Source: an uncultured Bacteroidota bacterium
GTDB lineage: Bacteria; Bacteroidota; Bacteroidia; Bacteroidales; VadinHA17
Length of the DNA: 64,000 bases
Direction: 5' to 3'
NCBI GenBank assembly: GCA_903844815.1
Contig: CAIMVD010000003.1
Span: 1 to 64,000 of the forward strand
The notes beneath the pieces were generated by a model. The model saw only the letters and a program-made list of their open reading frames with translations. It was not told the origin of the DNA and did not search any database. Positions 1-64,000 of the stretch are shown here, one piece after another (positions within the stretch are counted from its first letter, which is position 1; each line of letters begins with the position of its first letter). The translations under genes were made by a program, and so were the position numbers.

Positions 1-1
1 A

Positions 2-118
2 ATTCTTCACCCCTCAACCAGAGAATACTCTTTACAGGAGCTTTTAAATAAAATTACTAATGAAAATATTCATTCTGAGGTTACTACAGGAGACCAGACA
101 GGAGGCGAAGCATGGTAG
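2..118 (+). CDS. MazE-like antitoxin, C-terminal part (truncated by window edge)
   Basis: Frame from nt 2 reads ...REYSLQELLNKITNENIHSEVTTGDQTGGEAW*, like the MazE C-terminus; its end overlaps the ATG of the mazF-like gene. Confidence 0.75.
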   Translation: MLHPSTREYSLQELLNKITNENIHSEVTTGDQTGGEAW

Positions 119-444
119 CTTATGTTCCTGACCGGGGTGATCTGGTTTGGCTTCAGTTTGACCCGCAAATTGGACATGAACAGGCTGGGACGAGACCTGC
201 ATTGACTCTATCCCCAAGAGCATATAATGAAAAAGTCGGACTCGCAATTTTTTGTCCTGTTACAAGCAATGAGAAGGGTTATCCTTTTGAAGTGAAAATC
301 GAAGAACAAAAAATCCGGGGTGTAATATTGGCCGATCAGGTTAAAAGCCTTGACTGGAGAAAGAGAGAGGCACAATTTATTGTTAAAGCACCTGCAAAAG
401 TTGTTATTGAAGTAATTAAATTATTAAGTACTTTGGTAAACTAG
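112..444 (+). CDS. mazF: MazF/PemK-family endoribonuclease toxin
   Basis: VAYVPDRGDLVWLQFDPQIGHEQAGTRPALTLSPRAYN...GVILADQVKSLDWRKR is characteristic of MazF; overlaps the upstream antitoxin. Confidence 0.9.
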   Translation: MVAYVPDRGDLVWLQFDPQIGHEQAGTRPALTLSPRAYNEKVGLAIFCPVTSNEKGYPFEVKIEEQKIRGVILADQVKSLDWRKREAQFIVKAPAKVVIEVIKLLSTLVN

Positions 445-503
445 TCTTTTAACCTTAGTGAATTAAATGATTAAAGTTGTATGAATAGGGAGGAAGGCTG
501 CTT

Positions 504-731
504 ATGACTGTAATGGATATCAGGGGTCTTTCTGCAAGGGCATACAACAGGATCTTAAAAGTAGCAAGGGCAGCCGCCGATCCGGAAGCCTCTGATAAGA
601 TTAATGCCTCTCATATCTTCGAAGCAATCAACCACCGGAATCCCGACAGGGATGGGTGGCATGATAGGTTTATTTCAGAATATGTATTATATTCCGAACC
701 TGTTTGCCGTGATATTTCAGTTAGCTTGTGA
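504..731 (+). pseudogene. Remnant of the C-terminal domain of a ComM/YifB-type Mg-chelatase-like ATPase
   Basis: RGLSARAYNRILKVARAAADPEASDKINASHIFEAINHRNPDRDGW matches the terminal ~45 aa of ComM/YifB; no AAA+ domain upstream, where mazF lies. Confidence 0.7.
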
Positions 732-771
732 ACAGAGAAGTAAACCATAAACATTAACAAATTAAAACTAT

Positions 772-1971
772 ATGAAAAAATTGTCTTTGCTTGGCACCGG
801 ACTTATAGGCGCCTTTTATACAATGTCGCTGACAGGACAGCGCAGACCGGATCGAATCGTAAATGTATGTTCGGGCCACGAAGAGTCGGCCAGGAAATTC
901 GCTGAGAAATGGAATATCCCCAGGCATACAACAAGCATGAAAGAGGCCATTGAAGATCCGGAGGTAGAGGTTGTTGTGGTAGCCTTGCCGAACTACCTTC
1001 ATAAGGAAGCAATCCTGATGGCCTGTAAGGCGAAAAAAGGAATCCTTTGCACCAAGCCACTGGCTACAAACGGAGCTGAGGCTGCAGAGATACTTGCTGC
1101 AGTTGAGGAAGCCGGAGTCTTCCACGGTTACCTCGAGGACCTTGTCTATACTCCAAAAACCCTGAAAGCTATTGAAATGATCAGGAACGGATCATGTGGA
1201 CGCATACTCTGGACCAAATCGCGGGAGGCTCATTCCGGTCCTCACAGCGCCTGGTTCTGGGATAAAAAGCAATCAGGTGGCGGAGCCCTGGTTGACCTTG
1301 GCTGCCATTGCATAGAGATTGGAAGGAACTATATAGGAAAAGATATCAGGCCTGTTGAGGTGATGTGCTGGGCCGAAACCCAGGTAAAACCCATCGAGGC
1401 GGAAGACCATGCGATAGCGCTTATCAAATACGAGAGCGGAGCAATCTCTCAGGTAGAGGTCAGCTGGAACTTCAGGGGTGGAATGGACCTCAGGGATGAA
1501 GTATCAGGAACGGAAGGAACGATAAGGCTCGATCACTGGCTGCGTACAGGATTGGAAGTATTCACAACAGGTAATACAGGGAATTATGTCTCGGAGAAGA
1601 CTGAAAGCGATTCCGGCTGGCTCTTCCCGGTAGGGGATGAGGTCCATTCCCTTGGATATAATGATATGTTTACCGACATGCTTGATTCATTGGAGCAGGG
1701 GAGAGAGCCAAAGGAAACCTTCTACGACGGTTATATCGTCAACGCTATCATGGACGCCTGCTACAAGTCGGCCGGATCCAAAAAATGGGAGCCTGTTGAG
1801 CTTGCAGTCTGGAGAGGAACGGAAGGACTATCATCTAATGTCGACCTGATCGATTTTGATGAGCTTCATTATCTTATCAAAGAAGAGAAGATGCCCGATG
1901 GAAATATTAAAATAATGCTGAAGGAAAAGACGACAGGTAACATCATTCAGAAAATCAAATCCGAAAAGTGA
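772..1971 (+). CDS. Gfo/Idh/MocA family oxidoreductase
   Basis: N-terminal Rossmann-like LLGTGLIGAFY, VVVALPNYLHKEAILMACKAKKGILCTKPLA (EKP-like motif), GGGALVDLGCHCIE. Confidence 0.88.
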   Translation: MKKLSLLGTGLIGAFYTMSLTGQRRPDRIVNVCSGHEESARKFAEKWNIPRHTTSMKEAIEDPEVEVVVVALPNYLHKEAILMACKAKKGILCTKPLATNGAEAAEILAAVEEAGVFHGYLEDLVYTPKTLKAIEMIRNGSCGRILWTKSREAHSGPHSAWFWDKKQSGGGALVDLGCHCIEIGRNYIGKDIRPVEVMCWAETQVKPIEAEDHAIALIKYESGAISQVEVSWNFRGGMDLRDEVSGTEGTIRLDHWLRTGLEVFTTGNTGNYVSEKTESDSGWLFPVGDEVHSLGYNDMFTDMLDSLEQGREPKETFYDGYIVNAIMDACYKSAGSKKWEPVELAVWRGTEGLSSNVDLIDFDELHYLIKEEKMPDGNIKIMLKEKTTGNIIQKIKSEK

Positions 1972-2022
1972 TGTAAAAATCAACACATGTTGAATAAATA
2001 TACAAGTGGTATAAATACATTG

Positions 2023-2039
2023 ATTAACAGACTGTTAAT
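2023..2039. promoter_or_regulatory. Candidate upstream activator site (perfect 8-bp inverted repeat ATTAACAG-A-CTGTTAAT)
   Basis: Palindrome ~110 nt upstream of the sigma-54-like promoter at 2151; typical spacing for an NtrC-family enhancer. Confidence 0.45.
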
Positions 2040-2120
2040 GAAATAACAAGACATAAGTGTAAATAAATTCAACACATCGGGTTGTTTAGCATCTCAGCTT
2101 TTAAGATTTAAGTTACATTA

Positions 2121-2149
2121 AGTCAGGGTATTATGCCCTGACTTTTTTA
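2121..2149 (+). terminator. Rho-independent terminator
   Basis: AGTCAGGG-TATTATG-CCCTGACT followed by TTTTT. Confidence 0.75.
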
Positions 2150-2150
2150 T

Positions 2151-2166
2151 TGGCACTATTGTTGAT
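2151..2166 (+). promoter_or_regulatory. Sigma-54 (-24/-12) type promoter
   Basis: TGGCACTATTGTTGAT versus consensus TGGCACGNNNNTTGCW; correctly spaced; 85 nt before the operon start; a sigma-54 activator gene lies nearby. Confidence 0.6.
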
Positions 2167-2250
2167 TTAATATACAGGAACTGAACAGCAAGAGTTCTTA
2201 CTGGTTTTGAAAACGTCAGATTAAATAGAATAACCTCTTATTTTAAAATT

Positions 2251-3966
2251 ATGAAAAAGATAGTGTGTTTTTTAACAGTTTTGTTTTTAATGAGTTACGG
2301 AAGTTTTTCTGTCATGGCTTCAGTAAACCCGGACGAAACTAACTCCGGTGATTCTATCAGGGTGGTATCTGCACCCGAATTATTGACTCTCTCGGAGAAG
2401 TGGGCGGCAGAATACAACAGGTTAAATCCTGACGTGAAAATCAAAATCGTTCAGGCTGATGGAAAAATTCCGGCAGCAACCTTTTTCAGGGAAGGTGTCA
2501 TTGGTTTCGTTCCTGATAATTATCTGGCCGCAGCTGAAATTGAATCAGCATGGAAAATGGTTGTCGGCAGGGATGTAATCGTCCCGGTAATGAACGCGAA
2601 TAATCCTTTTCTGGCTGAGATAAACGATCATGGTATTTCAGCAGGGTCATTGAAGATGTTTCTGAGCGATCCTGATTCACGTACCTGGGGTACCCTGCTC
2701 GGAGGTGTTCAGAAAGATAAGGCTTCATACTATATGTTAAATGATCCCTCGCTTACTTCTAACCTCTCTCTTTTCCTTGAAAAGGACATAGTAACAGAGG
2801 GAGGGACCGGCGTTGGCAATAGTGATGAACTAATTGCAGCCATCAGGAAGGACCCTTATGCTATAGGATTTTGCAGGCTGGCAAACATCCTCGATGCCGA
2901 CAATCAGGCTTTCACTGCAAATATCAGGCTGATACCTGTCGACAGGAATAATAACGGAACCCTCGACTACAATGAAAAAATATATGAAGATTTAGGTGCT
3001 TTTTCAAGAGGCATATGGATAGGGAAATATCCAAGGTCGCTGGTTACAAACATTTACTCTGTTTCAGGTGTACAGCCTACGGGTGTTAAGGAAACAGCTT
3101 TTCTGAAATGGGTCCTTTCCGACGGGCAGAAATTTCTTGGGAACAATGGCTTTTCTGACCTCCTTGTTGCCGAAAGACAAAGCGCCGCCGACAGGCTTTA
3201 TATAACCAGGGTTTCTCCTCTTCAGGCCGGCTCTGATTTCTCCTTGCTGAAAGCAGCAATGGCGATACTCGGACTGATAATTGTTGCAGGATTTATTGCT
3301 GATGCTGCCTTCAGGTATAACAGGCGCAAAAATCTTGTAATGAATGTAGTAACTACCTCGCCTCTTTCGTTTCCCGGAGAAAGCGGAATTAAGGTTCCTG
3401 CAGGACTCTATTTCGACAAGACCCACACCTGGGCATTCATGGAAAAGAGCGGAGTTGTTACAGTTGGAATAGACGACTTTCTTCAGCATGTTACAGGTCC
3501 GATCTCAAGAATCAGGATGAAGGGTGAAGGAAAGAAGATAAAAAAGGGAGAGCCTATCCTGTCTATCATCCAGAACGGGAAGCAGCTTCATCTTTATGCA
3601 CCTGTATCGGGAACTATTACTGAACAGAACTCGAGGCTGGAGGAGAATTCAACCCTGATAAATGAATCGCCCTACGGCGAGGGCTGGATTTATAAGATAG
3701 AACCATCGAACTGGATCAACGAAAATCAGCTTCTGTTTATGGCTGACAGGCAGAGACAATTTCTTAAAAAAGAATTTTTGAGGCTCAAGGATTTTCTTGC
3801 TGCTGCAGTGAATGGACAGGAAGGCAATCTTATACCGGTTGTGTTGCAGGACGGGGGAGAGATAAAAGACGGAATCCTTTCGGATATGGGGCCGGAGGTA
3901 TGGGAAGACTTTCAAACCAATTTTATTGATCCGTCAAGACAGGTCTGGTTTTACGAGATATTTTAA
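2251..3966 (+). CDS. PstS-like periplasmic substrate-binding domain fused via one TM helix to a GcvH-like (lipoyl-fold) domain
   Basis: Signal peptide; substrate-binding-like N-terminus (IRVVSAPELLTLSEKWAAEYNRLNPDVKIKIVQ); TM LLKAAMAILGLIIVAGFIADAA; GcvH-like THTWAFMEKSGVVTVGIDDFLQ...LYAPVSGTITEQNSRLEENSTLINESPYGEGWIYKI. Confidence 0.75.
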   Translation: MKKIVCFLTVLFLMSYGSFSVMASVNPDETNSGDSIRVVSAPELLTLSEKWAAEYNRLNPDVKIKIVQADGKIPAATFFREGVIGFVPDNYLAAAEIESAWKMVVGRDVIVPVMNANNPFLAEINDHGISAGSLKMFLSDPDSRTWGTLLGGVQKDKASYYMLNDPSLTSNLSLFLEKDIVTEGGTGVGNSDELIAAIRKDPYAIGFCRLANILDADNQAFTANIRLIPVDRNNNGTLDYNEKIYEDLGAFSRGIWIGKYPRSLVTNIYSVSGVQPTGVKETAFLKWVLSDGQKFLGNNGFSDLLVAERQSAADRLYITRVSPLQAGSDFSLLKAAMAILGLIIVAGFIADAAFRYNRRKNLVMNVVTTSPLSFPGESGIKVPAGLYFDKTHTWAFMEKSGVVTVGIDDFLQHVTGPISRIRMKGEGKKIKKGEPILSIIQNGKQLHLYAPVSGTITEQNSRLEENSTLINESPYGEGWIYKIEPSNWINENQLLFMADRQRQFLKKEFLRLKDFLAAAVNGQEGNLIPVVLQDGGEIKDGILSDMGPEVWEDFQTNFIDPSRQVWFYEIF

Positions 3967-3986
3967 GAATCTAAATAAAAAAAGTC

Positions 3987-4850
3987 ATGGATTTAAACAG
4001 AAGAACATTTTTCAGGGTCCTGGGTGCGACGGGGATCGCTGCGGCAACGGGACAACGCCTGGCAGCTGCTCCCCCCGGAGGAAGCCTTACCGAATTCTCC
4101 GGCATACTATATGATTCAACTCTTTGTGCAGGCTGTCAGAACTGCGAAGTCACGTGTGCAGAGGCAAACGGCCTGCCTGCCCCGACAGCGACGATGGAAG
4201 CAGGGGTAACCAGGAACACCGACGAAGCACACAGAACCGTTGTCAACACCTTTACAACTTCAAAGGGCGAAGCTTTTTGCAAAAAACAGTGCATGCATTG
4301 CAACGAACCTGCCTGTACTGCCGCCTGCCTGACTCAGGCTATGTACAAGACAAAGGAAGGGCCGGTTATCTGGAGAGGCGAAAAGTGCATGGGATGCCGT
4401 TATTGCATGGTCTCATGTCCTTTCGACATTCCTAAATTTGAGTATCACAGCGCAAATCCCAAAATTGAGAAATGCACAATGTGCTATGAGAAAATGATTG
4501 ATGGCAAAAAACCGGCATGCGTTGAAAACTGCCCTGCCGGAGCTCTTGTCGCGGGATCCAGAAGAGAGCTTATTAAAGAAGCGCGGAAAAGGATCGCTGC
4601 CAATCCCGACCAGTATGTTGATTATATCTATGGAGAACATGAGGCAGGCGGAACCGGAAGCCTGTATCTTTCGGGTGTCCCCTTTGATGAGATTGGTCTT
4701 AAAACTTCAATCCAGACAAAGTCGTATCCCGAACTTTCTAAGGGATTTCTTTACAGCGTTCCAACGATTTTTGTTCTCTGGCCAGCGCTGCTGCTGGGTC
4801 TGAAAGAAGCCACCAAAAATAATAACTCTAACTCTGAAGATCATGAATAG
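3987..4850 (+). CDS. Tat-exported 4Fe-4S ferredoxin-type electron-transfer subunit (HybA/NrfC/DmsB-like)
   Basis: Tat signal MDLNRRTFFRVLGATG; several Cys clusters (CAGCQNCEVTC, CKKQCMHCNEPAC, CMGCRYCMVSCP, CTMCYEKMIDGKKPACVENCP); C-terminal TM helix. Confidence 0.92.
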   Translation: MDLNRRTFFRVLGATGIAAATGQRLAAAPPGGSLTEFSGILYDSTLCAGCQNCEVTCAEANGLPAPTATMEAGVTRNTDEAHRTVVNTFTTSKGEAFCKKQCMHCNEPACTAACLTQAMYKTKEGPVIWRGEKCMGCRYCMVSCPFDIPKFEYHSANPKIEKCTMCYEKMIDGKKPACVENCPAGALVAGSRRELIKEARKRIAANPDQYVDYIYGEHEAGGTGSLYLSGVPFDEIGLKTSIQTKSYPELSKGFLYSVPTIFVLWPALLLGLKEATKNNNSNSEDHE

Positions 4851-6072
4851 CCCAGGTTATGCTCTTGCAAAAGACAATGACGGCAAACCCTTCTGGAAAT
4901 TTATTGCCGGGGAACTAAAGCCAAAAGGCAAGTTTCTTACGCCTTTCAATATCATATCGGTTCCCGTGATGATAGCCGGACTGATAATCATCGTAATCAG
5001 GTTCTGGAAGGGACTTGGAGAGGTTACGAACCTTACACAGGAGGTTCCATGGGGACTTTGGATAGGTTTTGATGTGGTCACAGGTGTTGCTTTTGCCGGC
5101 GGAGCCTATGTTCTGACCTTCATGGTCTATATCCTGAATATGAAGCAATACCACTCACTTGTCAGGGTTACTGTCCTTAACGGTTTCCTGGCATACGTCT
5201 TCTATGCAGGTGCTCTTTTGCTTGACCTGGGGCGGCCTTGGAATGTAATAAATCCTATAATAGGAAACAGTTTCGGTACCAGTTCTGTTTTATTTCTTGT
5301 TGCCTGGCATTTCCTCCTTTACATGATGGCTCAGCTTCTTGAATTCTCACCTGCCATCGCCGAATGGCTCGGCGCCAGGCGTGCCAGGAAAATCCTGTCG
5401 GGGATGACAGTCGGTGCGGTTATTTTCGGCATTACCCTTTCGACACTTCACCAGTCAGGGCTAGGGGCACTTTACCTGATGGCAAAGGATAAAATCCACC
5501 CGCTCTGGTATTCCGAATTCATACCGGTAATGTTCTTTGTATCCAGCATCTTCGCTGGCCTGTCGATGGTAATCTTTGAAGGATCGATCAGTCACAGAGT
5601 TTTCTTTGATCAGATAAGCGAAGAGAATCATAAAAAACAGAAGAACATAGTGAGGGGTCTGTCAAAGATCTGCGCCGTTGCCATGTTTGCCTATTTTACT
5701 TTGCAGGTGCTTGTTTTTATCCACGGCAAAAGGTGGGAATACCTCGACACGTCAATGGGATACTGGTACCTGCTTGAAATGATCGGCTTTGTCCTTCTTC
5801 CTATGACGCTTTTCTTTACAAGTTACAGGAAGAATAATATCACGCTGATTCGCGTTGCCGCAATAATTACAATGTTAGGCATAATTATGAACAGGCTTAA
5901 TGTGACAGTCATTGGTTTCAGGTGGGATCAGGCAATAAGGTATGTTCCTACATGGATGGAACTCGTTGTCACGCTCACAGTTATATTTACGGAAATATGG
6001 ATATTCCGGTGGGTGATTAACAGGATGCCTGTGCTTCGCGATTCGCCATCATGGGTAAAAGATGAGGAATAA
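4843..6072 (+). CDS. NrfD/PsrC/HybB-type polytopic quinone-interacting membrane subunit
   Basis: About 10 TM helices; GLGEVTNLTQEVPWGLWIGFDVVTGVAFAGGAYVLTF; LSTLHQSGLGALYL; overlaps the upstream gene by 8 nt. Confidence 0.9.
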   Translation: MNSPGYALAKDNDGKPFWKFIAGELKPKGKFLTPFNIISVPVMIAGLIIIVIRFWKGLGEVTNLTQEVPWGLWIGFDVVTGVAFAGGAYVLTFMVYILNMKQYHSLVRVTVLNGFLAYVFYAGALLLDLGRPWNVINPIIGNSFGTSSVLFLVAWHFLLYMMAQLLEFSPAIAEWLGARRARKILSGMTVGAVIFGITLSTLHQSGLGALYLMAKDKIHPLWYSEFIPVMFFVSSIFAGLSMVIFEGSISHRVFFDQISEENHKKQKNIVRGLSKICAVAMFAYFTLQVLVFIHGKRWEYLDTSMGYWYLLEMIGFVLLPMTLFFTSYRKNNITLIRVAAIITMLGIIMNRLNVTVIGFRWDQAIRYVPTWMELVVTLTVIFTEIWIFRWVINRMPVLRDSPSWVKDEE

Positions 6073-6121
6073 AAGAATCGTATAAAAGATCAATTGGTTA
6101 AACTGCATAAAAAATAAAGAG

Positions 6122-6829
6122 ATGGAAGGTTTCAGCTATAATAACATTTTTGACACCAAGGGAATAGAGTACCTTGTAATAATTGCTTTTCTGCTTTCGA
6201 TTATTCCTTTCTGGATAATTATTAATAAACCCGGAATAGTAAGCAGAATAAAGAAGTCGCTGGGTATATTTTCTGCAAGCACCCTTCGTGTTCCTGCAGG
6301 GTTATTTTACAGCAGGAATCACACCTGGGCTCATCTTGAAAAATCAGGTACGGCAAGGGTCGGTCTCGACGATTTTATCCTTCATGTTACCGGTGAGGTC
6401 AGTCTGGGCAGCCTGCTGAAGCCGGGTGATACAATAAAAAAGGGAGAACTCCTTGCATCAATCGACCATAACGGGAAACTACTGAATATTTTCTCTCCTG
6501 TTACAGGAACAATAACAGGCACAAATACGGGACTCTGTCAGGAGCCGGATGCCTTAATGGAAGATCCTTACGGAAAAGGGTGGATTTATAAGATTAAACC
6601 AACTCAATGGATCGAAGAGACAAGCAAATATTATCTTGCTGATGATGCGGCGGCCTGGGCAAAAAGGGAAGTTGAACGTGTAAAAGAATTTGTCGCGGTA
6701 TCTTCGGCTAAATATTCCACTAACAGTAAGTTTGCTGTCCTCCAGGATGGGGGTGAGTTATTCGACAATCCCCTCTCGGAGCTGCCTGATGAGGTCTGGC
6801 ATGATTTCCAGAAAACATTTTTAAGTTAA
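6122..6829 (+). CDS. Membrane-anchored GcvH-like protein (paralog of the C-terminal half of 2251..3966)
   Basis: N-terminal TM helix, then NHTWAHLEKSGTARVGLDDFILHVTGEV...IFSPVTGTITGTN...EDPYGKGWIYKIKP. Confidence 0.8.
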   Translation: MEGFSYNNIFDTKGIEYLVIIAFLLSIIPFWIIINKPGIVSRIKKSLGIFSASTLRVPAGLFYSRNHTWAHLEKSGTARVGLDDFILHVTGEVSLGSLLKPGDTIKKGELLASIDHNGKLLNIFSPVTGTITGTNTGLCQEPDALMEDPYGKGWIYKIKPTQWIEETSKYYLADDAAAWAKREVERVKEFVAVSSAKYSTNSKFAVLQDGGELFDNPLSELPDEVWHDFQKTFLS

Positions 6830-6840
6830 CAATAATTAAA

Positions 6841-6876
6841 ACGATTCCCGGACAAGCGCCGGGAATCGTTTTTTTA
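6841..6876 (+). terminator. Rho-independent terminator closing the redox operon
   Basis: ACGATTCCCGG-ACAAGCG-CCGGGAATCGT followed by a T tract. Confidence 0.9.
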
Positions 6877-6919
6877 TCTTAATTTTATAATCGTCATAAA
6901 CCAATACAGTCACCATTCC

Positions 6920-8596
6920 ATGTCACCGGGAAAAAATGAAGCTAAAACATCTGCAGGAAACAGGATTAGAAAATTCATAGATACGTATCTCAGGTTCCGT
7001 TCTTCAATATACAGCAGGGTAGTATACATCATAACGTTGTCATCAGTAATCCTGTTTGTTTCGTTCGGAGTAATCTTCAAGTCAGTTTACGAGCAGAATC
7101 TAAACACTGTCATTCGTCAGAACGGAAATAATATCGGCTCAATTGTTGAAGGATCATTATATCATTCAATGCTGGCTAATGATAAGAGCACACTTCAGAG
7201 TACGCTCGACGTCATCAATACTATGTCGGGAATAGATGATGTCAATATGTATGATTCCAACGACAGCCTTGTTTATACATCATTTACCGGTGATATGGAA
7301 CAGCACAGCAATCCTGATTGCCTCAGCTGTCACAGGAATATCAGTGAAATGTTTCCCCTGAAGGAAAAATCGTACCGTATTATGGAGGTAAAAACAGAAT
7401 GCAGTATGGACAGCAATGATAATACTCACCGGCATTTGCTTATCAGGTCTCCCATTCTGAATGAAAAATCGTGCTATACAAGTTCGTGCCATGCACACCA
7501 GGCAAGCGATGTTGTGCTTGGTTCATTAGTAATAAAGATGCCCCTTGCTGATCTTGATGCTGCTGTGAAGAAATCATCGGCCAAATACTATCTTCTGGCT
7601 GCTCTTATTACACTAGCCCTGATGGCAGTCCTGATCTTATTTACAAGTGAAAAGATCAAAAGACCGTTAAACGAGATTATTAAGGCAAGTTTAGCCGTTT
7701 CAGGCGGGGATAAGGATACAAGGCTGGAAATAAAACCTAACCAGCTTAATGATATGCGAATGGTGTCGGTAGCTTTTAATGATATGCTCGATAATCTTCA
7801 GTCGGCAAACCTGGAACTGCAGAACTGGTCAAAACAGCTCGAATATAAGGTACAGAAGAAGTCGGAAGAGCTGGGTGCTGCTCAAAATGAACTTATCCAC
7901 ATTGAGAGAATAGCTTCGCTCGGGAAGTTATCATCATCCGTTGCTCATGAGATCAATAATCCTCTTTCGGGAATCCTTGTTTATACAAAACTGATTCACA
8001 AGCAGTTAAGTAATCCTGATATGGATGCAGCCAAGAAGGAGACTGTGCTTAAGCATCTGAAGCTTATCGAGAACGAAACCAAGAGGTGCGGCGATATAGT
8101 TAAAGGATTACTCGATTTTTCCAGAAAAGATCAGGAAAACTTTGAATCAAAGCATCTGCATAAAATTCTTCAGGAGACCTATGAACTTATGACCCATTCG
8201 GTCAAAATAGCCAATATCAGCTTCCTTTCGGACCTTTCAGCCCAGGATGATCTTATTTTCTGCAGCCCTAACCAGATAAAACAGGCTTGCGTTGCATTAA
8301 TTGTGAATGCATCTGAAGCAGTCCGGGAGCGTGGAGAAATAACAATTTCAACTAAAAATCCCGATCCGGGGAATGTCAGGATTGATATTACGGATAATGG
8401 GATAGGCATCCAGACCGGAGATATTTCACATATCTTCCAGCCTTTTTTCTCAACCAAGCATGATGCTTCAGGGATCGGTCTGGGACTTGCAATTGTTCAT
8501 GGCATTGTTGAAAGCCACAACGGAAGGATCGATGTAAAATCCGAACCCGGGAAGGGAACAACCATGTCAATTACATTACCTCTAGTAAAGACTTAA
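6920..8596 (+). CDS. Membrane sensor histidine kinase with heme-c-like motifs in the extracytoplasmic sensor region
   Basis: Two TM segments, CLSCH and CYTSSCH between them, HAMP-like region, VAHEINNPLSGILVYTKL H-box, IQTGDISHIFQPFFSTKHDASGIGLGLAIVHGIVESHNG ATPase. Confidence 0.92.
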   Translation: MSPGKNEAKTSAGNRIRKFIDTYLRFRSSIYSRVVYIITLSSVILFVSFGVIFKSVYEQNLNTVIRQNGNNIGSIVEGSLYHSMLANDKSTLQSTLDVINTMSGIDDVNMYDSNDSLVYTSFTGDMEQHSNPDCLSCHRNISEMFPLKEKSYRIMEVKTECSMDSNDNTHRHLLIRSPILNEKSCYTSSCHAHQASDVVLGSLVIKMPLADLDAAVKKSSAKYYLLAALITLALMAVLILFTSEKIKRPLNEIIKASLAVSGGDKDTRLEIKPNQLNDMRMVSVAFNDMLDNLQSANLELQNWSKQLEYKVQKKSEELGAAQNELIHIERIASLGKLSSSVAHEINNPLSGILVYTKLIHKQLSNPDMDAAKKETVLKHLKLIENETKRCGDIVKGLLDFSRKDQENFESKHLHKILQETYELMTHSVKIANISFLSDLSAQDDLIFCSPNQIKQACVALIVNASEAVRERGEITISTKNPDPGNVRIDITDNGIGIQTGDISHIFQPFFSTKHDASGIGLGLAIVHGIVESHNGRIDVKSEPGKGTTMSITLPLVKT

Positions 8597-8608
8597 GAAT
8601 AAGAAACA

Positions 8609-9949
8609 ATGGCAAAAAAGATCTCAATACTGATTGTTGATGATGAAGTATCGGTGAGGGACTCTCTCTACAACTGGTTTATAGAGGACGGGTATCATGT
8701 TGCATGCGCCGAAAATGCCAAGACAGCCTTGTTGATAATTGAAAATGAGGCTTTCGACATTGTTCTTGCGGATATTAAAATGCCTGGTATGGACGGACTG
8801 GAAATGCTCCGGAGGATCAAGCTCCTGAAATCAGATGCAATCGTAATTGTGATGACAGCATTTGCCACTGTCGATACTGCTGTTCAGGCATTGAAAGATG
8901 GAGCATTTGATTATATAACAAAGCCTTTTGACCCTGATGATCTTTCGCACCTTATCCGTAATGCTTCCAGGCAGATCTCCCTTACTGAAGAAAATGAGAA
9001 TCTGAAGCAAAAAGTGGTTTCGCTTGAAAATGTAGCAGACCTTATTGGTAACAGTGAGGTAATGAAGAGGGTTCTGAAGGAGATCGAGAGTGTAGCCCAA
9101 TCTAATTCATCCGTAGTGATAACGGGTGAAAGCGGTACTGGCAAAGAGCTGGTGGCCAGGGCAATACACTCCAATTCGAACAGGCGGTTTTTTCCGCTGG
9201 TAAGTGTTCATTGCGGGGCTTTATCGGAGAGCCTTCTGGAGAGCGAACTGTTCGGTCACGAGAAAGGAGCTTTTACCGGTGCAATGTATAACCGGAAGGG
9301 GCGTTTTGAGATGGCCGATAACGGGACAATTTTCCTCGATGAGATTGCGACAATATCGACCAAGATGCAGATCGATCTTTTGCGGGTTCTGGAGTCCAAG
9401 AGTTTTGTCAGGGTCGGAGGAAATAAGGAGATCTTATCCGACTTCAGGGTAATATGTGCCACAAACAGGGACCTAAAGAGCATGGTTGAAAACGGGTCTT
9501 TCCGTGAGGATCTTTTTTACAGGCTGAACGTTGTCAATATAAATGTACCTCCGTTGCGAGAGCGTACTGAGGATATCCCGCTTCTGGTAGATTATTTTAT
9601 TAAGAAGTACTGTCTCTCAATGAACAGGCCTGCAATTACAATCGAACAGTCAGCCCTTAGCCGGCTTACGGAATTCAGCTTTCCGGGAAATGTCAGGGAA
9701 CTGGAGAATATGATTGAAAGGGCCATAGTGGTTGGCAACGGCAGGAAGATTACCCTTAAGGATCTTCCGCTTGAAAAATCAATGATTAGCAGTTCAATAG
9801 AGAGCCTTGACGACCTTGAAAAAACACATATCAGGAATATCCTGAATAAGTATGCGTGGAATATCTCACGTGCTGCCCGCGCATTGAAAGTTGACAGGGT
9901 GACACTTTATAACAAAATATCGAAATACGGACTGAAACCTTCTGAGTGA
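8609..9949 (+). CDS. NtrC-family sigma-54-dependent response regulator
   Basis: Receiver (ILIVDDEVSVRDSL, DIVLADIKMPGMDG), AAA+ with GESGTGKELVARAIH and GAFTGA, Fis-type HTH. Confidence 0.95.
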   Translation: MAKKISILIVDDEVSVRDSLYNWFIEDGYHVACAENAKTALLIIENEAFDIVLADIKMPGMDGLEMLRRIKLLKSDAIVIVMTAFATVDTAVQALKDGAFDYITKPFDPDDLSHLIRNASRQISLTEENENLKQKVVSLENVADLIGNSEVMKRVLKEIESVAQSNSSVVITGESGTGKELVARAIHSNSNRRFFPLVSVHCGALSESLLESELFGHEKGAFTGAMYNRKGRFEMADNGTIFLDEIATISTKMQIDLLRVLESKSFVRVGGNKEILSDFRVICATNRDLKSMVENGSFREDLFYRLNVVNINVPPLRERTEDIPLLVDYFIKKYCLSMNRPAITIEQSALSRLTEFSFPGNVRELENMIERAIVVGNGRKITLKDLPLEKSMISSSIESLDDLEKTHIRNILNKYAWNISRAARALKVDRVTLYNKISKYGLKPSE

Positions 9950-10488
9950 AAAGCCGGCAGAATATCGCACTGATCTCCTTCGGGTACTTTGACAATGGTT
10001 TTCTCAAGGATGTCGCTGAGGCAGTAAAAAACGAATTCTACTGTGAAGTGAGCATGAAGGAGGGCCATCTCGATTTGAGTGAGTTCTATGATCCGGTAAG
10101 GAGGCAATATAATGGCAGCAGACTCTTATGCCATGTGGAGGAAAATTTCGCAACGGACCTGTCAAAAACAATAGGTCTTTTCAGCGTCGATCTTTTTATT
10201 CCCATTCTCACCTACATATTCGGACAGGCCTTCCTTAACGGAAGGTCGGGGATTGCATCGGATTACCGGTTAAGCAACGTACGATACGGAATAACTGCCG
10301 ACGAAAAGCTTTTGCTGGAGCGTTTCAGGAAGGAAGTTATTCATGAACTGGGTCACACATTCGGGTTGATTCACTGTCATGTCCCCACCTGTGTCATGCG
10401 GTCGGGTACCTATGTTGAAGATATTGACCAGAAAGAAGAATCGTTTTGTTCTGCATGTAGGGTTGCACTAAATGCTATTCTGGATTGA
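9946..10488 (+). CDS. amzA: Archaemetzincin-type zinc metalloprotease
   Basis: HELGHTFGLIHCHVPTCVM...CSACR matches HEXXHXXGX3CX4CXM...CXXC; GTG start overlaps the regulator stop. Confidence 0.87.
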   Translation: MKSRQNIALISFGYFDNGFLKDVAEAVKNEFYCEVSMKEGHLDLSEFYDPVRRQYNGSRLLCHVEENFATDLSKTIGLFSVDLFIPILTYIFGQAFLNGRSGIASDYRLSNVRYGITADEKLLLERFRKEVIHELGHTFGLIHCHVPTCVMRSGTYVEDIDQKEESFCSACRVALNAILD

Positions 10489-10574
10489 ATTTTCTGTCAT
10501 CTGCCGGTTTTTATTTGTGTACTCATCATTTTTTACTATTTTTATCTTTTATTAATTTTCCAGATCTCTTTTAC

Positions 10575-11690
10575 ATGGATTTAACGCGGCGAATTCGCGA
10601 TAAAATGATGAAAGAACGCCTCATGTTTGTATACAGAGGCGTTGTGACTAATGAGAATTCCGTAGCTCTCCTGGTACTCCTTGAAAAAGAGATGGAGAAT
10701 TCAGAATTCGGGTTTCTTGGAAGGAAAAGACTCTTTATGTTTGTTCTCGAAAGCCTTCAGAATGTTACACGTCATAGTACCAAGAACAAACATGCCGGCA
10801 TGTCGATGGTTGTCTACTCGAAGGCTGACAATGGCTATACGGTTACTACCGGCAATGTGCTTCAAACTACAGCTGTTGAAGAATTGAAATCAAGACTTAA
10901 GGAAATTAATTGTCTGGAACCGGAGGAGATCAGGAGTGTGTACAGGAAAATGCTCAGTTCTGCAGAGTTCAGCAATAAAGGAGGAGCCGGCCTTGGATTG
11001 ATTGAAATGGCTAAGAAAACGGGGAATAAGCTGGATTATGATTTTGTTCCCCTCAAAGATGACCTGTCTTATTTTATTCTTTCAAAGACAATAGATTCAG
11101 GGGGAGTAGGACTGCATTTCAAAAGAGATGAGCAATCATTTCACGGGAAGGCTGTTTCGCAGCTTGAACGCATAATGGCTGATAATAATGTTTACCTTCT
11201 CTGGCTTGGGCATATATCACCAGATGTGGGCAAAGAAGTGCTATCGTTCAACGAAACAAAACTGTCGGAGGAAGATATCAATTCGATGATGCGGAAACGG
11301 GTATTCAGCATCCTTGTAGAAATCCTTGAGAATGTTCTAAAATACAGTCCGGGAAAGGAAGCTGAAGAAAAGTACGGAATGCCGGTGATTATGATAAGGA
11401 TGTTCGATAAAGCTTTTTATCTTACTACAGGAAACCTCATACTTAACTCCGACGTCGGGGCGCTCAGACAAAAGCTTGATTTAATAAATAATTATGATAA
11501 GACGGAACTGAAGGACCTTTTTATTAAATCGCTCTCCTCTCAGGACCTTAAATCTGATAGCACCGGTAATATGGGTTTAATTGATATGGCCAGGAAATCG
11601 GGAAGCAAACTGGAGTATAAATTTGAAGAGCTAAACGATCCTTATTCCTATTATACCTTAACAGTTAAGGTTGATCAGAAAATTAACTAA
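10575..11690 (+). CDS. Tandem SiaB-like (DUF6272-type) kinase-like protein, two homologous halves
   Basis: Start set at internal ATG (MDLTRRIRDKMMKERL). Parallel motifs: FVLESLQNVTRHS...VTTGNVL...KGGAGLGLIEMAKKTGNKLDY and LVEILENVLKYS...LTTGNLI...TGNMGLIDMARKSGSKLEY. Confidence 0.75.
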   Translation: MDLTRRIRDKMMKERLMFVYRGVVTNENSVALLVLLEKEMENSEFGFLGRKRLFMFVLESLQNVTRHSTKNKHAGMSMVVYSKADNGYTVTTGNVLQTTAVEELKSRLKEINCLEPEEIRSVYRKMLSSAEFSNKGGAGLGLIEMAKKTGNKLDYDFVPLKDDLSYFILSKTIDSGGVGLHFKRDEQSFHGKAVSQLERIMADNNVYLLWLGHISPDVGKEVLSFNETKLSEEDINSMMRKRVFSILVEILENVLKYSPGKEAEEKYGMPVIMIRMFDKAFYLTTGNLILNSDVGALRQKLDLINNYDKTELKDLFIKSLSSQDLKSDSTGNMGLIDMARKSGSKLEYKFEELNDPYSYYTLTVKVDQKIN

Positions 11691-12433
11691 TCAAACATTT
11701 TAAAGTTCAGAACGGAGCCGTCCCATTCCGCATAGCTTCCGTGTTTTATCCAGTCGCCAAGAAATACCACTTCAGAGGTCTCCTTAAGAACATATTTCAT
11801 AGCCAGATGGCGATGGCCAAAAATAAAGAAATCAATGTTTTCCTTAGTAAGAATAGTTTTTGCGTATCTGAGAAGATCTTCCTTTTCCTCTCCGAAGAAC
11901 TGTAGCTCAAGTCCTTTTCCAAGCCTCGAACTAAGCGACCACATATGTCCTATCCCAACACCAATCGAAGGATGCAGTGAGGAGTACATCGCCCTGAGGG
12001 TTTTATTCCGGAAGATAGCGAGGAGGATCTTATAAGCCTTTTCTTTTGTTCCCAACCCTTCGCCATGTGCGAGGTGGAAGTTTTTACCGTCGAAGACAGT
12101 AGTGAGGGGCGAAGTATGGATAATCATGCCACATTCCGAAGAGAAATAATCGCGGACCCACATATCGTGATTGCCCGTAAAGAAATGAACGGGCACGCCT
12201 GAATCGGTAATCTCTGAAACTGTGCCAAGAAACCTGGTATAGCCGCGTGGCACAACAAGCCTGTATTCCCACCAGAAATCAAAGATATCCCCGAGAAGGT
12301 AGATTTCCTTTGCATCACCGGCAACTGACTTAAGCCACCTGACAACTTTTTTTTCTCTTTCAAGTGGAGCAGTACCTGTATTCAGTCCAAGATGAAAATC
12401 TGACGCAAAATATATTTTACCAGTTTCTTTCAC
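11687..12433 (-). CDS. lpxH: UDP-2,3-diacylglucosamine diphosphatase (LpxH-like metallophosphoesterase)
   Basis: YFASDFHLGL, LLGDIFDFWWEYR, FTGNHDMWVRDYF, HGEGLG, FGHRHLAMKY. Confidence 0.85.
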   Translation of the reverse strand: MKETGKIYFASDFHLGLNTGTAPLEREKKVVRWLKSVAGDAKEIYLLGDIFDFWWEYRLVVPRGYTRFLGTVSEITDSGVPVHFFTGNHDMWVRDYFSSECGMIIHTSPLTTVFDGKNFHLAHGEGLGTKEKAYKILLAIFRNKTLRAMYSSLHPSIGVGIGHMWSLSSRLGKGLELQFFGEEKEDLLRYAKTILTKENIDFFIFGHRHLAMKYVLKETSEVVFLGDWIKHGSYAEWDGSVLNFKMFD

Positions 12434-12443
12434 AAGTATCCGA

Positions 12444-13604
12444 TTAGTTATTGAACAGTTGATCGAGTTTCAACTTGAGTGCCCTTCCATGCAGATTAGT
12501 GGCAACAATGGTTCCCTCCTTATCGAACAGGTAATTTGAAGGAAGGCTCTTGACGTTGAAAAGTATGGCATTCTTCGGATCACGGGGATCGTCCTCGCGT
12601 GTACTTATCCAGGGCAACTCATCAAACTTTACAGCCTGTCTCCATTCTGCCTCATTCTGGTCAAGATTGATCTGGTAGATCTCAAATCCCTTCTTGCTAT
12701 AGAGTTTATAAAATTCCCTTAGTTGCAGGTTTTCCTGAACGCAATCGCTTGACTTTACCGACCAGAATGTCAGCAAAACATATTTACCCCTAAGCGATGA
12801 GAGTGCGGTTTTTTTCCCTGAAACATCGCTGAGGTAAGGATCAAGTTTGGTTTGGGGCAGGTCTTTTGTCATCTGTTCCAGCTGACTCATATACATCTGG
12901 TTCATCTCCTTCTCAAAATCACGCGCAAGTGCCTGAACATGTTTCGAACCGGGATACCGGTTTGTAAGTGTGTCGGTGACGATTTTAAGATACTGCAGAT
13001 CACGCGGTTCATAGAGGACATATGTTTCGGAATTAATCCTCTGATAAAGGGCTTTTATTGAAGCCATTGAGCTTAAATTCTTGATTATGAACTCGATATT
13101 GTATTTACGCTGTTTGTCGATAAGCATTTTGTATTCAGATTCCAGCATCGGACCTTTTGCTTCGAATCCGGGCTCCTTCGATAATTTCTGGTATACAGTA
13201 CTTAAAGAATCGAGTTGTCTTTTGGTATCGTTAAGTTTGTTGTCGAGGTTGCGTACCTTCATCGAACCTTCAGAACCTGTCACAGAGTAGTTTTCGAACA
13301 GGGTTTTCCCTTTGGATGTGAGCCTTATCTTTTCACCGGGTTCAGCAAGAAGTGTTATGAAATTGTCTTTTGAAAATCCGAGCTGGTAAAAATCGGGCTC
13401 TGATGTTTTTATTCTGAAACTGAACTTCCCCGAGTTACTGACTTTCGAAGAATCAATAAGAATGGGTTTGTCAACTTCAACCCTGTGGATGTAAACATAT
13501 TTTTTCTTTTCGCCATTAACGTTTCCGTCAATTTTGAAGGAGCTTTTGTCTTTACATCCAGTAAAAAAAACTATAAGGCACAGCAGAAATATTATACGTT
13601 TCAT
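12444..13604 (-). CDS. DUF4369/thioredoxin-fold (TlpA/AhpC-TSA) lipoprotein, degenerate active site
   Basis: Lipobox FTGCKD; thioredoxin region SSLRGKYVLLTFWSVKSSDCVQENLQLREF. Confidence 0.8.
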   Translation of the reverse strand: MKRIIFLLCLIVFFTGCKDKSSFKIDGNVNGEKKKYVYIHRVEVDKPILIDSSKVSNSGKFSFRIKTSEPDFYQLGFSKDNFITLLAEPGEKIRLTSKGKTLFENYSVTGSEGSMKVRNLDNKLNDTKRQLDSLSTVYQKLSKEPGFEAKGPMLESEYKMLIDKQRKYNIEFIIKNLSSMASIKALYQRINSETYVLYEPRDLQYLKIVTDTLTNRYPGSKHVQALARDFEKEMNQMYMSQLEQMTKDLPQTKLDPYLSDVSGKKTALSSLRGKYVLLTFWSVKSSDCVQENLQLREFYKLYSKKGFEIYQINLDQNEAEWRQAVKFDELPWISTREDDPRDPKNAILFNVKSLPSNYLFDKEGTIVATNLHGRALKLKLDQLFNN

Positions 13605-13644
13605 TAATTATCAGTTTTCCGTTTTTAATTAATATTGGTTTTAC

Positions 13645-14808
13645 CTATTTGAAGAGTTCCGCAAGCTTTTTTTCAAGGGCATTTCCGCGAAGGTTCGATG
13701 CTATGATCCTTCCTTCCCTGTCGAGAAGAAAATTGGTAGGAATTGATTCGATTTTATACAATGGAACCACTGAAGAGTTCCAGAATTTGACATCACTTAC
13801 ATGGATCCACCGGCCAAGTTTGTCATACTCAATTCCCTTGATCCAGGCGTCTTTTGTTTTATCGAGCGAGACCTGGTAAATCTGAAATCCTTTCCTGTGA
13901 TAAAGGTCATACGCTTTGACAAGGTTTGGACTTTCCAGCCTGCAGGGAGTGCACCACGAAGCCCAGAAATCGAGCAGTACAATCGAACCACGTGTTGAAG
14001 AGAGCTTTATTGTATCACCCTTGGGTGTTGGAAGTGCTATCTCGGGAACAGTGGCTCCGCCTTCCTGAACAGGTTCAGGAAGTGGCTTGCCGGTCACGGT
14101 GGCAACAAGTTCTTTTACCTGTTCGTGCAAAGCAGACACAGGTTCATAATCGGGATAATTATGCGAAAGGGAAGAATCTACTTTAATGAAGTACCTGAGG
14201 TCTTTCGAAGGGTTTAAGACATAAACGTTCGGAGCTACCTGCTGATAGAGGGCAACAAGGCTGACAAGCGATGAGAGGTTACTGTCGATATAGTTTTTTG
14301 TATATGTGTTGATTTCATTCAGGTAGATATGGGCAAGGCTGTCGAGCGATTCCATCAGTGCGGGTATTTTAGTACTGTCAGTATTCTGCGCAAATATTCT
14401 GTTAAGCCCATTCATCTTATTCACTGTTCGCCTGAGAGATTTGTTGTACTCAGCCATTTTCTCTGTACCTGCAGAGCCTGTAACTGAATTCGGATAATTA
14501 AGCGAATCGTGATTAGCGTCAATTTTGACTCTTTCACCCGGCTCCACAAGCATGGTCAGGAAGTTATTCTCATTGAACCTGAGAAGGTAAAAGGCTGGGT
14601 TTTTGATTTCTTTGCTGAAACTGAATGCCCCGGCTTCCGAAACTTTCACCGAATCGATTGTCGCAAGGTTATTTGCCTTAAGCTCATCGAGAAAGATAAA
14701 TTCCCCTGCATTGGGGTTTGAAAGTGTACCGGTAATCTGTACCGAATTATTCCGGCAGCCAGCAACGGTAAGAAGGGAAATGAGATATACGAATAACTTA
14801 TTGTACAT
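13645..14808 (-). CDS. DUF4369/TlpA-like thiol:disulfide oxidoreductase lipoprotein
   Basis: Lipobox VAGCRN; VLLDFWASWCTPCRLESPNLV thioredoxin active site. Confidence 0.88.
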   Translation of the reverse strand: MYNKLFVYLISLLTVAGCRNNSVQITGTLSNPNAGEFIFLDELKANNLATIDSVKVSEAGAFSFSKEIKNPAFYLLRFNENNFLTMLVEPGERVKIDANHDSLNYPNSVTGSAGTEKMAEYNKSLRRTVNKMNGLNRIFAQNTDSTKIPALMESLDSLAHIYLNEINTYTKNYIDSNLSSLVSLVALYQQVAPNVYVLNPSKDLRYFIKVDSSLSHNYPDYEPVSALHEQVKELVATVTGKPLPEPVQEGGATVPEIALPTPKGDTIKLSSTRGSIVLLDFWASWCTPCRLESPNLVKAYDLYHRKGFQIYQVSLDKTKDAWIKGIEYDKLGRWIHVSDVKFWNSSVVPLYKIESIPTNFLLDREGRIIASNLRGNALEKKLAELFK

Positions 14809-14990
14809 GAAAAGACCTTTTTATTACTACTTTTTTTAAAATTATGACCTGCAAAGTTATTCTTTTTTTAATCCGTCAATACTTTTAAGGAATTTATTAC
14901 CTTTCTTTGTAAAATATGAATCAGGTTGTTGAGATTGATAAATTATTTATCTTTAAAACGCCTTTTTGTTTAAGACAAACAGTAATTTAT

Positions 14991-16940
14991 ATGAGTTATA
15001 TTAAGTTTGATAAGAGCCAGATTGTTAATCTGGAATATTCTCTTAGCAGGGAGATGATAAGGACAAACAGAGCGGGGTCCTATTCATCAACGACGCTTGT
15101 TGGCTGTAATACACGCAAATACCACGGGATGCTTGTGTGCCCGGTGGATGCCTTAGGTGGTGAGAGATTTGTTTTGCTTTCCACAATGGACATAACGGTT
15201 GTAAACAACGATAAGAGTTTTAACATTGGCATCAGGAAATACAAGGGTGACTATTTTAATCCAAAGGGACATAAGTACATAGAAGATTATGATGCCGACA
15301 ACATTCCTTCAAGAACTTACAGGGTTGGAGGTGTGAAAGTAAGGCAGGAAAGGTTGTTTGTTCACTATGAAGAACAGTTTCTTCTTCGGTTTACAATACT
15401 GGAGGCCTCTGAACCAATGAAGCTGCAGTTTCGTCCCTTTCTCGCATTTAGAAATATCCATGAACTGACTCATGCCAATCTCACTGCAAACACAAAAGTA
15501 GATTTTATTGAAAATGGCATTAAATCAAGAATGTATGACGGATTTCCTTCTCTTAGCCTGCAATTTTCAAAGAAAGTTGAGTTCGTTCCCGTACCCGACT
15601 GGTATCTTGGTGTCGAATATCCCGAGGAGCAAAAACGAGGATATGAATTTTCTGAAGACCTTTTCACTCCGGGTTTTTTTGAACTAACTGCCAAAGAGGG
15701 AGATATCATTGTCTTTTCTGCTTCGACAAAGGAGGAAAAAACAGCTGGACTTAAGGTTAAGTTCGAAAAAAATGTCTCCGGCAAGATCCCGCGTGACAGT
15801 TTTGTTAACTGTTTGAAGAACGCTGCCCAGCAGTTTGTTGAAAAACGAAGCGGCAGGACTCTTATAATTGCTGGTTATCCATGGTTTGAAGCCTGGGGGA
15901 GGGACACCTTTATAGCCCTTCCGGGGTTAGCTATGGCTCGACATAAACTCGACTTATACAGAGAGGTACTTGATACCCAGATCGCATCGATGAAAAACGG
16001 TATTTTTGCCGATATGGGAGATCCGGTTAATCCTGCTTTTAACTCTGCTGATGCATCATTATGGTTCTTCTGGACAGTTCAGCAGTACATCGGTCATGGA
16101 GGAACCGATGGATGGGAAAGGTATGGGGACGCCGCAAAGTCAGTTTTATATGCCTACAAATCCGGATCACTTTCAAATATCCGTATGCGCGAAAATGGCC
16201 TTATCTATGCCGATGCACAGGGGAAGGCCCTTACCTGGATGAATGCCTATGTCGATTCTCTCCCTGTAACTCAGCGCAGAGGTTATGATGTTGAGATAAA
16301 TGCACTCTGGTATAATGCACTTTGCTTTTCCCTTGAAAATGCTTCAGCAGCAGGCGACAAGAAATTCGTAGACGAATTCGAAAATATTCCCGGATTGGTA
16401 AAAAAATCCTTTATCGACCTCTTCTGGGATGAAAAATCGGGTTGCCTTGCTGACTATGTGAATGATTCTGAAGGGAGGAACACATTTGTAAGGCCGAATA
16501 TGGTTATTGCCGTTTCAATGCCCTTTTCGATGCTGACCAAGGAACAGATGAAAAAAATCCTCGATATAGCCGACAGGGAACTTGTAACAGTTAGGGGATT
16601 ACGGTCATTATCGCCGGGCAATATATTATACAGGGGACTCTACAAGGGCAGTCAGGATGAGCGGAACAGGGCTTATCATCAGGGCTCTGTGTTCCCATGG
16701 CTTCTTGGCCCTTTCTGTGAAGGATGGCTGAGGGTCTATGGCAGCCAGGGAGTTCAGAAAGTAAGGAAACTTATTTACGGCCTCGAAGCCGTAATGAGCG
16801 AGCATGGTATCAGCACCATTTCCGAAATACACGATGGCGATCCTCCACATACACCTGCAGGAGCAATTTCTCAGGCATGGAGCGTTGGCGAAGTGCTAAG
16901 AATTTTAGATCTTCTGAATAAAAAATATGCAAATCTTTAA
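14991..16940 (+). CDS. Glycogen debranching enzyme (amylo-alpha-1,6-glucosidase, GDE type)
   Basis: REMIRTNRAGSYSSTTLVGCNTRKYHGMLVCP; GYPWFEAWGRDTFIALPGL; YHQGSVFPWLLGPF; ATG 14991 preferred within ORF 14916. Confidence 0.88.
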   Translation: MSYIKFDKSQIVNLEYSLSREMIRTNRAGSYSSTTLVGCNTRKYHGMLVCPVDALGGERFVLLSTMDITVVNNDKSFNIGIRKYKGDYFNPKGHKYIEDYDADNIPSRTYRVGGVKVRQERLFVHYEEQFLLRFTILEASEPMKLQFRPFLAFRNIHELTHANLTANTKVDFIENGIKSRMYDGFPSLSLQFSKKVEFVPVPDWYLGVEYPEEQKRGYEFSEDLFTPGFFELTAKEGDIIVFSASTKEEKTAGLKVKFEKNVSGKIPRDSFVNCLKNAAQQFVEKRSGRTLIIAGYPWFEAWGRDTFIALPGLAMARHKLDLYREVLDTQIASMKNGIFADMGDPVNPAFNSADASLWFFWTVQQYIGHGGTDGWERYGDAAKSVLYAYKSGSLSNIRMRENGLIYADAQGKALTWMNAYVDSLPVTQRRGYDVEINALWYNALCFSLENASAAGDKKFVDEFENIPGLVKKSFIDLFWDEKSGCLADYVNDSEGRNTFVRPNMVIAVSMPFSMLTKEQMKKILDIADRELVTVRGLRSLSPGNILYRGLYKGSQDERNRAYHQGSVFPWLLGPFCEGWLRVYGSQGVQKVRKLIYGLEAVMSEHGISTISEIHDGDPPHTPAGAISQAWSVGEVLRILDLLNKKYANL

Positions 16941-16953
16941 GCTAGAATAATAT

Positions 16954-18246
16954 ATGAGGGTGTTAATGTTTGGATGGGAATTTCCGCCTCATATCTCGGG
17001 CGGATTAGGTACTGCCAGTTATGGCCTGACGAAGGGAATGGCCACTCTCGATGATCTGGAAGTGATATTTGTCGTTCCAAAAGCCTGGGGTGACGAAGAT
17101 CAGTCAATTGTCAGACTGGTTGGTGCCAACAAGGTGCCGGTAGCCTTTAAACAGGTATACTACAAGGGCTTCAGAAGGACTCTCGAAACAATAGAGGTCT
17201 CTTCCAGGATTGTCCCTTATACTGATCCTGAAGATTTCTGGAAAATGACAAGAACAGAAGTAACCGGACATAATCTTATGGTACAGACCAACGATTCGGG
17301 GACTGTTGATTTTTCGGGAAGATACGACTGCTCTCTTATGGAGGAGATCTCCAAATATGCTGTAGTAGCTTCGGTGATTGCCGAAGAAAACGATTTTGAT
17401 ATCATTCATGCCCACGACTGGCTCGCTTATCCTGCAGGGATTGCAGCCATGGAGGTATCAGGGAAACCACTCGTTATTCACGTCCATGCAACCGACTTTG
17501 ACAGGAGCGGAGGAAGTGTTAACCCCGACGTTTACAGGATCGAGAAAAACGGCATGGACGCTGCTTCCAAAATAATAACTGTAAGTAACCTCACAAGGGA
17601 TATAGTAATAAATAAATATAATATTGATCCTGCCAAGGTCGAAACTGTTTACAATGCCGTTGAACCCGTCGAGATAAACAGTGACCATTTTATCAGGAAG
17701 GGTTTCGACGAGAAGGTAGTTACCTTTCTGGGCCGTATAACCATGCAGAAAGGGCCGGAATATTTTATTGAAGCCGCTTATAAAGTCCTTCAGAAAATGG
17801 ACAATGTAAGGTTTGTGATGGCAGGATCGGGCGATATGATGGAAAAGATGATGCGAAGGGCAGCAGCTCTTAAGATCACTGACAGATTCCACTTTACGGG
17901 CTTCCTTAAAGGAACCGATGTCTTTACAATGCTCGACATGAGCGATGTATATATAATGCCTTCCGTTTCAGAGCCTTTTGGTATATCTCCGCTCGAAGCA
18001 ATGCAGTCGAATGTTCCGGTTATTATCTCAAAACAATCGGGCGTTGCTGAAATTCTTACACATGCCGTGAAGACTGATTTCTGGGATATCGACGCTATGG
18101 CTGATGCCATCTACGCCATACTTAACTACTACCCACTTGCCGATACTATAATAAAGAACGGCAAGGAAGAGGTTATCAAGCTTAAATGGGATAACTCGGC
18201 AAAACATGTCAGGGATATTTATAAAAGTGTTTTAGAGAAAAATTAA
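16954..18246 (+). CDS. Glycosyltransferase family 4 (glycogen-synthase-like)
   Basis: MRVLMFGWEFPPHISGGLGTASYGL; VVTFLGRITMQKGPEYFIEAA; MPSVSEPFGISPLEAMQ. Confidence 0.88.
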   Translation: MRVLMFGWEFPPHISGGLGTASYGLTKGMATLDDLEVIFVVPKAWGDEDQSIVRLVGANKVPVAFKQVYYKGFRRTLETIEVSSRIVPYTDPEDFWKMTRTEVTGHNLMVQTNDSGTVDFSGRYDCSLMEEISKYAVVASVIAEENDFDIIHAHDWLAYPAGIAAMEVSGKPLVIHVHATDFDRSGGSVNPDVYRIEKNGMDAASKIITVSNLTRDIVINKYNIDPAKVETVYNAVEPVEINSDHFIRKGFDEKVVTFLGRITMQKGPEYFIEAAYKVLQKMDNVRFVMAGSGDMMEKMMRRAAALKITDRFHFTGFLKGTDVFTMLDMSDVYIMPSVSEPFGISPLEAMQSNVPVIISKQSGVAEILTHAVKTDFWDIDAMADAIYAILNYYPLADTIIKNGKEEVIKLKWDNSAKHVRDIYKSVLEKN

Positions 18247-18256
18247 GAACAAGAAT

Positions 18257-19735
18257 ATGAGTGCAGCAAATAAAAAAGCAATATGCTTCTATTTTCAGGT
18301 CCATCAGCCCTTCAGACTTAAACGTTACAGGTTCTTTGATATAGGGCATGATCATTATTATTATGATGATTATACAAATGAATCGATTATGCGAAAGGTG
18401 GCTGACCGATGCTATCTCCCTGCCAATAAGATCATTCTAGATCTCATTAACAAGCATAAGGGAAAGTTCAAGGTTACATTCTCCATTTCGGGTCTTGCAA
18501 TAAACCAGTTCAGGCTTTATGCCCCGGAAGTGCTCGATTCTTTCAGGGAGCTGGCCGAAACCGGAATGGTGGAATTTCTTGCCGAGACTAACTCACACTC
18601 GCTTGTAGCTCTCAAAAGCCGAAGCGAATTTGAACGTCAGGTTGAAAAGCATATGGAGAACCTTAAGGAGTATATTGGAGTGGTGCCCACCTCTTTCCGG
18701 AATACTGAATTGATATATTCCGATACCATTGGATCCTGGGTTGCCGATATGGGTTTCAAATCAACACTTACTGAAGGAGCCAAGCACGTTCTCGGCTGGA
18801 AAAGCCCGAACTTCATGTACTGTAATTCAATAAATCCAAGGCTTAAACTTCTCCTGAGAAACTTTGTACTTAGTGATGATATCGCTTTCCGGTTCTCCAA
18901 CAGGGAATGGAATGAATGGCCCCTTACTGCCGATAAATATTCTTCATGGGTAAACAAACTTGCTAATGGAAGCGAGCTTCTTAATATTTTCCTCGATTAC
19001 GAAACATTCGGCGAACACAATGGGAAAGAGTCAGGAATCTTTGATTTTCTGACCAATATGCCTACAGCGGTGATAAAGAAAACACCTTTCAGGTTTATGA
19101 CCCCTTCGGAAATTGCCGATACTCTTCAGCCTGTTTCTGCAATCAGCATACCATCGCCAATTTCATGGGCCGACGAAGAACGCGACATCACAGCCTGGCT
19201 GGGAAACGAACTTCAGAATGCGGCTCTCGACAAGCTTTACAGCCTGGCTGGGAAGGTAAATAAATGCGAAGATAAACTTATAAGAAAGGATTGGGAATAT
19301 CTGCAGGCAAGCGACCATTTTTATTACATGGCCACCAAGTTTTTCTCTGACGGAGCCGTTCATGCCTATTTCAATCCCTATGAAACCCCCTATGATGCAT
19401 TCATGAATTATATGAATGTCCTGAGCGACTTCGAACTAAGGCTGAAAAAATATTTTCCTGATACTGCTGAGCAGGATCAGATATTTAAGCTTGGTTCCCA
19501 GATTATTGAAAAGGACATGCTCATAGAGAAACAGGTATTTGAGATCCAACGACTTTCCAGGAAAGTAGGTAAGACTGCACCCGCAAAGAAAACGGCGGTT
19601 AAAACTGCAACTAAACCCGAAAAGAAAACCGGAGAGAAAACTGTGACGAAAGCTGCCGCCAAAAAAACTACTGTTAAAAATACAGCTGTTTCAGGTACAA
19701 AATCTGCCATCAAAAAGAGCAGCAAGACAAAATAG
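18257..19735 (+). CDS. GH57-family alpha-amylase-like glycoside hydrolase with Lys/Ala-rich C-terminal tail
   Basis: ICFYFQVHQPFRLKRYRF; EFLAETNSHSL; NIFLDYETFGEH; basic repeat tail KKTAPAKKTAVKTATKPEKKTGEK... Confidence 0.87.
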   Translation: MSAANKKAICFYFQVHQPFRLKRYRFFDIGHDHYYYDDYTNESIMRKVADRCYLPANKIILDLINKHKGKFKVTFSISGLAINQFRLYAPEVLDSFRELAETGMVEFLAETNSHSLVALKSRSEFERQVEKHMENLKEYIGVVPTSFRNTELIYSDTIGSWVADMGFKSTLTEGAKHVLGWKSPNFMYCNSINPRLKLLLRNFVLSDDIAFRFSNREWNEWPLTADKYSSWVNKLANGSELLNIFLDYETFGEHNGKESGIFDFLTNMPTAVIKKTPFRFMTPSEIADTLQPVSAISIPSPISWADEERDITAWLGNELQNAALDKLYSLAGKVNKCEDKLIRKDWEYLQASDHFYYMATKFFSDGAVHAYFNPYETPYDAFMNYMNVLSDFELRLKKYFPDTAEQDQIFKLGSQIIEKDMLIEKQVFEIQRLSRKVGKTAPAKKTAVKTATKPEKKTGEKTVTKAAAKKTTVKNTAVSGTKSAIKKSSKTK

Positions 19736-19757
19736 TGCTAATTAGGAATAGTTAAAA

Positions 19758-22700
19758 TTGCAAATGAAGGTTGAATTATTATTTGAGACAAGTTGGGAAG
19801 TATGCAATAAAATTGGTGGCATACATACGGTAATATCCACAAAAGCACTTAACCTGGTAAATGAACTTGGAGATAATTATATACTCATCGGACCTGACGT
19901 CTGGAGGGAAGTAGAAACCAATCCTGAGTTTATCGAAGATGAGTTACTGTTTGCCGAATGGAAAAACAGGGCTGTGATGGATGGTCTGAGGGTAAAAACC
20001 GGCAGATGGAACATTGCCGGCAGGCCATTAGTGATCCTGATAGATTATACTCCTTATTTCGGACAACAGAATGAAATCTTTGCCGGATTCTGGGAGACAT
20101 ATAAACTCGACAGCATTTCGGGCCAGTGGGATTACGTAGAACCAGCCCTTTTCGGGTATGCTGCAGGAAAACTTATTGAAAGTTTCTCGGCTTTTTATCA
20201 TCCTCAGAGCAGTACCGTTGCCCAATTCCATGAATGGATGACTGGAACAGGGATTTTATACCTGAAAAAAACAGCACCCTGGGTGGGGACAGCATTTACG
20301 ACACATGCAACAGTTCTCGGCAGATGTATTGCAGGGAATAATCGTCCCCTTTACGGCAATATGGAAGAATATAATCCGGGACAGATTTCACGGGAGTTTA
20401 ATGTGGTGGCAAAGCAGTCTCTCGAAAAAACCGCGGCTACTGAAGCTGATGTCTTTACCACTGTCAGCGAGATTACTTCGCGTGAGTGCAGCCATTTCCT
20501 GGGAAAAGATGTCGATGTAGTGACACCAAACGGGTTTGAAGATTCCTTCGTGCCTTCTTCTGACAGGTTTGATGAATGCCGGCAAAAGGCAAGATCGAAA
20601 CTGAAAACTGTTGCTGAAGCCGTGCTTGGCTATTCATTGGCCGACGATTGCATTTTTATTGTAAACAGCGGAAGATATGAATTCAGAAATAAGGGAATTG
20701 ATCTTTTTATCGATTCGCTTGGTGAATTAAATAAAAATGAAAGCCTTGAAAAAGAATGTGTTGCCTTTATCCTGATACCTGCCTATCACAAGGGCCCCCG
20801 TCAGGATATTTCCGACATTCTGTATAACGGCGGACCGGAAAACGGAGGAGACAGGTATCTCACTCACAACCTTCATTACCCCGAAACCGATTTGATTCTG
20901 AACCGGATTGCTGTAAACAGCCTCTACAACAGAATTAAATCGAAGGCTAAGGTAATCTTTGTGCCATCATACCTTAACGGAAATGACGGCATCTTCAATA
21001 TACCCTATTTCGATCTTTTAATCGGATTTGATCTTTCCGTTTTTCCGTCATATTATGAACCTTGGGGATATACCCCTCTCGAAAGTCTTGTGTTCTCAAT
21101 ACCTACTGTTACTACCTCCCTTTCAGGATTCGGGCTGTGGGTTAAGAATTATTATCCTGATCATGGTAAAGGGATCACGATTGTCGACAGAGACGATTCT
21201 AACGAACGGGAGGTAATCGCTGAAATTACAAAAAAAATAGCAGATTTTATTGAACTTGATCCGGCAGGTGTTGAAGAAACAAGAATTAAGGCGCATGATG
21301 TCTCGAGAATAGCAGAGTGGCGCACTCTGGTAAGCCATTATTACAAAGCATATGATGAAGCTCTTCTTAACAGCGCTGACAGGCGTTCTGAACCAAGAGA
21401 GTTTTTGAGGATGATTGAGACGCCCGGAATGCATATCCGTAAGCCGCATCAGGTTCCTGTATGGAAGGATTTGTACATTCAAAGCGATGTGCCTGAGCGC
21501 CTTAGCTCACTCAAGGAGCTTGCAAATAACCTATGGTGGGCATGGACAACTCATGCTGAAGCTTTGTTCAGAAGAATGGATCCGAGCGTATGGGAAAGTG
21601 TGAAACATAATCCAAAGCTTTTGCTCGAGAAGATCGATTATAAGCGTCTTCTCGTTCTTGAGGACGATGATGAATTTATTGCTGACCTTGATGAAATTTA
21701 TCGCCAGTTTAAAAATTATATAAATCGTCCCGATAATCCTGAGACTCCTTCGATAGGCTACTTTAGCATGGAGTTCGGAATCCATCCCTGTCTTAAGATC
21801 TATTCCGGCGGCCTTGGAATTCTGGCGGGTGATTATCTTAAAGAAGCCAGCGACTCAAATTTTAATATCACAGGGGTAGGACTTCTCTATCGCTTTGGCT
21901 ATTTTAAACAGAAGATCGGACCAAGGGGAGAGCAGCTTTCATTGTATGAGGCTGAAGATTTTTCAAGACTTCCGATTCTGCCTGTCAAGGATGAAAACGG
22001 AAACCATTTGTCGGTAAGTGTTGCCTGGCCAGGAAGGGCTGTGAAAGTAAGGGTTTGGGAGGCTATGGTTGGGAAAGTCCGTCTTGTGCTTCTCGATACC
22101 GATATCGAAGAAAACCTGCCCGAGGACCGTTCGGTTACACATCATCTTTACGGAGGTGACAATGAAAACAGGTTACGACAGGAACTCATACTCGGTATCG
22201 GAGGAATAAGGGCCCTTGAAGCCATGAATATCAAGCCCGATATTTATCACAGTAATGAAGGGCATTCGGCTTTTATAAGCCTCGAGAGGCTAAGAATCCT
22301 TATAAACGATAATCACCTTACATTCAGTCAGGCAACAGAAGCGGTCAGGTCATCAACACTTTTTACAACCCATACACCTGTTCCGGCAGGACATGACGCC
22401 TTTGAAGAGGATCTTCTCAGAAAGTATATATCGCACTATCACAGCCGCCTGGCAATAAGCTGGGATGAGCTTATGGCTCTTGGACGATGTGCAGGCGATT
22501 ATGACAGGAAATTCAATATGAGCTACCTCGCAACCCGAATGTCGCAGGAGGTAAATGGTGTCAGTAAACTTCATGGGGAAGTAAGTCAGGCCATGTTTAA
22601 TAAGCTTTGGCCCGGATATCTAAAAGAGGAGCTCTTTATAGGCTATGTCACCAACGGAGTTCATTTCCCCACCTGGGCTGCACCGGAATGGAAAGAGATC

Positions 22701-23990
22701 TTCAGGGAGATTGCAGGAACACCTGAATTCGATCAGACAGACAGAAAAATCTGGGAAAAACTTTACACAATTGACGATAAAAAGTTCTACGAGGTAAAGA
22801 AAGAGCTGAAGAAGAAACTATTCAATAATATAAGGAAACAGCTTCAGTCGGATATGATGGATAAGCACGTCAGTCCAAGGACGCTTCTTAATATCAGCAG
22901 CCATCTTGATGAAAAGGCTCTTACTATTGGTTTTGCTAGAAGGTTTGCCACTTATAAGCGAGCCGCACTTCTTTTCAGGGATATTGACAGGCTTGAACGG
23001 ATCGTAAATGACCCGGTGCGTCCTGTACAGTTTATCTATGCCGGGAAAGCCCATCCCAATGATGGCGGCGGACAGGATCTTATTAAGAGAATATTTGAAA
23101 TATCACAGATGCCCCAATTCGCAGGAAAGGTGCTCTTCCTTGAGAATTACGATATAGAAATGGCAAAATATCTTGTAAGAGGTGTGGATATTTGGCTTAA
23201 TACGCCAACAAGACCCATGGAAGCGTCAGGAACAAGCGGCGAAAAAGCCGTTATGAATGGCACTATCCATTTCAGCGTCCTTGACGGATGGTGGGTTGAA
23301 GGGTACCGTGCCTTCGCCGGCTGGGCTTTGCCTAAGAAACGGGCTTTCGAAAACCCCGAACTTCAGGATGATGTCGATGCCGTAACAATTTATAATATGC
23401 TTGAATTTGAGATTATTCCCGCATATTATTCATCAAATGAAAAAGGAATTCCCGTGGAGTGGATTAGCCTTGTCAAAAATACAATGGTGAAAATTGCTCC
23501 CGAATTTACAATGAAACGTCAGATCGACGACTATTTTTCGAAGTACTATACAAAACTCTTCTCGCGTAATAAATACCTTATTGATAACAGTTTTGAAAAG
23601 GCTAAAGAACTCGCCGCATGGAAAAACACAATGAGGGAGGAATGGGATAATATTGAAGTTCTCGATTACAGTTTTGAGAAAGCAGGATCAGAAAACATTT
23701 ATCGCTCAGGGCACGACTATGTGGCAGAGATAGCGTTGGATGTCAAGAAGATTCCCAAAGAGAATGTAGGGGTTGAGTTTATTATAACTCACCTTAAGAA
23801 AAACGGGGAACGGGAGTTTGTTGACAGTGAAGAGTTCAGGCTTGTAAGCTGTAAGAACGGGAAATGCCTCTACCGGGCGAATCTTGTTCCCGAAAAGGCA
23901 GGCTCTTTCTCATACGGTATTCGTATCTACCCTAAACATAAAGATCTTCCTCATAAGCAGGATTTCTACCTGCTTCGCTGGATTGACTAA
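19758..23990 (+). CDS. Fusion of GT3-type glycogen synthase and alpha-glucan (glycogen) phosphorylase
   Basis: N-half FETSWEVCNKIGGIHTVISTKA and YYEPWGYTPLESLVFSIPTVTTSLSGFG; C-half YFSMEFGIHPCLKIYSGGLGILAGDYLKEASD and NTPTRPMEASGTSGEKAVMNG. Confidence 0.9.
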   Translation: MQMKVELLFETSWEVCNKIGGIHTVISTKALNLVNELGDNYILIGPDVWREVETNPEFIEDELLFAEWKNRAVMDGLRVKTGRWNIAGRPLVILIDYTPYFGQQNEIFAGFWETYKLDSISGQWDYVEPALFGYAAGKLIESFSAFYHPQSSTVAQFHEWMTGTGILYLKKTAPWVGTAFTTHATVLGRCIAGNNRPLYGNMEEYNPGQISREFNVVAKQSLEKTAATEADVFTTVSEITSRECSHFLGKDVDVVTPNGFEDSFVPSSDRFDECRQKARSKLKTVAEAVLGYSLADDCIFIVNSGRYEFRNKGIDLFIDSLGELNKNESLEKECVAFILIPAYHKGPRQDISDILYNGGPENGGDRYLTHNLHYPETDLILNRIAVNSLYNRIKSKAKVIFVPSYLNGNDGIFNIPYFDLLIGFDLSVFPSYYEPWGYTPLESLVFSIPTVTTSLSGFGLWVKNYYPDHGKGITIVDRDDSNEREVIAEITKKIADFIELDPAGVEETRIKAHDVSRIAEWRTLVSHYYKAYDEALLNSADRRSEPREFLRMIETPGMHIRKPHQVPVWKDLYIQSDVPERLSSLKELANNLWWAWTTHAEALFRRMDPSVWESVKHNPKLLLEKIDYKRLLVLEDDDEFIADLDEIYRQFKNYINRPDNPETPSIGYFSMEFGIHPCLKIYSGGLGILAGDYLKEASDSNFNITGVGLLYRFGYFKQKIGPRGEQLSLYEAEDFSRLPILPVKDENGNHLSVSVAWPGRAVKVRVWEAMVGKVRLVLLDTDIEENLPEDRSVTHHLYGGDNENRLRQELILGIGGIRALEAMNIKPDIYHSNEGHSAFISLERLRILINDNHLTFSQATEAVRSSTLFTTHTPVPAGHDAFEEDLLRKYISHYHSRLAISWDELMALGRCAGDYDRKFNMSYLATRMSQEVNGVSKLHGEVSQAMFNKLWPGYLKEELFIGYVTNGVHFPTWAAPEWKEIFREIAGTPEFDQTDRKIWEKLYTIDDKKFYEVKKELKKKLFNNIRKQLQSDMMDKHVSPRTLLNISSHLDEKALTIGFARRFATYKRAALLFRDIDRLERIVNDPVRPVQFIYAGKAHPNDGGGQDLIKRIFEISQMPQFAGKVLFLENYDIEMAKYLVRGVDIWLNTPTRPMEASGTSGEKAVMNGTIHFSVLDGWWVEGYRAFAGWALPKKRAFENPELQDDVDAVTIYNMLEFEIIPAYYSSNEKGIPVEWISLVKNTMVKIAPEFTMKRQIDDYFSKYYTKLFSRNKYLIDNSFEKAKELAAWKNTMREEWDNIEVLDYSFEKAGSENIYRSGHDYVAEIALDVKKIPKENVGVEFIITHLKKNGEREFVDSEEFRLVSCKNGKCLYRANLVPEKAGSFSYGIRIYPKHKDLPHKQDFYLLRWID

Positions 23991-26017
23991 ATATCTGTTG
24001 CTCTCCTGACAGGCTCGTTTTTAAAGACGATGCCTGTCCGGGCTGGCAGATATAAATAAAGATATAGCGGTGTGTTTATAATATTTCTGTCTGATTTCCT
24101 TATCGACAGGTAGATTTTACTCCTGTCAATCCTGTTAAAGCCCCCTAACGATTCATCATCAGAATCCAGAATAATCTTGTACCTGCCCTGAACAGGAATT
24201 CCATAATCGGTATAGGATGCAACGGGATTAAAATTGAAAACGAACAAAAACTCTCCCCTTGTATAGGCAATTACCTTATCCTGATTGTTTTCATAAACCC
24301 TGTAGATATTCGGATGGTCGAGTACTCCAAAGTCATGGTGAAGGTTCACCATGCGCCTGTCGAATTCACAGAGAAAGGAATATTTGAGATCTTTATCGTC
24401 GGCAAGATTCCACTGGCGTCTTGCATATTTATAGCTCCAGTCATTTCCTTCGCGCGGGAAGTCGATCCATTCGGGATGCCCGAACTCATTGCCCATAAAG
24501 TTAAGGTAGCCGCCTCCGGTTGTTGAGAAGGTGAGCAGCCTGATCATTTTATGAAGTGCAATACCCCTGTCGCTTGAAATGCTGGTGTACGATTTTTGCA
24601 TACCAGTGTACATCTCGGCATCCAGCATTCTGAATATAAGGGTCTTGTCGCCAACGAGCGCCTGGTCGTGCGATTCGCAATATGAAATTATCTTTTCTTC
24701 AGGGCGATGCTGGGTAAGTTCATACATAAGCTTACCAAGATCCCAGCTCTCGTCGGGAGTATCCTTTACAAGCTTTATCCAGAAATCGGGAACCCCCATC
24801 GAGAGCCTGTAATCGAACCCGTAGCCCTTCTGTTTAACCGGGGCTGCAAGGCCGGGCATTCCGCTCATCTCCTCGGCAATTGTAAGTGCTGTCGGACGAA
24901 AAAGGTGAATCATTTTGTTTGCCAGAAAGAAATATACCATGGCATCTTCATCCTGATTCCCGTCGTAGTAATCGCCATAGGTTGTGAAATCCTTTTCAAG
25001 ACCATGGTCGTAGTAAATCATGCTTGTCACCCCGTCGAATCTGAACCCGTCGAATTTATATTCTTCGAGCCAGTACCTGCAGTTTGAGAGCAGGAAATGA
25101 ATGATGTTGTCCTTTCCGTAATCGAAACACAACGAATCCCATGCTTTGTGGTTCCTCCTTTCTCCGGTATGGAAGTACTGTCCTTCAGATCCATCAAAAA
25201 GTCCAAGTCCTTCGTTGACATTTTTTACGGAATGTGAATGAACCAGGTCCATTATTACCATGATTCCTGCATCATGAGCAGTGTCTATAAGCTCTTTAAG
25301 ATCTTCAGGAGTCCCGAAACGCGATGATGCGGCAAAGAAATTAGCAACATGGTATCCGAATGATCCGTAAAAAGGATGTTCCTGTATCGCCATGAGCTGA
25401 ATCGTATTGTAACCTGCGGTTTTGATTCTTGGGATAATGTTTTCAGTGAATTCCCGGTAAGTTCCGGTTTTCTCCTCTGCAGTCGCCATTCCAATATGAG
25501 CCTCATATATAACAGGAGCGGTTGGTGATGGTTCGAAATTTTCAATCTTCCATCCGTAATCTTTTTCCGGCTGCCATACCTGGGCGCTGAATATCTTTGT
25601 AACATCATCCTGAACTACCCTGTTGGCATACGATGGCAGTCTTTCTCCTTTTTCTCCCTTCCAGTGCACGGAGAGTTTAAAAAGATCTTCATGTTTAAGC
25701 GATTCAAACGGAAGTATTAACTCCCAGTCACCCTTGGCATTGATCCTTTTCATAAGATAAGCTTCCTTCTCCTTCCAGTCAGAAAACGGTCCTGTCATGA
25801 AAATCTTTGTTGCATTTGGTGCCCATTCCCTTAGGATCCATTTGTTGTCCCTGAGATGAAGTCCGTAGTAATAATGGCCCATAGCAAAATCGCATAGAGT
25901 TCCTTCTCCGGCAAGTTGCTTTTCCTTATTGAAGCATTTCGCGATTCGTCTGTCTATCTCATTCGCAAATGGACTGAGCCATGGATCAGAATTGTAGAAA
26001 CTTGAAGGATTCATCAC
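23987..26017 (-). CDS. 1,4-alpha-glucan branching enzyme (GH13)
   Basis: VIYEAHIGMA, VIMDLVHSHSVKN, FDGFRFDGVTSMIYYDHG, TIAEEMSGMPG, NFMGNEFGHPEWIDFPREGN. Confidence 0.92.
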   Translation of the reverse strand: MMNPSSFYNSDPWLSPFANEIDRRIAKCFNKEKQLAGEGTLCDFAMGHYYYGLHLRDNKWILREWAPNATKIFMTGPFSDWKEKEAYLMKRINAKGDWELILPFESLKHEDLFKLSVHWKGEKGERLPSYANRVVQDDVTKIFSAQVWQPEKDYGWKIENFEPSPTAPVIYEAHIGMATAEEKTGTYREFTENIIPRIKTAGYNTIQLMAIQEHPFYGSFGYHVANFFAASSRFGTPEDLKELIDTAHDAGIMVIMDLVHSHSVKNVNEGLGLFDGSEGQYFHTGERRNHKAWDSLCFDYGKDNIIHFLLSNCRYWLEEYKFDGFRFDGVTSMIYYDHGLEKDFTTYGDYYDGNQDEDAMVYFFLANKMIHLFRPTALTIAEEMSGMPGLAAPVKQKGYGFDYRLSMGVPDFWIKLVKDTPDESWDLGKLMYELTQHRPEEKIISYCESHDQALVGDKTLIFRMLDAEMYTGMQKSYTSISSDRGIALHKMIRLLTFSTTGGGYLNFMGNEFGHPEWIDFPREGNDWSYKYARRQWNLADDKDLKYSFLCEFDRRMVNLHHDFGVLDHPNIYRVYENNQDKVIAYTRGEFLFVFNFNPVASYTDYGIPVQGRYKIILDSDDESLGGFNRIDRSKIYLSIRKSDRNIINTPLYLYLYLPARTGIVFKNEPVRRATDI

Positions 26018-26118
26018 TTTTAGTTATATTGTAATCTTTCTATAAAAGTACAAAAACAAAATCAAACTCTTGGTTCAATTACCCGGCCTTTGCTATTTTT
26101 ACATCATAAAATGAAGCT

Positions 26119-27048
26119 ATGGTCATTCATGAGGGATTTGAAAATCTGAAACTGCATAATCCGGTCGTTACTACAGGCATATTCGACGGGGTACACCGTG
26201 GACACAGGGTCCTTTTGGATAGTCTTGTTTCAAAGGCAAAAAAGCTTGGCGGAGAATCGGTGGTTATTACCTTTTCTCCCCATCCCCGGCTGGTTCTTGA
26301 CAAGGATCCGGGGGGGCTTTCATTCCTGTCTTCTCCCGACGAAAAGATAAATCTTCTTGAAGCTTCAGGTGTAGACCATCTTGTTGTAATAGATTTTACA
26401 ATTGAGTTCAGTGCCGTTACTGCCTGCGACTTTGTAAAGGAAGTACTTGTGAAAAGGATTGGAACAAAGCATCTAGTTATCGGTTACGACCACCACTTCG
26501 GCAGGGGAGGAAAGGGCGATTTAGATACAATAGAACAGTGCGCCGGAATTTACGGCCTCGAAGTTGAACGGGTAGAGGGATTTAATACCGAAGCAGGTCT
26601 GGTTAGTTCTTCATCAATTCGCAATTCCCTCTCCTCAGGCGATCTGGATGACGCAACCCTAAGGCTTGGTTATTATTATACTCTGAGCGGCAGGGTTGTC
26701 GGAGGGAGACAAATCGGCCGGACAATCGGATTCCCTACGGCAAATATTGAACCCGTGTATCACCATAAACTTATTCCCTGCAACGGTGTTTATGCAGTAG
26801 AGGTAAGTATCTCAGGGAATAAATACGCGGGCATGCTCAGTATAGGATCAAATCCAACCGTTAACAATGACCCGATGAAAAGGTACATCGAGGTGAACAT
26901 CCTGGATTTTAACAGGGATATATACGGGGAGAGGGTCACACTGATTTTCAAAAAGCGCCTGAGGGACGAATTAAAATTTGAGAATGCCGTTAAGCTTGCG
27001 GAACAATTAAAAATCGACAGGGAGAATGTTGTCAAGTTATTCTCCTGA
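26119..27048 (+). CDS. ribF: Bifunctional riboflavin kinase/FAD synthetase
   Basis: TGIFDGVHRGHRVLLDSL; IGYDHHFGRGGKGD; GRQIGRTIGFPTANIE; FKKRLRDELKF. Confidence 0.95.
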   Translation: MVIHEGFENLKLHNPVVTTGIFDGVHRGHRVLLDSLVSKAKKLGGESVVITFSPHPRLVLDKDPGGLSFLSSPDEKINLLEASGVDHLVVIDFTIEFSAVTACDFVKEVLVKRIGTKHLVIGYDHHFGRGGKGDLDTIEQCAGIYGLEVERVEGFNTEAGLVSSSSIRNSLSSGDLDDATLRLGYYYTLSGRVVGGRQIGRTIGFPTANIEPVYHHKLIPCNGVYAVEVSISGNKYAGMLSIGSNPTVNNDPMKRYIEVNILDFNRDIYGERVTLIFKKRLRDELKFENAVKLAEQLKIDRENVVKLFS

Positions 27049-27122
27049 ACATAAATACAGGAATAATTGTTATCTTTGTGGCCTGAAATAAAATAAGAAA
27101 GTAATAAAAACCCAATCATATT

Positions 27123-28517
27123 ATGGATTATAAAGTAAAGGATATTTCGCTTGCTGAATATGGCAGAAAAGAGATAGAAATTGCGGAAAAAGAAATGCCG
27201 GGCCTTCTGGCAATCAGGAAAAAGTATTCTTCTGAAAAGCCGCTTAAAGGCGCCAGGATTACCGGATCGCTTCACATGACCATTCAGACGGCCGTGCTTA
27301 TTGAAACCCTTGCCGAGCTCGGTGCTGAGGTTCGATGGGCAAGCTGCAATATCTTCTCCACTCAGGATCATGCTGCTTCTGCTATTGCAGCTGCCGGAAT
27401 ACCTGTTTTTGCATGGAAAGGTGAAACACTTGAAGAATACTGGTGGTGTACCGCACAAGCGCTATCGTTCCCCGGCGGTAAAGGCCCGACACTACTGGTT
27501 GATGATGGCGGCGACGCTTCACTGATGGTTCACCTTGGATTCAAGGCAGAAAAGACACCTGAAGTTCTCGACAAAACCCCGTCAAACAGGGAAGAGGCAA
27601 TTATACTGTCTACTCTTAAGGAACTGCTTGTAACCGAACCAAAGAAATGGCATACTACAGTCAGCGAATTGAAAGGAATCTCCGAAGAGACTACAACCGG
27701 TGTCCATCGTCTGTATCAGATGATGGAAAATGGAGAATTGCTTGTCCCTGCAATTAATGTAAATGATTCTGTTACCAAATCGAAATTCGACAATCTCTAT
27801 GGGTGCCGCGAATCTCTGGCCGATGGTATTAAAAGGGCAACCGATGTCATGATTGCCGGAAAAGTAGTAGTTGTTTGTGGTTATGGCGATGTAGGCAAGG
27901 GATGTGCAAAATCAATGAAGTCGTATGGTGCAAGGGTAATCATTACCGAAATCGACCCGATTTGTGCCCTTCAGGCATCGATGGAAGGCTTCGAAGTACA
28001 ACCTGTTGAAGATACACTTCATGAGGGAAATATCTATGTTACCGCTACAGGCAACAAGGATATTATTACAGTTGACCATATGAAGAGGATGAAAGATCAG
28101 GCCATTGTCTGTAACATCGGTCATTTCGACAATGAGATCCAGGTAGATGATCTTAACAACCTGAAAGATGTTACCAGGATAAACATCAAGCCTCAGGTTG
28201 ATAAATATGTATTTGCTGACGGACATGCTATTTTCATGCTGGCAGAAGGCAGGCTTGTAAATCTTGGATGTGCAACAGGCCATCCGTCATTTGTGATGAG
28301 CAACTCATTTAGCAATCAGACCCTTGCACAGATTGAACTCTGGACAAAAAAATATGAAATTGGTGTTTATCGTCTGCCAAAGGATCTCGATGAAGAAGTT
28401 GCAAGACTTCACCTTGAACAACTTGGTGTTAAACTGACAATCCTTACAAAGGATCAGGCTGAATATATCGGCGTTTCTCCTTCAGGCCCATATAAGCCAG
28501 ACCATTACAGATACTAA
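27123..28517 (+). CDS. ahcY: Adenosylhomocysteinase
   Basis: [39 protein letters not shown]-terminus KPDHYRY. Confidence 0.97.
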
Positions 28518-28538
28518 TGTCTGGGTTGTTTGAAATTA

Positions 28539-28625
28539 CTCTGTGATCCTCTGTGCCCTCTGTGTAAGTTCTTAAAATAATATTACACAGAGATCCACAG
28601 AGAAGCACAGAGTTCCACAGAGAAA
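28539..28625. repeat. Imperfect palindromic intergenic repeat built of CTCTGTG/CACAGAG units
   Basis: CTCTGTGATCCTCTGTGCCCTCTGTGTAA...TTACACAGAGATCCACAGAGAAGCACAGAGTTCCACAGAG. Confidence 0.8.
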
Positions 28626-28677
28626 TATTAACCCGGATTCTTTCTGACTACTGAGGAGATATAAGCCAATTGTTGCT

Positions 28678-29202
28678 TTAGTAATTCCAAACCCTCACGT
28701 ACCTTCCGTCGAAACTTGTCCGGTAGTTTTTGAGAGGATATCTTCCTATTCCAAGTGAGGGTGTTCCTCCTGCCGAAAGTGCATAATTGGTCTTACATTC
28801 AGGGCAGATGGCATTAAGGGAATTGGTGGGATCAATGTTAACCCTGACACTTATTCCGTTTACCTCATAATCGTGAGGGCATGTGCGATCGTAAGCGAAA
28901 AACTCATCGACTCCTGCATGTATTATGATCCCGTTGCCATCATACCCTGCTGCACTTGTCCCCCAGTTGTTGGTGGCTGAATTAACTGTGACGGTTCCTC
29001 CAAATGCATTAAGGTTAACAAATTCAGGATCGGACAGACTCAAAGTAAAATCTACATAAACATCAGGAATGACATCATTCTTCTTATTACATGAAACTGT
29101 TATTATGGCAAAAACCATAAGAATTAAAAAAATCGTTATTTTTGAATCCGATGCCACTTTATTGAAATTTGTTTCAAAATTAGTATTAAAGGTGTAATTC
29201 AA
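28678..29202 (-). CDS. Rieske-like [2Fe-2S] domain lipoprotein with atypical ligand set
   Basis: Lipobox ITVSCNKK; RTCPHDYEV...NAICPECKTNYALSAGGTPSLGIGRYPLKNYR. Confidence 0.7.
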   Translation of the reverse strand: MNYTFNTNFETNFNKVASDSKITIFLILMVFAIITVSCNKKNDVIPDVYVDFTLSLSDPEFVNLNAFGGTVTVNSATNNWGTSAAGYDGNGIIIHAGVDEFFAYDRTCPHDYEVNGISVRVNIDPTNSLNAICPECKTNYALSAGGTPSLGIGRYPLKNYRTSFDGRYVRVWNY

Positions 29203-29252
29203 ACGTTATAGGATAACAAATATTGCAGTTTCAGAACTTGAACAATTACATT

Positions 29253-29615
29253 ATGAAGCGATTCTTCCTAGCAATTTTACTGATAAGCCTTATTTATTCA
29301 GGGGCAACAGGCCAGGACCAGGGGACAAATAAAAAGACAAAGCAGGAAAAGGGGATTTTCTCCAGGATCTCCGGCATTGGGAACAGTCCGCAATCTGCCG
29401 GCAAATCAAAGAAGGATCAGGCGGCTACCAAGAGGAAGCAGAAGAAGGACTGGGAAAAATATGTTAAAAAATCGCAGCAGCATACCTATGATATTCAGAC
29501 ACCGGATGTAAAGGAACGGATGAAGCAAAACAAGAAGGAAATCGCCTCACGCGACAAGGCAAAAAAGAAGAATGTCAGCAGGAGTTCAAAGAAAGCAGGG
29601 CAGAAATATAATTGA
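29253..29615 (+). CDS. Small exported highly basic hypothetical protein
   Basis: Signal peptide MKRFFLAILLISLIYSGATGQ; Lys/Arg-rich remainder; start set at ATG 29253 (ORF track uses TTG 29223). Confidence 0.55.
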   Translation: MKRFFLAILLISLIYSGATGQDQGTNKKTKQEKGIFSRISGIGNSPQSAGKSKKDQAATKRKQKKDWEKYVKKSQQHTYDIQTPDVKERMKQNKKEIASRDKAKKKNVSRSSKKAGQKYN

Positions 29616-29666
29616 TCCGGCGGCAAAGTATAAATCATTGTTAAACACTATATCACGGGAATTTTT

Positions 29667-29697
29667 TTTGAGTTTATTAAAAAAAATTATATATTTG
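29667..29697 (+). promoter_or_regulatory. Bacteroidetes-type primary promoter upstream of greA
   Basis: TTTG-N19-TATATTTG (-33/-7 consensus TTTG/TAnnTTTG). Confidence 0.65.
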
Positions 29698-29702
29698 TTT
29701 TT

Positions 29703-29739
29703 GAAGAGTTCCGGCAAGCCCGGAATTCTTCTTATTTTT
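29703..29739 (+). other. Terminator-like hairpin in the greA leader
   Basis: GAAGAGTTCCGG-CAAGC-CCGGAATTCTTC then TTATTTTTT, just after the predicted start site. Confidence 0.55.
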
Positions 29740-29755
29740 TAAATACAAGAGAGAA

Positions 29756-30229
29756 ATGTCAGATGTTATTTATGTGACGGAAGAAGGGCTGCACAGGCTC
29801 AGGGAGGAACTCGACATTCTGAGGAACGTTGAACGCCCCTCAATTTCGAGGCAGATTGCTGAAGCAAGAGACAAAGGCGACCTTTCCGAGAATGCTGAAT
29901 ATTCGGCAGCAAAGGAAGCTCAGGGGATGCTCGAAATGAAAATATCGAAGATGGAAGATATTGTAGCCAGGTCGAGAATTATCGACGAATCCAAAATTGA
30001 TACATTTTCGGTAAGAATACTGAACAAGGTTAAGATCATGAACCGGTCAAACAATTCTGTTATGGAGTATCAGCTGGTTCCTGAAAGCGAAGCCAATTTC
30101 AAAATTGGAAAGATAGCAGTAAGCTCACCAATTGCCCAGGGATTGATCGGCAAGAAAGTTGGCGACGTGGTTCAGATAAAAGTACCATCGGGCATCATCC
30201 CGTTTGAGATTATCGCTATTTCAATTTAA
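29756..30229 (+). CDS. greA: Transcription elongation factor GreA
   Basis: YVTEEGLHRLREELDIL; ARDKGDLSENAEYSAAKEAQG; SPIAQGLIGKKVGDVV. Confidence 0.96.
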   Translation: MSDVIYVTEEGLHRLREELDILRNVERPSISRQIAEARDKGDLSENAEYSAAKEAQGMLEMKISKMEDIVARSRIIDESKIDTFSVRILNKVKIMNRSNNSVMEYQLVPESEANFKIGKIAVSSPIAQGLIGKKVGDVVQIKVPSGIIPFEIIAISI

Positions 30230-30246
30230 TAAAAAGTAAAATACTT

Positions 30247-30645
30247 ATGGCAACTATTTTTACCAGGATAATAAACGGTGAGATTCCCTGCTATAAGATA
30301 GCCGAGGATGCTGATTATTTTGCATTTCTCGACATTAATCCACTGAAGGCAGGGCATACCCTTGTTGTGCCTAAAACGGAAACAGACTATATTTTTGATA
30401 TCGGCGACGAAAAACTCGGAGGGATGATGATCTTTTCGAAAAAAATAGCCGTTGCTATCAAAAAAGCCTTTCCCTGCAACAGGATCGGTGTCGCAGTTCT
30501 GGGACTCGAAGTTCCTCATGCCCACATCCATCTTGTCCCAATGGACTCAATGGAAGATATTAACTTCAGGAACCCGAAGCTTAAGTTCTCGCAGGAAGAG
30601 TTTAAGGAGATGGCGGCTAAGATCAGCCGTGAAGTTATTCTTTAA
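30247..30645 (+). CDS. HIT-family hydrolase
   Basis: FTRIINGEIPCYKIAED; INPLKAGHTLVVPK; EVPHAHIHLVP. Confidence 0.93.
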   Translation: MATIFTRIINGEIPCYKIAEDADYFAFLDINPLKAGHTLVVPKTETDYIFDIGDEKLGGMMIFSKKIAVAIKKAFPCNRIGVAVLGLEVPHAHIHLVPMDSMEDINFRNPKLKFSQEEFKEMAAKISREVIL

Positions 30646-30682
30646 TTTTGGCGACAAAAACTTATCTAATCAGGCCTGCCTT

Positions 30683-31348
30683 TTACCCGGCATTAATTAT
30701 TTTAGAGGTTTTTAAGTAATCCGGATCTTTTCCGTAAATGAACACACAGCTGCCTTTCGAGATTTTGTCGATTATCTCTTTTGAAATATTTACGGGCAGA
30801 GCAGGACATCCGTAGCTTCTTCCAAGCCTTCCATATTCCTTAATAATGGCAGATGTAACAAAGTCGGCTCCGTGAATTACTATTGCTCTTTTCCGGGCAT
30901 TATCATTTATTCCGGGTTCCATCCCGTCGAGAAATAAAGAATAGCCATATTTCCCGTTATAGGTTTCTGCCGTAACGAAAAAACCCAGGCAGCTCTTTAG
31001 AGATCCTGGTTTATTTGAAAAGCTTTTAGCCTCATAATCGCCCGAATTCTTCCCATGCGCAACTATCGATTTGTAAAGGACCTTTTTATTTTCAAGATCA
31101 ATTACAAAGAACCTTTTCTTTGCAGATGATTTAGAATAATCTACAATTGTGATGATCTTCCTGTTTTGAATCTCCCCTATTTTCTGCATCCCTGAAATTG
31201 CCTTCTCAAAAATGTCAAAAGACAGATCGTTGGTTAAACCGCATTGCACATAAACTGAACGGATTTCATCACCCTCATTCAGGTACTTATTGTCAGGAAG
31301 TGGCCCTGTAAAGGCTATGAATTGTATGAAAAGAAGTATTCTGAACAT
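30683..31348 (-). CDS. Murein L,D-transpeptidase catalytic-domain-like protein
   Basis: FFVIDLENKKVLYKSIVAHGKNSG; IVIHGADFVTSAIIKEYGRLGRSYGCPALP. Confidence 0.85.
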   Translation of the reverse strand: MFRILLFIQFIAFTGPLPDNKYLNEGDEIRSVYVQCGLTNDLSFDIFEKAISGMQKIGEIQNRKIITIVDYSKSSAKKRFFVIDLENKKVLYKSIVAHGKNSGDYEAKSFSNKPGSLKSCLGFFVTAETYNGKYGYSLFLDGMEPGINDNARKRAIVIHGADFVTSAIIKEYGRLGRSYGCPALPVNISKEIIDKISKGSCVFIYGKDPDYLKTSKIINAG

Positions 31349-32491
31349 TTATTTACAATTTTTCAGAATCTGTCCTGCCAGATCCCCTGTAACATTTCGT
31401 TTTTCACCATAGGCGGCGCCAGCCTTATTGAACCGGTTCACAATAGTATCGATAGTATCATCTCCTACGCCATTTTCCGAAAGACGTGTAGCCAAACCCA
31501 ATGAACGGAAGAATGACTCGGTTTCCGATATAGCCCTGTCAACCCTTTCTTCCTCTGTTCCTTCATTAATACCCCATACTCTCAAACCATATTGCAGCAG
31601 TTTACCATGCTTCTGAACTTTAAGTGTTCTGAGTGTTCCGGGGTATACTATTGAAAGAGAATGGCCATGTGTGATTCCATGAAGAGCTGTAAGTTCATGG
31701 CCGATCATATGTGTAGCCCAGTCCTGGGCTACTCCCATGCTGATAAAGCCGTTGAGTGCGAGGGTTGCGGAAAGCATATAATCGGACATCAGATCATAAT
31801 CATTCTGGTTTTCCCTGATCTTTGGTGCGATTTCAACAAGGGTTAGCAGTATGCCTTCGGCCCAACGGTCCATTGTACGCGATTGCCCCGGTGTGGTCAT
31901 GTACTGTTCTACCACATGTACGAAAATGTCTGCAATACCGCATGCGATCTGAAAAGCCGGAAGAGAGTAAGTTGTTTCAGGGTCAAGAATTGAAAAGAGT
32001 GGATGACGATTCGAAAAAGCATATTTTTCCCTGGTCTCAGATCGTGAGATCACCGCACCGGCATTCATTTCCGAACCCGTTGCAGGCAGTGTCATAACTG
32101 AAGCAAAGGGAATGGAGTCATTCGAACTGCCTTGCAGTACAATATCCCATGCATCACCATCATAGCAGATACCTGCTGCAATAAGCTTTGTCCCGTCGAG
32201 GACCGATCCGCCACCTACGGCAAGGAGGAAATCAATCTTGTTTTTCTTTCCTTCAGTAATGGCTTTCCTTAGGGTCTCAACAGTCGGATTTGGTTCGATT
32301 CCCCAAAACTCGATGTATTTGTGATTTTTAAGGGCAGCTTTAACCTGTTCATAAACCCCGTTGATTTTTACACTTCCACCTCCAAAGGTCAGCATAATAT
32401 TTTTATCGGCAGGGATGAGTGTAGTTAGCTGAGCTATCTGTCCTTTTCCGAAGACCAGTCTGGTCGGATTCTGAAATGAAAAATTATTCAT
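31349..32491 (-). CDS. Iron-containing (type III, YqhD/BDH-like) alcohol dehydrogenase
   Basis: MLTFGGGSVKINGVYEQV; LLAVGGGSVLDGTKLIAAG; LPATGSEMNAGAVIS; HMIGHELTALHGITHG. Confidence 0.92.
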   Translation of the reverse strand: MNNFSFQNPTRLVFGKGQIAQLTTLIPADKNIMLTFGGGSVKINGVYEQVKAALKNHKYIEFWGIEPNPTVETLRKAITEGKKNKIDFLLAVGGGSVLDGTKLIAAGICYDGDAWDIVLQGSSNDSIPFASVMTLPATGSEMNAGAVISRSETREKYAFSNRHPLFSILDPETTYSLPAFQIACGIADIFVHVVEQYMTTPGQSRTMDRWAEGILLTLVEIAPKIRENQNDYDLMSDYMLSATLALNGFISMGVAQDWATHMIGHELTALHGITHGHSLSIVYPGTLRTLKVQKHGKLLQYGLRVWGINEGTEEERVDRAISETESFFRSLGLATRLSENGVGDDTIDTIVNRFNKAGAAYGEKRNVTGDLAGQILKNCK

Positions 32492-32590
32492 AATTTCTTC
32501 TTTATAGTAATTTCAAAATTAACATATACAAAATAACTTAAAAAGGCCATGTTACATTGCCATCCGGGGCAAAAAAATGTTGCAGACGGT

Positions 32591-33778
32591 TTAGTCCAGT
32601 GCCCTGATTTTTGAGACCAGAAGTGAAATACCAACGCCAAATATGCCGATAACGGCAAAGGAGTAGCGCAATCCCGCTGCCTCCGAAATGTATCCAATCA
32701 GTGGCGGGCCCATCAGAAAACCCAGAAAACTGACACCCGAAACGGTCGCCAGTGCTATTCCGGGAGGGACTTTTGTATGTCTTCCTGCAGCACTGTAAAC
32801 AGAAGGGACGATACTCGATACTCCGAGACCTACCAGCATGAAGGCCAGTGTTGATGCAACAATATTCGGGAAAATGACTGCTGTATATAACCCGGTTGAG
32901 ATCATTACTCCGCAGATTTGCAGAAGTCTTTTTCTTCCAATCCTGAAAGTCACCCAGTCGGCAAGAAAACGACCGGTAGCCATCATTATCATGAATGAAG
33001 TGTACCCGAGTATTACGAGCGACGATGGTGCCTTTACCACATCTTTAAAGTAAACCCCGCTCCAGTCGAACATTGCCCCTTCGCTAGCCATGCTGCAAAA
33101 GCCTATTATTCCCAGCTGTACCAGTACAATATCCGGTTTATTGAAAAACTTCGGTCGGGGCTCACTGGGGTCCCTGAAAGGCTTTCCCTTAAGCAGGTAA
33201 GGATAATTAAACAAAATAATTGTAGCAACAATGAGGATAATTGTAACGAAATGCCAGTAAGGAGCAACTTTGAGGTTAATCATTGCCAGGCCTATGAGCG
33301 CACCGGTAAAGCCTGCAAGACTCCATCCTCCGTGAAATGATGACATAATAGGCTTGTCATACAGACGTTCCACCGCCACCCCCTGCGTGTTGATTGAAAT
33401 ATTGCACATGTTTCCGGCCAATCCGAAAAAGAACAGGGCTATAGCCAGTTGCCATCCCTCACGCACCAAACCAATATTGGTGAGGCAGAGTGAATATATT
33501 GGAATTGCGAATAGCATAACGTTACGGCTTCCGAAACGGGTAACCAGTTTGCCTGAGAAAGTCATCATTGTTAACTGGGCCACAGGCATTGTGAAGAGGA
33601 TACTGCCAAACAGTGCATCATTAAGGTGTAGTGCGGTTTTAATATCGGGTATCCTGCTGGCCCATGAGGCGAAGCATAGACCCATGCAGAAATAGGCGAG
33701 GGCAACGGCTAACCTGATCCTTCCTTTATCGGGCACAGCATCATTCTGTCCGGAGAGCATGTTTAATTGTTCTGTCAT
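32591..33778 (-). CDS. MFS transporter
   Basis: About 12 TM helices; SRIPDIKTALHLNDALFGSILF; SSFHGGWSLAGFTGALIG. Confidence 0.88.
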   Translation of the reverse strand: MTEQLNMLSGQNDAVPDKGRIRLAVALAYFCMGLCFASWASRIPDIKTALHLNDALFGSILFTMPVAQLTMMTFSGKLVTRFGSRNVMLFAIPIYSLCLTNIGLVREGWQLAIALFFFGLAGNMCNISINTQGVAVERLYDKPIMSSFHGGWSLAGFTGALIGLAMINLKVAPYWHFVTIILIVATIILFNYPYLLKGKPFRDPSEPRPKFFNKPDIVLVQLGIIGFCSMASEGAMFDWSGVYFKDVVKAPSSLVILGYTSFMIMMATGRFLADWVTFRIGRKRLLQICGVMISTGLYTAVIFPNIVASTLAFMLVGLGVSSIVPSVYSAAGRHTKVPPGIALATVSGVSFLGFLMGPPLIGYISEAAGLRYSFAVIGIFGVGISLLVSKIRALD

Positions 33779-33872
33779 TTATGTTTTCTGAAAATCTGCG
33801 CGGCAAAGATAGGCATAAACTTTGCATTCAGACTGCGGTCATAGTCCTTCGGGAATTTTTGAACTGGTTCAC

Positions 33873-34334
33873 CTATATTTTTAAATGTCTCTTTTCTCTT
33901 GCCGATAATACAAGTTCCCTGATTTCGGACGGCAATTGTTCATCCTGCCATCTTCTTTCGTCTTCAACTGATTTTCCCGAGAAATTGATAGCTTTAAGTG
34001 CATAATCTGCGGCTCCCGTTGAATGGTCGGCCATATGGGCGGTTGCAACGGCATGGCCTGCAGAACGTGCGACCGCAGCAAAAACCGGGTTTGTAAATTC
34101 CCTTGCAGCAGCATGAGCCACCACAGCTGCCTTCATTGCTGCACCAGTAGTGGCATTTTCATTTTCCCATTCGCGGGCAACAATAAGGGCACTCGCCACT
34201 CGATAATCTATTACATTTGCAAGAAGATACATGACGTGCTCTGAACAATCGCAGGCCCATTTTATAAGCTGGCGGTGCTGTTCTTTTGCCAATGGCCCGC
34301 CACGGTGTTCTGCAATAAATCGTTTATTTCGCAT
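33873..34334 (-). CDS. Imm5-like putative immunity protein
   Basis: Ala/His-rich sequence with CDCSEHVMYL, ASALIVAREWENENATTGAAMKAAVVAHAAARE, AVARSAGHAVATAHMADHSTGAADYALKA, typical of proteins annotated as putative immunity protein. Confidence 0.6.
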   Translation of the reverse strand: MRNKRFIAEHRGGPLAKEQHRQLIKWACDCSEHVMYLLANVIDYRVASALIVAREWENENATTGAAMKAAVVAHAAAREFTNPVFAAVARSAGHAVATAHMADHSTGAADYALKAINFSGKSVEDERRWQDEQLPSEIRELVLSAREKRHLKI

Positions 34335-35019
34335 GGCATGAATCTATATTCCTTGCTATCCTGAATCCCAGGTCATCGATCTTAAATGAAACAGGATGAC
34401 TTCGCCGGCGATTGGTAGCCAGGCACCCTCTTTCATCATCGTTCCAGCCTCCTCCGCGAAAGATCCGGTATGAGCCATAGATAGTTTCATCATAAATATT
34501 GGAACACCACTCCCAAACATTACCAAGCATATCATAAAGCCCCCAATCATTAGGTTTTTTCATTCCCACATCATGGGTTGTCTCTTCAGAATTGGCCTTA
34601 TACCAGGCTATCGAATCAAGCTCGCCGTATCTTGTCGCACCCGTTCCTGCCTTACATGCATATTCCCATTCGGCTTCAGAAGGGAGACGATAGCCATTTG
34701 CATTTGAATCGAATGAGATTACGAAAGGATCTTTGGTCATGGTATAGCAGGAAGATAATCCGGCCATTGCTGATAGCGAATTGCAAAAAAACACAGCCTC
34801 TTTCCATGAAACAGTTTCAACCGGCTTTCTGTTACCTTTGAACGCGGAGGGCGATTCGTTGGTTACTTCGAAATATAAATCCTGCGTTACAGGATATCTC
34901 GACATCAGAAAGGGCTTAAGTTCTACTTTCCATGTTTTCTTTATCCTGTCATCCCTTAATACAATTTCGCCGCCGGGGATTAATACCAGCTGGTCGTCTG
35001 TTGGTTTAATGAAGTTCAA
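34324..35019 (-). CDS. SUMF1/formylglycine-generating-enzyme-like protein
   Basis: YPVTQDLYFEVTN; PVETVSWKEAVFFCNSLS; YRLPSEAEWEYACKAGT; MLGNVWEWCSNIYD; FRGGGWNDDERGC; FRIARN. Confidence 0.9.
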   Translation of the reverse strand: MNFIKPTDDQLVLIPGGEIVLRDDRIKKTWKVELKPFLMSRYPVTQDLYFEVTNESPSAFKGNRKPVETVSWKEAVFFCNSLSAMAGLSSCYTMTKDPFVISFDSNANGYRLPSEAEWEYACKAGTGATRYGELDSIAWYKANSEETTHDVGMKKPNDWGLYDMLGNVWEWCSNIYDETIYGSYRIFRGGGWNDDERGCLATNRRRSHPVSFKIDDLGFRIARNIDSCHAK

Positions 35020-35088
35020 TTATAATCTGTTTCGAATAATTCAATGAAAAAACCTTATTAAACAATTGCAAAGGTACTGTTGTCAATG

Positions 35089-35592
35089 TTATCTCCACAT
35101 CAAAACCGCATCCTTTAACGGATTGATATTTCTGAAATCTTCAAAGGGTTTTGATTTATTATCGGACCACCATTTTGAATATAAGTTATATGCCCTTGTT
35201 AAGTCATCATTGTTAGCAATCTGAGGTTCAATTGTTCCTCCGGGAATGAAGAGTTGTGGAGCCAGTGAAGGGAACCTTTCAAATCCATTTGTTTTATCAT
35301 ATCTTAACCTGACCGATTCGATTGTCCACATCAAACATTCTCCCAGTCTGAATTCAGGCGCCATGTATGATGATATCGGGTTAACAGGGAATGATTTTAT
35401 CGTTTGAAAATCATTTGCATAATGTAGAAGCCTCTCTATATCTGCCGGCTGAAAGTTCGGGATGAACATGTCATCATAATTTCCTTTTATAAGCATAGTT
35501 ACAAACTGATCTACATTGGGGTCCGACCAGTAATCCTTCTCACATCCTGAAAGGAAAAGAATCAGGAACAAAGCCAGAGTTTTGGATTTCAT
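35089..35592 (-). CDS. Hypothetical lipoprotein
   Basis: Signal peptide and lipobox LFLSGCEKDY. Confidence 0.55.
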   Translation of the reverse strand: MKSKTLALFLILFLSGCEKDYWSDPNVDQFVTMLIKGNYDDMFIPNFQPADIERLLHYANDFQTIKSFPVNPISSYMAPEFRLGECLMWTIESVRLRYDKTNGFERFPSLAPQLFIPGGTIEPQIANNDDLTRAYNLYSKWWSDNKSKPFEDFRNINPLKDAVLMWR

Positions 35593-35630
35593 AAGATTAT
35601 TTAATTGCTAATTTAGTTTTTTCATGCACT

Positions 35631-35948
35631 CTATTTACCCTGTAACATCAGGCATTCCAGGGGAATATTCAGAAATTCCTGGTAACTCGCGCTGCTGGGA
35701 GGACCATCATTTAAATAAGTGTGATGTGCTATCCTTATTGTTACCATTCCTTCGGTGATTTCACTGCCTGAAACCGTATCTCCCACATTAAATGATAAGG
35801 TTTTTATACCAACCACGCCACCTACAGTAACTGTTGCAGAATAGGGTAAGATAAAAATATAGCTATGTTCAGCTGTATTTTCTTTTTTCTCACAGCTTGT
35901 CATAAATAGTATAAGTAAAGTCAGACATATGAACTTGTTTATTTTCAT
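35631..35948 (-). CDS. Hypothetical small lipoprotein
   Basis: MKINKFICLTLLILFMTSCEKKENTAEH lipobox; start set at internal ATG of ORF 35631..36008. Confidence 0.55.
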   Translation of the reverse strand: MKINKFICLTLLILFMTSCEKKENTAEHSYIFILPYSATVTVGGVVGIKTLSFNVGDTVSGSEITEGMVTIRIAHHTYLNDGPPSSASYQEFLNIPLECLMLQGK

Positions 35949-36324
35949 AGCATTAATGTACTGGTTAAATTTATGAAAGTAGTTGAATATACCTTTATGT
36001 ATCCGCATTTTTCATGCCACTTATCTGTTTATAATAATAATTTTTCATCCTGATTCTTTTTCAAAGCAAATATACTCCCAGGCTCTGAGTTGCAACATGA
36101 GACAAGACTAGATTCACTGTTTTTCCAGATATAACCGAAAGATAAAGTTCAGGCATGAGAATATTTGTTTTTATTGCTTACCTTTATTTAAGGGGATAAT
36201 TTACTGTAAAAACTTCTAAAATAATTATATAGCTAATAAAAGCAGGACAAAATCCTTTATATGGAAATCAGGGCAAATAAAGAACCCTGAGATAACTTGT
36301 ATTTTCAAATTGACTCATACAAAA

Positions 36325-37551
36325 ATGCGGAAAAAGTATTTCTTATTATTCCTGATCTTCTTACAACTTAACATTATTGGGACAGGACAGAAGGGCTTAA
36401 ACCCTGGTTACATTATTACCAACGATTTTGACACTCTCCGGGGGTACATTAAACTGAAATCGAATTTCGAAAATTCCGAAAGCTGTGAGTATGCACAGAC
36501 AGAAAATCAAATCCCCGTAGTTTATTCGCCAAATGATATCAGAGCTTACCGGATTGAGAATAGCAAATACTACCTGTCAAAGGACATAGTAATGGACTCT
36601 GTAAAGAAAAAAATCTTTTTAGAATATCTTGTTGACGGGATTGTTGACCTGTATTATTTAAAAGATCCCGGGAATGAATATTATTTCATTGAAAAAGATA
36701 CTCTTCTGATGCAATTGTCGAATGACGGATCAATTGTAACTGTTAAAGGCATGGGAGGCCAGGGAGAATATGAATCAAATTATTTTAAAAATTCAAATCA
36801 GTATAAAAGAATCCTGCAGTATCTTTTTCAGGATAGTAAGGAAACGTTGGCAGAAATTCCAAATACTGCTTTTGATTACCGTCCACTAATTAAGATTACA
36901 AAAGACTATCATAAAAGCGTTTGCAAGGATAACAATTGTATCGATTTCACTAAATCAACCAATAAGGGTTTGTTTTTAGAACCCTATTTGGGGTTTATAT
37001 ACTCACGGATGGGATTGAAAACATCTGAGGATTATGTTAATGAGTTGAAGCCGTATGTTGGCTTGCAGTTGAGACTCAAACCCTTTAAAGGATTTTCGAA
37101 GTGGAATCTCCTGGTTGGCTTTAATTATTCGGCTAATAACTTCGAGGGAGATTTTGAGAACTCCCTGAACCAATATGGTTTACCTTATTGGATCCATGCC
37201 AAATACTCTGTTCTTCGCGTGCCTCTTGCCATTGAGTACACAATGCCTTTTGAAAACCTGCAGCCATTCGTTTCATTAAGTTACAATAATATCATTCTGT
37301 TAAATACAGATTATGAGGTAGTAAGAGTCTATGGCAATTCACGAACCCCGGAAGAAACATATTTCAGAAAGTACCAGTATGGGGCATCCTTTGGTTTTGG
37401 TGTAAAATTTAAAATCGAAAATGATACTTATTTTTTTCTAAAGAATGAATTTGAATACAGAATTCCGGGCGCTAATTTTGGTTATGTCCTTGACCAGTCA
37501 CGGGTCTATTCATACATGATAAGTGCAGGTTTTGGTTTTAAGATTAAATAG
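36325..37551 (+). CDS. Exported protein with predicted C-terminal outer-membrane beta-barrel
   Basis: Signal peptide; C-terminal amphipathic strands (FGFGVKFKIENDTYFFLKNEFEYRI...YSYMISAGFGFKIK); ATG 36325 preferred over TTG 36310. Confidence 0.65.
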   Translation: MRKKYFLLFLIFLQLNIIGTGQKGLNPGYIITNDFDTLRGYIKLKSNFENSESCEYAQTENQIPVVYSPNDIRAYRIENSKYYLSKDIVMDSVKKKIFLEYLVDGIVDLYYLKDPGNEYYFIEKDTLLMQLSNDGSIVTVKGMGGQGEYESNYFKNSNQYKRILQYLFQDSKETLAEIPNTAFDYRPLIKITKDYHKSVCKDNNCIDFTKSTNKGLFLEPYLGFIYSRMGLKTSEDYVNELKPYVGLQLRLKPFKGFSKWNLLVGFNYSANNFEGDFENSLNQYGLPYWIHAKYSVLRVPLAIEYTMPFENLQPFVSLSYNNIILLNTDYEVVRVYGNSRTPEETYFRKYQYGASFGFGVKFKIENDTYFFLKNEFEYRIPGANFGYVLDQSRVYSYMISAGFGFKIK

Positions 37552-37646
37552 GAATTATTAGGTCTGTCAGCTAAGCAAAATTCATTCTGCACAGACTGTA
37601 TTTCGTGATTATTCGTACCTTTAATGAACTAATTCAGCATCGCTGC

Positions 37647-38348
37647 ATGAGTTACATTTACGATCTGTGGGACGACTTCATTAGTCTTCTTTTCCCCAGG
37701 CTCTGCTATGGCTGCGGAAACCACCTTATGCGGAATGAAAACCTTATTTGCACTGAATGCTATGTGACTATTCCCAGGACAAACTTTCATACGCTTAATG
37801 ACAATCCTGTGTCACAGATATTCTGGGGAAGGTGCATTATCGAAAGAGCTGCCGTTTTTTCATACTACAATAAGGGGAGCAGGATAAGAAACCTCATCCA
37901 TAATATGAAGTATAAGGGAATAAAAGAAGTTGGTTATGAGTTGGGCAGGATATATGGCAACTCATTGAAGGGATCTGACTTTATAGTGGGTGTCGATGTC
38001 ATAATTCCTGTCCCTCTTCATCCTTCAAAGAAGAGAATGCGGGGTTTCAATCAGAGTGAGTGTATCTCATCAGGTATAGCCGATGCCACAGGTCTGGCCG
38101 TCGATAATGTATCTCTTGCAAGGATAACAGGCTCTTCAACCCAGACAAAAAGGTCGCGCTACGACCGTTGGACTAATGTTGAAGGTATTTTCACCGTAAC
38201 CGATCCCGGCCTGATAAAGGGCAAACATATACTGCTTGTTGACGATGTGATCACCACCGGAGCGACAATTGAATCGTGTGCCGGCGAACTTCTGAAAATG
38301 GAAGGAGTGAAGGTTAGTGTTGCTGCACTTGCATATGCACCTGCATAA
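37647..38348 (+). CDS. comF: ComF-family phosphoribosyltransferase-like protein
   Basis: LFPRLCYGCGNHLMRNENLICTEC zinc-binding motif; LLVDDVITTGATIESCAGEL PRTase motif. Confidence 0.9.
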   Translation: MSYIYDLWDDFISLLFPRLCYGCGNHLMRNENLICTECYVTIPRTNFHTLNDNPVSQIFWGRCIIERAAVFSYYNKGSRIRNLIHNMKYKGIKEVGYELGRIYGNSLKGSDFIVGVDVIIPVPLHPSKKRMRGFNQSECISSGIADATGLAVDNVSLARITGSSTQTKRSRYDRWTNVEGIFTVTDPGLIKGKHILLVDDVITTGATIESCAGELLKMEGVKVSVAALAYAPA

Positions 38349-38358
38349 CAACTTTGAC

Positions 38359-38919
38359 TTATTTTACCCTCTTTGGATTCTTGCTTATGAAGTCCTTCCA
38401 GCTGTTGAAAGCCTTCTCCTGCATTGGGTTGTTGGTCTGGTAAAAGTGGCATAAGGCTGCAGCCAGCCCGTCGGTGGCATCGAGCTTAAACTCGGCGAGA
38501 TTAAATTTAAGGATATTCATGAGCATTGCAGCCACCTGTTCCTTCGATGCAGCTCCCTGGCCCGTAATCGACATCTTTATCTTCCTGGGTGCGTATTCAA
38601 AGATCGGAAGCGATCGTGTAAGCGCCGCGGCAATAGCAGCTCCCTGTGCCCGTCCAAGCTTAAGCATCGACTGAACATTTTTACCATAGAATGGCGCTTC
38701 AATGGCCAGCTCATCAGGATGATATTCATCTATTATTCCTGCTGTCCTCTCGAATATATGTTTCAGTTTAACATAATGGTCGTCAAAGTGTGAGAGATCG
38801 ATGGCCCCGATAGCTATAAGCTCCGGAACATTTCCGGTAGCTTTTATTACACCATACCCGGTCATTGAGGTTCCGGGGTCTATGCCAAGGATAATTCTCT
38901 CTTTCGGTATTGCCTTCAA
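38359..38919 (-). CDS. ruvC: Crossover junction endodeoxyribonuclease RuvC
   Basis: [58 protein letters not shown]. Confidence 0.96.
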
Positions 38920-38929
38920 TCAGCTCAGT

Positions 38930-40258
38930 CTATTTATTATAAATTCCTTGTTTTTCATCAACAAATGCATTGTTCATCCATGCAGGCTTCTCTGAATAAT
39001 TTGGCTGACGCTTGAAAAGCTGCATACTCTTTTTCGTCGAAATTGTACCAGTCTGGAGATAATGGATAGCCTCTTTAAGGCACGCTTCCTGCCTGTCGCT
39101 GAAGTCATGTGTTATGTCGTCGGGAAGGACTTTTGCAGGGAAGATGCCCGCAAAATAATCACCTTCATTCGAAGCGTTTACTATTTTAAAGGTTACAGGC
39201 CAGAAAAAGTACTTTTCCCCCACATCCCAGCCATTCATGCCAGTGGGCTTTCCGTTCGTGGTATCGCCTATCGTCACAATGTTCATAAAAGGCTTAAGCC
39301 CGTTGATAACTGCCTCGCTTGCTGAAGCAGTTGACCGGGAAGTTATAACAACCAATCTCGAAAGATTAAGACCGTAACTTGTGGCTTTGAAATTGAAAGT
39401 ACTGTTTGCAGTCTGGTGCTTGTCGTTATATGTCAGTTTTGCAAATACTTTTCCGGATTGCACATCTCCGGCTATATAGCTTGCAAGAGCTTGTGCTATT
39501 GAGAGATAGCCGCCGGTATTGTATCTCAGGTCAAGAATAAGATCCTTTACTCCTGCTGCTTTGAATTCAGAAAAGGCTGTGGCCAGTTCATCGGCAGAGG
39601 GAGTGATGAACGATTCAAATACAAGATGGCCGGTTATCCCGCTTGTGAGATTCAGGGTATCTTTTGCCAGAACAGTGTTTACTGTGAATGATGATTTTGT
39701 TGATGTTATTGATACCTCAGCTCCCTGGGCATTCTGAAACAGGAAGATATTCGTAATTCCCTCCTTGCTTGCTCCGATCAGATTGGTATATGCCGCAGGA
39801 TCATTTGACTTAAGAACCGGAGCCAGGTCAACGCCATTGACCTTCTTAACGATCCAACCTCGCCTGACACCGCTTGCATAAAGTGGTGACTTATTATAGA
39901 TCATAGCGATGCGGGCCTGGCCCGCAGCGTCGAGACCTATCCTGATTCCATGGCCAACAAAATCTCCCTGCATTTCGGAAAGGAACTCGTCGTAATCTGC
40001 AATAAAACTCCACCTGTCGAGTGTCTTGTACCTCATTGCCTCCAGCAAAGCAGACGGGTCAGCATAATTTCCCTTGTTTGCTTCCGTTACTGACACCGAT
40101 TCAGGCTTGTCATACCAATAGTAGAATTCCTTCATGATGTAGTAAAGGCTGTCGCGAGCCATAGCGGGTGTCAGGGTTGTTTCGGGAATTACATTGTCTT
40201 TTTTACATGATGATAGCGCAGTTATTATGACTAATGAGTAAAAGAGGAGTTTCTTCAT
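38930..40258 (-). CDS. S41-family peptidase (lipoprotein)
   Basis: Lipobox LSSCKKD; PDZ-like region; LILDLRYNTGGYLSIAQALASYI; TSRSTASASEAVINGLKP. Confidence 0.87.
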   Translation of the reverse strand: MKKLLFYSLVIITALSSCKKDNVIPETTLTPAMARDSLYYIMKEFYYWYDKPESVSVTEANKGNYADPSALLEAMRYKTLDRWSFIADYDEFLSEMQGDFVGHGIRIGLDAAGQARIAMIYNKSPLYASGVRRGWIVKKVNGVDLAPVLKSNDPAAYTNLIGASKEGITNIFLFQNAQGAEVSITSTKSSFTVNTVLAKDTLNLTSGITGHLVFESFITPSADELATAFSEFKAAGVKDLILDLRYNTGGYLSIAQALASYIAGDVQSGKVFAKLTYNDKHQTANSTFNFKATSYGLNLSRLVVITSRSTASASEAVINGLKPFMNIVTIGDTTNGKPTGMNGWDVGEKYFFWPVTFKIVNASNEGDYFAGIFPAKVLPDDITHDFSDRQEACLKEAIHYLQTGTISTKKSMQLFKRQPNYSEKPAWMNNAFVDEKQGIYNK

Positions 40259-40296
40259 TTATTACTGAAAATTTAGATTTGAGATGCCAAATATAA

Positions 40297-41187
40297 CTAA
40301 TTACCTGCCGGCCTTTTCCTGTTCTGAACCAATATGCCTGAAATTATAAGCAATAATCCTGCCGGGGTTGTATAATAAACGGGTTCGTGCAGAATAAAGT
40401 GTACGAACAGAAGGGAAAGGAACGGGGCCAGGTAGACAAGGTTGCTTACTTTATCGGTTGTTGCAGCCATCTGAAGGGCTTTCAGCCAAAACAGAAAGGT
40501 TATCCCCATCTCGAATATGCCAATGTAAACTGATGCTGTCAGGCCAGTTAATGAAGGAAGAGTCTGGAACCTTCCCGTAATGATCATTGCAGCCAGCAGG
40601 TAAACAGAGCCAAAGATGAAATTAAGCAGGAGCTTTACGGCTTCTTCGCGTTTATCCCTCATATTTAAAATAAAATAAAACGCCCAGAAAACGGAGCTTC
40701 CCGTTGCAAGGAGCACCCCTTTTATGTCCGATCTGACAGTTGAAAAAGGATGTCCCTGTGATGAAATAATATAGACACCCGCGAAGCTTATGAAAAGCGC
40801 AATGAAGCTCTTCGGTTCAATCTTTTGCTTCAGTACCGGAACTGAGAGGAAAACCAGGATAATCGGCCATATCATGTTCAGAGGCTGGGCTACCTGCGCA
40901 GGAAGAAGCTGGTAGGCCCTGAGGAGGATCAGATAATATATGAAAGGATTTATAAGACCCAGGATTGCGGATCGAAGAAGCTCACCACTGGTAGTTTTAA
41001 ATATTAGACAGGTTTTCCTTTGAGTAAACACAACTATTGCAAGAACTGCAGTTGATGTCAGCACTGCCAGCGTCAGCATAGTAAGAATATCCAGTTCACG
41101 CAGGCTTATCTTGAATGCTGTCGGAACTGTCGACCAGAAAAAAATCGCCAGTCCTGCATAGATATAAGATTGACGGGTCCGGTTCAT
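40297..41187 (-). CDS. EamA/DMT-family transporter
   Basis: About 10 TM helices; duplicated EamA pattern (YAGLAIFFWSTVPTAFKISL...GVLLATGSSVFWAFYFIL). Confidence 0.88.
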   Translation of the reverse strand: MNRTRQSYIYAGLAIFFWSTVPTAFKISLRELDILTMLTLAVLTSTAVLAIVVFTQRKTCLIFKTTSGELLRSAILGLINPFIYYLILLRAYQLLPAQVAQPLNMIWPIILVFLSVPVLKQKIEPKSFIALFISFAGVYIISSQGHPFSTVRSDIKGVLLATGSSVFWAFYFILNMRDKREEAVKLLLNFIFGSVYLLAAMIITGRFQTLPSLTGLTASVYIGIFEMGITFLFWLKALQMAATTDKVSNLVYLAPFLSLLFVHFILHEPVYYTTPAGLLLIISGILVQNRKRPAGN

Positions 41188-41202
41188 GGAAGATTATTTT
41201 GC

Positions 41203-41249
41203 CTCTACCCTTTTGCACCCCCAACCCATCAAGGGGAGAGGGGGGTAAA
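41203..41249. repeat. Short C-rich/G-rich palindromic intergenic element
   Basis: CTACCCTTTTGCACCCCCAACCCATCAAGGGGAGAGGGGGGTAAAA; inverted C-tract/G-tract. Confidence 0.45.
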
Positions 41250-41254
41250 ACGCA

Positions 41255-42529
41255 TTAATTTATTATTTCAAATCCCGTATAAGGCACCAGCACTTTCGGG
41301 ACTCTGATTCCTTCTTCCGTCTGGTTGTTTTCAAGTATGGCTGCAACTATCCTGGGTAGTGCAAGGGCACTGCCATTTAGAGTGTGCACGAGTGTAGTTT
41401 GTTTATCACCTTTGTCCTTAAACCTGCATTTCAGCCTGTTAGCCTGGAATGATTCGAAGTTCGACACGGAACTTACCTCGAGCCATCTTTTCTGTGCTGC
41501 CGACCACACTTCGAAATCGTAAGTGAGGGCAGAGGTGAATGACATGTCTCCACCGCAGAGCCTTAGGATTCTGTACGGTAGTCCCAGACTGACAATAAGT
41601 CCTTCAACATGGCTTACCATCTCGTCGAGCGATTCATAGGAATGATCGGGGTGGGCAATCCTGACTATCTCGACTTTGTCAAACTGGTGCAGACGGTTTA
41701 GCCCCCTGACATGGGCACCCCAGGAACCAGCCTCTCTCCTGAAGCATGGAGTGTATGCAATATTTTTTATTGGAAGCTGGTCGGCGCTGAGGATGACATC
41801 CCTGTAAATGTTTGTTACAGGAACCTCTGCAGTCGGGACAAGATAGAAATTATCAAGTGTTGCATGGTACATCTGGCCTTCCTTATCGGGAAGCTGACCT
41901 GTTCCAAAGCCGGAATCCTCGTTAACCATAATCGGGGGATATACTTCGTCATATCCGGCTTTTTCACCCTGGTCGAGAAAGAAGGTTATGAGTGCCCTTT
42001 GAAGTTTGGCCCCTTTTCCCTTGTAAACAGGAAATCCTGCACCTGTGAGTTTTATGCCAAGTTCAAAATCAATTATATCATATTTTTTTATGAGATCCCA
42101 GTGGGGGAGGGCTGTATCTGTGACAACAGGAAGTACTCCTCCGCTTCGGACTATCTCATTGTCATCTGCTCCATGACCAGCAGGTACCGATTCGTGGGGA
42201 AGGTTTGGCAGACGGACGATTTCAGTTTTAAGGTCATTATCAATAGGGCCAATCTTTTCCGAAAGGATCTTAATCTCTTCCTTCAATGCAAAGGTTTTCT
42301 GTCGCGCAACTTCTGCTTCCTCTTTATTACCAGCTTTCATGAGGGTTCCTATCTCCTTCGAGATCCGGTTCATTTCAGCCTGAAGGCTGTCGGTTTTAAC
42401 CTGAATTTCACGACGGGATGTATCGAGCGCAAGAATTTTTTCAATTGTTTCAGAAGCGTCAAAGTTTTTCACCCTGAGCCTTTCAATTATAAAGTCCTTT
42501 TTTTCGCGGATAAGGTTTATTGCAAGCAT
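41255..42529 (-). CDS. serS: Seryl-tRNA synthetase
   Basis: MLAINLIREKKDFIIERLRVK; PTAEVPVTNIYRDVIL; YTPCFRREAGSWG; LNGSALALPRIVAAILENNQTEEG. Confidence 0.97.
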   Translation of the reverse strand: MLAINLIREKKDFIIERLRVKNFDASETIEKILALDTSRREIQVKTDSLQAEMNRISKEIGTLMKAGNKEEAEVARQKTFALKEEIKILSEKIGPIDNDLKTEIVRLPNLPHESVPAGHGADDNEIVRSGGVLPVVTDTALPHWDLIKKYDIIDFELGIKLTGAGFPVYKGKGAKLQRALITFFLDQGEKAGYDEVYPPIMVNEDSGFGTGQLPDKEGQMYHATLDNFYLVPTAEVPVTNIYRDVILSADQLPIKNIAYTPCFRREAGSWGAHVRGLNRLHQFDKVEIVRIAHPDHSYESLDEMVSHVEGLIVSLGLPYRILRLCGGDMSFTSALTYDFEVWSAAQKRWLEVSSVSNFESFQANRLKCRFKDKGDKQTTLVHTLNGSALALPRIVAAILENNQTEEGIRVPKVLVPYTGFEIIN

Positions 42530-42549
42530 TGTTATAGGGATTAAAAATA

Positions 42550-42576
42550 AAAAAGCAGGCCTGTTAAGCCCGCCGT
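42550..42576 (-). terminator. Rho-independent terminator (second of tandem pair after rpmA)
   Basis: Minus strand GCGGGC-TTAACA-GGCCTGC followed by TTTTTTATTTTT. Confidence 0.6.
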
Positions 42577-42585
42577 AAAAATATT

Positions 42586-42633
42586 AAAAACTCCCGATAA
42601 TCCTTTCCTGTTAAAGAAAAGAATTTCGGGAGT
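42586..42633 (-). terminator. Terminator after rplU-rpmA
   Basis: Minus strand ACTCCCGAA...TCGGGAGT followed by TTTTT. Confidence 0.65.
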
Positions 42634-42654
42634 CTGTCTCTTGAAAACCGGTCG

Positions 42655-42915
42655 TTATTCGGCAAGTGGTTTAACCGAAACGTAGGTTTTATTGTCACGT
42701 TTTCTTTTGAACTCTATCTCGCCATCGATAAGCGCAAAGAGAGTGTGGTCTTTCCCGAGGCCTACATTGAGACCGGGATTATGTTTTGTTCCTCTCTGGC
42801 GTACTATGATGTTGCCAGCTTTGGCTGTCTGGCCGCCGAAGAGCTTCACTCCAAGCCTTTTGCTTTGCGAATCGCGACCGTTGCGCGAACTTCCCGCCCC
42901 TTTCTTGTGTGCCAT
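42655..42915 (-). CDS. rpmA: 50S ribosomal protein L27
   Basis: [48 protein letters not shown]. Confidence 0.98.
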
Positions 42916-43006
42916 AATTATATACTTTTAATTGCTTTTACTTGATATTTTATTCTTCTGAAGCTTTCTTTTCTGCAGCTTTCTTTGCAGGGTTTTTTTC
43001 TGTTGT

Positions 43007-43381
43007 TTATTCAACGGCTTCTTCAGCTATTCCCGTTTCTTTTTTTACTGAGACCTTTTTTGGAACTGTTTTTCCATTGATGCTGAGGATCTCTACCTGA
43101 GTGAAATTCTGACGGTGCCCGTTTTTCACCCTGTAACCTTTTTTCCTTTTCTTCTTGAAAACGATGACTTTGTCACCCCTTACATGGTCAAGGACCTTCA
43201 CCTCAACATAAGCATCCTTAACTGTTGGTTCTCCGACAGTTATGTTGCCATCTTCCTCAATTAACAGAACCTGATCGAATTTAATCTCGGTTCCTTCTTC
43301 TGCATCCAGACGGTGGACAAAAATACTTTTGCCTCCTTCAACTTTGAACTGCTGGCCTGCAATTTCTACGATTGCGTACAT
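43007..43381 (-). CDS. rplU: 50S ribosomal protein L21
   Basis: MYAIVEIAGQQFKVEGGKSIFVHRLDAEEGTEIKFDQVLL; KKRKKGYRVKNGHRQNFTQVEI. Confidence 0.97.
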   Translation of the reverse strand: MYAIVEIAGQQFKVEGGKSIFVHRLDAEEGTEIKFDQVLLIEEDGNITVGEPTVKDAYVEVKVLDHVRGDKVIVFKKKRKKGYRVKNGHRQNFTQVEILSINGKTVPKKVSVKKETGIAEEAVE

Positions 43382-43473
43382 TTTTATTATGTTTTACGTT
43401 ACTCCGTGAGGCGTACATTGTAATTTAAAATGTATCTTCATTTGCCCCGTCGGATTTATTCAAATTCGGACTG

Positions 43474-43503
43474 CAAAGATATACAAATTAGATTAGTTAC
43501 AAA
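43474..43503 (-). promoter_or_regulatory. Bacteroidetes-type promoter for rplU-rpmA
   Basis: Minus strand TTTG-N18-TATCTTTG. Confidence 0.6.
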
Positions 43504-43711
43504 CCTTTACGCTTATTTTTTTGCATCATTTCAACATAGAATTGCCCGACAGTCAAAAGAATGAGGTTCAGTATGGTTTGCCTCTGGCAGGCATAATAAT
43601 TGCAGCAGTTCTGAAAAAAGAATATTTATTGCTTTCTGTTACTGGTAATATCTTTATATTTGTGTGAAGCTAGCGGAACTGGGAAATTTTCCTGCAGCAT
43701 AAACGATTGAT

Positions 43712-44302
43712 ATGAAGAGAGTAAAGTTAAAAGTAATGGGCATTTCGTATAGTCAGACTCAGTCAGGAGCCTATGCCCTCATACTTATTGAAGAGAACGG
43801 AGAGAGAAGAATTCCAATTATTATCGGGGGATTCGAAGCACAGGCTATAGTTATAAAGCTTGAAAACCTTGATCCTCCCAGGCCGCTTACTCACGACCTG
43901 TTCAAAAAATTAGCCGACCAGTTCAATATTATTGTGAGCGAAGTGATGATCCACAAACTTGAAGAGGGCGTTTTCTTCGCCAAACTCATCTGCAGCAGCG
44001 GGGAATCGGAGTATACCATTGACAGCAGGACATCCGACGCAGTTGCTATTGCCCTCAGGTTCGGCTGCCCAATATTCATTGCCGAAGAGATACTCGACAA
44101 AGCCGGAATTACAATAAATCCAAATGACGGAGATATTCCCGGAACCTCAGACGGCGATGATATTCCTGAACATGAAACTACGACTTATGAGTCTTACTCC
44201 GATGATGAACTTTTCAAGATGATCGATGAAGCTGTGAAGACAGAAGATTATGAGCGTGCTGCTTCAATCAGGGATGAGATTGAGAAAAGAAAGCGGAAGT
44301 AG
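43712..44302 (+). CDS. Bifunctional nuclease domain (BFN/DUF151) protein with C-terminal UVR motif
   Basis: IPIIIGGFEAQAIVIKLENLDPPRPLTHDL; SRTSDAVAIALRFGCPIF; LFKMIDEAVKTEDYERAASIRDEIEKR. Confidence 0.92.
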   Translation: MKRVKLKVMGISYSQTQSGAYALILIEENGERRIPIIIGGFEAQAIVIKLENLDPPRPLTHDLFKKLADQFNIIVSEVMIHKLEEGVFFAKLICSSGESEYTIDSRTSDAVAIALRFGCPIFIAEEILDKAGITINPNDGDIPGTSDGDDIPEHETTTYESYSDDELFKMIDEAVKTEDYERAASIRDEIEKRKRK

Positions 44303-44376
44303 GCCTGTGACGGGACAGTCGGGAAAACCGGCGAGCCTGAAATTTTAAGCCATAGTAATTAAATCACCAACCAGAG

Positions 44377-45171
44377 ATGAGACAATATCTTGATCTTCTT
44401 GATACCGTCATAAAAACCGGGACTGAAAAGAAGGACAGAACAGGAACAGGAACCATAAGCATATTTGGTTACCAGATGAGATTCAATCTTAGTGAAGGAT
44501 TTCCTGCCCTTACGACAAAGAAACTGCACCTCAAGTCAATAATTCATGAGCTGCTCTGGTTCATTTCGGGAGATACAAACACGGCCTACCTTAATCAGAA
44601 TGGCGTGAAGATTTGGAATGAATGGGCCGATAAGGATGGTAATCTTGGTCCGGTTTATGGTTCCCAGTGGCGGTCATGGCCCGCTTCGGGCGACAGGAAG
44701 ATCGACCAGCTTCTTAATGTAATAAGCTCGATTAAAAATAATCCGGATTCTCGCAGGCATATTATAAGTGCCTGGAATACCGGGGAGATTGAAAAAATGG
44801 CTTTACCACCCTGCCATATTCTCTTTCAGTTCTATGTAGCCGACGGAAAGCTCTCCTGCCAGTTGTACCAGCGAAGCGCCGATATTTTTCTCGGCGTTCC
44901 TTTCAACATTGCATCATATGCACTCCTTACTATGATGGTTGCAGGGGTTACCGGCCTCAAGCCGGGAGATTTTATACATACCCTCGGCGATGCTCATATC
45001 TACCTTAACCATATTGAACAGGTAAAAACCCAGCTGTCAAGGGAGCCGTTTGGCCTGCCTCAGATGATTATAAATCCCGGAGTAAAGGATATACTGGGTT
45101 TCAGATACGAGGATTTTTCACTTGTAAATTATTCAGCCCACCCGCATATTAAGGGTGATATTTCAGTATAA
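44377..45171 (+). CDS. thyA: Thymidylate synthase
   Basis: [72 protein letters not shown]. Confidence 0.98.
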
Positions 45172-45181
45172 CAAACAGATT

Positions 45182-45685
45182 ATGATATCAATAATTGTTG
45201 CAGTATCTGACGACTGGGGCATCGGTAAGGATAACGAGCTTCTATGGAATATTCCATCTGACCTGAAGAGGTTCAAAAGGCTAACCCTTGGTAACACCCT
45301 TATCATGGGGAAAAGAACCTGGGAATCGCTTCCGGTAAGACCGTTGAAGGGGAGGAAGAATATTGTCCTCACCGACGTTCCTGCGGAATGTATTGATTGT
45401 TCGGTAACTGCTTACTCCATTGATGATGCTCTCGGAAAATGCAGCCTCGAAGAGGAGATATTCATAATAGGAGGGGGAAGCATTTACCGCCAGTTCATGC
45501 CTCTGGCCGACAGACTTTATATTACTCATATTCATAAATCGGCACCAGCGGACACTTTTTTCCCTGTAATTGACAAAAATGAATGGGAGGTTGTCGGGAA
45601 AGAAGAAGGCGACCCGGAGGAGAATAAGGGAATCCCTTTTACATATATAACCTATCTGCGCAGAAATAAAATTCAAGGAAAGTAA
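45182..45685 (+). CDS. folA: Dihydrofolate reductase
   Basis: ISIIVAVSDDWGIGKDNELLWNIPSDLKRFKRLT; MGKRTWESLPVRPLKGRKNIVL; ATG 45182 used. Confidence 0.95.
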   Translation: MISIIVAVSDDWGIGKDNELLWNIPSDLKRFKRLTLGNTLIMGKRTWESLPVRPLKGRKNIVLTDVPAECIDCSVTAYSIDDALGKCSLEEEIFIIGGGSIYRQFMPLADRLYITHIHKSAPADTFFPVIDKNEWEVVGKEEGDPEENKGIPFTYITYLRRNKIQGK

Positions 45686-45712
45686 GAAGGGCGAATCAAA
45701 GTCTTCCTGCTT

Positions 45713-45789
45713 CTTAACCACGGAGTTTCACTGTTTAAGAAATTTAAAGCAGAGAAACTCCTTTAAACACCGTGTAACTCCGTGGTAAA
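45713..45789. repeat. Imperfect palindromic intergenic repeat (ACCACGGAGTT/AACTCCGTGGT family)
   Basis: TTAACCACGGAGTTTCACTG...ACACCGTGTAACTCCGTGGTAAA. Confidence 0.7.
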
Positions 45790-45800
45790 AAAATACGAGA

Positions 45801-47015
45801 TTATGATGCCCTGAGAACTTTAAGGTTTATCCTTTCAAGTTTCCTGTCGGCGTAATCGATTGTGATTTCAAGTTCGCTGGTGTCCTTTGAAGGCATCTCG
45901 AACATTGCATCAAGCATAATAGCTTCGCAGATCGACCTGAGGCCCCTGGCGCCCAGTTTGAATTCAATGGCTTTGTCGACAATATATTCGAGGACGCCTT
46001 CTTCGAAGGTGAGGTCGATATTGTCCATTTTGAAAAGCTTGATATACTGTTTTACAAGTGCATTTTTAGGTTCAGTAAGAATTGCCCTGAGCGCATCCCT
46101 GTCGAGCGGGTTCAGATGTGAAAGTACGGGAAGCCTTCCGATAATTTCGGGAATCAGACCAAATGATCTGAGGTCCTGAGGAGCAATATACTGGAGAAGA
46201 TTATTCTTGTCAACCTTATCCCTTATCTTTGTTGCCCCGAATCCAACTATCTGGGTATTAAGGCGCTGGGCTATTTTTTTATCAATTCCTTCGAATGCTC
46301 CGCCACAAATAAAAAGAATATTCTTGGTATCGACGGGTATCATTTTCTGTTCGGGGTGCTTTCGTCCTCCCTGCGGGGGAACATTTACTATAGAGCCTTC
46401 GAGCAGTTTCAGTAATCCCTGCTGTACTCCCTCACCCGACACGTCGCGGGTTATTGAAGGATTGTCGCCCTTGCGGGCTATCTTATCAATCTCATCGATG
46501 AAAACAATGCCTTTTTCGGCAGCTTTAACATCATAATCTGCATTCTGAAGCAAACGGGTGAGCAGGCTTTCAATATCTTCTCCGACATAACCTGCTTCGG
46601 TCAGCACAGTGGCATCGACAATTGTGAATGGCACATGCAGCATTTTAGCAACAGTCCTCGCAAGGAGAGTCTTGCCGGTTCCGGTTTCCCCAACCAGGAT
46701 AATGTTCGACTTTTCAATTTCTATTTCGTCGGCATCGGGCTTTTGCATAAGCCTCTTGTAGTGGTTATAAACGGCTACGGAGATTATTTTTTTAGCCATA
46801 TCCTGGCCAATGACATACTGGTCAAGGAAGTTTTTAATTTCAACAGGTTTCAGAAGATTAATTGTATCGAAGGATGTGTTCTTTTTGCTGCCAAGCTCTT
46901 CCTTCATTATGCTGTTAGCCTGCTCTATGCAATGGTCGCAGATATGGCCCTCAAGCCCTGCAATAAGAAGGTTTGTTTCTTTTTTTGTTCTGCCGCAAAA
47001 TGAACATTTATCCAT
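45801..47015 (-). CDS. clpX: ATP-dependent Clp protease ATP-binding subunit ClpX
   Basis: [26 protein letters not shown] zinc domain; [33 protein letters not shown]. Confidence 0.98.
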
Positions 47016-47021
47016 CAGATA

Positions 47022-47699
47022 CTATTTTTGATGTTTTTCGAGAATCTCATCAATCATCCCGTAATCCTTGGCTTCCTGGGAAGTCATCCAGTAATCCCTG
47101 TCCGAGTCTTTCTCGACTTTCTCATAAGAATTACCTGAATGCGATGCTATAATTTCGTAGAGTTCCCTCTTTAATTTAACTATTTCACGTACTGTGATCT
47201 CAATGTCAGAAGCCTGCCCTTCTGCGCCTCCCATTGGCTGATGAATCATGATCCTGGAGTGTTTCAGGGCCGATCTTTTCCCTTTTTTCCCTGCCGTCAG
47301 AAGAACTGCACCCATCGAAGCCGCCATACCGGTACAAATTGTTGCAATGTCAGCCGAAATATACTGCATTGTATCATAGATACCCAGACCGGCATGAACT
47401 GATCCTCCAGGAGTGTTGAAATAGATCTGTATATCTTTTCCGGGATCTGAAGAATCGAGGTATAGCAACTGTGCCTGTATAATGTTAGCGACATAATCGT
47501 CGATAGGTAATCCGAGGAAAATGATCCGGTCCATCATAAGGCGGGAAAAGACATCCATTGATGCAACATTCAACTGCCTTTCCTCAATAATTGTTGGTGA
47601 TATATAGCTTGCATAAGCTGATTGGTACCTGTGCAGGTTAAGACTGCCGATACCACGGTTGCTTCTTGCATATTTTCCAAAATCGTCAGCGATATTCAT
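47022..47699 (-). CDS. clpP: ATP-dependent Clp protease proteolytic subunit
   Basis: RIIFLGLPIDDYVANIIQAQLLYLDS; GMAASMGAVLLTAGKKGKR; RIMIHQPMGGAEGQASDIEI. Confidence 0.98.
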   Translation of the reverse strand: MNIADDFGKYARSNRGIGSLNLHRYQSAYASYISPTIIEERQLNVASMDVFSRLMMDRIIFLGLPIDDYVANIIQAQLLYLDSSDPGKDIQIYFNTPGGSVHAGLGIYDTMQYISADIATICTGMAASMGAVLLTAGKKGKRSALKHSRIMIHQPMGGAEGQASDIEITVREIVKLKRELYEIIASHSGNSYEKVEKDSDRDYWMTSQEAKDYGMIDEILEKHQK

Positions 47700-47765
47700 A
47701 TCTTAAAGTATTTAAATAAACATGCAAAGATAACAATATTAGATCAGAACAGTTCAATCGGCAGG

Positions 47766-49115
47766 CTACTGTTCAAAAAGCTTGTTGAATTCGTCAACTG
47801 AAATGCTTTTGTTTTCAAGAGTTACGATGTCCCTGATAATTCCTGTTACCTTGTCCTCGAGTATTCTGTCTGCAATTTTTTTAGCATCATCCTCACGTTT
47901 TAGAGTCTCTTTTGCATAGTTGCCAATCTGCTCATCAGTGGCATAATAAAGGCCATACTGCTGGAACTGCTGTCTGGTTATGTTCTCGGCTTCTCTCTGG
48001 AGTTCTTCTTCTGATATCTTCACCTCATTGTCGCGGGCTACCTTATTCCTGATAAGCTGCCATTTAAGGTCTTTTCTGAAGCTGTTGAATTCCTGATCGA
48101 TCTGTTCCTTTGTTGTTTTTTCATTGACTCTCAGAAGCCATTTTTTAAGGAATTCCTCGGGAAGGTCAAATTGTATTTTTTCCATAGCGAGTTCTTTCAG
48201 GTCGAGCATCAGCCTGAAATCGCTTTCACGAACAAGGCTTGCCGAGATCTCGTCTTCCACCTTCTTCATGAATTCTTCCTGCCCGGCAACAACGCCTTCT
48301 CCATAGATTTTGTCGAACAGTTCCTGACCGATTTCGGCAGGGAAGAAACGGCTGATCTCATTTACAGTGAATCTGAAGTTGCCCTCGATTGAAGCTGCCT
48401 CATCCTTAGTCTTGTGAAGCAAACCTCCTACCTCGTTATCGTTGGGGAAGGCTTTTTTGATGTCGAAGACTACTGATTCACCGATATTCTTACCTATGAA
48501 ATCAGATTTAATGTTTTCATCCTTAATAATGTCAATACCTATGGAAGCGTTTTCGACTGAGATCGCATCGGGCAGCGAATTGCCATCAGTGTCTACGGCT
48601 TCTATTTTACCTTTAATTACATCCTTATCCTCAGTTGAGTTAGCGCCCCTCAGCTCACCATAACGACGTGTATAATTGTCGATATAGTCATTTTTCATTT
48701 TCTCGTCGATTGAAATCTCATGAAACGTTACAATGTTATTCTTGGTCAGATTCAGTTCGATGGCCGGTGCCAGGCCAAGTTCGAATGAGAAGGTGAATTC
48801 TTCCTGGGTATCGAAGTCAATATTTTCCTGCTCGTCAGACGGCATTGGATCACCGAGGATCTCGAGTTTTTCGTCAGTGATATATTTCTGGATGCTATCA
48901 GTAACAATTTTATTTATTTCGTCAATCTGTACAGCATGTCCATAGATCTTCCTGACCATACCTATTGGTACCATGCCCGGGCGAAACCCCTTAATTGTAG
49001 CCTTTTTCCTGTAATCCTTCAAAACTGTCTCAACTTTTTCTTCATAATCGGGCTTGACAATATTGATTTTGAGGACGGCATTCAGATTGTCGATGTTTTC
49101 TCTGGTGATATTCAT
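47766..49115 (-). CDS. tig: Trigger factor
   Basis: VLKDYRKKATIKGFRPGMVPIGMVRKIYGHAV and clpP/clpX context. Confidence 0.92.
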   Translation of the reverse strand: MNITRENIDNLNAVLKINIVKPDYEEKVETVLKDYRKKATIKGFRPGMVPIGMVRKIYGHAVQIDEINKIVTDSIQKYITDEKLEILGDPMPSDEQENIDFDTQEEFTFSFELGLAPAIELNLTKNNIVTFHEISIDEKMKNDYIDNYTRRYGELRGANSTEDKDVIKGKIEAVDTDGNSLPDAISVENASIGIDIIKDENIKSDFIGKNIGESVVFDIKKAFPNDNEVGGLLHKTKDEAASIEGNFRFTVNEISRFFPAEIGQELFDKIYGEGVVAGQEEFMKKVEDEISASLVRESDFRLMLDLKELAMEKIQFDLPEEFLKKWLLRVNEKTTKEQIDQEFNSFRKDLKWQLIRNKVARDNEVKISEEELQREAENITRQQFQQYGLYYATDEQIGNYAKETLKREDDAKKIADRILEDKVTGIIRDIVTLENKSISVDEFNKLFEQ

Positions 49116-49140
49116 TTCAATTCTAGTTTATTGCACAGTT

Positions 49141-49186
49141 AAAAAAAACCGCCAAAACGCACTGTTAAGAGGTTTAGGGCGGTTTG
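49141..49186 (-). terminator. Terminator downstream of tRNA-Leu
   Basis: Minus strand AAACCGCC...GGCGGTTTTTTTT. Confidence 0.7.
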
Positions 49187-49193
49187 TCAGTAG

Positions 49194-49276
49194 TGCGGAT
49201 GAAGGGACTCGAACCCCCACGTCACGAAGACACAAGATCCTAAGTCTTGCTCGGCTACCAATTACGACACATCCGC
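49194..49276 (-). tRNA. tRNA-Leu (anticodon UAG)
   Basis: Minus strand GCGGATGTGTCGTAATTGGTAGCCGAGCAAGACTTAGGATCTTGTGTCTTCGTGACGTGGGGGTTCGAGTCCCTTCATCCGCA; anticodon stem CAAGA/TCTTG, long variable arm. Confidence 0.93.
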
Positions 49277-49330
49277 GGTTAAATTCAGCGCAAAAGTATA
49301 ATAAATAATTATGAAAACAAATTGATTATG

Positions 49331-50056
49331 TTACTTGCGGAGTTCAAAGTTCTTTCCAAGGTACACTTTTCTTACATGCTCATCGTCGGCAAGCTGTGAA
49401 GCAGTCCCTGATTTGAGTATGCGTCCTTCGAACAGAAGGTAGGCACGATCAGTAATAGAGAGTGTTTCGTGAACGTTATGGTCGGTAATAAGGATTCCGA
49501 TATTTTTATCTCTCAGTTTCGACACTATTTCCTGGATATCTTCCACGGCAATAGGGTCAACGCCTGCAAACGGTTCGTCGAGAAGGATGAATTTTGGCTT
49601 CAGAGCCAGGGCCCTGGCTATTTCGGTACGTCTTCTTTCGCCTCCCGAAAGCTGAATCCCCTTGCTTTTTCTGATCTTCTGAAGGCCGAATTCGGTCATG
49701 AGAGTTTCAAGCCGTTCCTCCTGTTCCTCTTTTGGAAAGCCCGACATTTCAAGTACAGCCTTAATGTTGTCCTCAACCGACATATTCCGGAATACTGACG
49801 CTTCCTGGGCAAGGTATCCTATTCCCCTCCTTGCTCTCTGGTAAACAGGAAGAGTAGTTATGTCCTCGCTGTCGAGGAAAATTTTCCCCTCTCTTGGCCT
49901 TATCAGGCCTACTATCATATAGAAGGAAGTGGTTTTCCCTGCTCCGTTGGGCCCAAGCAGACCAACGATCTCTCCCTGTTCAACCTGAATTGAAACATGG
50001 TCTACAACTGTCCTGCTGCGGTACTTTTTTACAAGATTCTCAGTGTAAAGTTTCAT
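49331..50056 (-). CDS. lptB: LPS export ABC transporter ATP-binding protein
   Basis: [64 protein letters not shown]. Confidence 0.95.
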
Positions 50057-50064
50057 CTTACCTC

Positions 50065-50958
50065 TTATGAAGTTGCAGTTTCAGATTTGCCATCATTCAT
50101 GAACTCGCTGCGCTCTTTCTCCTTCTGTCGCATAACACGCCCCGATATTAAAATGCTTACCTCATACAGGATAAGAAGAGGTATTGCTACGAGAGTCTGA
50201 GAGAAAACATCGGGCGGTGTGATGATAGCCGAAATGATAAAAATAATTACTATGGCATGCTTCCGGTAAGTACGCATGAAAGTTGGTGTAACTACCCCTA
50301 TTTTTGTGAGGAAGAATGCTATAATTGGAAGTTCGAATACCAAACCTGTCGCGAGGCAAATTGAAGTTAGCGTTCCAATGTATGACCTGACGTTTATCTG
50401 GTTTACTACATCCTGGCTTATCTCATATGAACTTAGGAAATGTATTGAAAGCGGAGCGAGCATAAAAAATCCGAAAAGGACTCCCGTGAAGAATAAGAGG
50501 GAAGCAGCAGTAACTGCACCTTTTGCATACTTTGCCTCATTATCCCTGAGAGCGGGTTTGAAAAACTGCCAGAACTCCCATAAAATGACCGGAAAGGCAA
50601 GTATCAGACCTACCACCATCGAAACGGTAATATGGGTGGTAAGCTGGCCCGACATCTTTATGTTGATGAGATTAAGGGTTTTTGTGTTTATGCAAAGTGC
50701 GGTTGTGTTCCAGCGCTCCCCGATTTCGCACAGTATCCTGTTTGTTAAAAAAGCAGGATTCTTTGGAGCAAGTATAATATTATCGAAAATGAAACCCTTG
50801 AAAATAAACGCTATTATCATAAAAATGACTATAGCCAAAATGGACCGGATGATATGCCATCTTAACTCTTCAAGATGTTCGAGAAATGACATTTCTTTCT
50901 CTCCCTTCTTCCCTTTATTCAAAAATGTAGACATCAGAACTATATATATTTTGGGCAA
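50065..50958 (-). CDS. tatC: Twin-arginine translocase subunit TatC
   Basis: [73 protein letters not shown]. Confidence 0.95.
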
Positions 50959-51297
50959 AAAAACCGCGTGTAAAGATGATAAATCTTATAATGCAAAACA
51001 ATAATAAACTGATAGCCCTGAATAAAATCGGGTTAAAAGAATAATTTTTTATCCGGGAAAGTTGTAAAATAATGTGAAAAGCAATAACTTACTATCATAA
51101 TAACTGTTGTCCTTAACAAAGCTCCCTTGAATGGGGTTACTATTATTAGTTGTCAGTGGGAGTAAGGTCTAAATTTAATTCGGTAACATTTTTATTAATT
51201 AGTTAAAAGAATGATATGATCAGGAATTTTATTAACTTTATCTAAACTGTGGATTTTGATTTTTGCAGTTTTTATTTTTATCATTTGAGGGGTTATT

Positions 51298-53478
51298 ATG
51301 TTAAATGATTCAACTATTCAAGATTATTTAAAAAAGTATTTCGGTTTTGATACCTTTAAAGGGAATCAGGAGCCTATAATAAAGAATGTACTTGACGGGC
51401 TCGATACTTTTGTCCTTATGCCAACCGGAGGCGGAAAGTCGCTCTGTTATCAGCTTCCTGCTGTAATGAAGGAGGGGACAGCCATTGTTATCTCCCCTCT
51501 TATTGCCTTAATGAAAAATCAGGTCGACGCTATGCGGAATTTCAGCACCGACGACGATGTAGCCCACTTCCTGAATTCATCGCTTACAAAAACGGAGATT
51601 AACAGGGTAAAGAATGATGTGCTTGAAGGGAAGGCAAAACTACTCTATGTTGCACCCGAATCACTTACAAAGGAGGAGAATATTGAATTCCTTAAGAATA
51701 TAAATATCTCATTTTACGCTATTGATGAAGCTCATTGCATTTCGGAGTGGGGACATGACTTCAGACCTGAATACCGGCGCATAAGGCCGATAATTGATAC
51801 TATAGGGAGGTCGCCAATTATTGCCCTCACCGCAACTGCCACTCCAAAAGTGCAGCACGACATTCAGAAAAACCTCAATATTCTCGATGCCGCGGTCTTT
51901 AAATCCTCTTTTAACCGCCCCAACCTTTATTATGAGGTTAAATCGAAACAGGATGTAGGCAAGGAAATAATAAAGTATATAAAAAACAATTCGGGAAAGT
52001 CAGGAATTATATATTGCCTTAGCCGTAAAAAGGTTGAGGAGCTTGCCGAACTTCTCAAGGTTAACGGAATAAAAGCACTCCCGTACCATGCAGGTATGGA
52101 TTCGGCCACACGCACCCTGAATCAGGACAGGTTCCTCATGGAAGAGGCTGATGTCATCGTTGCCACCATTGCATTCGGAATGGGGATCGATAAACCTGAT
52201 GTCAGGTTTGTAATCCATTATGATATACCAAAGAGCCTCGAGGGATATTACCAGGAGACCGGACGTGCAGGACGCGATGGGGGCGAAGGGAACTGCATAG
52301 CCTATTACAGCTATAACGATATCCTGAAACTCGAGAAATTCATGCAGGGTAAGCCTATAGCAGAACAGGAAATTGGGAAACAGCTCCTGCTTGAAACAGT
52401 TTCATATTCCGAGTCTTCTGTTTGCAGGAGGAAACTTCTCCTCCATTATTTCGGAGAGGAATATCAGAATGAAAACTGTGAAGCTTGCGATAACTGTCTT
52501 CACCCCAAGGCTCAGTTCGAAGGAAATGAAGCTGTTGTAAGCGTACTTGAAACAATTCTAGCCGTAAAGGAGAAGTTCAAAGCCGATCATGTGTCGCATA
52601 TCCTGTCGGGAAAAGTGACTGCTGCAATCAAATCCTACAGGCACCATAAGCTCGAGTATTTCGGAATAGGCGAAGAAAAGGATGACAAGTTCTGGAATAT
52701 GGTTATCCGCCAGGGCCTCATTGCCAAGTTTCTTACTAAGGATATTGAGAACTACGGTCTTCTGAAAGTTACTCCGAAAGGACTTGAGTTCCTCGAGAAA
52801 CCTACTTCATTCATGCTTGCCGAAGACCACGATTATGCAGATACGTCGGATGAAGAGAACGCTTTCGGGGCCAGGACGGCAGCCGTCGATGAGGAGCTTT
52901 TCAGTATACTTAAGGACCTGAGGAAAAAAATATCAAAGCAGAAGGATGTTCCCCCGTTTGTGATCTTCCAGGATCCCTCACTTGAGGATATGGCTATTCA
53001 GTACCCGATTACAATCGACGAACTTCAGAATATTTCAGGTGTTGGCGCCGGGAAAGCCCAGCGTTACGGAACTGAATTCATCAGTATCATCAAAAAATAT
53101 GTGGAAGAGAAGGAGATCATCCGGCCCCTCGATATGGTTGTCAAATCAGTTGTCAATAAATCGGGGATGAAAGTGTATATAATCCAGAGCATCGACATGA
53201 AACGATCACTCGACGATGTTGCTGAAGCGAAGGGACTTGAGATGGCTGAACTGCTCTCTGAAATAGAAGCTATTGTTAACTCGGGGACAAGAATCAACCT
53301 CGATTACTATATAAACTCGGTTATTGACGAGGAACGCCAGCACGATATTTATGCATATTTCAGGGAAGAAGCAGAATCGGATTCCCTTGAAGCCGCATTC
53401 AAAGAGCTTGGAAATGAATTTGAGGAGGAAGAGATAAGACTTGTCAGGATTAAGTTCCTTTCGGAGATGGGAAACTAA
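51298..53478 (+). CDS. recQ: ATP-dependent DNA helicase RecQ
   Basis: MPTGGGKSLCYQLPA; IDEAHCISEWGHDFRPEYR; GYYQETGRAGRDG; zinc-binding Cys; HRDC-like region. Confidence 0.96.
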   Translation: MLNDSTIQDYLKKYFGFDTFKGNQEPIIKNVLDGLDTFVLMPTGGGKSLCYQLPAVMKEGTAIVISPLIALMKNQVDAMRNFSTDDDVAHFLNSSLTKTEINRVKNDVLEGKAKLLYVAPESLTKEENIEFLKNINISFYAIDEAHCISEWGHDFRPEYRRIRPIIDTIGRSPIIALTATATPKVQHDIQKNLNILDAAVFKSSFNRPNLYYEVKSKQDVGKEIIKYIKNNSGKSGIIYCLSRKKVEELAELLKVNGIKALPYHAGMDSATRTLNQDRFLMEEADVIVATIAFGMGIDKPDVRFVIHYDIPKSLEGYYQETGRAGRDGGEGNCIAYYSYNDILKLEKFMQGKPIAEQEIGKQLLLETVSYSESSVCRRKLLLHYFGEEYQNENCEACDNCLHPKAQFEGNEAVVSVLETILAVKEKFKADHVSHILSGKVTAAIKSYRHHKLEYFGIGEEKDDKFWNMVIRQGLIAKFLTKDIENYGLLKVTPKGLEFLEKPTSFMLAEDHDYADTSDEENAFGARTAAVDEELFSILKDLRKKISKQKDVPPFVIFQDPSLEDMAIQYPITIDELQNISGVGAGKAQRYGTEFISIIKKYVEEKEIIRPLDMVVKSVVNKSGMKVYIIQSIDMKRSLDDVAEAKGLEMAELLSEIEAIVNSGTRINLDYYINSVIDEERQHDIYAYFREEAESDSLEAAFKELGNEFEEEEIRLVRIKFLSEMGN

Positions 53479-54562
53479 CCTCATTCTTCTTATTCCCGAA
53501 AAGGGATATTACGGCAACTGTAATAACATAAAACGGATAAACCAGCTGAGAGGGTATAAACCACTTCATCAGCCGATTGCAGCTATACCTTGAAGTGGTA
53601 TTCTTCAGAACGAGATAGTCAGGGATAGATTTCAGAATGAAAACAAGCGTTGTTACTGTCAGGAACCTGATGTTTGTCAAAGATGCTACGCAAAGGGCTG
53701 ATTGGGCAAGAATTGTAACAAATGTTACAATTCCGACTGAAATCGTAAATGAATCTTTGTAATCAGTCCACTTGGATATCCATCTTTTTCTCTGTCGGAG
53801 GAACTTTTTTAATGACCCCGGAATTGCAGTTAAAACCATGGCTTCTTCTGACTCAAGCCATTCTATATTCGTACCGGCCACTTTTTTAATGCTGTGAAGA
53901 AGGAAAATATCGTCCCCGGAGGCGATTTCATCGTGAAGGTAAGGAGAATGCTTATCGTATGTTTCCCTTGTAAATGAGAGATTAGCTCCGTTGCACATTA
54001 CGGCTTTTTTCAACAGGGCTGTTCCTGCAGTTATTCCCTGGAGGCTAAGAAACTCAAGTTCAGCAAACTGTCCGAAAAATCCTGTTCCTCCTTCAGACCT
54101 TACAGGACAAAGAATCAAGTCAGGTTTGTTTCTTTCATAGAATGATGCTATTGCTGCTATCCATCTTTTGCCGGCACGGCAGTCTGCATCGGTTGTTATA
54201 ATCAGGTCTCCCGACGAAGCATGAATACCGGTTCTGAGAGCCTGTTTCTTGCCCGTCCCGGTGTTTTTCAGGACAGTTAACCTGAACTTGTTTCTGAATG
54301 ACGAAGCAACATTGAAGGTCCCGTCGGAGGAATTATCATCGACAATAATTATTTCAAGCAAAGATGTGAGGTACTCCTGATTATCAAGGTCTCTAAGGAT
54401 TTTGGGCAGATTATCCTGTTCATTCCGGCATGCTATGACAACCGAGACTTTAATAGAAGCAGGGGATGCTGGCGTGAAAGGCTTTATCTTAAGAAGGCCT
54501 TTATAGATTATAAGAATTAAAACAAGGTATGGAAGGATTAATATTGCAAGAAACCAATGCAT
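53450..54562 (-). CDS. Membrane glycosyltransferase family 2
   Basis: KVSVVIACRNEQDNLPKILRDLDNQ; IIVDDNSSDGTFNVASSF; ITTDADCRAGKRWI; RQRKRWISKW; C-terminal TM helices. Confidence 0.9.
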   Translation of the reverse strand: MHWFLAILILPYLVLILIIYKGLLKIKPFTPASPASIKVSVVIACRNEQDNLPKILRDLDNQEYLTSLLEIIIVDDNSSDGTFNVASSFRNKFRLTVLKNTGTGKKQALRTGIHASSGDLIITTDADCRAGKRWIAAIASFYERNKPDLILCPVRSEGGTGFFGQFAELEFLSLQGITAGTALLKKAVMCNGANLSFTRETYDKHSPYLHDEIASGDDIFLLHSIKKVAGTNIEWLESEEAMVLTAIPGSLKKFLRQRKRWISKWTDYKDSFTISVGIVTFVTILAQSALCVASLTNIRFLTVTTLVFILKSIPDYLVLKNTTSRYSCNRLMKWFIPSQLVYPFYVITVAVISLFGNKKNEVSFPSPKGT

Positions 54563-54565
54563 ATT

Positions 54566-55015
54566 TTAATCCTTCAGCCATTCGTACATCCGGTAATGTT
54601 CGCTGTTCATGCCAAGCGTTTCATAGGTAAGGCAGGCACGGTTATTATTTGTTTCGACATAAAGACGAAGCCCTGCAACGTTCTGTTTTTCAGATTCTTC
54701 TTTTATGTGCAGGTACATCGACCTGAAAATGCCCGTTCTTCTGAATTCGGGAAGGACATAAACCGACTGGAACCACCAAACCTGGGCGTTTCTCCAATCG
54801 CTCCATTCATATGTTATAAGAAGTGATGCGACTATGTTACCATTTTCCTCGGCTACCCAATACTGGCCCCTCGCATCATTTTCAAAAACGGCATTTACAC
54901 CTTTTGTAACAATGTCACCTGGAAGGAGCAGATTCTCAGTTTCCCAGGCCATCTTCTGCTGGAAGTCTATTATGTCGGCAGCATCGCCGGTTATCGCTTT
55001 ACGAATCATAGTCAT
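54566..55015 (-). CDS. GNAT-family N-acetyltransferase
   Basis: WWFQSVYVLPEFRRTGIFRSMYLHIKEESE; GLRLYVETNNNRACLTYETLGM; start overlaps carB stop by 1 nt. Confidence 0.88.
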   Translation of the reverse strand: MTMIRKAITGDAADIIDFQQKMAWETENLLLPGDIVTKGVNAVFENDARGQYWVAEENGNIVASLLITYEWSDWRNAQVWWFQSVYVLPEFRRTGIFRSMYLHIKEESEKQNVAGLRLYVETNNNRACLTYETLGMNSEHYRMYEWLKD

Positions 55016-58000
55016 TATTTATATTCATCCCAGCTTCTGATTTCCAGGTCGTCGATACTCATCTTGCAGCAAGCCAGGATGAAGGCACTGGCAAGCCGTG
55101 CATTTGTGATAAGCGGAACATTGTAGTCGACCGCGCTTCTCCTTATTGAATAGTCGTTATTTAATTCCTTGTCGCTCAGATCTTTTGGTATGTTTACTAC
55201 AAGGTCTACCTCGCGGCTTTTTATCAGATCGATGGTATTGGGCGATTTGTCTTCATCGGGCCAGTATGCTACGTGGGCTTCGATTCCTGCATTTTCGAGG
55301 AACTGCTGGGTGCCTCTTGTCGCATATAGCTTATGACCTTTTTCGCGCAGTGCCCTGGCGCTGTTAAGGAGCTCTACCTTTGAACGGGCCGGCCCTGTAG
55401 AAAGCAGGATGCTTTTTTTAGGGACCCTGTAACCAACTGAGAACATTGCCTTAAGGATAGCTTCATAAAAACCTTCCCCTATACAGCCCACTTCTCCTGT
55501 TGATGACATATCGACACCAAGAACCGGGTCAGCTTTTGCAAGACGCGAAAAACTGAACTGGGGAGCCTTGACCCCGACATAGTCGAGTTCAAAAACGGTT
55601 TTAAGAGGCTTTTCGGCAGGCACTTTCAGCATAACCTTTGTGGCAAGCTCGATCAGGTTAACCTTAAGGACCTTCGATACAAAAGGCATGCTCCTGCTTG
55701 CACGGAGGTTGCATTCTATAACCTTTATATCGTTGTCCTTTGCAAGGAACTGTATGTTGAACGGACCCGAGATATTGAGCTCTTTAGCAATTAGGCGTGA
55801 GATGCGCTTTATCCTTCTGGCTGTTTCGAAATAAATTTTCTGAGCGGGAAATACCATTGTTGCGTCGCCCGAGTGAACCCCTGCGAATTCGACATGCTCG
55901 CTGATGGCATATGCCATCATCTCCCCATCGCGTGCAACGGCGTCGATCTCGATCTCCTTGGCATTCTCGATAAATTCCGATACTACTACCGGATACTGTT
56001 TCGAAACCTGTGAAGCAAGTATAAGGAAGTGAGAAAGTTCATTTTTATTCGAGACCACGTTCATCGCGGCACCCGAAAGAACGTATGACGGTCTGATGAG
56101 GACCGGAAATCCGATGCGGTCGACAAATTCGAAGATGTCATCGATTGAAGATAGTTCCTTCCAGCGTGGCTGGTCAACGACAAGGTTATCGCACATCTCC
56201 GAGAACTTATGCCTGTTTTCAGCCCTGTCGATCGAGATGGGAGAGGTGCCCAATATTGGTACGTTCTCCATGAATAATCTCATTGCTAAATTATTAGGGA
56301 TCTGACCGCCAACTGAGACAATCACACCGCCCGGTTTCTCCAGATCAATTATATCGAGTACCCTCTCGAATGTAAGTTCATCGAAGTAGAGCCTGTCGCA
56401 AATATCATAATCGGTGCTGACGGTTTCAGGATTATAGTTGATCATTACCGACCTGAATCCCTCTTTTTTAATTGTTTCAATAGCGTTCACCGAGCACCAG
56501 TCGAACTCAACACTCGATCCGATCCTGTAAGCGCCAGAACCGAGCACTATGACGGATTTTTTGTCATTTTCACAGATAATATCGTGTTCCGATCCGCTGT
56601 ACGTAAGGTAAAGGTAATTGGTGACGGCAGGGTATTCTGCAGCCAGAGTGTCTATTTGCTTGATATACGGGACAATGCCAAGTGATTTACGGTAGCTCCT
56701 TACCTTCATGAGGTCACTGTTTATCACATCCGCTCCTGAATTGAGAACATGCCGGGCAATCTGGAAATCGCTGAATCCGTTTATCTTGGAATGTGCAAGC
56801 AGGTCGACGGGTACCGACTCGAGCGACTTATACTGGCATAATTCATCCTTTATTTCAATTATATGTTTGAGCTTGTGAAGGAACCATTTGTCGATTTTTG
56901 TAAGCTCATAGATCCTGTCTACTTCCATTCCGATCTCCAGTGCCTCGGCAATTGAAAAGATGCGCATATCTGTAGGTTCGGAAAGCTCTCTTTCAATATC
57001 TTCAAAGCCCAGATTGCGGTTTCCTGTGAAACCGTGCATCCCCTGTCCGATCATTCGAAGGCCTTTCTGTATCACTTCTTCGAAAGTTCTTCCGATTGCC
57101 ATCACCTCTCCAACGCTTTTCATGCTGCTCCCAATGAGGTGCGAAACTCCTTCGAACTTATTAAGGTCCCACCTTGGAATCTTGCACACTATATAATCAA
57201 GGGCAGGCTCGAAACAGGCTGTCGTATTTTTTGTGACGGAGTTTTTAAGTTCGTGCAGACCGTAGCCCATTCCAAGCTTGGCTGCTATGAAGGCGAGCGG
57301 ATAACCTGTTGCCTTCGACGCCAGCGCACTCGATCGCGACAAACGGGCATTTACCTCAATTACCCTGTAGTCCTCCGAATCGGGAGCAAGTGCATACTGA
57401 ACGTTGCATTCCCCTACAATACCTATATGTCTTATAATTTTTATTGCAAGCTCACGAAGCTTGTGATATTCGTTGTTTGAAAGGGTCTGTGAAGGCGCAA
57501 CTACAATACTTTCGCCTGTATGGATTCCCAGGGGATCGAAGTTTTCCATGTTGCACACTGTGATGCAATTGTCGAATCGGTCCCTTACTACTTCATATTC
57601 AACTTCTTTCCACCCTTTTAGCGATTCTTCGACAAGGATCTGGTTTGAATATGAGAATGCTTTTGCTGCAAGGGTTCTCAGTTCTTCAATGTTCGACGCA
57701 AAACCGCTGCCCTGGCCTCCGAGGGTATAGGCAGCCCTTATTATTATCGGAAATCCCAGTTTCCGGGCAGCATCAAGTGCCGAATCGACATCTTTAACAG
57801 CAATACTGCTGGGTGTCCTGACATCAATCTCGTCAAGCTTTTGTACGAAAAGCTCACGATCCTCAGTATTCATTATAGCCTCTACGGGAGTTCCAAGTAC
57901 CCGTACATTATATTTTTCAAAAACCCCCGACTTGAAAAGCTCAGTGCCGCAGTTAAGAGCTGTTTGTCCGCCAAAGGACAACAATATCCCGTCGGGTTTT

Positions 58001-58236
58001 TCCTTAATGATGACCTTTTCTACAAAATAGGGGGTGACCGGAAGAAAATAAATCTTGTCGGCAAGATCTTCCGATGTCTGTACCGTCGCAATATTCGGAT
58101 TGATCAAAACAGTTTCTACATCCTCTTCCTTTAAAGCCTTAAGTGCCTGTGAACCTGAATAGTCAAATTCTCCGGCTTCACCAATCTTCAGAGCTCCTGA
58201 TCCCAGGATAATTACCTTTTTTACTGCGTCTTTCAT
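55015..58236 (-). CDS. carB: Carbamoyl-phosphate synthase large subunit
   Basis: KKVIILGSGALKIGEAGEFDYSGSQALKALKEE; AAYTLGGQGSGFASN; RPSYVLSGAAM; C-terminal MGS-like domain; start MKDAVKKV at 58236. Confidence 0.95.
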   Translation of the reverse strand: MKDAVKKVIILGSGALKIGEAGEFDYSGSQALKALKEEDVETVLINPNIATVQTSEDLADKIYFLPVTPYFVEKVIIKEKPDGILLSFGGQTALNCGTELFKSGVFEKYNVRVLGTPVEAIMNTEDRELFVQKLDEIDVRTPSSIAVKDVDSALDAARKLGFPIIIRAAYTLGGQGSGFASNIEELRTLAAKAFSYSNQILVEESLKGWKEVEYEVVRDRFDNCITVCNMENFDPLGIHTGESIVVAPSQTLSNNEYHKLRELAIKIIRHIGIVGECNVQYALAPDSEDYRVIEVNARLSRSSALASKATGYPLAFIAAKLGMGYGLHELKNSVTKNTTACFEPALDYIVCKIPRWDLNKFEGVSHLIGSSMKSVGEVMAIGRTFEEVIQKGLRMIGQGMHGFTGNRNLGFEDIERELSEPTDMRIFSIAEALEIGMEVDRIYELTKIDKWFLHKLKHIIEIKDELCQYKSLESVPVDLLAHSKINGFSDFQIARHVLNSGADVINSDLMKVRSYRKSLGIVPYIKQIDTLAAEYPAVTNYLYLTYSGSEHDIICENDKKSVIVLGSGAYRIGSSVEFDWCSVNAIETIKKEGFRSVMINYNPETVSTDYDICDRLYFDELTFERVLDIIDLEKPGGVIVSVGGQIPNNLAMRLFMENVPILGTSPISIDRAENRHKFSEMCDNLVVDQPRWKELSSIDDIFEFVDRIGFPVLIRPSYVLSGAAMNVVSNKNELSHFLILASQVSKQYPVVVSEFIENAKEIEIDAVARDGEMMAYAISEHVEFAGVHSGDATMVFPAQKIYFETARRIKRISRLIAKELNISGPFNIQFLAKDNDIKVIECNLRASRSMPFVSKVLKVNLIELATKVMLKVPAEKPLKTVFELDYVGVKAPQFSFSRLAKADPVLGVDMSSTGEVGCIGEGFYEAILKAMFSVGYRVPKKSILLSTGPARSKVELLNSARALREKGHKLYATRGTQQFLENAGIEAHVAYWPDEDKSPNTIDLIKSREVDLVVNIPKDLSDKELNNDYSIRRSAVDYNVPLITNARLASAFILACCKMSIDDLEIRSWDEYK

Positions 58237-58281
58237 TATCACTATTTGAGGTCCAAAAATAACATATTTTTTTGATTGGGA

Positions 58282-58311
58282 TTTGTAAATATGAAAAAAT
58301 GAATATCTTTG
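58282..58311 (+). promoter_or_regulatory. argR promoter (TTTG-N18-TATCTTTG)
   Basis: Bacteroidetes -33/-7 consensus immediately upstream of argR. Confidence 0.6.
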
Positions 58312-58334
58312 CAAAAAAAATGCATAAATATGCA
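58300..58334. promoter_or_regulatory. Candidate tandem ARG boxes (ArgR operator)
   Basis: TGAATATCTTTGCA (58300-58313) and TGCATAAATATGCA (58321-58334), centres 21 bp apart; compared with TGAATWWWWATTCA. Confidence 0.55.
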
Positions 58335-58809
58335 AAAAATAGGAAGACTGCTTGAGATCGAGAAATTAATTACAGAGGCTGACATCTCGACCCAGGATGA
58401 ATTGCTCCGCAAACTCAGGGAGAAAGGCATACCCTGTACTCAGGCTACTCTTTCGCGAAACCTGAAACAGCTTGGAATAAGCAGGATTCCTGACGGCTCG
58501 GGAGGATATAAATATTCATTATCCGCGATGCTCAGACTGACTGATGCCTTCCCTTTCAAACTGAATCTTGTCCCGGTAATACGTGAAATAACAGAGGCAA
58601 GGGGAATGATGATAATAAGGACACTACCGGGAAATGCAAGCAACACAGCGTTTTTTATCGATGGAGCCGGAAGGTTTGAGATTGCGGGAACCATTGCGGG
58701 TGACGATACAATTCTTCTTATACCCAGGGATGGCATAACAATTCCGCAGGTTCATTCCTGCCTCGAATCGATTCTTCCCGGACTTCATGAACAGATAAAG
58801 AAGAAATAA
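58330..58809 (+). CDS. argR: Arginine repressor
   Basis: ISTQDELLRKLREKGIPCTQATLSRNLKQLGISRI N-terminal domain; C-terminal GDDTILLIPRDG; ATG 58330 preferred over TTG 58309. Confidence 0.92.
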   Translation: MQKIGRLLEIEKLITEADISTQDELLRKLREKGIPCTQATLSRNLKQLGISRIPDGSGGYKYSLSAMLRLTDAFPFKLNLVPVIREITEARGMMIIRTLPGNASNTAFFIDGAGRFEIAGTIAGDDTILLIPRDGITIPQVHSCLESILPGLHEQIKKK

Positions 58810-58880
58810 GCAGTGCAGGATATTTAAATGATCAGTTGATCAAAAATATATAATCAATACAAATTTCAAAAATTAATAAA

Positions 58881-60113
58881 ATGAAAGAAAAAGTAGTTCT
58901 CGCCTATAGCGGTGGTCTTGATACTTCGGTCATACTTAAATGGCTGATCGAGAAGGATTTTGATGTGATAGCCTTTGTTGCCGATGTAGGGCAGGCAGAA
59001 GATTTTGAGGCATGCAGGGATAAGGCTTTGTTGCTTGGCGCCTCAAAAGTTATTATTTCGGACCTTAAGAGAGAGTTTGTCGAGAGTTATGTACTAAAGG
59101 CAATAATGGCAAATGCCATCTATGAGGACAGGTATCTTCTTGGCACTGCACTTGCAAGGCCTCTTATTGCCAAGAAGCAGATCGAGGTAGCAAAGGCTGA
59201 AGGAGCAAATGCTGTGGCTCATGGCGCAACAGGAAAGGGAAATGACCAGGTGAGGTTTGAGCTCTGCTATTATGCCCTGATGCCCGGAGTAAAAGTCATT
59301 TCACCATGGAAAGACCAGGAGTTCCTTGCCACATTCAAAGGCAGGACAGATCTCCTGAAGTATGCTTCGGAGAAGAAGATTCCGGTAAAGGCAAGCATCG
59401 ACAAGCCATACAGCGAGGACGATAACCTGATGCATATCAGTCACGAAGCCGGTATTCTTGAGGATCCTATGTATACCCTTCACAAGAGCATGCTCGAAAA
59501 AATGGTAATGCCTCAGGATGCTCCCGACAAGGAGACCCGGATAGTAATTCATTTCAGGAACGGCATCCCCATAAAACTTGTCAACAAGGAAGATGGCACA
59601 ATCAAGGAAGATGCCTATGACATGTATGTTTACCTTAACGACCTTGCAGGGAAAAATGGCATTGGACTTCTCGACATGGTGGAAAACAGGTTCGTTGGTA
59701 TAAAGTCGAGGGGTGTTTATGAGACTCCTGCAGCAACAGTTCTTCACATAGCCCATAAGGATCTCGAAGGGATTGCAATGGACAGGGAGGTAATGAGGCT
59801 TGTCAGCATGCTTACCCCAAAATTTGCAGAAATCATCTACAATGGTTTCTGGTTCAGCCCCGAAATGGATTTCCTCATGGCTGCAATTGAAAAAAGCCAG
59901 GAACTCATCGACGGAAGCGTTCATCTTTGTCTTTATAAGGGAAATGTCATGATCGAGGGACGCGAATCGCCATCATCGCTATATAACAAGAAGCTTTCGA
60001 GCATGGATATCGAAGGAGGATTTGACCAGACCGACAGCAAGGGCTTCATAAGGATAAATGCTATAAGACTGATGGCTCACAGGGCTATTATTGAGGCAAG
60101 TGAAAAGAAATAG
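58881..60113 (+). CDS. argG: Argininosuccinate synthase
   Basis: [55 protein letters not shown]. Confidence 0.96.
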
Positions 60114-60125
60114 ATAAAATCTTAA

Positions 60126-60184
60126 GACCGGGATGTCATAAAAGCATGTTAATTACTTTTTGACATTCCCGGTTATTTTTTTTA
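60126..60184 (+). terminator. Intrinsic terminator/attenuator between argG and argH
   Basis: ACCGGGATGTCATAAAAG...CTTTTTGACATTCCCGGT followed by TATTTTTTTTT. Confidence 0.75.
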
Positions 60185-60198
60185 ATACAATTGAAATT

Positions 60199-61542
60199 AT
60201 GAAACTCTGGGAAAAAGGAATTGATCCGGAACCTGCAATCATTGAATTCACTGCAGGCAAAGACAGGGAAACCGACCTGGTTTTGACAAAATGGGATATT
60301 ATCGGTTCAATGGCTCATGCAATTATGCTTGCCGACGTCGGATTAATATCCGATGATGAGAAAAACGGCTTGCTGAAGTCTCTTCATGCACTTCTCAAAC
60401 TCGATGAAGCAGGGAGCCTGGTCATTGAGAAAGACATGGAGGACATCCATTCCCAGATCGAAAAGGAATTATCGGCTGTTCTTGGCGCTACAGGCAAGAA
60501 GATCCACACCGGGAGGTCGAGGAACGATCAGGTTCTTGTTGACATCCGCCTCCGTACAAGGGAAGAGATAGATAATTTATCGCTGCTCATTCAAAGGCTT
60601 TTCAATAGTTTTCAGTCGCTCAGCGAGAAGCATAAAGAGGTGCTTCTTCCCGGTTATACACATATGCAGCCTGCAATGGTTTCATCTTTCGGACTTTGGT
60701 TCGGCGCTTATGCCGAGTCGCTGGCTGATGATATTGTAATCCTTGCCGGATCCAGGGCGATTAATAATCAGAATCCACTTGGAACTGCTGCAGGTTACGG
60801 AACCACATTGCCAATTAACCGGCAATTGACTTCCGACCTGCTTGAGTTCGACAATATTCTTTTCAACTCCGCCTATGCCAGCCTCAGCAGGGGAAAAATT
60901 GAAATGTCGGTTGCATCAGCCCTTGCCTCAGTGGCTCAGACACTTGCAAGATTCTCAATGGATATCTGCCTTTATATGAGCGCGGAATTCCGTTTCATTG
61001 ATTTCCCCGATGAACTTGTAACTGGTTCAAGCATTATGCCCCAGAAAAGAAACCCTGATGTTTTCGAGCTTATAAGGGGACGCGCAAATATAATCCAGAC
61101 CCTGCCGGGTCAGATAGCTTCGGTTGTAAGCAACCTGCCATCGGGTTACAATAGGGATTTGCAGCTGCTTAAAAATCTCATATTTAATGCTTTCGACGAT
61201 CTGTCCGAGTGCATTAAGATAATGATTCTGATGCTTGACAATATAAAGATCAAGACGAATATTACAGCCAATCCTCTCTACAATACAATCTTCAGTACAG
61301 AGGAGGTCAACAGGCTTGTAAGGCAGGGAATTCCTTTCAGGGATGCCTATAAGGTAGTGGCGGAAATGGTGAAGAATTCCTCTTTCTCAAAAACCACCTT
61401 GGCAGATTATGTTCATGAAGGCAGTGTCGGGAACCTGTGTAACAAGGAGATTGCGGATTTATTCGCAAAGAGGATGGAATCCTTTAGGAACATGTCGGCT
61501 GCAGAACTGGCTGATAAGATGATGAAATATGCGACAAAGTAA
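60199..61542 (+). CDS. argH: Argininosuccinate lyase
   Basis: IEKELSAVLGATGKKIHTGRSRNDQVLVDIRL; LPGYTHMQPAMVSSFGLW; TGSSIMPQKRNPDVFELIRGR; ATG 60199 used. Confidence 0.95.
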   Translation: MKLWEKGIDPEPAIIEFTAGKDRETDLVLTKWDIIGSMAHAIMLADVGLISDDEKNGLLKSLHALLKLDEAGSLVIEKDMEDIHSQIEKELSAVLGATGKKIHTGRSRNDQVLVDIRLRTREEIDNLSLLIQRLFNSFQSLSEKHKEVLLPGYTHMQPAMVSSFGLWFGAYAESLADDIVILAGSRAINNQNPLGTAAGYGTTLPINRQLTSDLLEFDNILFNSAYASLSRGKIEMSVASALASVAQTLARFSMDICLYMSAEFRFIDFPDELVTGSSIMPQKRNPDVFELIRGRANIIQTLPGQIASVVSNLPSGYNRDLQLLKNLIFNAFDDLSECIKIMILMLDNIKIKTNITANPLYNTIFSTEEVNRLVRQGIPFRDAYKVVAEMVKNSSFSKTTLADYVHEGSVGNLCNKEIADLFAKRMESFRNMSAAELADKMMKYATK

Positions 61543-62126
61543 TACATAGTTAAAAAGCCCGAACGGAATGAACATTGCAGGGAGTAGTACTTAGGGCATA
61601 GGGTGCGCTTTTTGCAATCATGGCGCAAATTTTATTGCGTTCTGGGGCGATCGCGGCGCAAGTTAAATGAGGTCGATATTTTAGTCACGGTGCAGAGTGT
61701 TTATGCGTTGCAGTGGGGGGGTCCGTGTTAGGCGACGTAGTTATGTTAAAACTTCGCAGAATACTAAACTGCATTCCAATTATTTGATTGGCTAATAGCT
61801 GGTTGCCAGTTTTGCGCACAACTGCCTGATAGCTTAGTTTTTGCTGCACCTAAGAAAATATGTATACGGATGCCAGAGCAACGATTAGTGAAGATAATAC
61901 TCCTTTCATTTTTAAACAGATTTAAAAGTACTTAATATACATTAAAGAAGTTCAGATAAGTTATAACTGTTTTTCTGTTTATATGGCAATTTCACAGATA
62001 TCAACAAAATTACAAAAAGTATGAGGGAAGAGATGACTTTACCTATCAGAAACTGAGGTGAGTTCGAATAAATGCCCCGCTATTGAGATTCTTCAATATT
62101 TTTTGTAATTTTGAGAAAATAGTGAA

Positions 62127-62447
62127 ATGGAAGATAAGTTGATCATATTAAGGGATTTGAAAGGCTATTTACAAAATGGATATGACGATTCTGTAAAAGA
62201 TATTATATTGTTTGGATCTCAATTATATGGAAACCCAAATGAAAATTCTGATTTTGATGTTTTGATTATTTTGGATAAAGGTTATAGTTCCAGTGATGAA
62301 AAAAGAATTTATGATTTATGTTATGATATTGATTTAAAATACAACATAGTTATTGATGTACATCTGATTTCAAAACAGGAGCTTAATACATTAAGAGGGA
62401 AGCAACCAATTTATGTAAAAATATTAAAAACGGGATTATACGCATGA
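62127..62447 (+). CDS. MNT-type minimal nucleotidyltransferase (partner of the HEPN protein)
   Basis: DIILFGSQLYGNPNENSDFDVLIILD (GSxxxG...DxD); overlaps the downstream gene. Confidence 0.88.
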   Translation: MEDKLIILRDLKGYLQNGYDDSVKDIILFGSQLYGNPNENSDFDVLIILDKGYSSSDEKRIYDLCYDIDLKYNIVIDVHLISKQELNTLRGKQPIYVKILKTGLYA

Positions 62448-62857
62448 GTCTTGATGAGAATGAGCGGAAAGAACTGATTCGGTACAGAATAGAAGAAGCG
62501 AAGGAATCGATTGAAGATGTAAGGCTTTTGATAGATAATAACAGACTAAGAGCTGCCGTAAACCGGATTTATTATGGGATGTTTTATACTCTTTTAGCTC
62601 TTGGAATTGAATACGAATTTGAAACATCAAAGCATAATCAATTAATTGGCTGGTTCAATAAAACCTTTATTCATGAAGGAATAATTGATTCAAAGTTCGG
62701 AAAAATAATAAACAATGCTTTAATTCGCAGAACAAGAGGTGATTATGAATCCTTTACAAAGTTTGAAAAGGATGCTATTATTGAGATGTTTGATGATATG
62801 AAAGAGTTCATTTTAGAAATAGAGGGACTGCTGAATAATAATCTAAAAAAAACATAA
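62444..62857 (+). CDS. HEPN-domain protein (UPF0332-like)
   Basis: EEAKESIEDVRLLIDNNRLRAAVNRIYYGMFYTLLAL...GDYESFTKFEKDAIIEMFDDMKEFI. Confidence 0.85.
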   Translation: MSLDENERKELIRYRIEEAKESIEDVRLLIDNNRLRAAVNRIYYGMFYTLLALGIEYEFETSKHNQLIGWFNKTFIHEGIIDSKFGKIINNALIRRTRGDYESFTKFEKDAIIEMFDDMKEFILEIEGLLNNNLKKT

Positions 62858-62926
62858 TTTAATTCAATTTTACATATTCGTATATTTTTCTTCCCCTTTT
62901 AAAAAGTTATGTGTTAAAAAAGGGGA

Positions 62927-64000
62927 TTACTGATTTAAAGATTTCTCAATATTCTCAATGAATACATCGAAAAGGTAATCGGTATCTGTTGGTCCGCCTG
63001 ATGCTTCAGGATGGAATTGGGTTGAGAAGAACGGCATCGACTTGTGTTTCATCCCTTCATTTGTGTTATCGTTTATGTTAATGAAGAGAGGTTCCCAGTC
63101 GATTCCAAGTGTATTATTATCCACTGCAAAACCATGATTCTGCGAGGTAATGTATGCCTTATCGGTGCCAACCTGCAGAACAGGCTGATTATGGCTGCGG
63201 TGGCCGTATTTAAGTTTATAGGTGTCGGCTCCCGAGGCAAGGGCCATCAGCTGGTTTCCAAGGCAGATCCCGAATACAGGTTTTTTTCCGCCAAGTGATT
63301 TCCTGATGTTTTCAATGGTTACCGGGCACATTTTAGGATCGCCCGGCCCATTCGAAAGGAATAATCCGTCAAATTCCTCCTTGTGAAAGTCATAATCCCA
63401 CGGGACTCTGATAATAGTCGTATCTCTTTTCAGCAGATGCCTGATAATATTATATTTAACTCCGCAATCGACAAGCAGGATTTTGTACTTTCCCGAGCCG
63501 TACACCTTCTTTTCGTGAGTACTTACTTCGGCTACAAGGTTAACCTTGTTGGGATCGTAGAAATTTGTTTCAGTTCCTACAGGTTCTACTTTTCCAAGCA
63601 TTGCTCCTTTTTCGCGGATGATCTTGGTAAGGGCTCTTGTATCGATTCCGTATATTCCCGGGACGTTGTTTCTTTCGAGCCATGCATCGAGGCTCTCGGT
63701 AGCGTTCCAGTGGCTGTATTCGAATGAATAATCCGAAACGATGAGGCCTGAAATATGAATGGATGAGGATTCATAAAACCTGAAGAGGTCATTTTCTTCG
63801 GACTTTCCCGGAGCCCCGTAGTTTCCTACAAGAGGATAGGTAAGGCAGAGGATCTGACCCCTGTATGAGGGGTCGGTGAGGCTTTCGGGATAACCCGTCA
63901 TTGCAGTATTGAAAACAACTTCGCCTGCAACAGGCCGTAGCGATCCGAACGATCTGCCATTAAATACAGTTCCGTCTTCAAGTGTCAGCTTTACAAGCGC
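62927..64000 (-). CDS. carA: Carbamoyl-phosphate synthase small subunit (5' end beyond window)
   Basis: Frame open to the edge (ALVKLTLEDGTVFNGRSFGSLRPVAGEVVFNTAMTGYPESLTDPSY); GLFLSNGPGDPKMC; PVFGICLGNQLMALA; TQFHPEASGGP. Confidence 0.95.
   Translation of the reverse strand, partial: ALVKLTLEDGTVFNGRSFGSLRPVAGEVVFNTAMTGYPESLTDPSYRGQILCLTYPLVGNYGAPGKSEENDLFRFYESSSIHISGLIVSDYSFEYSHWNATESLDAWLERNNVPGIYGIDTRALTKIIREKGAMLGKVEPVGTETNFYDPNKVNLVAEVSTHEKKVYGSGKYKILLVDCGVKYNIIRHLLKRDTTIIRVPWDYDFHKEEFDGLFLSNGPGDPKMCPVTIENIRKSLGGKKPVFGICLGNQLMALASGADTYKLKYGHRSHNQPVLQVGTDKAYITSQNHGFAVDNNTLGIDWEPLFININDNTNEGMKHKSMPFFSTQFHPEASGGPTDTDYLFDVFIENIEKSLNQ

Follow-up and report, generated by a model that had tools for sequence, protein, structure and literature searches.

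The GcvH-fold proteins encoded beside an HmcB/HmcC redox pair in this Bacteroidota genome are best read as cytoplasmic regulatory or coupling subunits of a menaquinone redox complex, not as lipoyl carriers or simple substitutes for a cytochrome. We consider the chances evenly balanced that the locus encodes a signal-controlled, menaquinone-linked membrane redox module, with non-lipoylated GcvH domains as docking or regulatory subunits under the control of a heme kinase. The features of the locus in the window, i.e. the whole 64 000-nucleotide stretch that was analysed, are as follows, where PG denotes the PstS-like–TM–GcvH protein and GH2 the HmcD-like–TM–GcvH protein.

1968..2004, + strand: two distal candidate sites for the regulator, GTGATGTAAAAATCAACAC and TGTTGAATAAATATACA, which lie ~183 bp 5' of the -24 element.
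2057..2074, + strand: one proximal candidate site for the regulator, GTGTAAATAAATTCAACA, ~94 bp 5' of the -24 element.
2151..2166, + strand: sigma-54 -24/-12 promoter, TGGCACTATTGTTGAT, from its TGGCAY-N5-TTG element.
2251..3966, + strand: PG, with a signal peptide, a degenerate PstS-like domain predicted to be periplasmic, a TM helix at 332-350, a GcvH-fold domain predicted to be cytoplasmic and a [DE]GG tail (Pfam, AlphaFold, Foldseek, alignments and charge-based topology).
3987..4850, + strand: HmcB/HybA-like periplasmic Fe-S protein, with a Tat start, 16 conserved Cys and a C-terminal tail anchor (NCBIfam, Cys conservation and HybA alignment).
4843..6072, + strand: HmcC/HybB-like membrane subunit of the NrfD family (PF03916, HmcC profile and HybB residue mapping).
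6122..6829, + strand: GH2, with an HmcD-like N-terminal TM, a GcvH-fold domain predicted to be cytoplasmic and a [DE]GG tail (Pfam and topology from charge).
6838..6872, + strand: intrinsic-terminator-like hairpin between the redox and regulatory genes, a 14-pair stem with a T run.
6920..8596, + strand: membrane-bound histidine kinase that carries CX2CH and CX4CH motifs (diheme c) on its periplasmic side, together with HAMP, HisKA and HATPase (Pfam).
8609..9949, + strand: NtrC/AtoC-type sigma-54-dependent response regulator with REC, AAA+ and Fis-type HTH (Pfam).
9946..10488, + strand: M54 archaemetzincin, HEXXHXXGXXHCX4CXM...CXXC (PF07998, 9e-21).
10485..11690, + strand: tandem DUF6272 protein (PF19788, 3e-66), accessory and in near relatives only.

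The architecture and regulation of the locus are well supported. The original prediction described a four-gene operon of co-directional, tightly packed genes; the four + strand ORFs are confirmed, and their positions, their intergenic gaps (20, -8 and 49 bases) and the domain calls bear out this description. The unit is larger than predicted, however, since the three following genes, encoding the kinase, the regulator and M54, had been missed; they are part of the same conserved locus, but lie 3' of the terminator at 6838. In the loci of uncultured Bacteroidota the seven genes keep the fixed order PG–HmcB–HmcC–GH2–histidine kinase–NtrC-type regulator–M54 metzincin, and PG is followed by HmcB, HmcC and GH2 in 50 of the 53 related loci with enough sequence. 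HmcC is present in 9/11 genomes with PG and in 0/49 without it (p 4e-9), and M54 in 10/11 and 0/49, respectively (p 1.5e-10). The grouping of PG, HmcB, HmcC and GH2, with 50 of those 53 loci, is far from chance. The co-occurrence of HmcC with PG is strict across genomes, and the GcvH-like proteins are true, conserved partners of HmcB and HmcC, as had been proposed. Other phyla were sampled solely through PG-specific peptide patterns. The window locus also encodes no catalytic or multiheme subunit, in agreement with the prediction, and in the neighbourhood comparison no further gene recurs at a constant position beyond a handful of loci; the DUF6272 protein is linked in 7/90. The HmcB–HmcC–GH2 genes have been lost at least five times with retention of PG, kinase, regulator and M54. 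Six such reduced loci were found, so PG has a role independent of the redox pair.

Regarding transcription, a TGGCAY-N5-TTG element precedes PG in 74 of the 76 scorable loci, and the sigma-54 element also lies 5' of GH1 in L195, L197, L199 and L201. Palindromes at ~-183 and ~-94 are found repeatedly across many related loci, and we infer that the regulator binds them. GTGTAAATAAATTCAACA is the sole zero-mismatch site in its own genome, and in each of five genomes the zero-mismatch site is confined to the PG operon. Weaker matches are few, some of them also appearing with the reversed control pattern. A wider regulon was rejected, as strict and relaxed searches both left a single convincing site in each genome, the one at the operon. 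The regulator, whose identity among the loci of the first set is 75-86%, has the composition of an NtrC-type activator (REC, a sigma-54 AAA+ domain with GAFTGA and a Fis HTH), with a sigma-54 promoter at its target. Terminators had been predicted to bound the four genes at 2121 and 6841, and hairpins are indeed present at 2120-2144 and 6838-6872; they are the longest on the + strand among nine terminator-like sites in 6.5 kb, where shuffles give an expected 4.5. The 2120 hairpin, however, is not conserved across loci and was rejected as an operator; the conserved feature near it is the sigma-54 promoter.

The Fe-S protein (Fer4_11, 3.6e-19) has the twin-arginine start MDLNRRTFF and a hydrophobic C-terminal tail, and its 16 Cys leave room for four 4Fe-4S clusters. 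Its NCBIfam scores are 312.5 bits for HmcB (cut-off 420) and 227 bits for HybA, both below the cut-off. The membrane subunit belongs to the NrfD/PsrC family (NrfD match 4.1e-15; PF03916 at 56.6 bits, cut-off 25.8), while its HmcC score of 413.6 bits is below the equivalog cut-off of 550. HmcC retains key quinone/proton residues of HybB: R89, Y99, E148 and H184, reported to have been functionally tested (PMC8076601), correspond to R108, Y118, E167 and H203 of HmcC, all four with a conservation of 95% or more among 66 sequences. HybB D109, S129 and R329 are also conserved, and S105, E133 and S190 are replaced by A, L and A.

These residues and the 16 cysteines would also suit an ordinary HybAB/NrfCD-type quinol dehydrogenase that donates electrons to a cytochrome or terminal reductase from another locus, with the GcvH proteins acting only as structural anchors and the kinase simply adjusting expression. 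Related HmcBC pairs adjoin multiheme cytochromes, which most sister HmcBC clusters carry, and a c-type cytochrome assembly protein is encoded in 11/11 PG genomes (background 54/60). However, neither the locus nor its surroundings encode a partner. NrfA was rejected as the missing partner, being present in 4/11 PG genomes and 12/49 without PG (p 0.46) and absent from the own genome. The quinol dehydrogenase explanation, which we judge unlikely, also leaves two observations unexplained: the PG/kinase loci without HmcBC, and the receiver–GcvH and TM–receiver–GcvH fusions that adjoin HmcBC in L196, L198, L202, L203 and L204. The proposal that GcvH replaces the usual partner is not supported in that form: sister clusters of the same phylum combine a GcvH-like domain with HmcBC and 13- and 19-heme cytochromes. 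Since GcvH stands there beside HmcBC and multiheme cytochromes and is fused to receiver domains, it seems to be an additional subunit linked to signalling.

The kinase model is closest overall to WalK, and its kinase part is ZraS-like. The sensor gives weak Mcp40H-20 and Cache matches; it contains CXXCH, but the DUF3365 match of an sCache_heme sensor is absent among the 25 families listed. As the diheme kinase is the sole other redox protein in the locus, HmcC and HmcB might feed menaquinol electrons to its hemes, and the kinase would report the redox state of the pool to the regulator. Kinase and redox genes stay linked in other classes too. Nevertheless, both heme motifs occur in 74/74 kinases, including those of all six reduced loci, and because these hemes are retained without HmcBC we downgrade this quinone-pool sensor to a doubtful explanation. 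The best regulator sites, moreover, are found only at the module's own promoter, leaving such a sensor no separate output.

The GcvH domains of PG and GH2 have the H-protein fold, with GCV_H matches of 6.6e-29 and 9.5e-21, respectively, and a Foldseek hit of the PG AlphaFold model (pLDDT 79) to H-protein 1onl (TMt 0.94). Neither protein has the equivalog score (77.9 and 72.8 bits, cut-off 115.85) or the lipoyl-lysine motif of a glycine cleavage H protein, and a true GcvH is encoded elsewhere in the genome (contig C340). A lysine lies near the lipoyl position in 81/81 PG (Bacteroidales) and 57/63 GH2 sequences; other classes have R, N or E in its place. The PG hairpin is shorter by one residue, with a modelled N-G turn at 442-443 and K444 beginning the next strand. 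The lipoate site of the GcvH domains appears lost. Family models nevertheless call these proteins glycine cleavage H, an annotation that should be corrected; their shared mark is the [DE]GG tail. A plasmid search with a GH1 protein returned ordinary gcvH genes only. The invariance of the PG lysine in Bacteroidales leaves room for another modification or binding role. The HmcD profile (NF045712) matches the GH2 N-terminus weakly in 7/8 members (best E 0.025, under the 34-bit cut-off). In the layout C loci a Tat signal is missing from HmcB, as is a TM from the second GcvH protein; therefore, the predicted topology may not be general.

The PstS-like (PBP) domain of PG matches PBP_like_2 at 7e-5, under the Pfam cut-off, and PstS-like 4jwo in Foldseek (TMt 0.69). 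The PstS motifs SGA..L, GGAGKG and RSD.CGA, intact in the PstS of the same genome (contig C241, PstSCAB-like operon), are replaced and variable in PG, which keeps an EF-hand-like loop. Judged by its motifs and modelled fold, this domain is a degenerate PstS that has kept the fold and lost the anion-binding motifs. It is thus very improbable that it acts as a phosphate or oxyanion receptor controlling the kinase, despite its PstS ancestry and the persistence of PG beside the kinase after HmcBC-GH2 loss, as the PBP domain is missing from homologues in other classes. Equally remote is a lipoate swinging arm on PG and GH2 carrying electrons or sulfur, as in the LbpA of the sulfur-oxidising Hdr-like system: the GcvH fold, the nearby lysine and the predicted cytoplasmic location, where ligases act, would favour it, but the lysine is offset by one beyond the two-residue turn and not kept in other classes, and the conserved gene set has no lipoate ligase gene.

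In the signal-controlled redox module that we prefer, HmcC and HmcB would link the menaquinone pool by electron transfer to a periplasmic partner from another locus; we infer the partner, the direction of electrons and the signal. PG and GH2 would put two GcvH-fold domains at the cytoplasmic face, where, presumably not lipoylated, they may dock or regulate, coupling the complex to signalling, as the receiver–GcvH fusions in sister clusters suggest. The diheme kinase would sense the redox state or a heme ligand, for example NO, and phosphorylate the NtrC-type regulator, which would turn on the sigma-54 promoter of PG–HmcB–HmcC–GH2. The protease M54, whose gene accompanies that of the regulator, probably acts by trimming or removing one of the components. 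In keeping with an M54 archaemetzincin, its metal and Cys positions are at least 95% conserved, with an M-to-C spacing of 16 compared with the published 17. The control of respiratory complexes is mostly thought to be transcriptional. Here, a quinone-reactive pair comes with a dedicated heme kinase and with two GcvH-fold proteins that have no proper lipoyl site and are in some cases fused to receiver domains, which suggests that signalling and electron transfer are intrinsically linked in these anaerobic Bacteroidota. More tentatively, the GcvH fold could have been co-opted as an output or coupling domain of signalling, with two-component phosphorylation acting as the direct gate of the quinone-linked electron-transfer complex; the window would then hold a split version of the receiver–GcvH proteins of sister clusters, consisting of a periplasmic-domain–GcvH protein and an NtrC regulator.

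Finally, we compared the locus with known systems. No described complex of the same composition was found in the open-access papers searched, nor was GcvH with NrfD/HmcB, such an archaemetzincin operon or a receiver–GcvH protein. The HmcBC-multiheme clusters L196, L202 and L203 share HmcB, HmcC, a CXXCH kinase and GcvH-like proteins with it, but have GcvH–receiver fusions and multiheme cytochromes and lack the NtrC regulator and M54. The Hmc complex (HmcABCDEF, Desulfovibrio) shares the HmcB/HmcC-like core by best NCBIfam score and the pairing of a tail-anchored Fe-S protein with an NrfD-type subunit (PMC10924467), and perhaps HmcD, which the TM of GH2 weakly resembles. In contrast to Hmc, the window locus and its conserved neighbourhood lack the HmcA multiheme cytochrome, HmcE and HmcF, and the window locus has GcvH-fold subunits, a PBP domain and the kinase, regulator and M54 instead. 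HybA and HybB of E. coli hydrogenase 2 are 38% and 29% identical, with the HybB functional residues and the tail anchor in common, whereas the HybO/HybC NiFe hydrogenase is absent from the window locus and the conserved neighbourhood. LbpA proteins likewise tie GcvH-like proteins to redox complexes; however, their lipoyl lysine is strictly conserved and they are linked to maturation enzymes (Cao et al. 2018, PMC6067878), whereas the PG/GH2 lysine is lost in other classes and the conserved set has no Hdr-like genes or maturation link. ZraS/ZraR resemble the kinase part and the AtoC/ZraR-type regulator, but the window kinase has periplasmic diheme motifs and its target is a redox operon. Lastly, sCache_heme (DUF3365/Tll0287, PMC12889525) and Geobacter Mcp40H share an extracytoplasmic c-type heme and a Cache-like sensor, and differ from the window kinase with its two motifs, CX2CH and CX4CH. 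Taken together, the seven-gene locus seems to represent a form of the Hmc/HybAB-type respiratory module that is under signal control and as yet undescribed.

All four genes of the original prediction, which had proposed a membrane redox operon at 2251-6829 with GcvH-like proteins flanking Fe-S and NrfD genes, were found at their coordinates, and all of the domains claimed for them were recovered. The two central genes can be identified more finely, and the locus extends by three genes:

2251-3966, + strand: PG, signal peptide, PstS-like binding-protein domain (PBP), TM helix and GcvH domain
3987-4850, + strand: HmcB, HmcB/HybA-like
4843-6072, + strand: HmcC, HmcC/HybB-like
6122-6829, + strand: GH2, one TM and GcvH domain
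6920-8596, + strand: histidine kinase
8609-9949, + strand: NtrC-type regulator
9946-10488, + strand: M54 archaemetzincin

From the charge around the TM helices, both GcvH domains are predicted to lie in the cytoplasm and the PstS-like domain on the periplasmic side; the Tat start and C-terminal anchor of HmcB put it outside. PstS is the closest relative of the PBP domain by both sequence and fold; the motifs expected to hold phosphate in the PstS of the same genome are missing from PG, and an EF-hand-like loop is retained. The window also contains a tandem DUF6272 protein 3′ of M54 (10485-11690; linked in near relatives only), a PemK/MazF-family toxin-like gene close to the window edge (112-444) and a glycogen/alpha-glucan metabolism cluster (14916-26017: debranching enzyme, glycosyltransferase, GH57, a large glycogen-synthase/phosphorylase fusion and alpha-amylase).

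Full PG occurs in 11 of 60 related genomes, its own included; the G019 copy is cut by a contig end and the G052 copy is split over two frames. The expected co-occurrence of GcvH-like proteins with NrfD was borne out, HmcC being present in 9 of these 11 genomes and in 0 of the other 49 (p = 4e-9, ignoring shared ancestry). The corresponding counts for M54 are 10/11 and 0/49 (p = 1.5e-10, again ignoring shared ancestry). PG relatives were located at 234 loci when 85,462 species genomes were scanned, and the 80 kept are all from Bacteroidota MAGs. HmcB, HmcC and GH2 follow PG in 50 of the 53 loci having at least 8.8 kb after it, and the kinase, regulator and M54 lie downstream in 50 of the 53 as well. 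Gene order is constant, with the regulatory genes upstream at one locus (L124), and a search for further conserved genes around the related loci found none.

In six Bacteroidales loci (L042, L046, L077, L079, L086 and L111; the L046 contig stops inside the kinase), PG is immediately followed by the kinase, regulator and M54. HmcC had no match in the genomes of these reduced loci, where MAG incompleteness could hide some copies, and the PG tree places the losses of HmcB-HmcC-GH2 in at least five independent events. Retention of PG in the reduced loci means that it has a function independent of HmcBC, the simplest being to regulate or partner the kinase.

The quinone reaction of NrfD/HybB subunits takes place at the periplasmic side. 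Substitution of R89, Y99, E148 or H184 in Escherichia coli HybB impairs hydrogen oxidation (PMC8076601), and the equivalents in HmcC, R108, Y118, E167 and H203, are at least 95% conserved among 66 sequences. HmcB has conserved Cys at 16 positions. The GcvH domain matches H-protein 1onl with a TMt of 0.94 (Foldseek), and its lipoyl hairpin is one residue shorter than in H-protein; in the structure model, the turn is N442-G443 and K444 starts the next strand. A Lys near the lipoyl position is found in 81/81 PG and 57/63 GH2 sequences; in other classes, most homologues carry R, N or E there. Of 145 family members, 141 carry a [DE]GG tail, the other four being contig-cut or fragmented copies.

A sigma-54 element, TGGCAY-N5-TTG, lies upstream of PG in 74/76 loci (2151-2166 in the window), and sigma-54 requires an activator. 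Palindromic candidate regulator sites with the pattern GTGTTGAATNATTCAACAC are found repeatedly at about -94 and -183 relative to this element. Because the zero-mismatch site has its sole genomic occurrence at this operon in five genomes, the linked regulator most likely acts on this operon and on hardly anything else. Between the redox genes and the regulatory genes lies a terminator-like hairpin. The kinase carries periplasmic CX2CH and CX4CH heme motifs, both present in 74/74 kinases, including those of reduced and distant loci. The whole-kinase model, itself of low confidence (pTM 0.36), is closest to WalK, and its kinase part resembles ZraS. At L040, L055, L076, L078, L101, L103 and L125, the diheme kinase is duplicated in tandem ahead of the regulator.

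HmcC and M54 were also searched in 396 genomes of the phylum; M54 lies within 6.5 kb of HmcC at 25 of 33 stronger HmcC loci and 0 of 31 weaker ones. Three more layouts were found among the neighbourhoods inspected.

Table. Further layouts and their GcvH-like proteins
Layout B (L195, L197): GH1, the PG counterpart without PBP; rest like the window
Layout C (L199-L201, L204, L205): GH1, Tat-less HmcB, HmcC, Cys-rich GcvH-like protein without TM, kinase, regulator, mostly M54
Layout C, second GcvH-like protein, no TM: L199:7536-8402; L200:7813-8544; L201:3111-3911; L204:8558-9274
Layout D (L196, L198, L202, L203, second copies in L204/L205): HmcB, HmcC, kinase, receiver-GcvH and TM-receiver-GcvH
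Receiver and GcvH-like fusions, soluble and membrane-anchored: L196:9266-11227; L198:6983-7747, 12187-13581; L202:13975-15942; L203:14084-16058

The Cys-rich N-terminus in layout C reads CxWMxxGxxxYKLCDxxFxCExC. The receiver-GcvH regulators of layout D have no DNA-binding domain, GcvH taking the place of the output domain; a signalling role of this kind for GcvH, if demonstrated, would be categorically new. Their neighbours are HmcBC, a CXXCH-motif kinase and usually 13- and 19-heme cytochromes, which accompany most layout D clusters. In L204 and L205, the layout C and D clusters adjoin back to back and divergently in one genome.

We give an even chance to a mechanism in which a menaquinone-linked complex of the HmcB/HmcC type, coupled by two GcvH-fold subunits that presumably dock onto it, would be induced by a heme-sensing two-component system responding to redox or NO. 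Its composition, order, promoter, residues, fusions and losses are observed directly; electron direction, partner, the signal of the kinase, GcvH docking and the role of M54 are what we infer. No description of this gene set was found within the openly searchable papers. The PG and GH2 domains depart from both GcvH and LbpA at the lipoyl site. The core HmcB/HmcC-like pair is known from Hmc and HybAB, and the window locus falls outside Hmc itself on both composition and scores.

Follow-up and report, generated by a model that had tools for sequence, protein, structure and literature searches.

The first gene of a conserved operon from an uncultured Bacteroidales bacterium encodes a protein in which a domain resembling the glycine cleavage H protein (GcvH) is joined to a periplasmic substrate-binding-like domain, which raises the question of what such a GcvH-like domain does in this protein and whether it carries lipoate. 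We analysed a 64,000-nucleotide stretch (the window; GenBank assembly GCA_903844815.1, contig CAIMVD010000003.1, positions 1 to 64,000), in which the gene occupies positions 2251–3966. This gene and the others of the operon lie on the forward strand. A sequence-only reading had proposed that the lipoyl-lysine of the GcvH-like domain is replaced by glycine with a lysine one residue later, and had offered two alternatives, a non-lipoylated scaffold and a shifted modification site.

The open reading frame encodes 571 residues. Its assignment as a fusion of a periplasmic binding protein-like (PBP) domain, a transmembrane (TM) helix and a GcvH domain is based on the reading frame, Pfam matches, full-length homologues, the conserved operon and a full-length model. 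A signal peptide is predicted approximately at residues 1–25 (2251–2325), where the model has a hydrophobic N-terminal helix (residues 2–17). It is followed by a degenerate PstS-like periplasmic domain at about residues 30–315 (2338–3195), a TM helix at about residues 330–361 (3238–3333) with positively charged residues on its C-terminal side, the GcvH-fold domain at residues 386–507 (3406–3771), and a conserved C-terminal extension (3772–3966) composed of a helix and an LQDGGEL...VWEDFQ motif, which the alignments reveal also in the second GcvH-like protein of the operon. The GcvH-fold domain scores 100.7 bits with the Pfam GCV_H family (PF01597; cut-off 22.2). We modeled the GcvH part (200 residues) with AlphaFold2 from 49 aligned rows at a mean pLDDT of 85.9, and comparison with GcvH crystal structures by Foldseek gave target TM-scores of 0.93–0.95 and r.m.s.d. 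values of 1.2–1.4 Å. The Pfam and fold scores rule out a chance match. The full-length model (pLDDT 77.4) comprises the PBP domain, a long helix at residues 330–361 and the GcvH domain, and its best matches in the PDB are phosphate-binding proteins and GcvH. The strong GcvH signature noticed in the sequence was thus borne out (TM-score 0.94), as was the fusion itself, which is one reading frame with about 90 homologues of the same kind. The range originally given for the GcvH-like domain, 3388–3966, does contain it and also spans the C-terminal extension.

Nine relatives from the same order match the fusion over almost its full length, and a scan of GTDB genomes found relatives encoded at 229 loci. 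We examined the best 80 of these, all of which are Bacteroidota records, Prolixibacteraceae among them. Of the records in our set, one bears the label Draconibacterium orientale and one Mariniphaga sp.; both are metagenome-assembled genomes. The fusion is a genuine protein that is widely conserved in Bacteroidota; its homologues of the same architecture and the near-constant synteny rule out an assembly or frameshift artefact. It had been called unexpected, which holds for its novelty as a sequence but not for its rarity, as the number of loci makes it common in the phylum. No family model in Pfam or NCBIfam fits the fusion above its cut-off beyond the broad GCV_H domain. In the open-access literature, with most subscription journals outside the coverage, no paper links GcvH to NrfD, response regulators or multihaem cytochromes; a published description of the fusion may exist.

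In canonical GcvH, the lipoyl-lysine is located at the tip of a hairpin. Alignments, scoring and the model place Gly443 of the fusion at this position and Lys444 one residue later (3577–3582). The distance from the glycine of KGE to the tyrosine of YAPV is 16 residues in the fusion and in canonical GcvH alike. When the fusion is aligned by MAFFT with 11 canonical GcvH sequences of related genomes, the hairpin stays ungapped and Gly443 falls on the lipoyl-lysine; canonical GcvH in the same genomes reads EAVKT or EAVKA, and the fusions and the second GcvH-like protein (GcvH2) read xxGKx in the same ungapped register. Ungapped alignments were also obtained with phmmer for the fusion against 2ka7 and for GcvH2 (6122–6829) against 1onl and 3a8i, whereas the fusion against 1onl puts lysine on lysine at the cost of two compensating one-residue gaps. 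We prefer the ungapped register because the model of the domain (in domain numbering) contains a strand at 64–70, a two-residue turn N71-G72 and a strand at 73–78 that starts with K73. Structure prediction had been suggested as a check on whether the lysine of NGK sits at the hairpin tip; in the model it instead opens the following strand.

Conservation, another suggested check, shows the Gly-Lys pair in all 87 fusions scored and in three further rows missed by the scoring pattern. Where functional GcvH has the lysine of its ESVKA tip, all 87 fusions have glycine, in the same register in the model. Among 70 GcvH2 sequences, the pair is GK in 61, GR in three, GN in three, DK in two and NK in one; the lipoyl position is thus glycine in 67 and Asp or Asn in the remainder, and the lysine at +1, invariant in the fusions, gives way to Arg or Asn in six. 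Of about 39 GcvH-like domains in other classes, none has a lysine at the lipoyl position, and their +1 residue is variable (K, R, N, T or other). Because this residue varies in GcvH2 and in the other classes, Lys444 is no universal modification site of the group. From the alignments and the model, the GcvH-fold domain of the fusion is best read as a non-lipoylated module. The proposed replacement of the lipoyl-lysine is confirmed; of the two alternatives, the non-lipoylated scaffold is well supported by the glycines of the fusions and GcvH2, and the shifted site only poorly.

With GcvH proper (PF01597; TIGR00527), the domain shares the fold, the hairpin length and the HTW, VGIDDF and PYGEGW-type motifs. 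Unlike GcvH, the fusion lacks a lysine at the lipoyl position, is membrane-anchored and has the C-terminal extension, and it scores 77.9 bits against the TIGR00527 equivalog cut-off of 115.85. NCBI sets two GcvH relatives, TIGR03077 (not_gcvH) and NF045810 (GcvH_rel_desulf), apart from the glycine cleavage GcvH, and the fusion falls far below both (42.6 bits vs. a cut-off of 144.05 and 43.1 bits vs. 150, respectively). The nearest conceptual precedent is LbpA of the sHdr sulfur oxidation pathway, likewise a GcvH-like protein in a redox pathway beyond glycine cleavage, in which the lipoyl-lysine is strictly conserved and two cysteines are conserved with some archaeal exceptions (PMC6067878). 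Unlike LbpA, the fusion has glycine at the lysine position, and no lipoate ligase gene is present at its locus; genes of the LplA family reside on other contigs or, in the genome G009, on the same contig at a distance of about 87 kb. In place of the hdr-like and lplA genes near LbpA, the neighbours of the fusion are HybA, HybB, GcvH2, a kinase, a regulator and an archaemetzincin.

The N-terminal half of the fusion had been described as a periplasmic substrate-binding domain. The fold stands: PBP_like_2 matches residues 30–291 with 23.1 bits, under the Pfam cut-off of 27, this part matches PstS-like genes in related genomes, and the best matches of the model are phosphate-binding proteins (target TM-score up to 0.75). 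The ligand loops, however, are degenerate. In the same genomes, true PstS-like proteins retain the GAFALYP, GGAGKG and SDACGAAE loops, whereas these motifs are absent from the fusion in the alignments and most of the corresponding positions are poorly conserved among fusions. The fusion also differs from PstS in being tethered through a TM helix to a GcvH domain and in the absence of pstCAB from the operon. What it has in common with Bacteroidota PstS, besides the overall fold, is an EF-hand-like loop, DRNNNGTLDYNE (residues 231–242, 2941–2976), in which D231, N233, N235, G236, D239 and E242 are 96–100% identical in 89 rows. A similar loop occurs in the true PstS paralogues of related genomes. 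Judged by its residues, the PBP domain is likely no phosphate receptor and probably binds calcium.

In nearly all intact loci, the operon has the gene order fusion, HybA, HybB, GcvH2, haem-motif kinase, NtrC-type regulator and archaemetzincin. In the window, the fusion gene is followed by a gene for a HybA/HmcB-like Fe-S protein with a twin-arginine signal (3987–4850), which scores 312 bits with HmcB (cut-off 420) and 227 bits with HybA (cut-off 263) and matches the Pfam TAT_signal family weakly. The next gene (4843–6072) encodes a HybB/HmcC-like membrane protein of the NrfD family (HmcC 413.6 bits, cut-off 550; Pfam NrfD 56.6 bits). GcvH2, the second membrane-anchored GcvH-like protein, has Gly-Lys at the tip and was assigned by PF01597 (74.4 bits) and alignments. 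The sensor histidine kinase (6920–8596; Pfam HAMP, HisKA and HATPase_c) has two haem motifs in its sensor region, CxxCH and CX4CH, found in 65 and 64 of 65 homologues, respectively, and is followed by an NtrC-type sigma-54 response regulator (8609–9949; Pfam Response_reg, Sigma54_activat and HTH_8). The archaemetzincin-family gene (9946–10488), identified by NF033823 (151 bits, cut-off 145) and synteny, is a near-constant last gene. No sigma-54 promoter was found upstream of the fusion gene in the window, and 77 loci show no enrichment over shuffles.

The HmcB/HmcC pair of the Hmc complex and the HybA/HybB pair of hydrogenase-2 likewise combine an Fe-S protein bearing a Tat signal with an NrfD-type membrane protein (PMC8076601). 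Unlike these complexes, the operon contains no gene for a catalytic subunit, for a large cytochrome like the 16-haem HmcA of the Hmc complex or for any other multihaem cytochrome, and its two proteins score below all equivalog cut-offs. A review of NrfD proteins places HybB mostly in Proteobacteria and does not list Bacteroidetes for it (PMC8076601). In distant relatives, a tetrahaem cytochrome of 176–179 residues (Cytochrome_C554 family) adjoins the operon (L024, 13450–13983; L133, 2527–3057; L149, 7071–7610) and may be its redox partner.

Related GcvH-like domains extend to other classes, with matches at E ≤ 1e-25 in 51 of 395 genomes of the phylum. The 18 loci that we read in this wider group include two kinds. 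The first encodes TM-GcvH proteins, which flank HybA-HybB, together with the kinase and the regulator. The second encodes HybA, HybB, a 13-haem cytochrome, the kinase, a receiver-GcvH protein and a TM-receiver-GcvH protein, followed in some cases by 16- and 19-haem cytochromes. Operons of the second kind are present at L139, L140, L141, L142 and L143, with a 5-haem instead of the 13-haem cytochrome at L142; in some of them, genes for the 16- and 19-haem cytochromes come next, together with one for a cytochrome b561-like protein. In the tree of GcvH domains, canonical GcvH stands on one side of a branch with a support of 100/99.9, and the fusions cluster with GcvH2 (95/84).

These relatives also bear on the topology. 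Of 90 fusions, 84 have more Lys and Arg residues after the TM helix than before it, as do 69 of 70 GcvH2 proteins; since the excess follows the helix, the PBP domain would face outward and the GcvH domains inward. In the other classes, the GcvH-like domain is preceded by a receiver domain whose phosphoacceptor residues are intact, either alone or with a TM helix in front; a position behind a receiver domain, which is necessarily cytoplasmic, also argues for a cytoplasmic GcvH-like domain. The sequences and the model suggest a single-pass membrane protein with the PstS-like part outside and the GcvH-fold part inside.

HybA, HybB and GcvH2 are jointly absent from six loci (L028, L053, L084, L086, L093 and L118), all from metagenome-assembled genomes. 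The fusion directly adjoins the kinase in all six, and the regulator comes next in all five whose contig continues. Whole-genome searches found HybB in none of the six genomes, with strong matches in five of five controls, and found only the fusion and canonical GcvH as members of the GcvH group in the six. A simple assembly gap is disfavoured because the fusion and kinase genes are adjacent on one contig. In a tree of 84 fusions built by a quick method, the six loci need five changes, and the three genes were probably lost repeatedly as a block, about five times, with the fusion kept beside the kinase.

We propose that the operon consists of two linked units. HybA-HybB-GcvH2 would form an HmcB/HmcC-like membrane electron-transfer module, in which electrons probably pass, in an inferred direction, between menaquinone and a periplasmic partner, e.g., a multihaem cytochrome. 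The fusion, the sensor kinase with its two c-type haem motifs and the NtrC-type regulator would form the second unit. In the cytoplasm, the GcvH-like domain would most likely serve for docking or signal relay: it would connect the redox or ligand state of the periplasm with the kinase, and also with the redox module in genomes that have one, and use the Gly-Lys hairpin as a contact instead of a cofactor site. We give an even chance to the view that the fusion is a membrane protein whose non-lipoylated cytoplasmic GcvH module docks onto the two-component system or relays redox state to it. This role is favoured because the fusion outlives HybA-HybB-GcvH2 beside the kinase and because related GcvH domains are built into receiver proteins. 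Against it, the GcvH domains of the window are not themselves parts of a kinase or receiver, the invariant lysine of the fusions is unaccounted for, and adjacency in an operon is no proof of physical contact.

More tentatively, a lipoyl-free GcvH fold could be a recurrent relay from NrfD complexes and periplasmic sensors to haem-based two-component systems in several classes of Bacteroidota. If true, the relay would give these bacteria a new means of linking electron flow in the membrane to the control of genes. The label glycine cleavage H protein is easily given to GcvH-like genes, and it would be misleading for a large group in which the lipoyl-lysine is missing and which occurs together with quinone-linked redox modules and haem-motif kinases.

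The main rival to docking or relay is a structural role at the NrfD subunit, in which both GcvH-like proteins would cap the cytoplasmic face of HybB/NrfD and the PstS-like part would dock HybA or a cytochrome outside, without any signalling. The near-constant co-occurrence of the fusion with HybA-HybB agrees with such a role, as do the TM-GcvH proteins beside HybA-HybB in other classes; with the fusion and kinase staying together in six genomes without HybB, and with related GcvH domains fused to receivers, we regard it as rather unlikely. Quite improbable is a third explanation, in which a group 1 or 2 [NiFe] hydrogenase with its genes elsewhere would use HybA-HybB as its membrane part and have the GcvH proteins as accessories. 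The NiFe large subunit of hydrogenase-2 (HybOABC) is not at the locus; a full-length one is encoded on another contig in the genome of the window (G000) and in G009. This and the HybA/HybB-like sequences speak for the explanation, but no full-length match is found in eight other fusion-bearing genomes, and both HybA and HybB score under the Hyb-family cut-offs. With the large subunit in just two of ten fusion-bearing genomes, the partnership was rejected as a general rule.

Shifting the lysine of an E2 lipoyl domain by one residue abolishes lipoylation. The least probable explanation is that Lys444 carries lipoate or another acyl group and the domain acts as a shuttle for electrons or acyl groups, like GcvH and LbpA: the invariant Gly-Lys pair and the ligase-family genes of these genomes are on its side, but the modelled lysine lies off the tip, it is replaced in some GcvH2 proteins and unconserved in other classes, the locus has no ligase gene, and the residue three before either candidate position is I/V or Q/R in most fusions, with no acidic residue among the common ones, whereas ESVKA has Glu.

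As for glycine cleavage itself, gcvT is split across two contigs (C73 and C109) in G000 and searches of this genome yielded no canonical gcvH, most likely because of an assembly gap. Elsewhere in the window, positions 19758–23990 encode a 1410-residue protein combining a glycogen synthase (Glycogen_syn) with a glucan phosphorylase part containing DUF3417, located in a glycogen-metabolism gene cluster.
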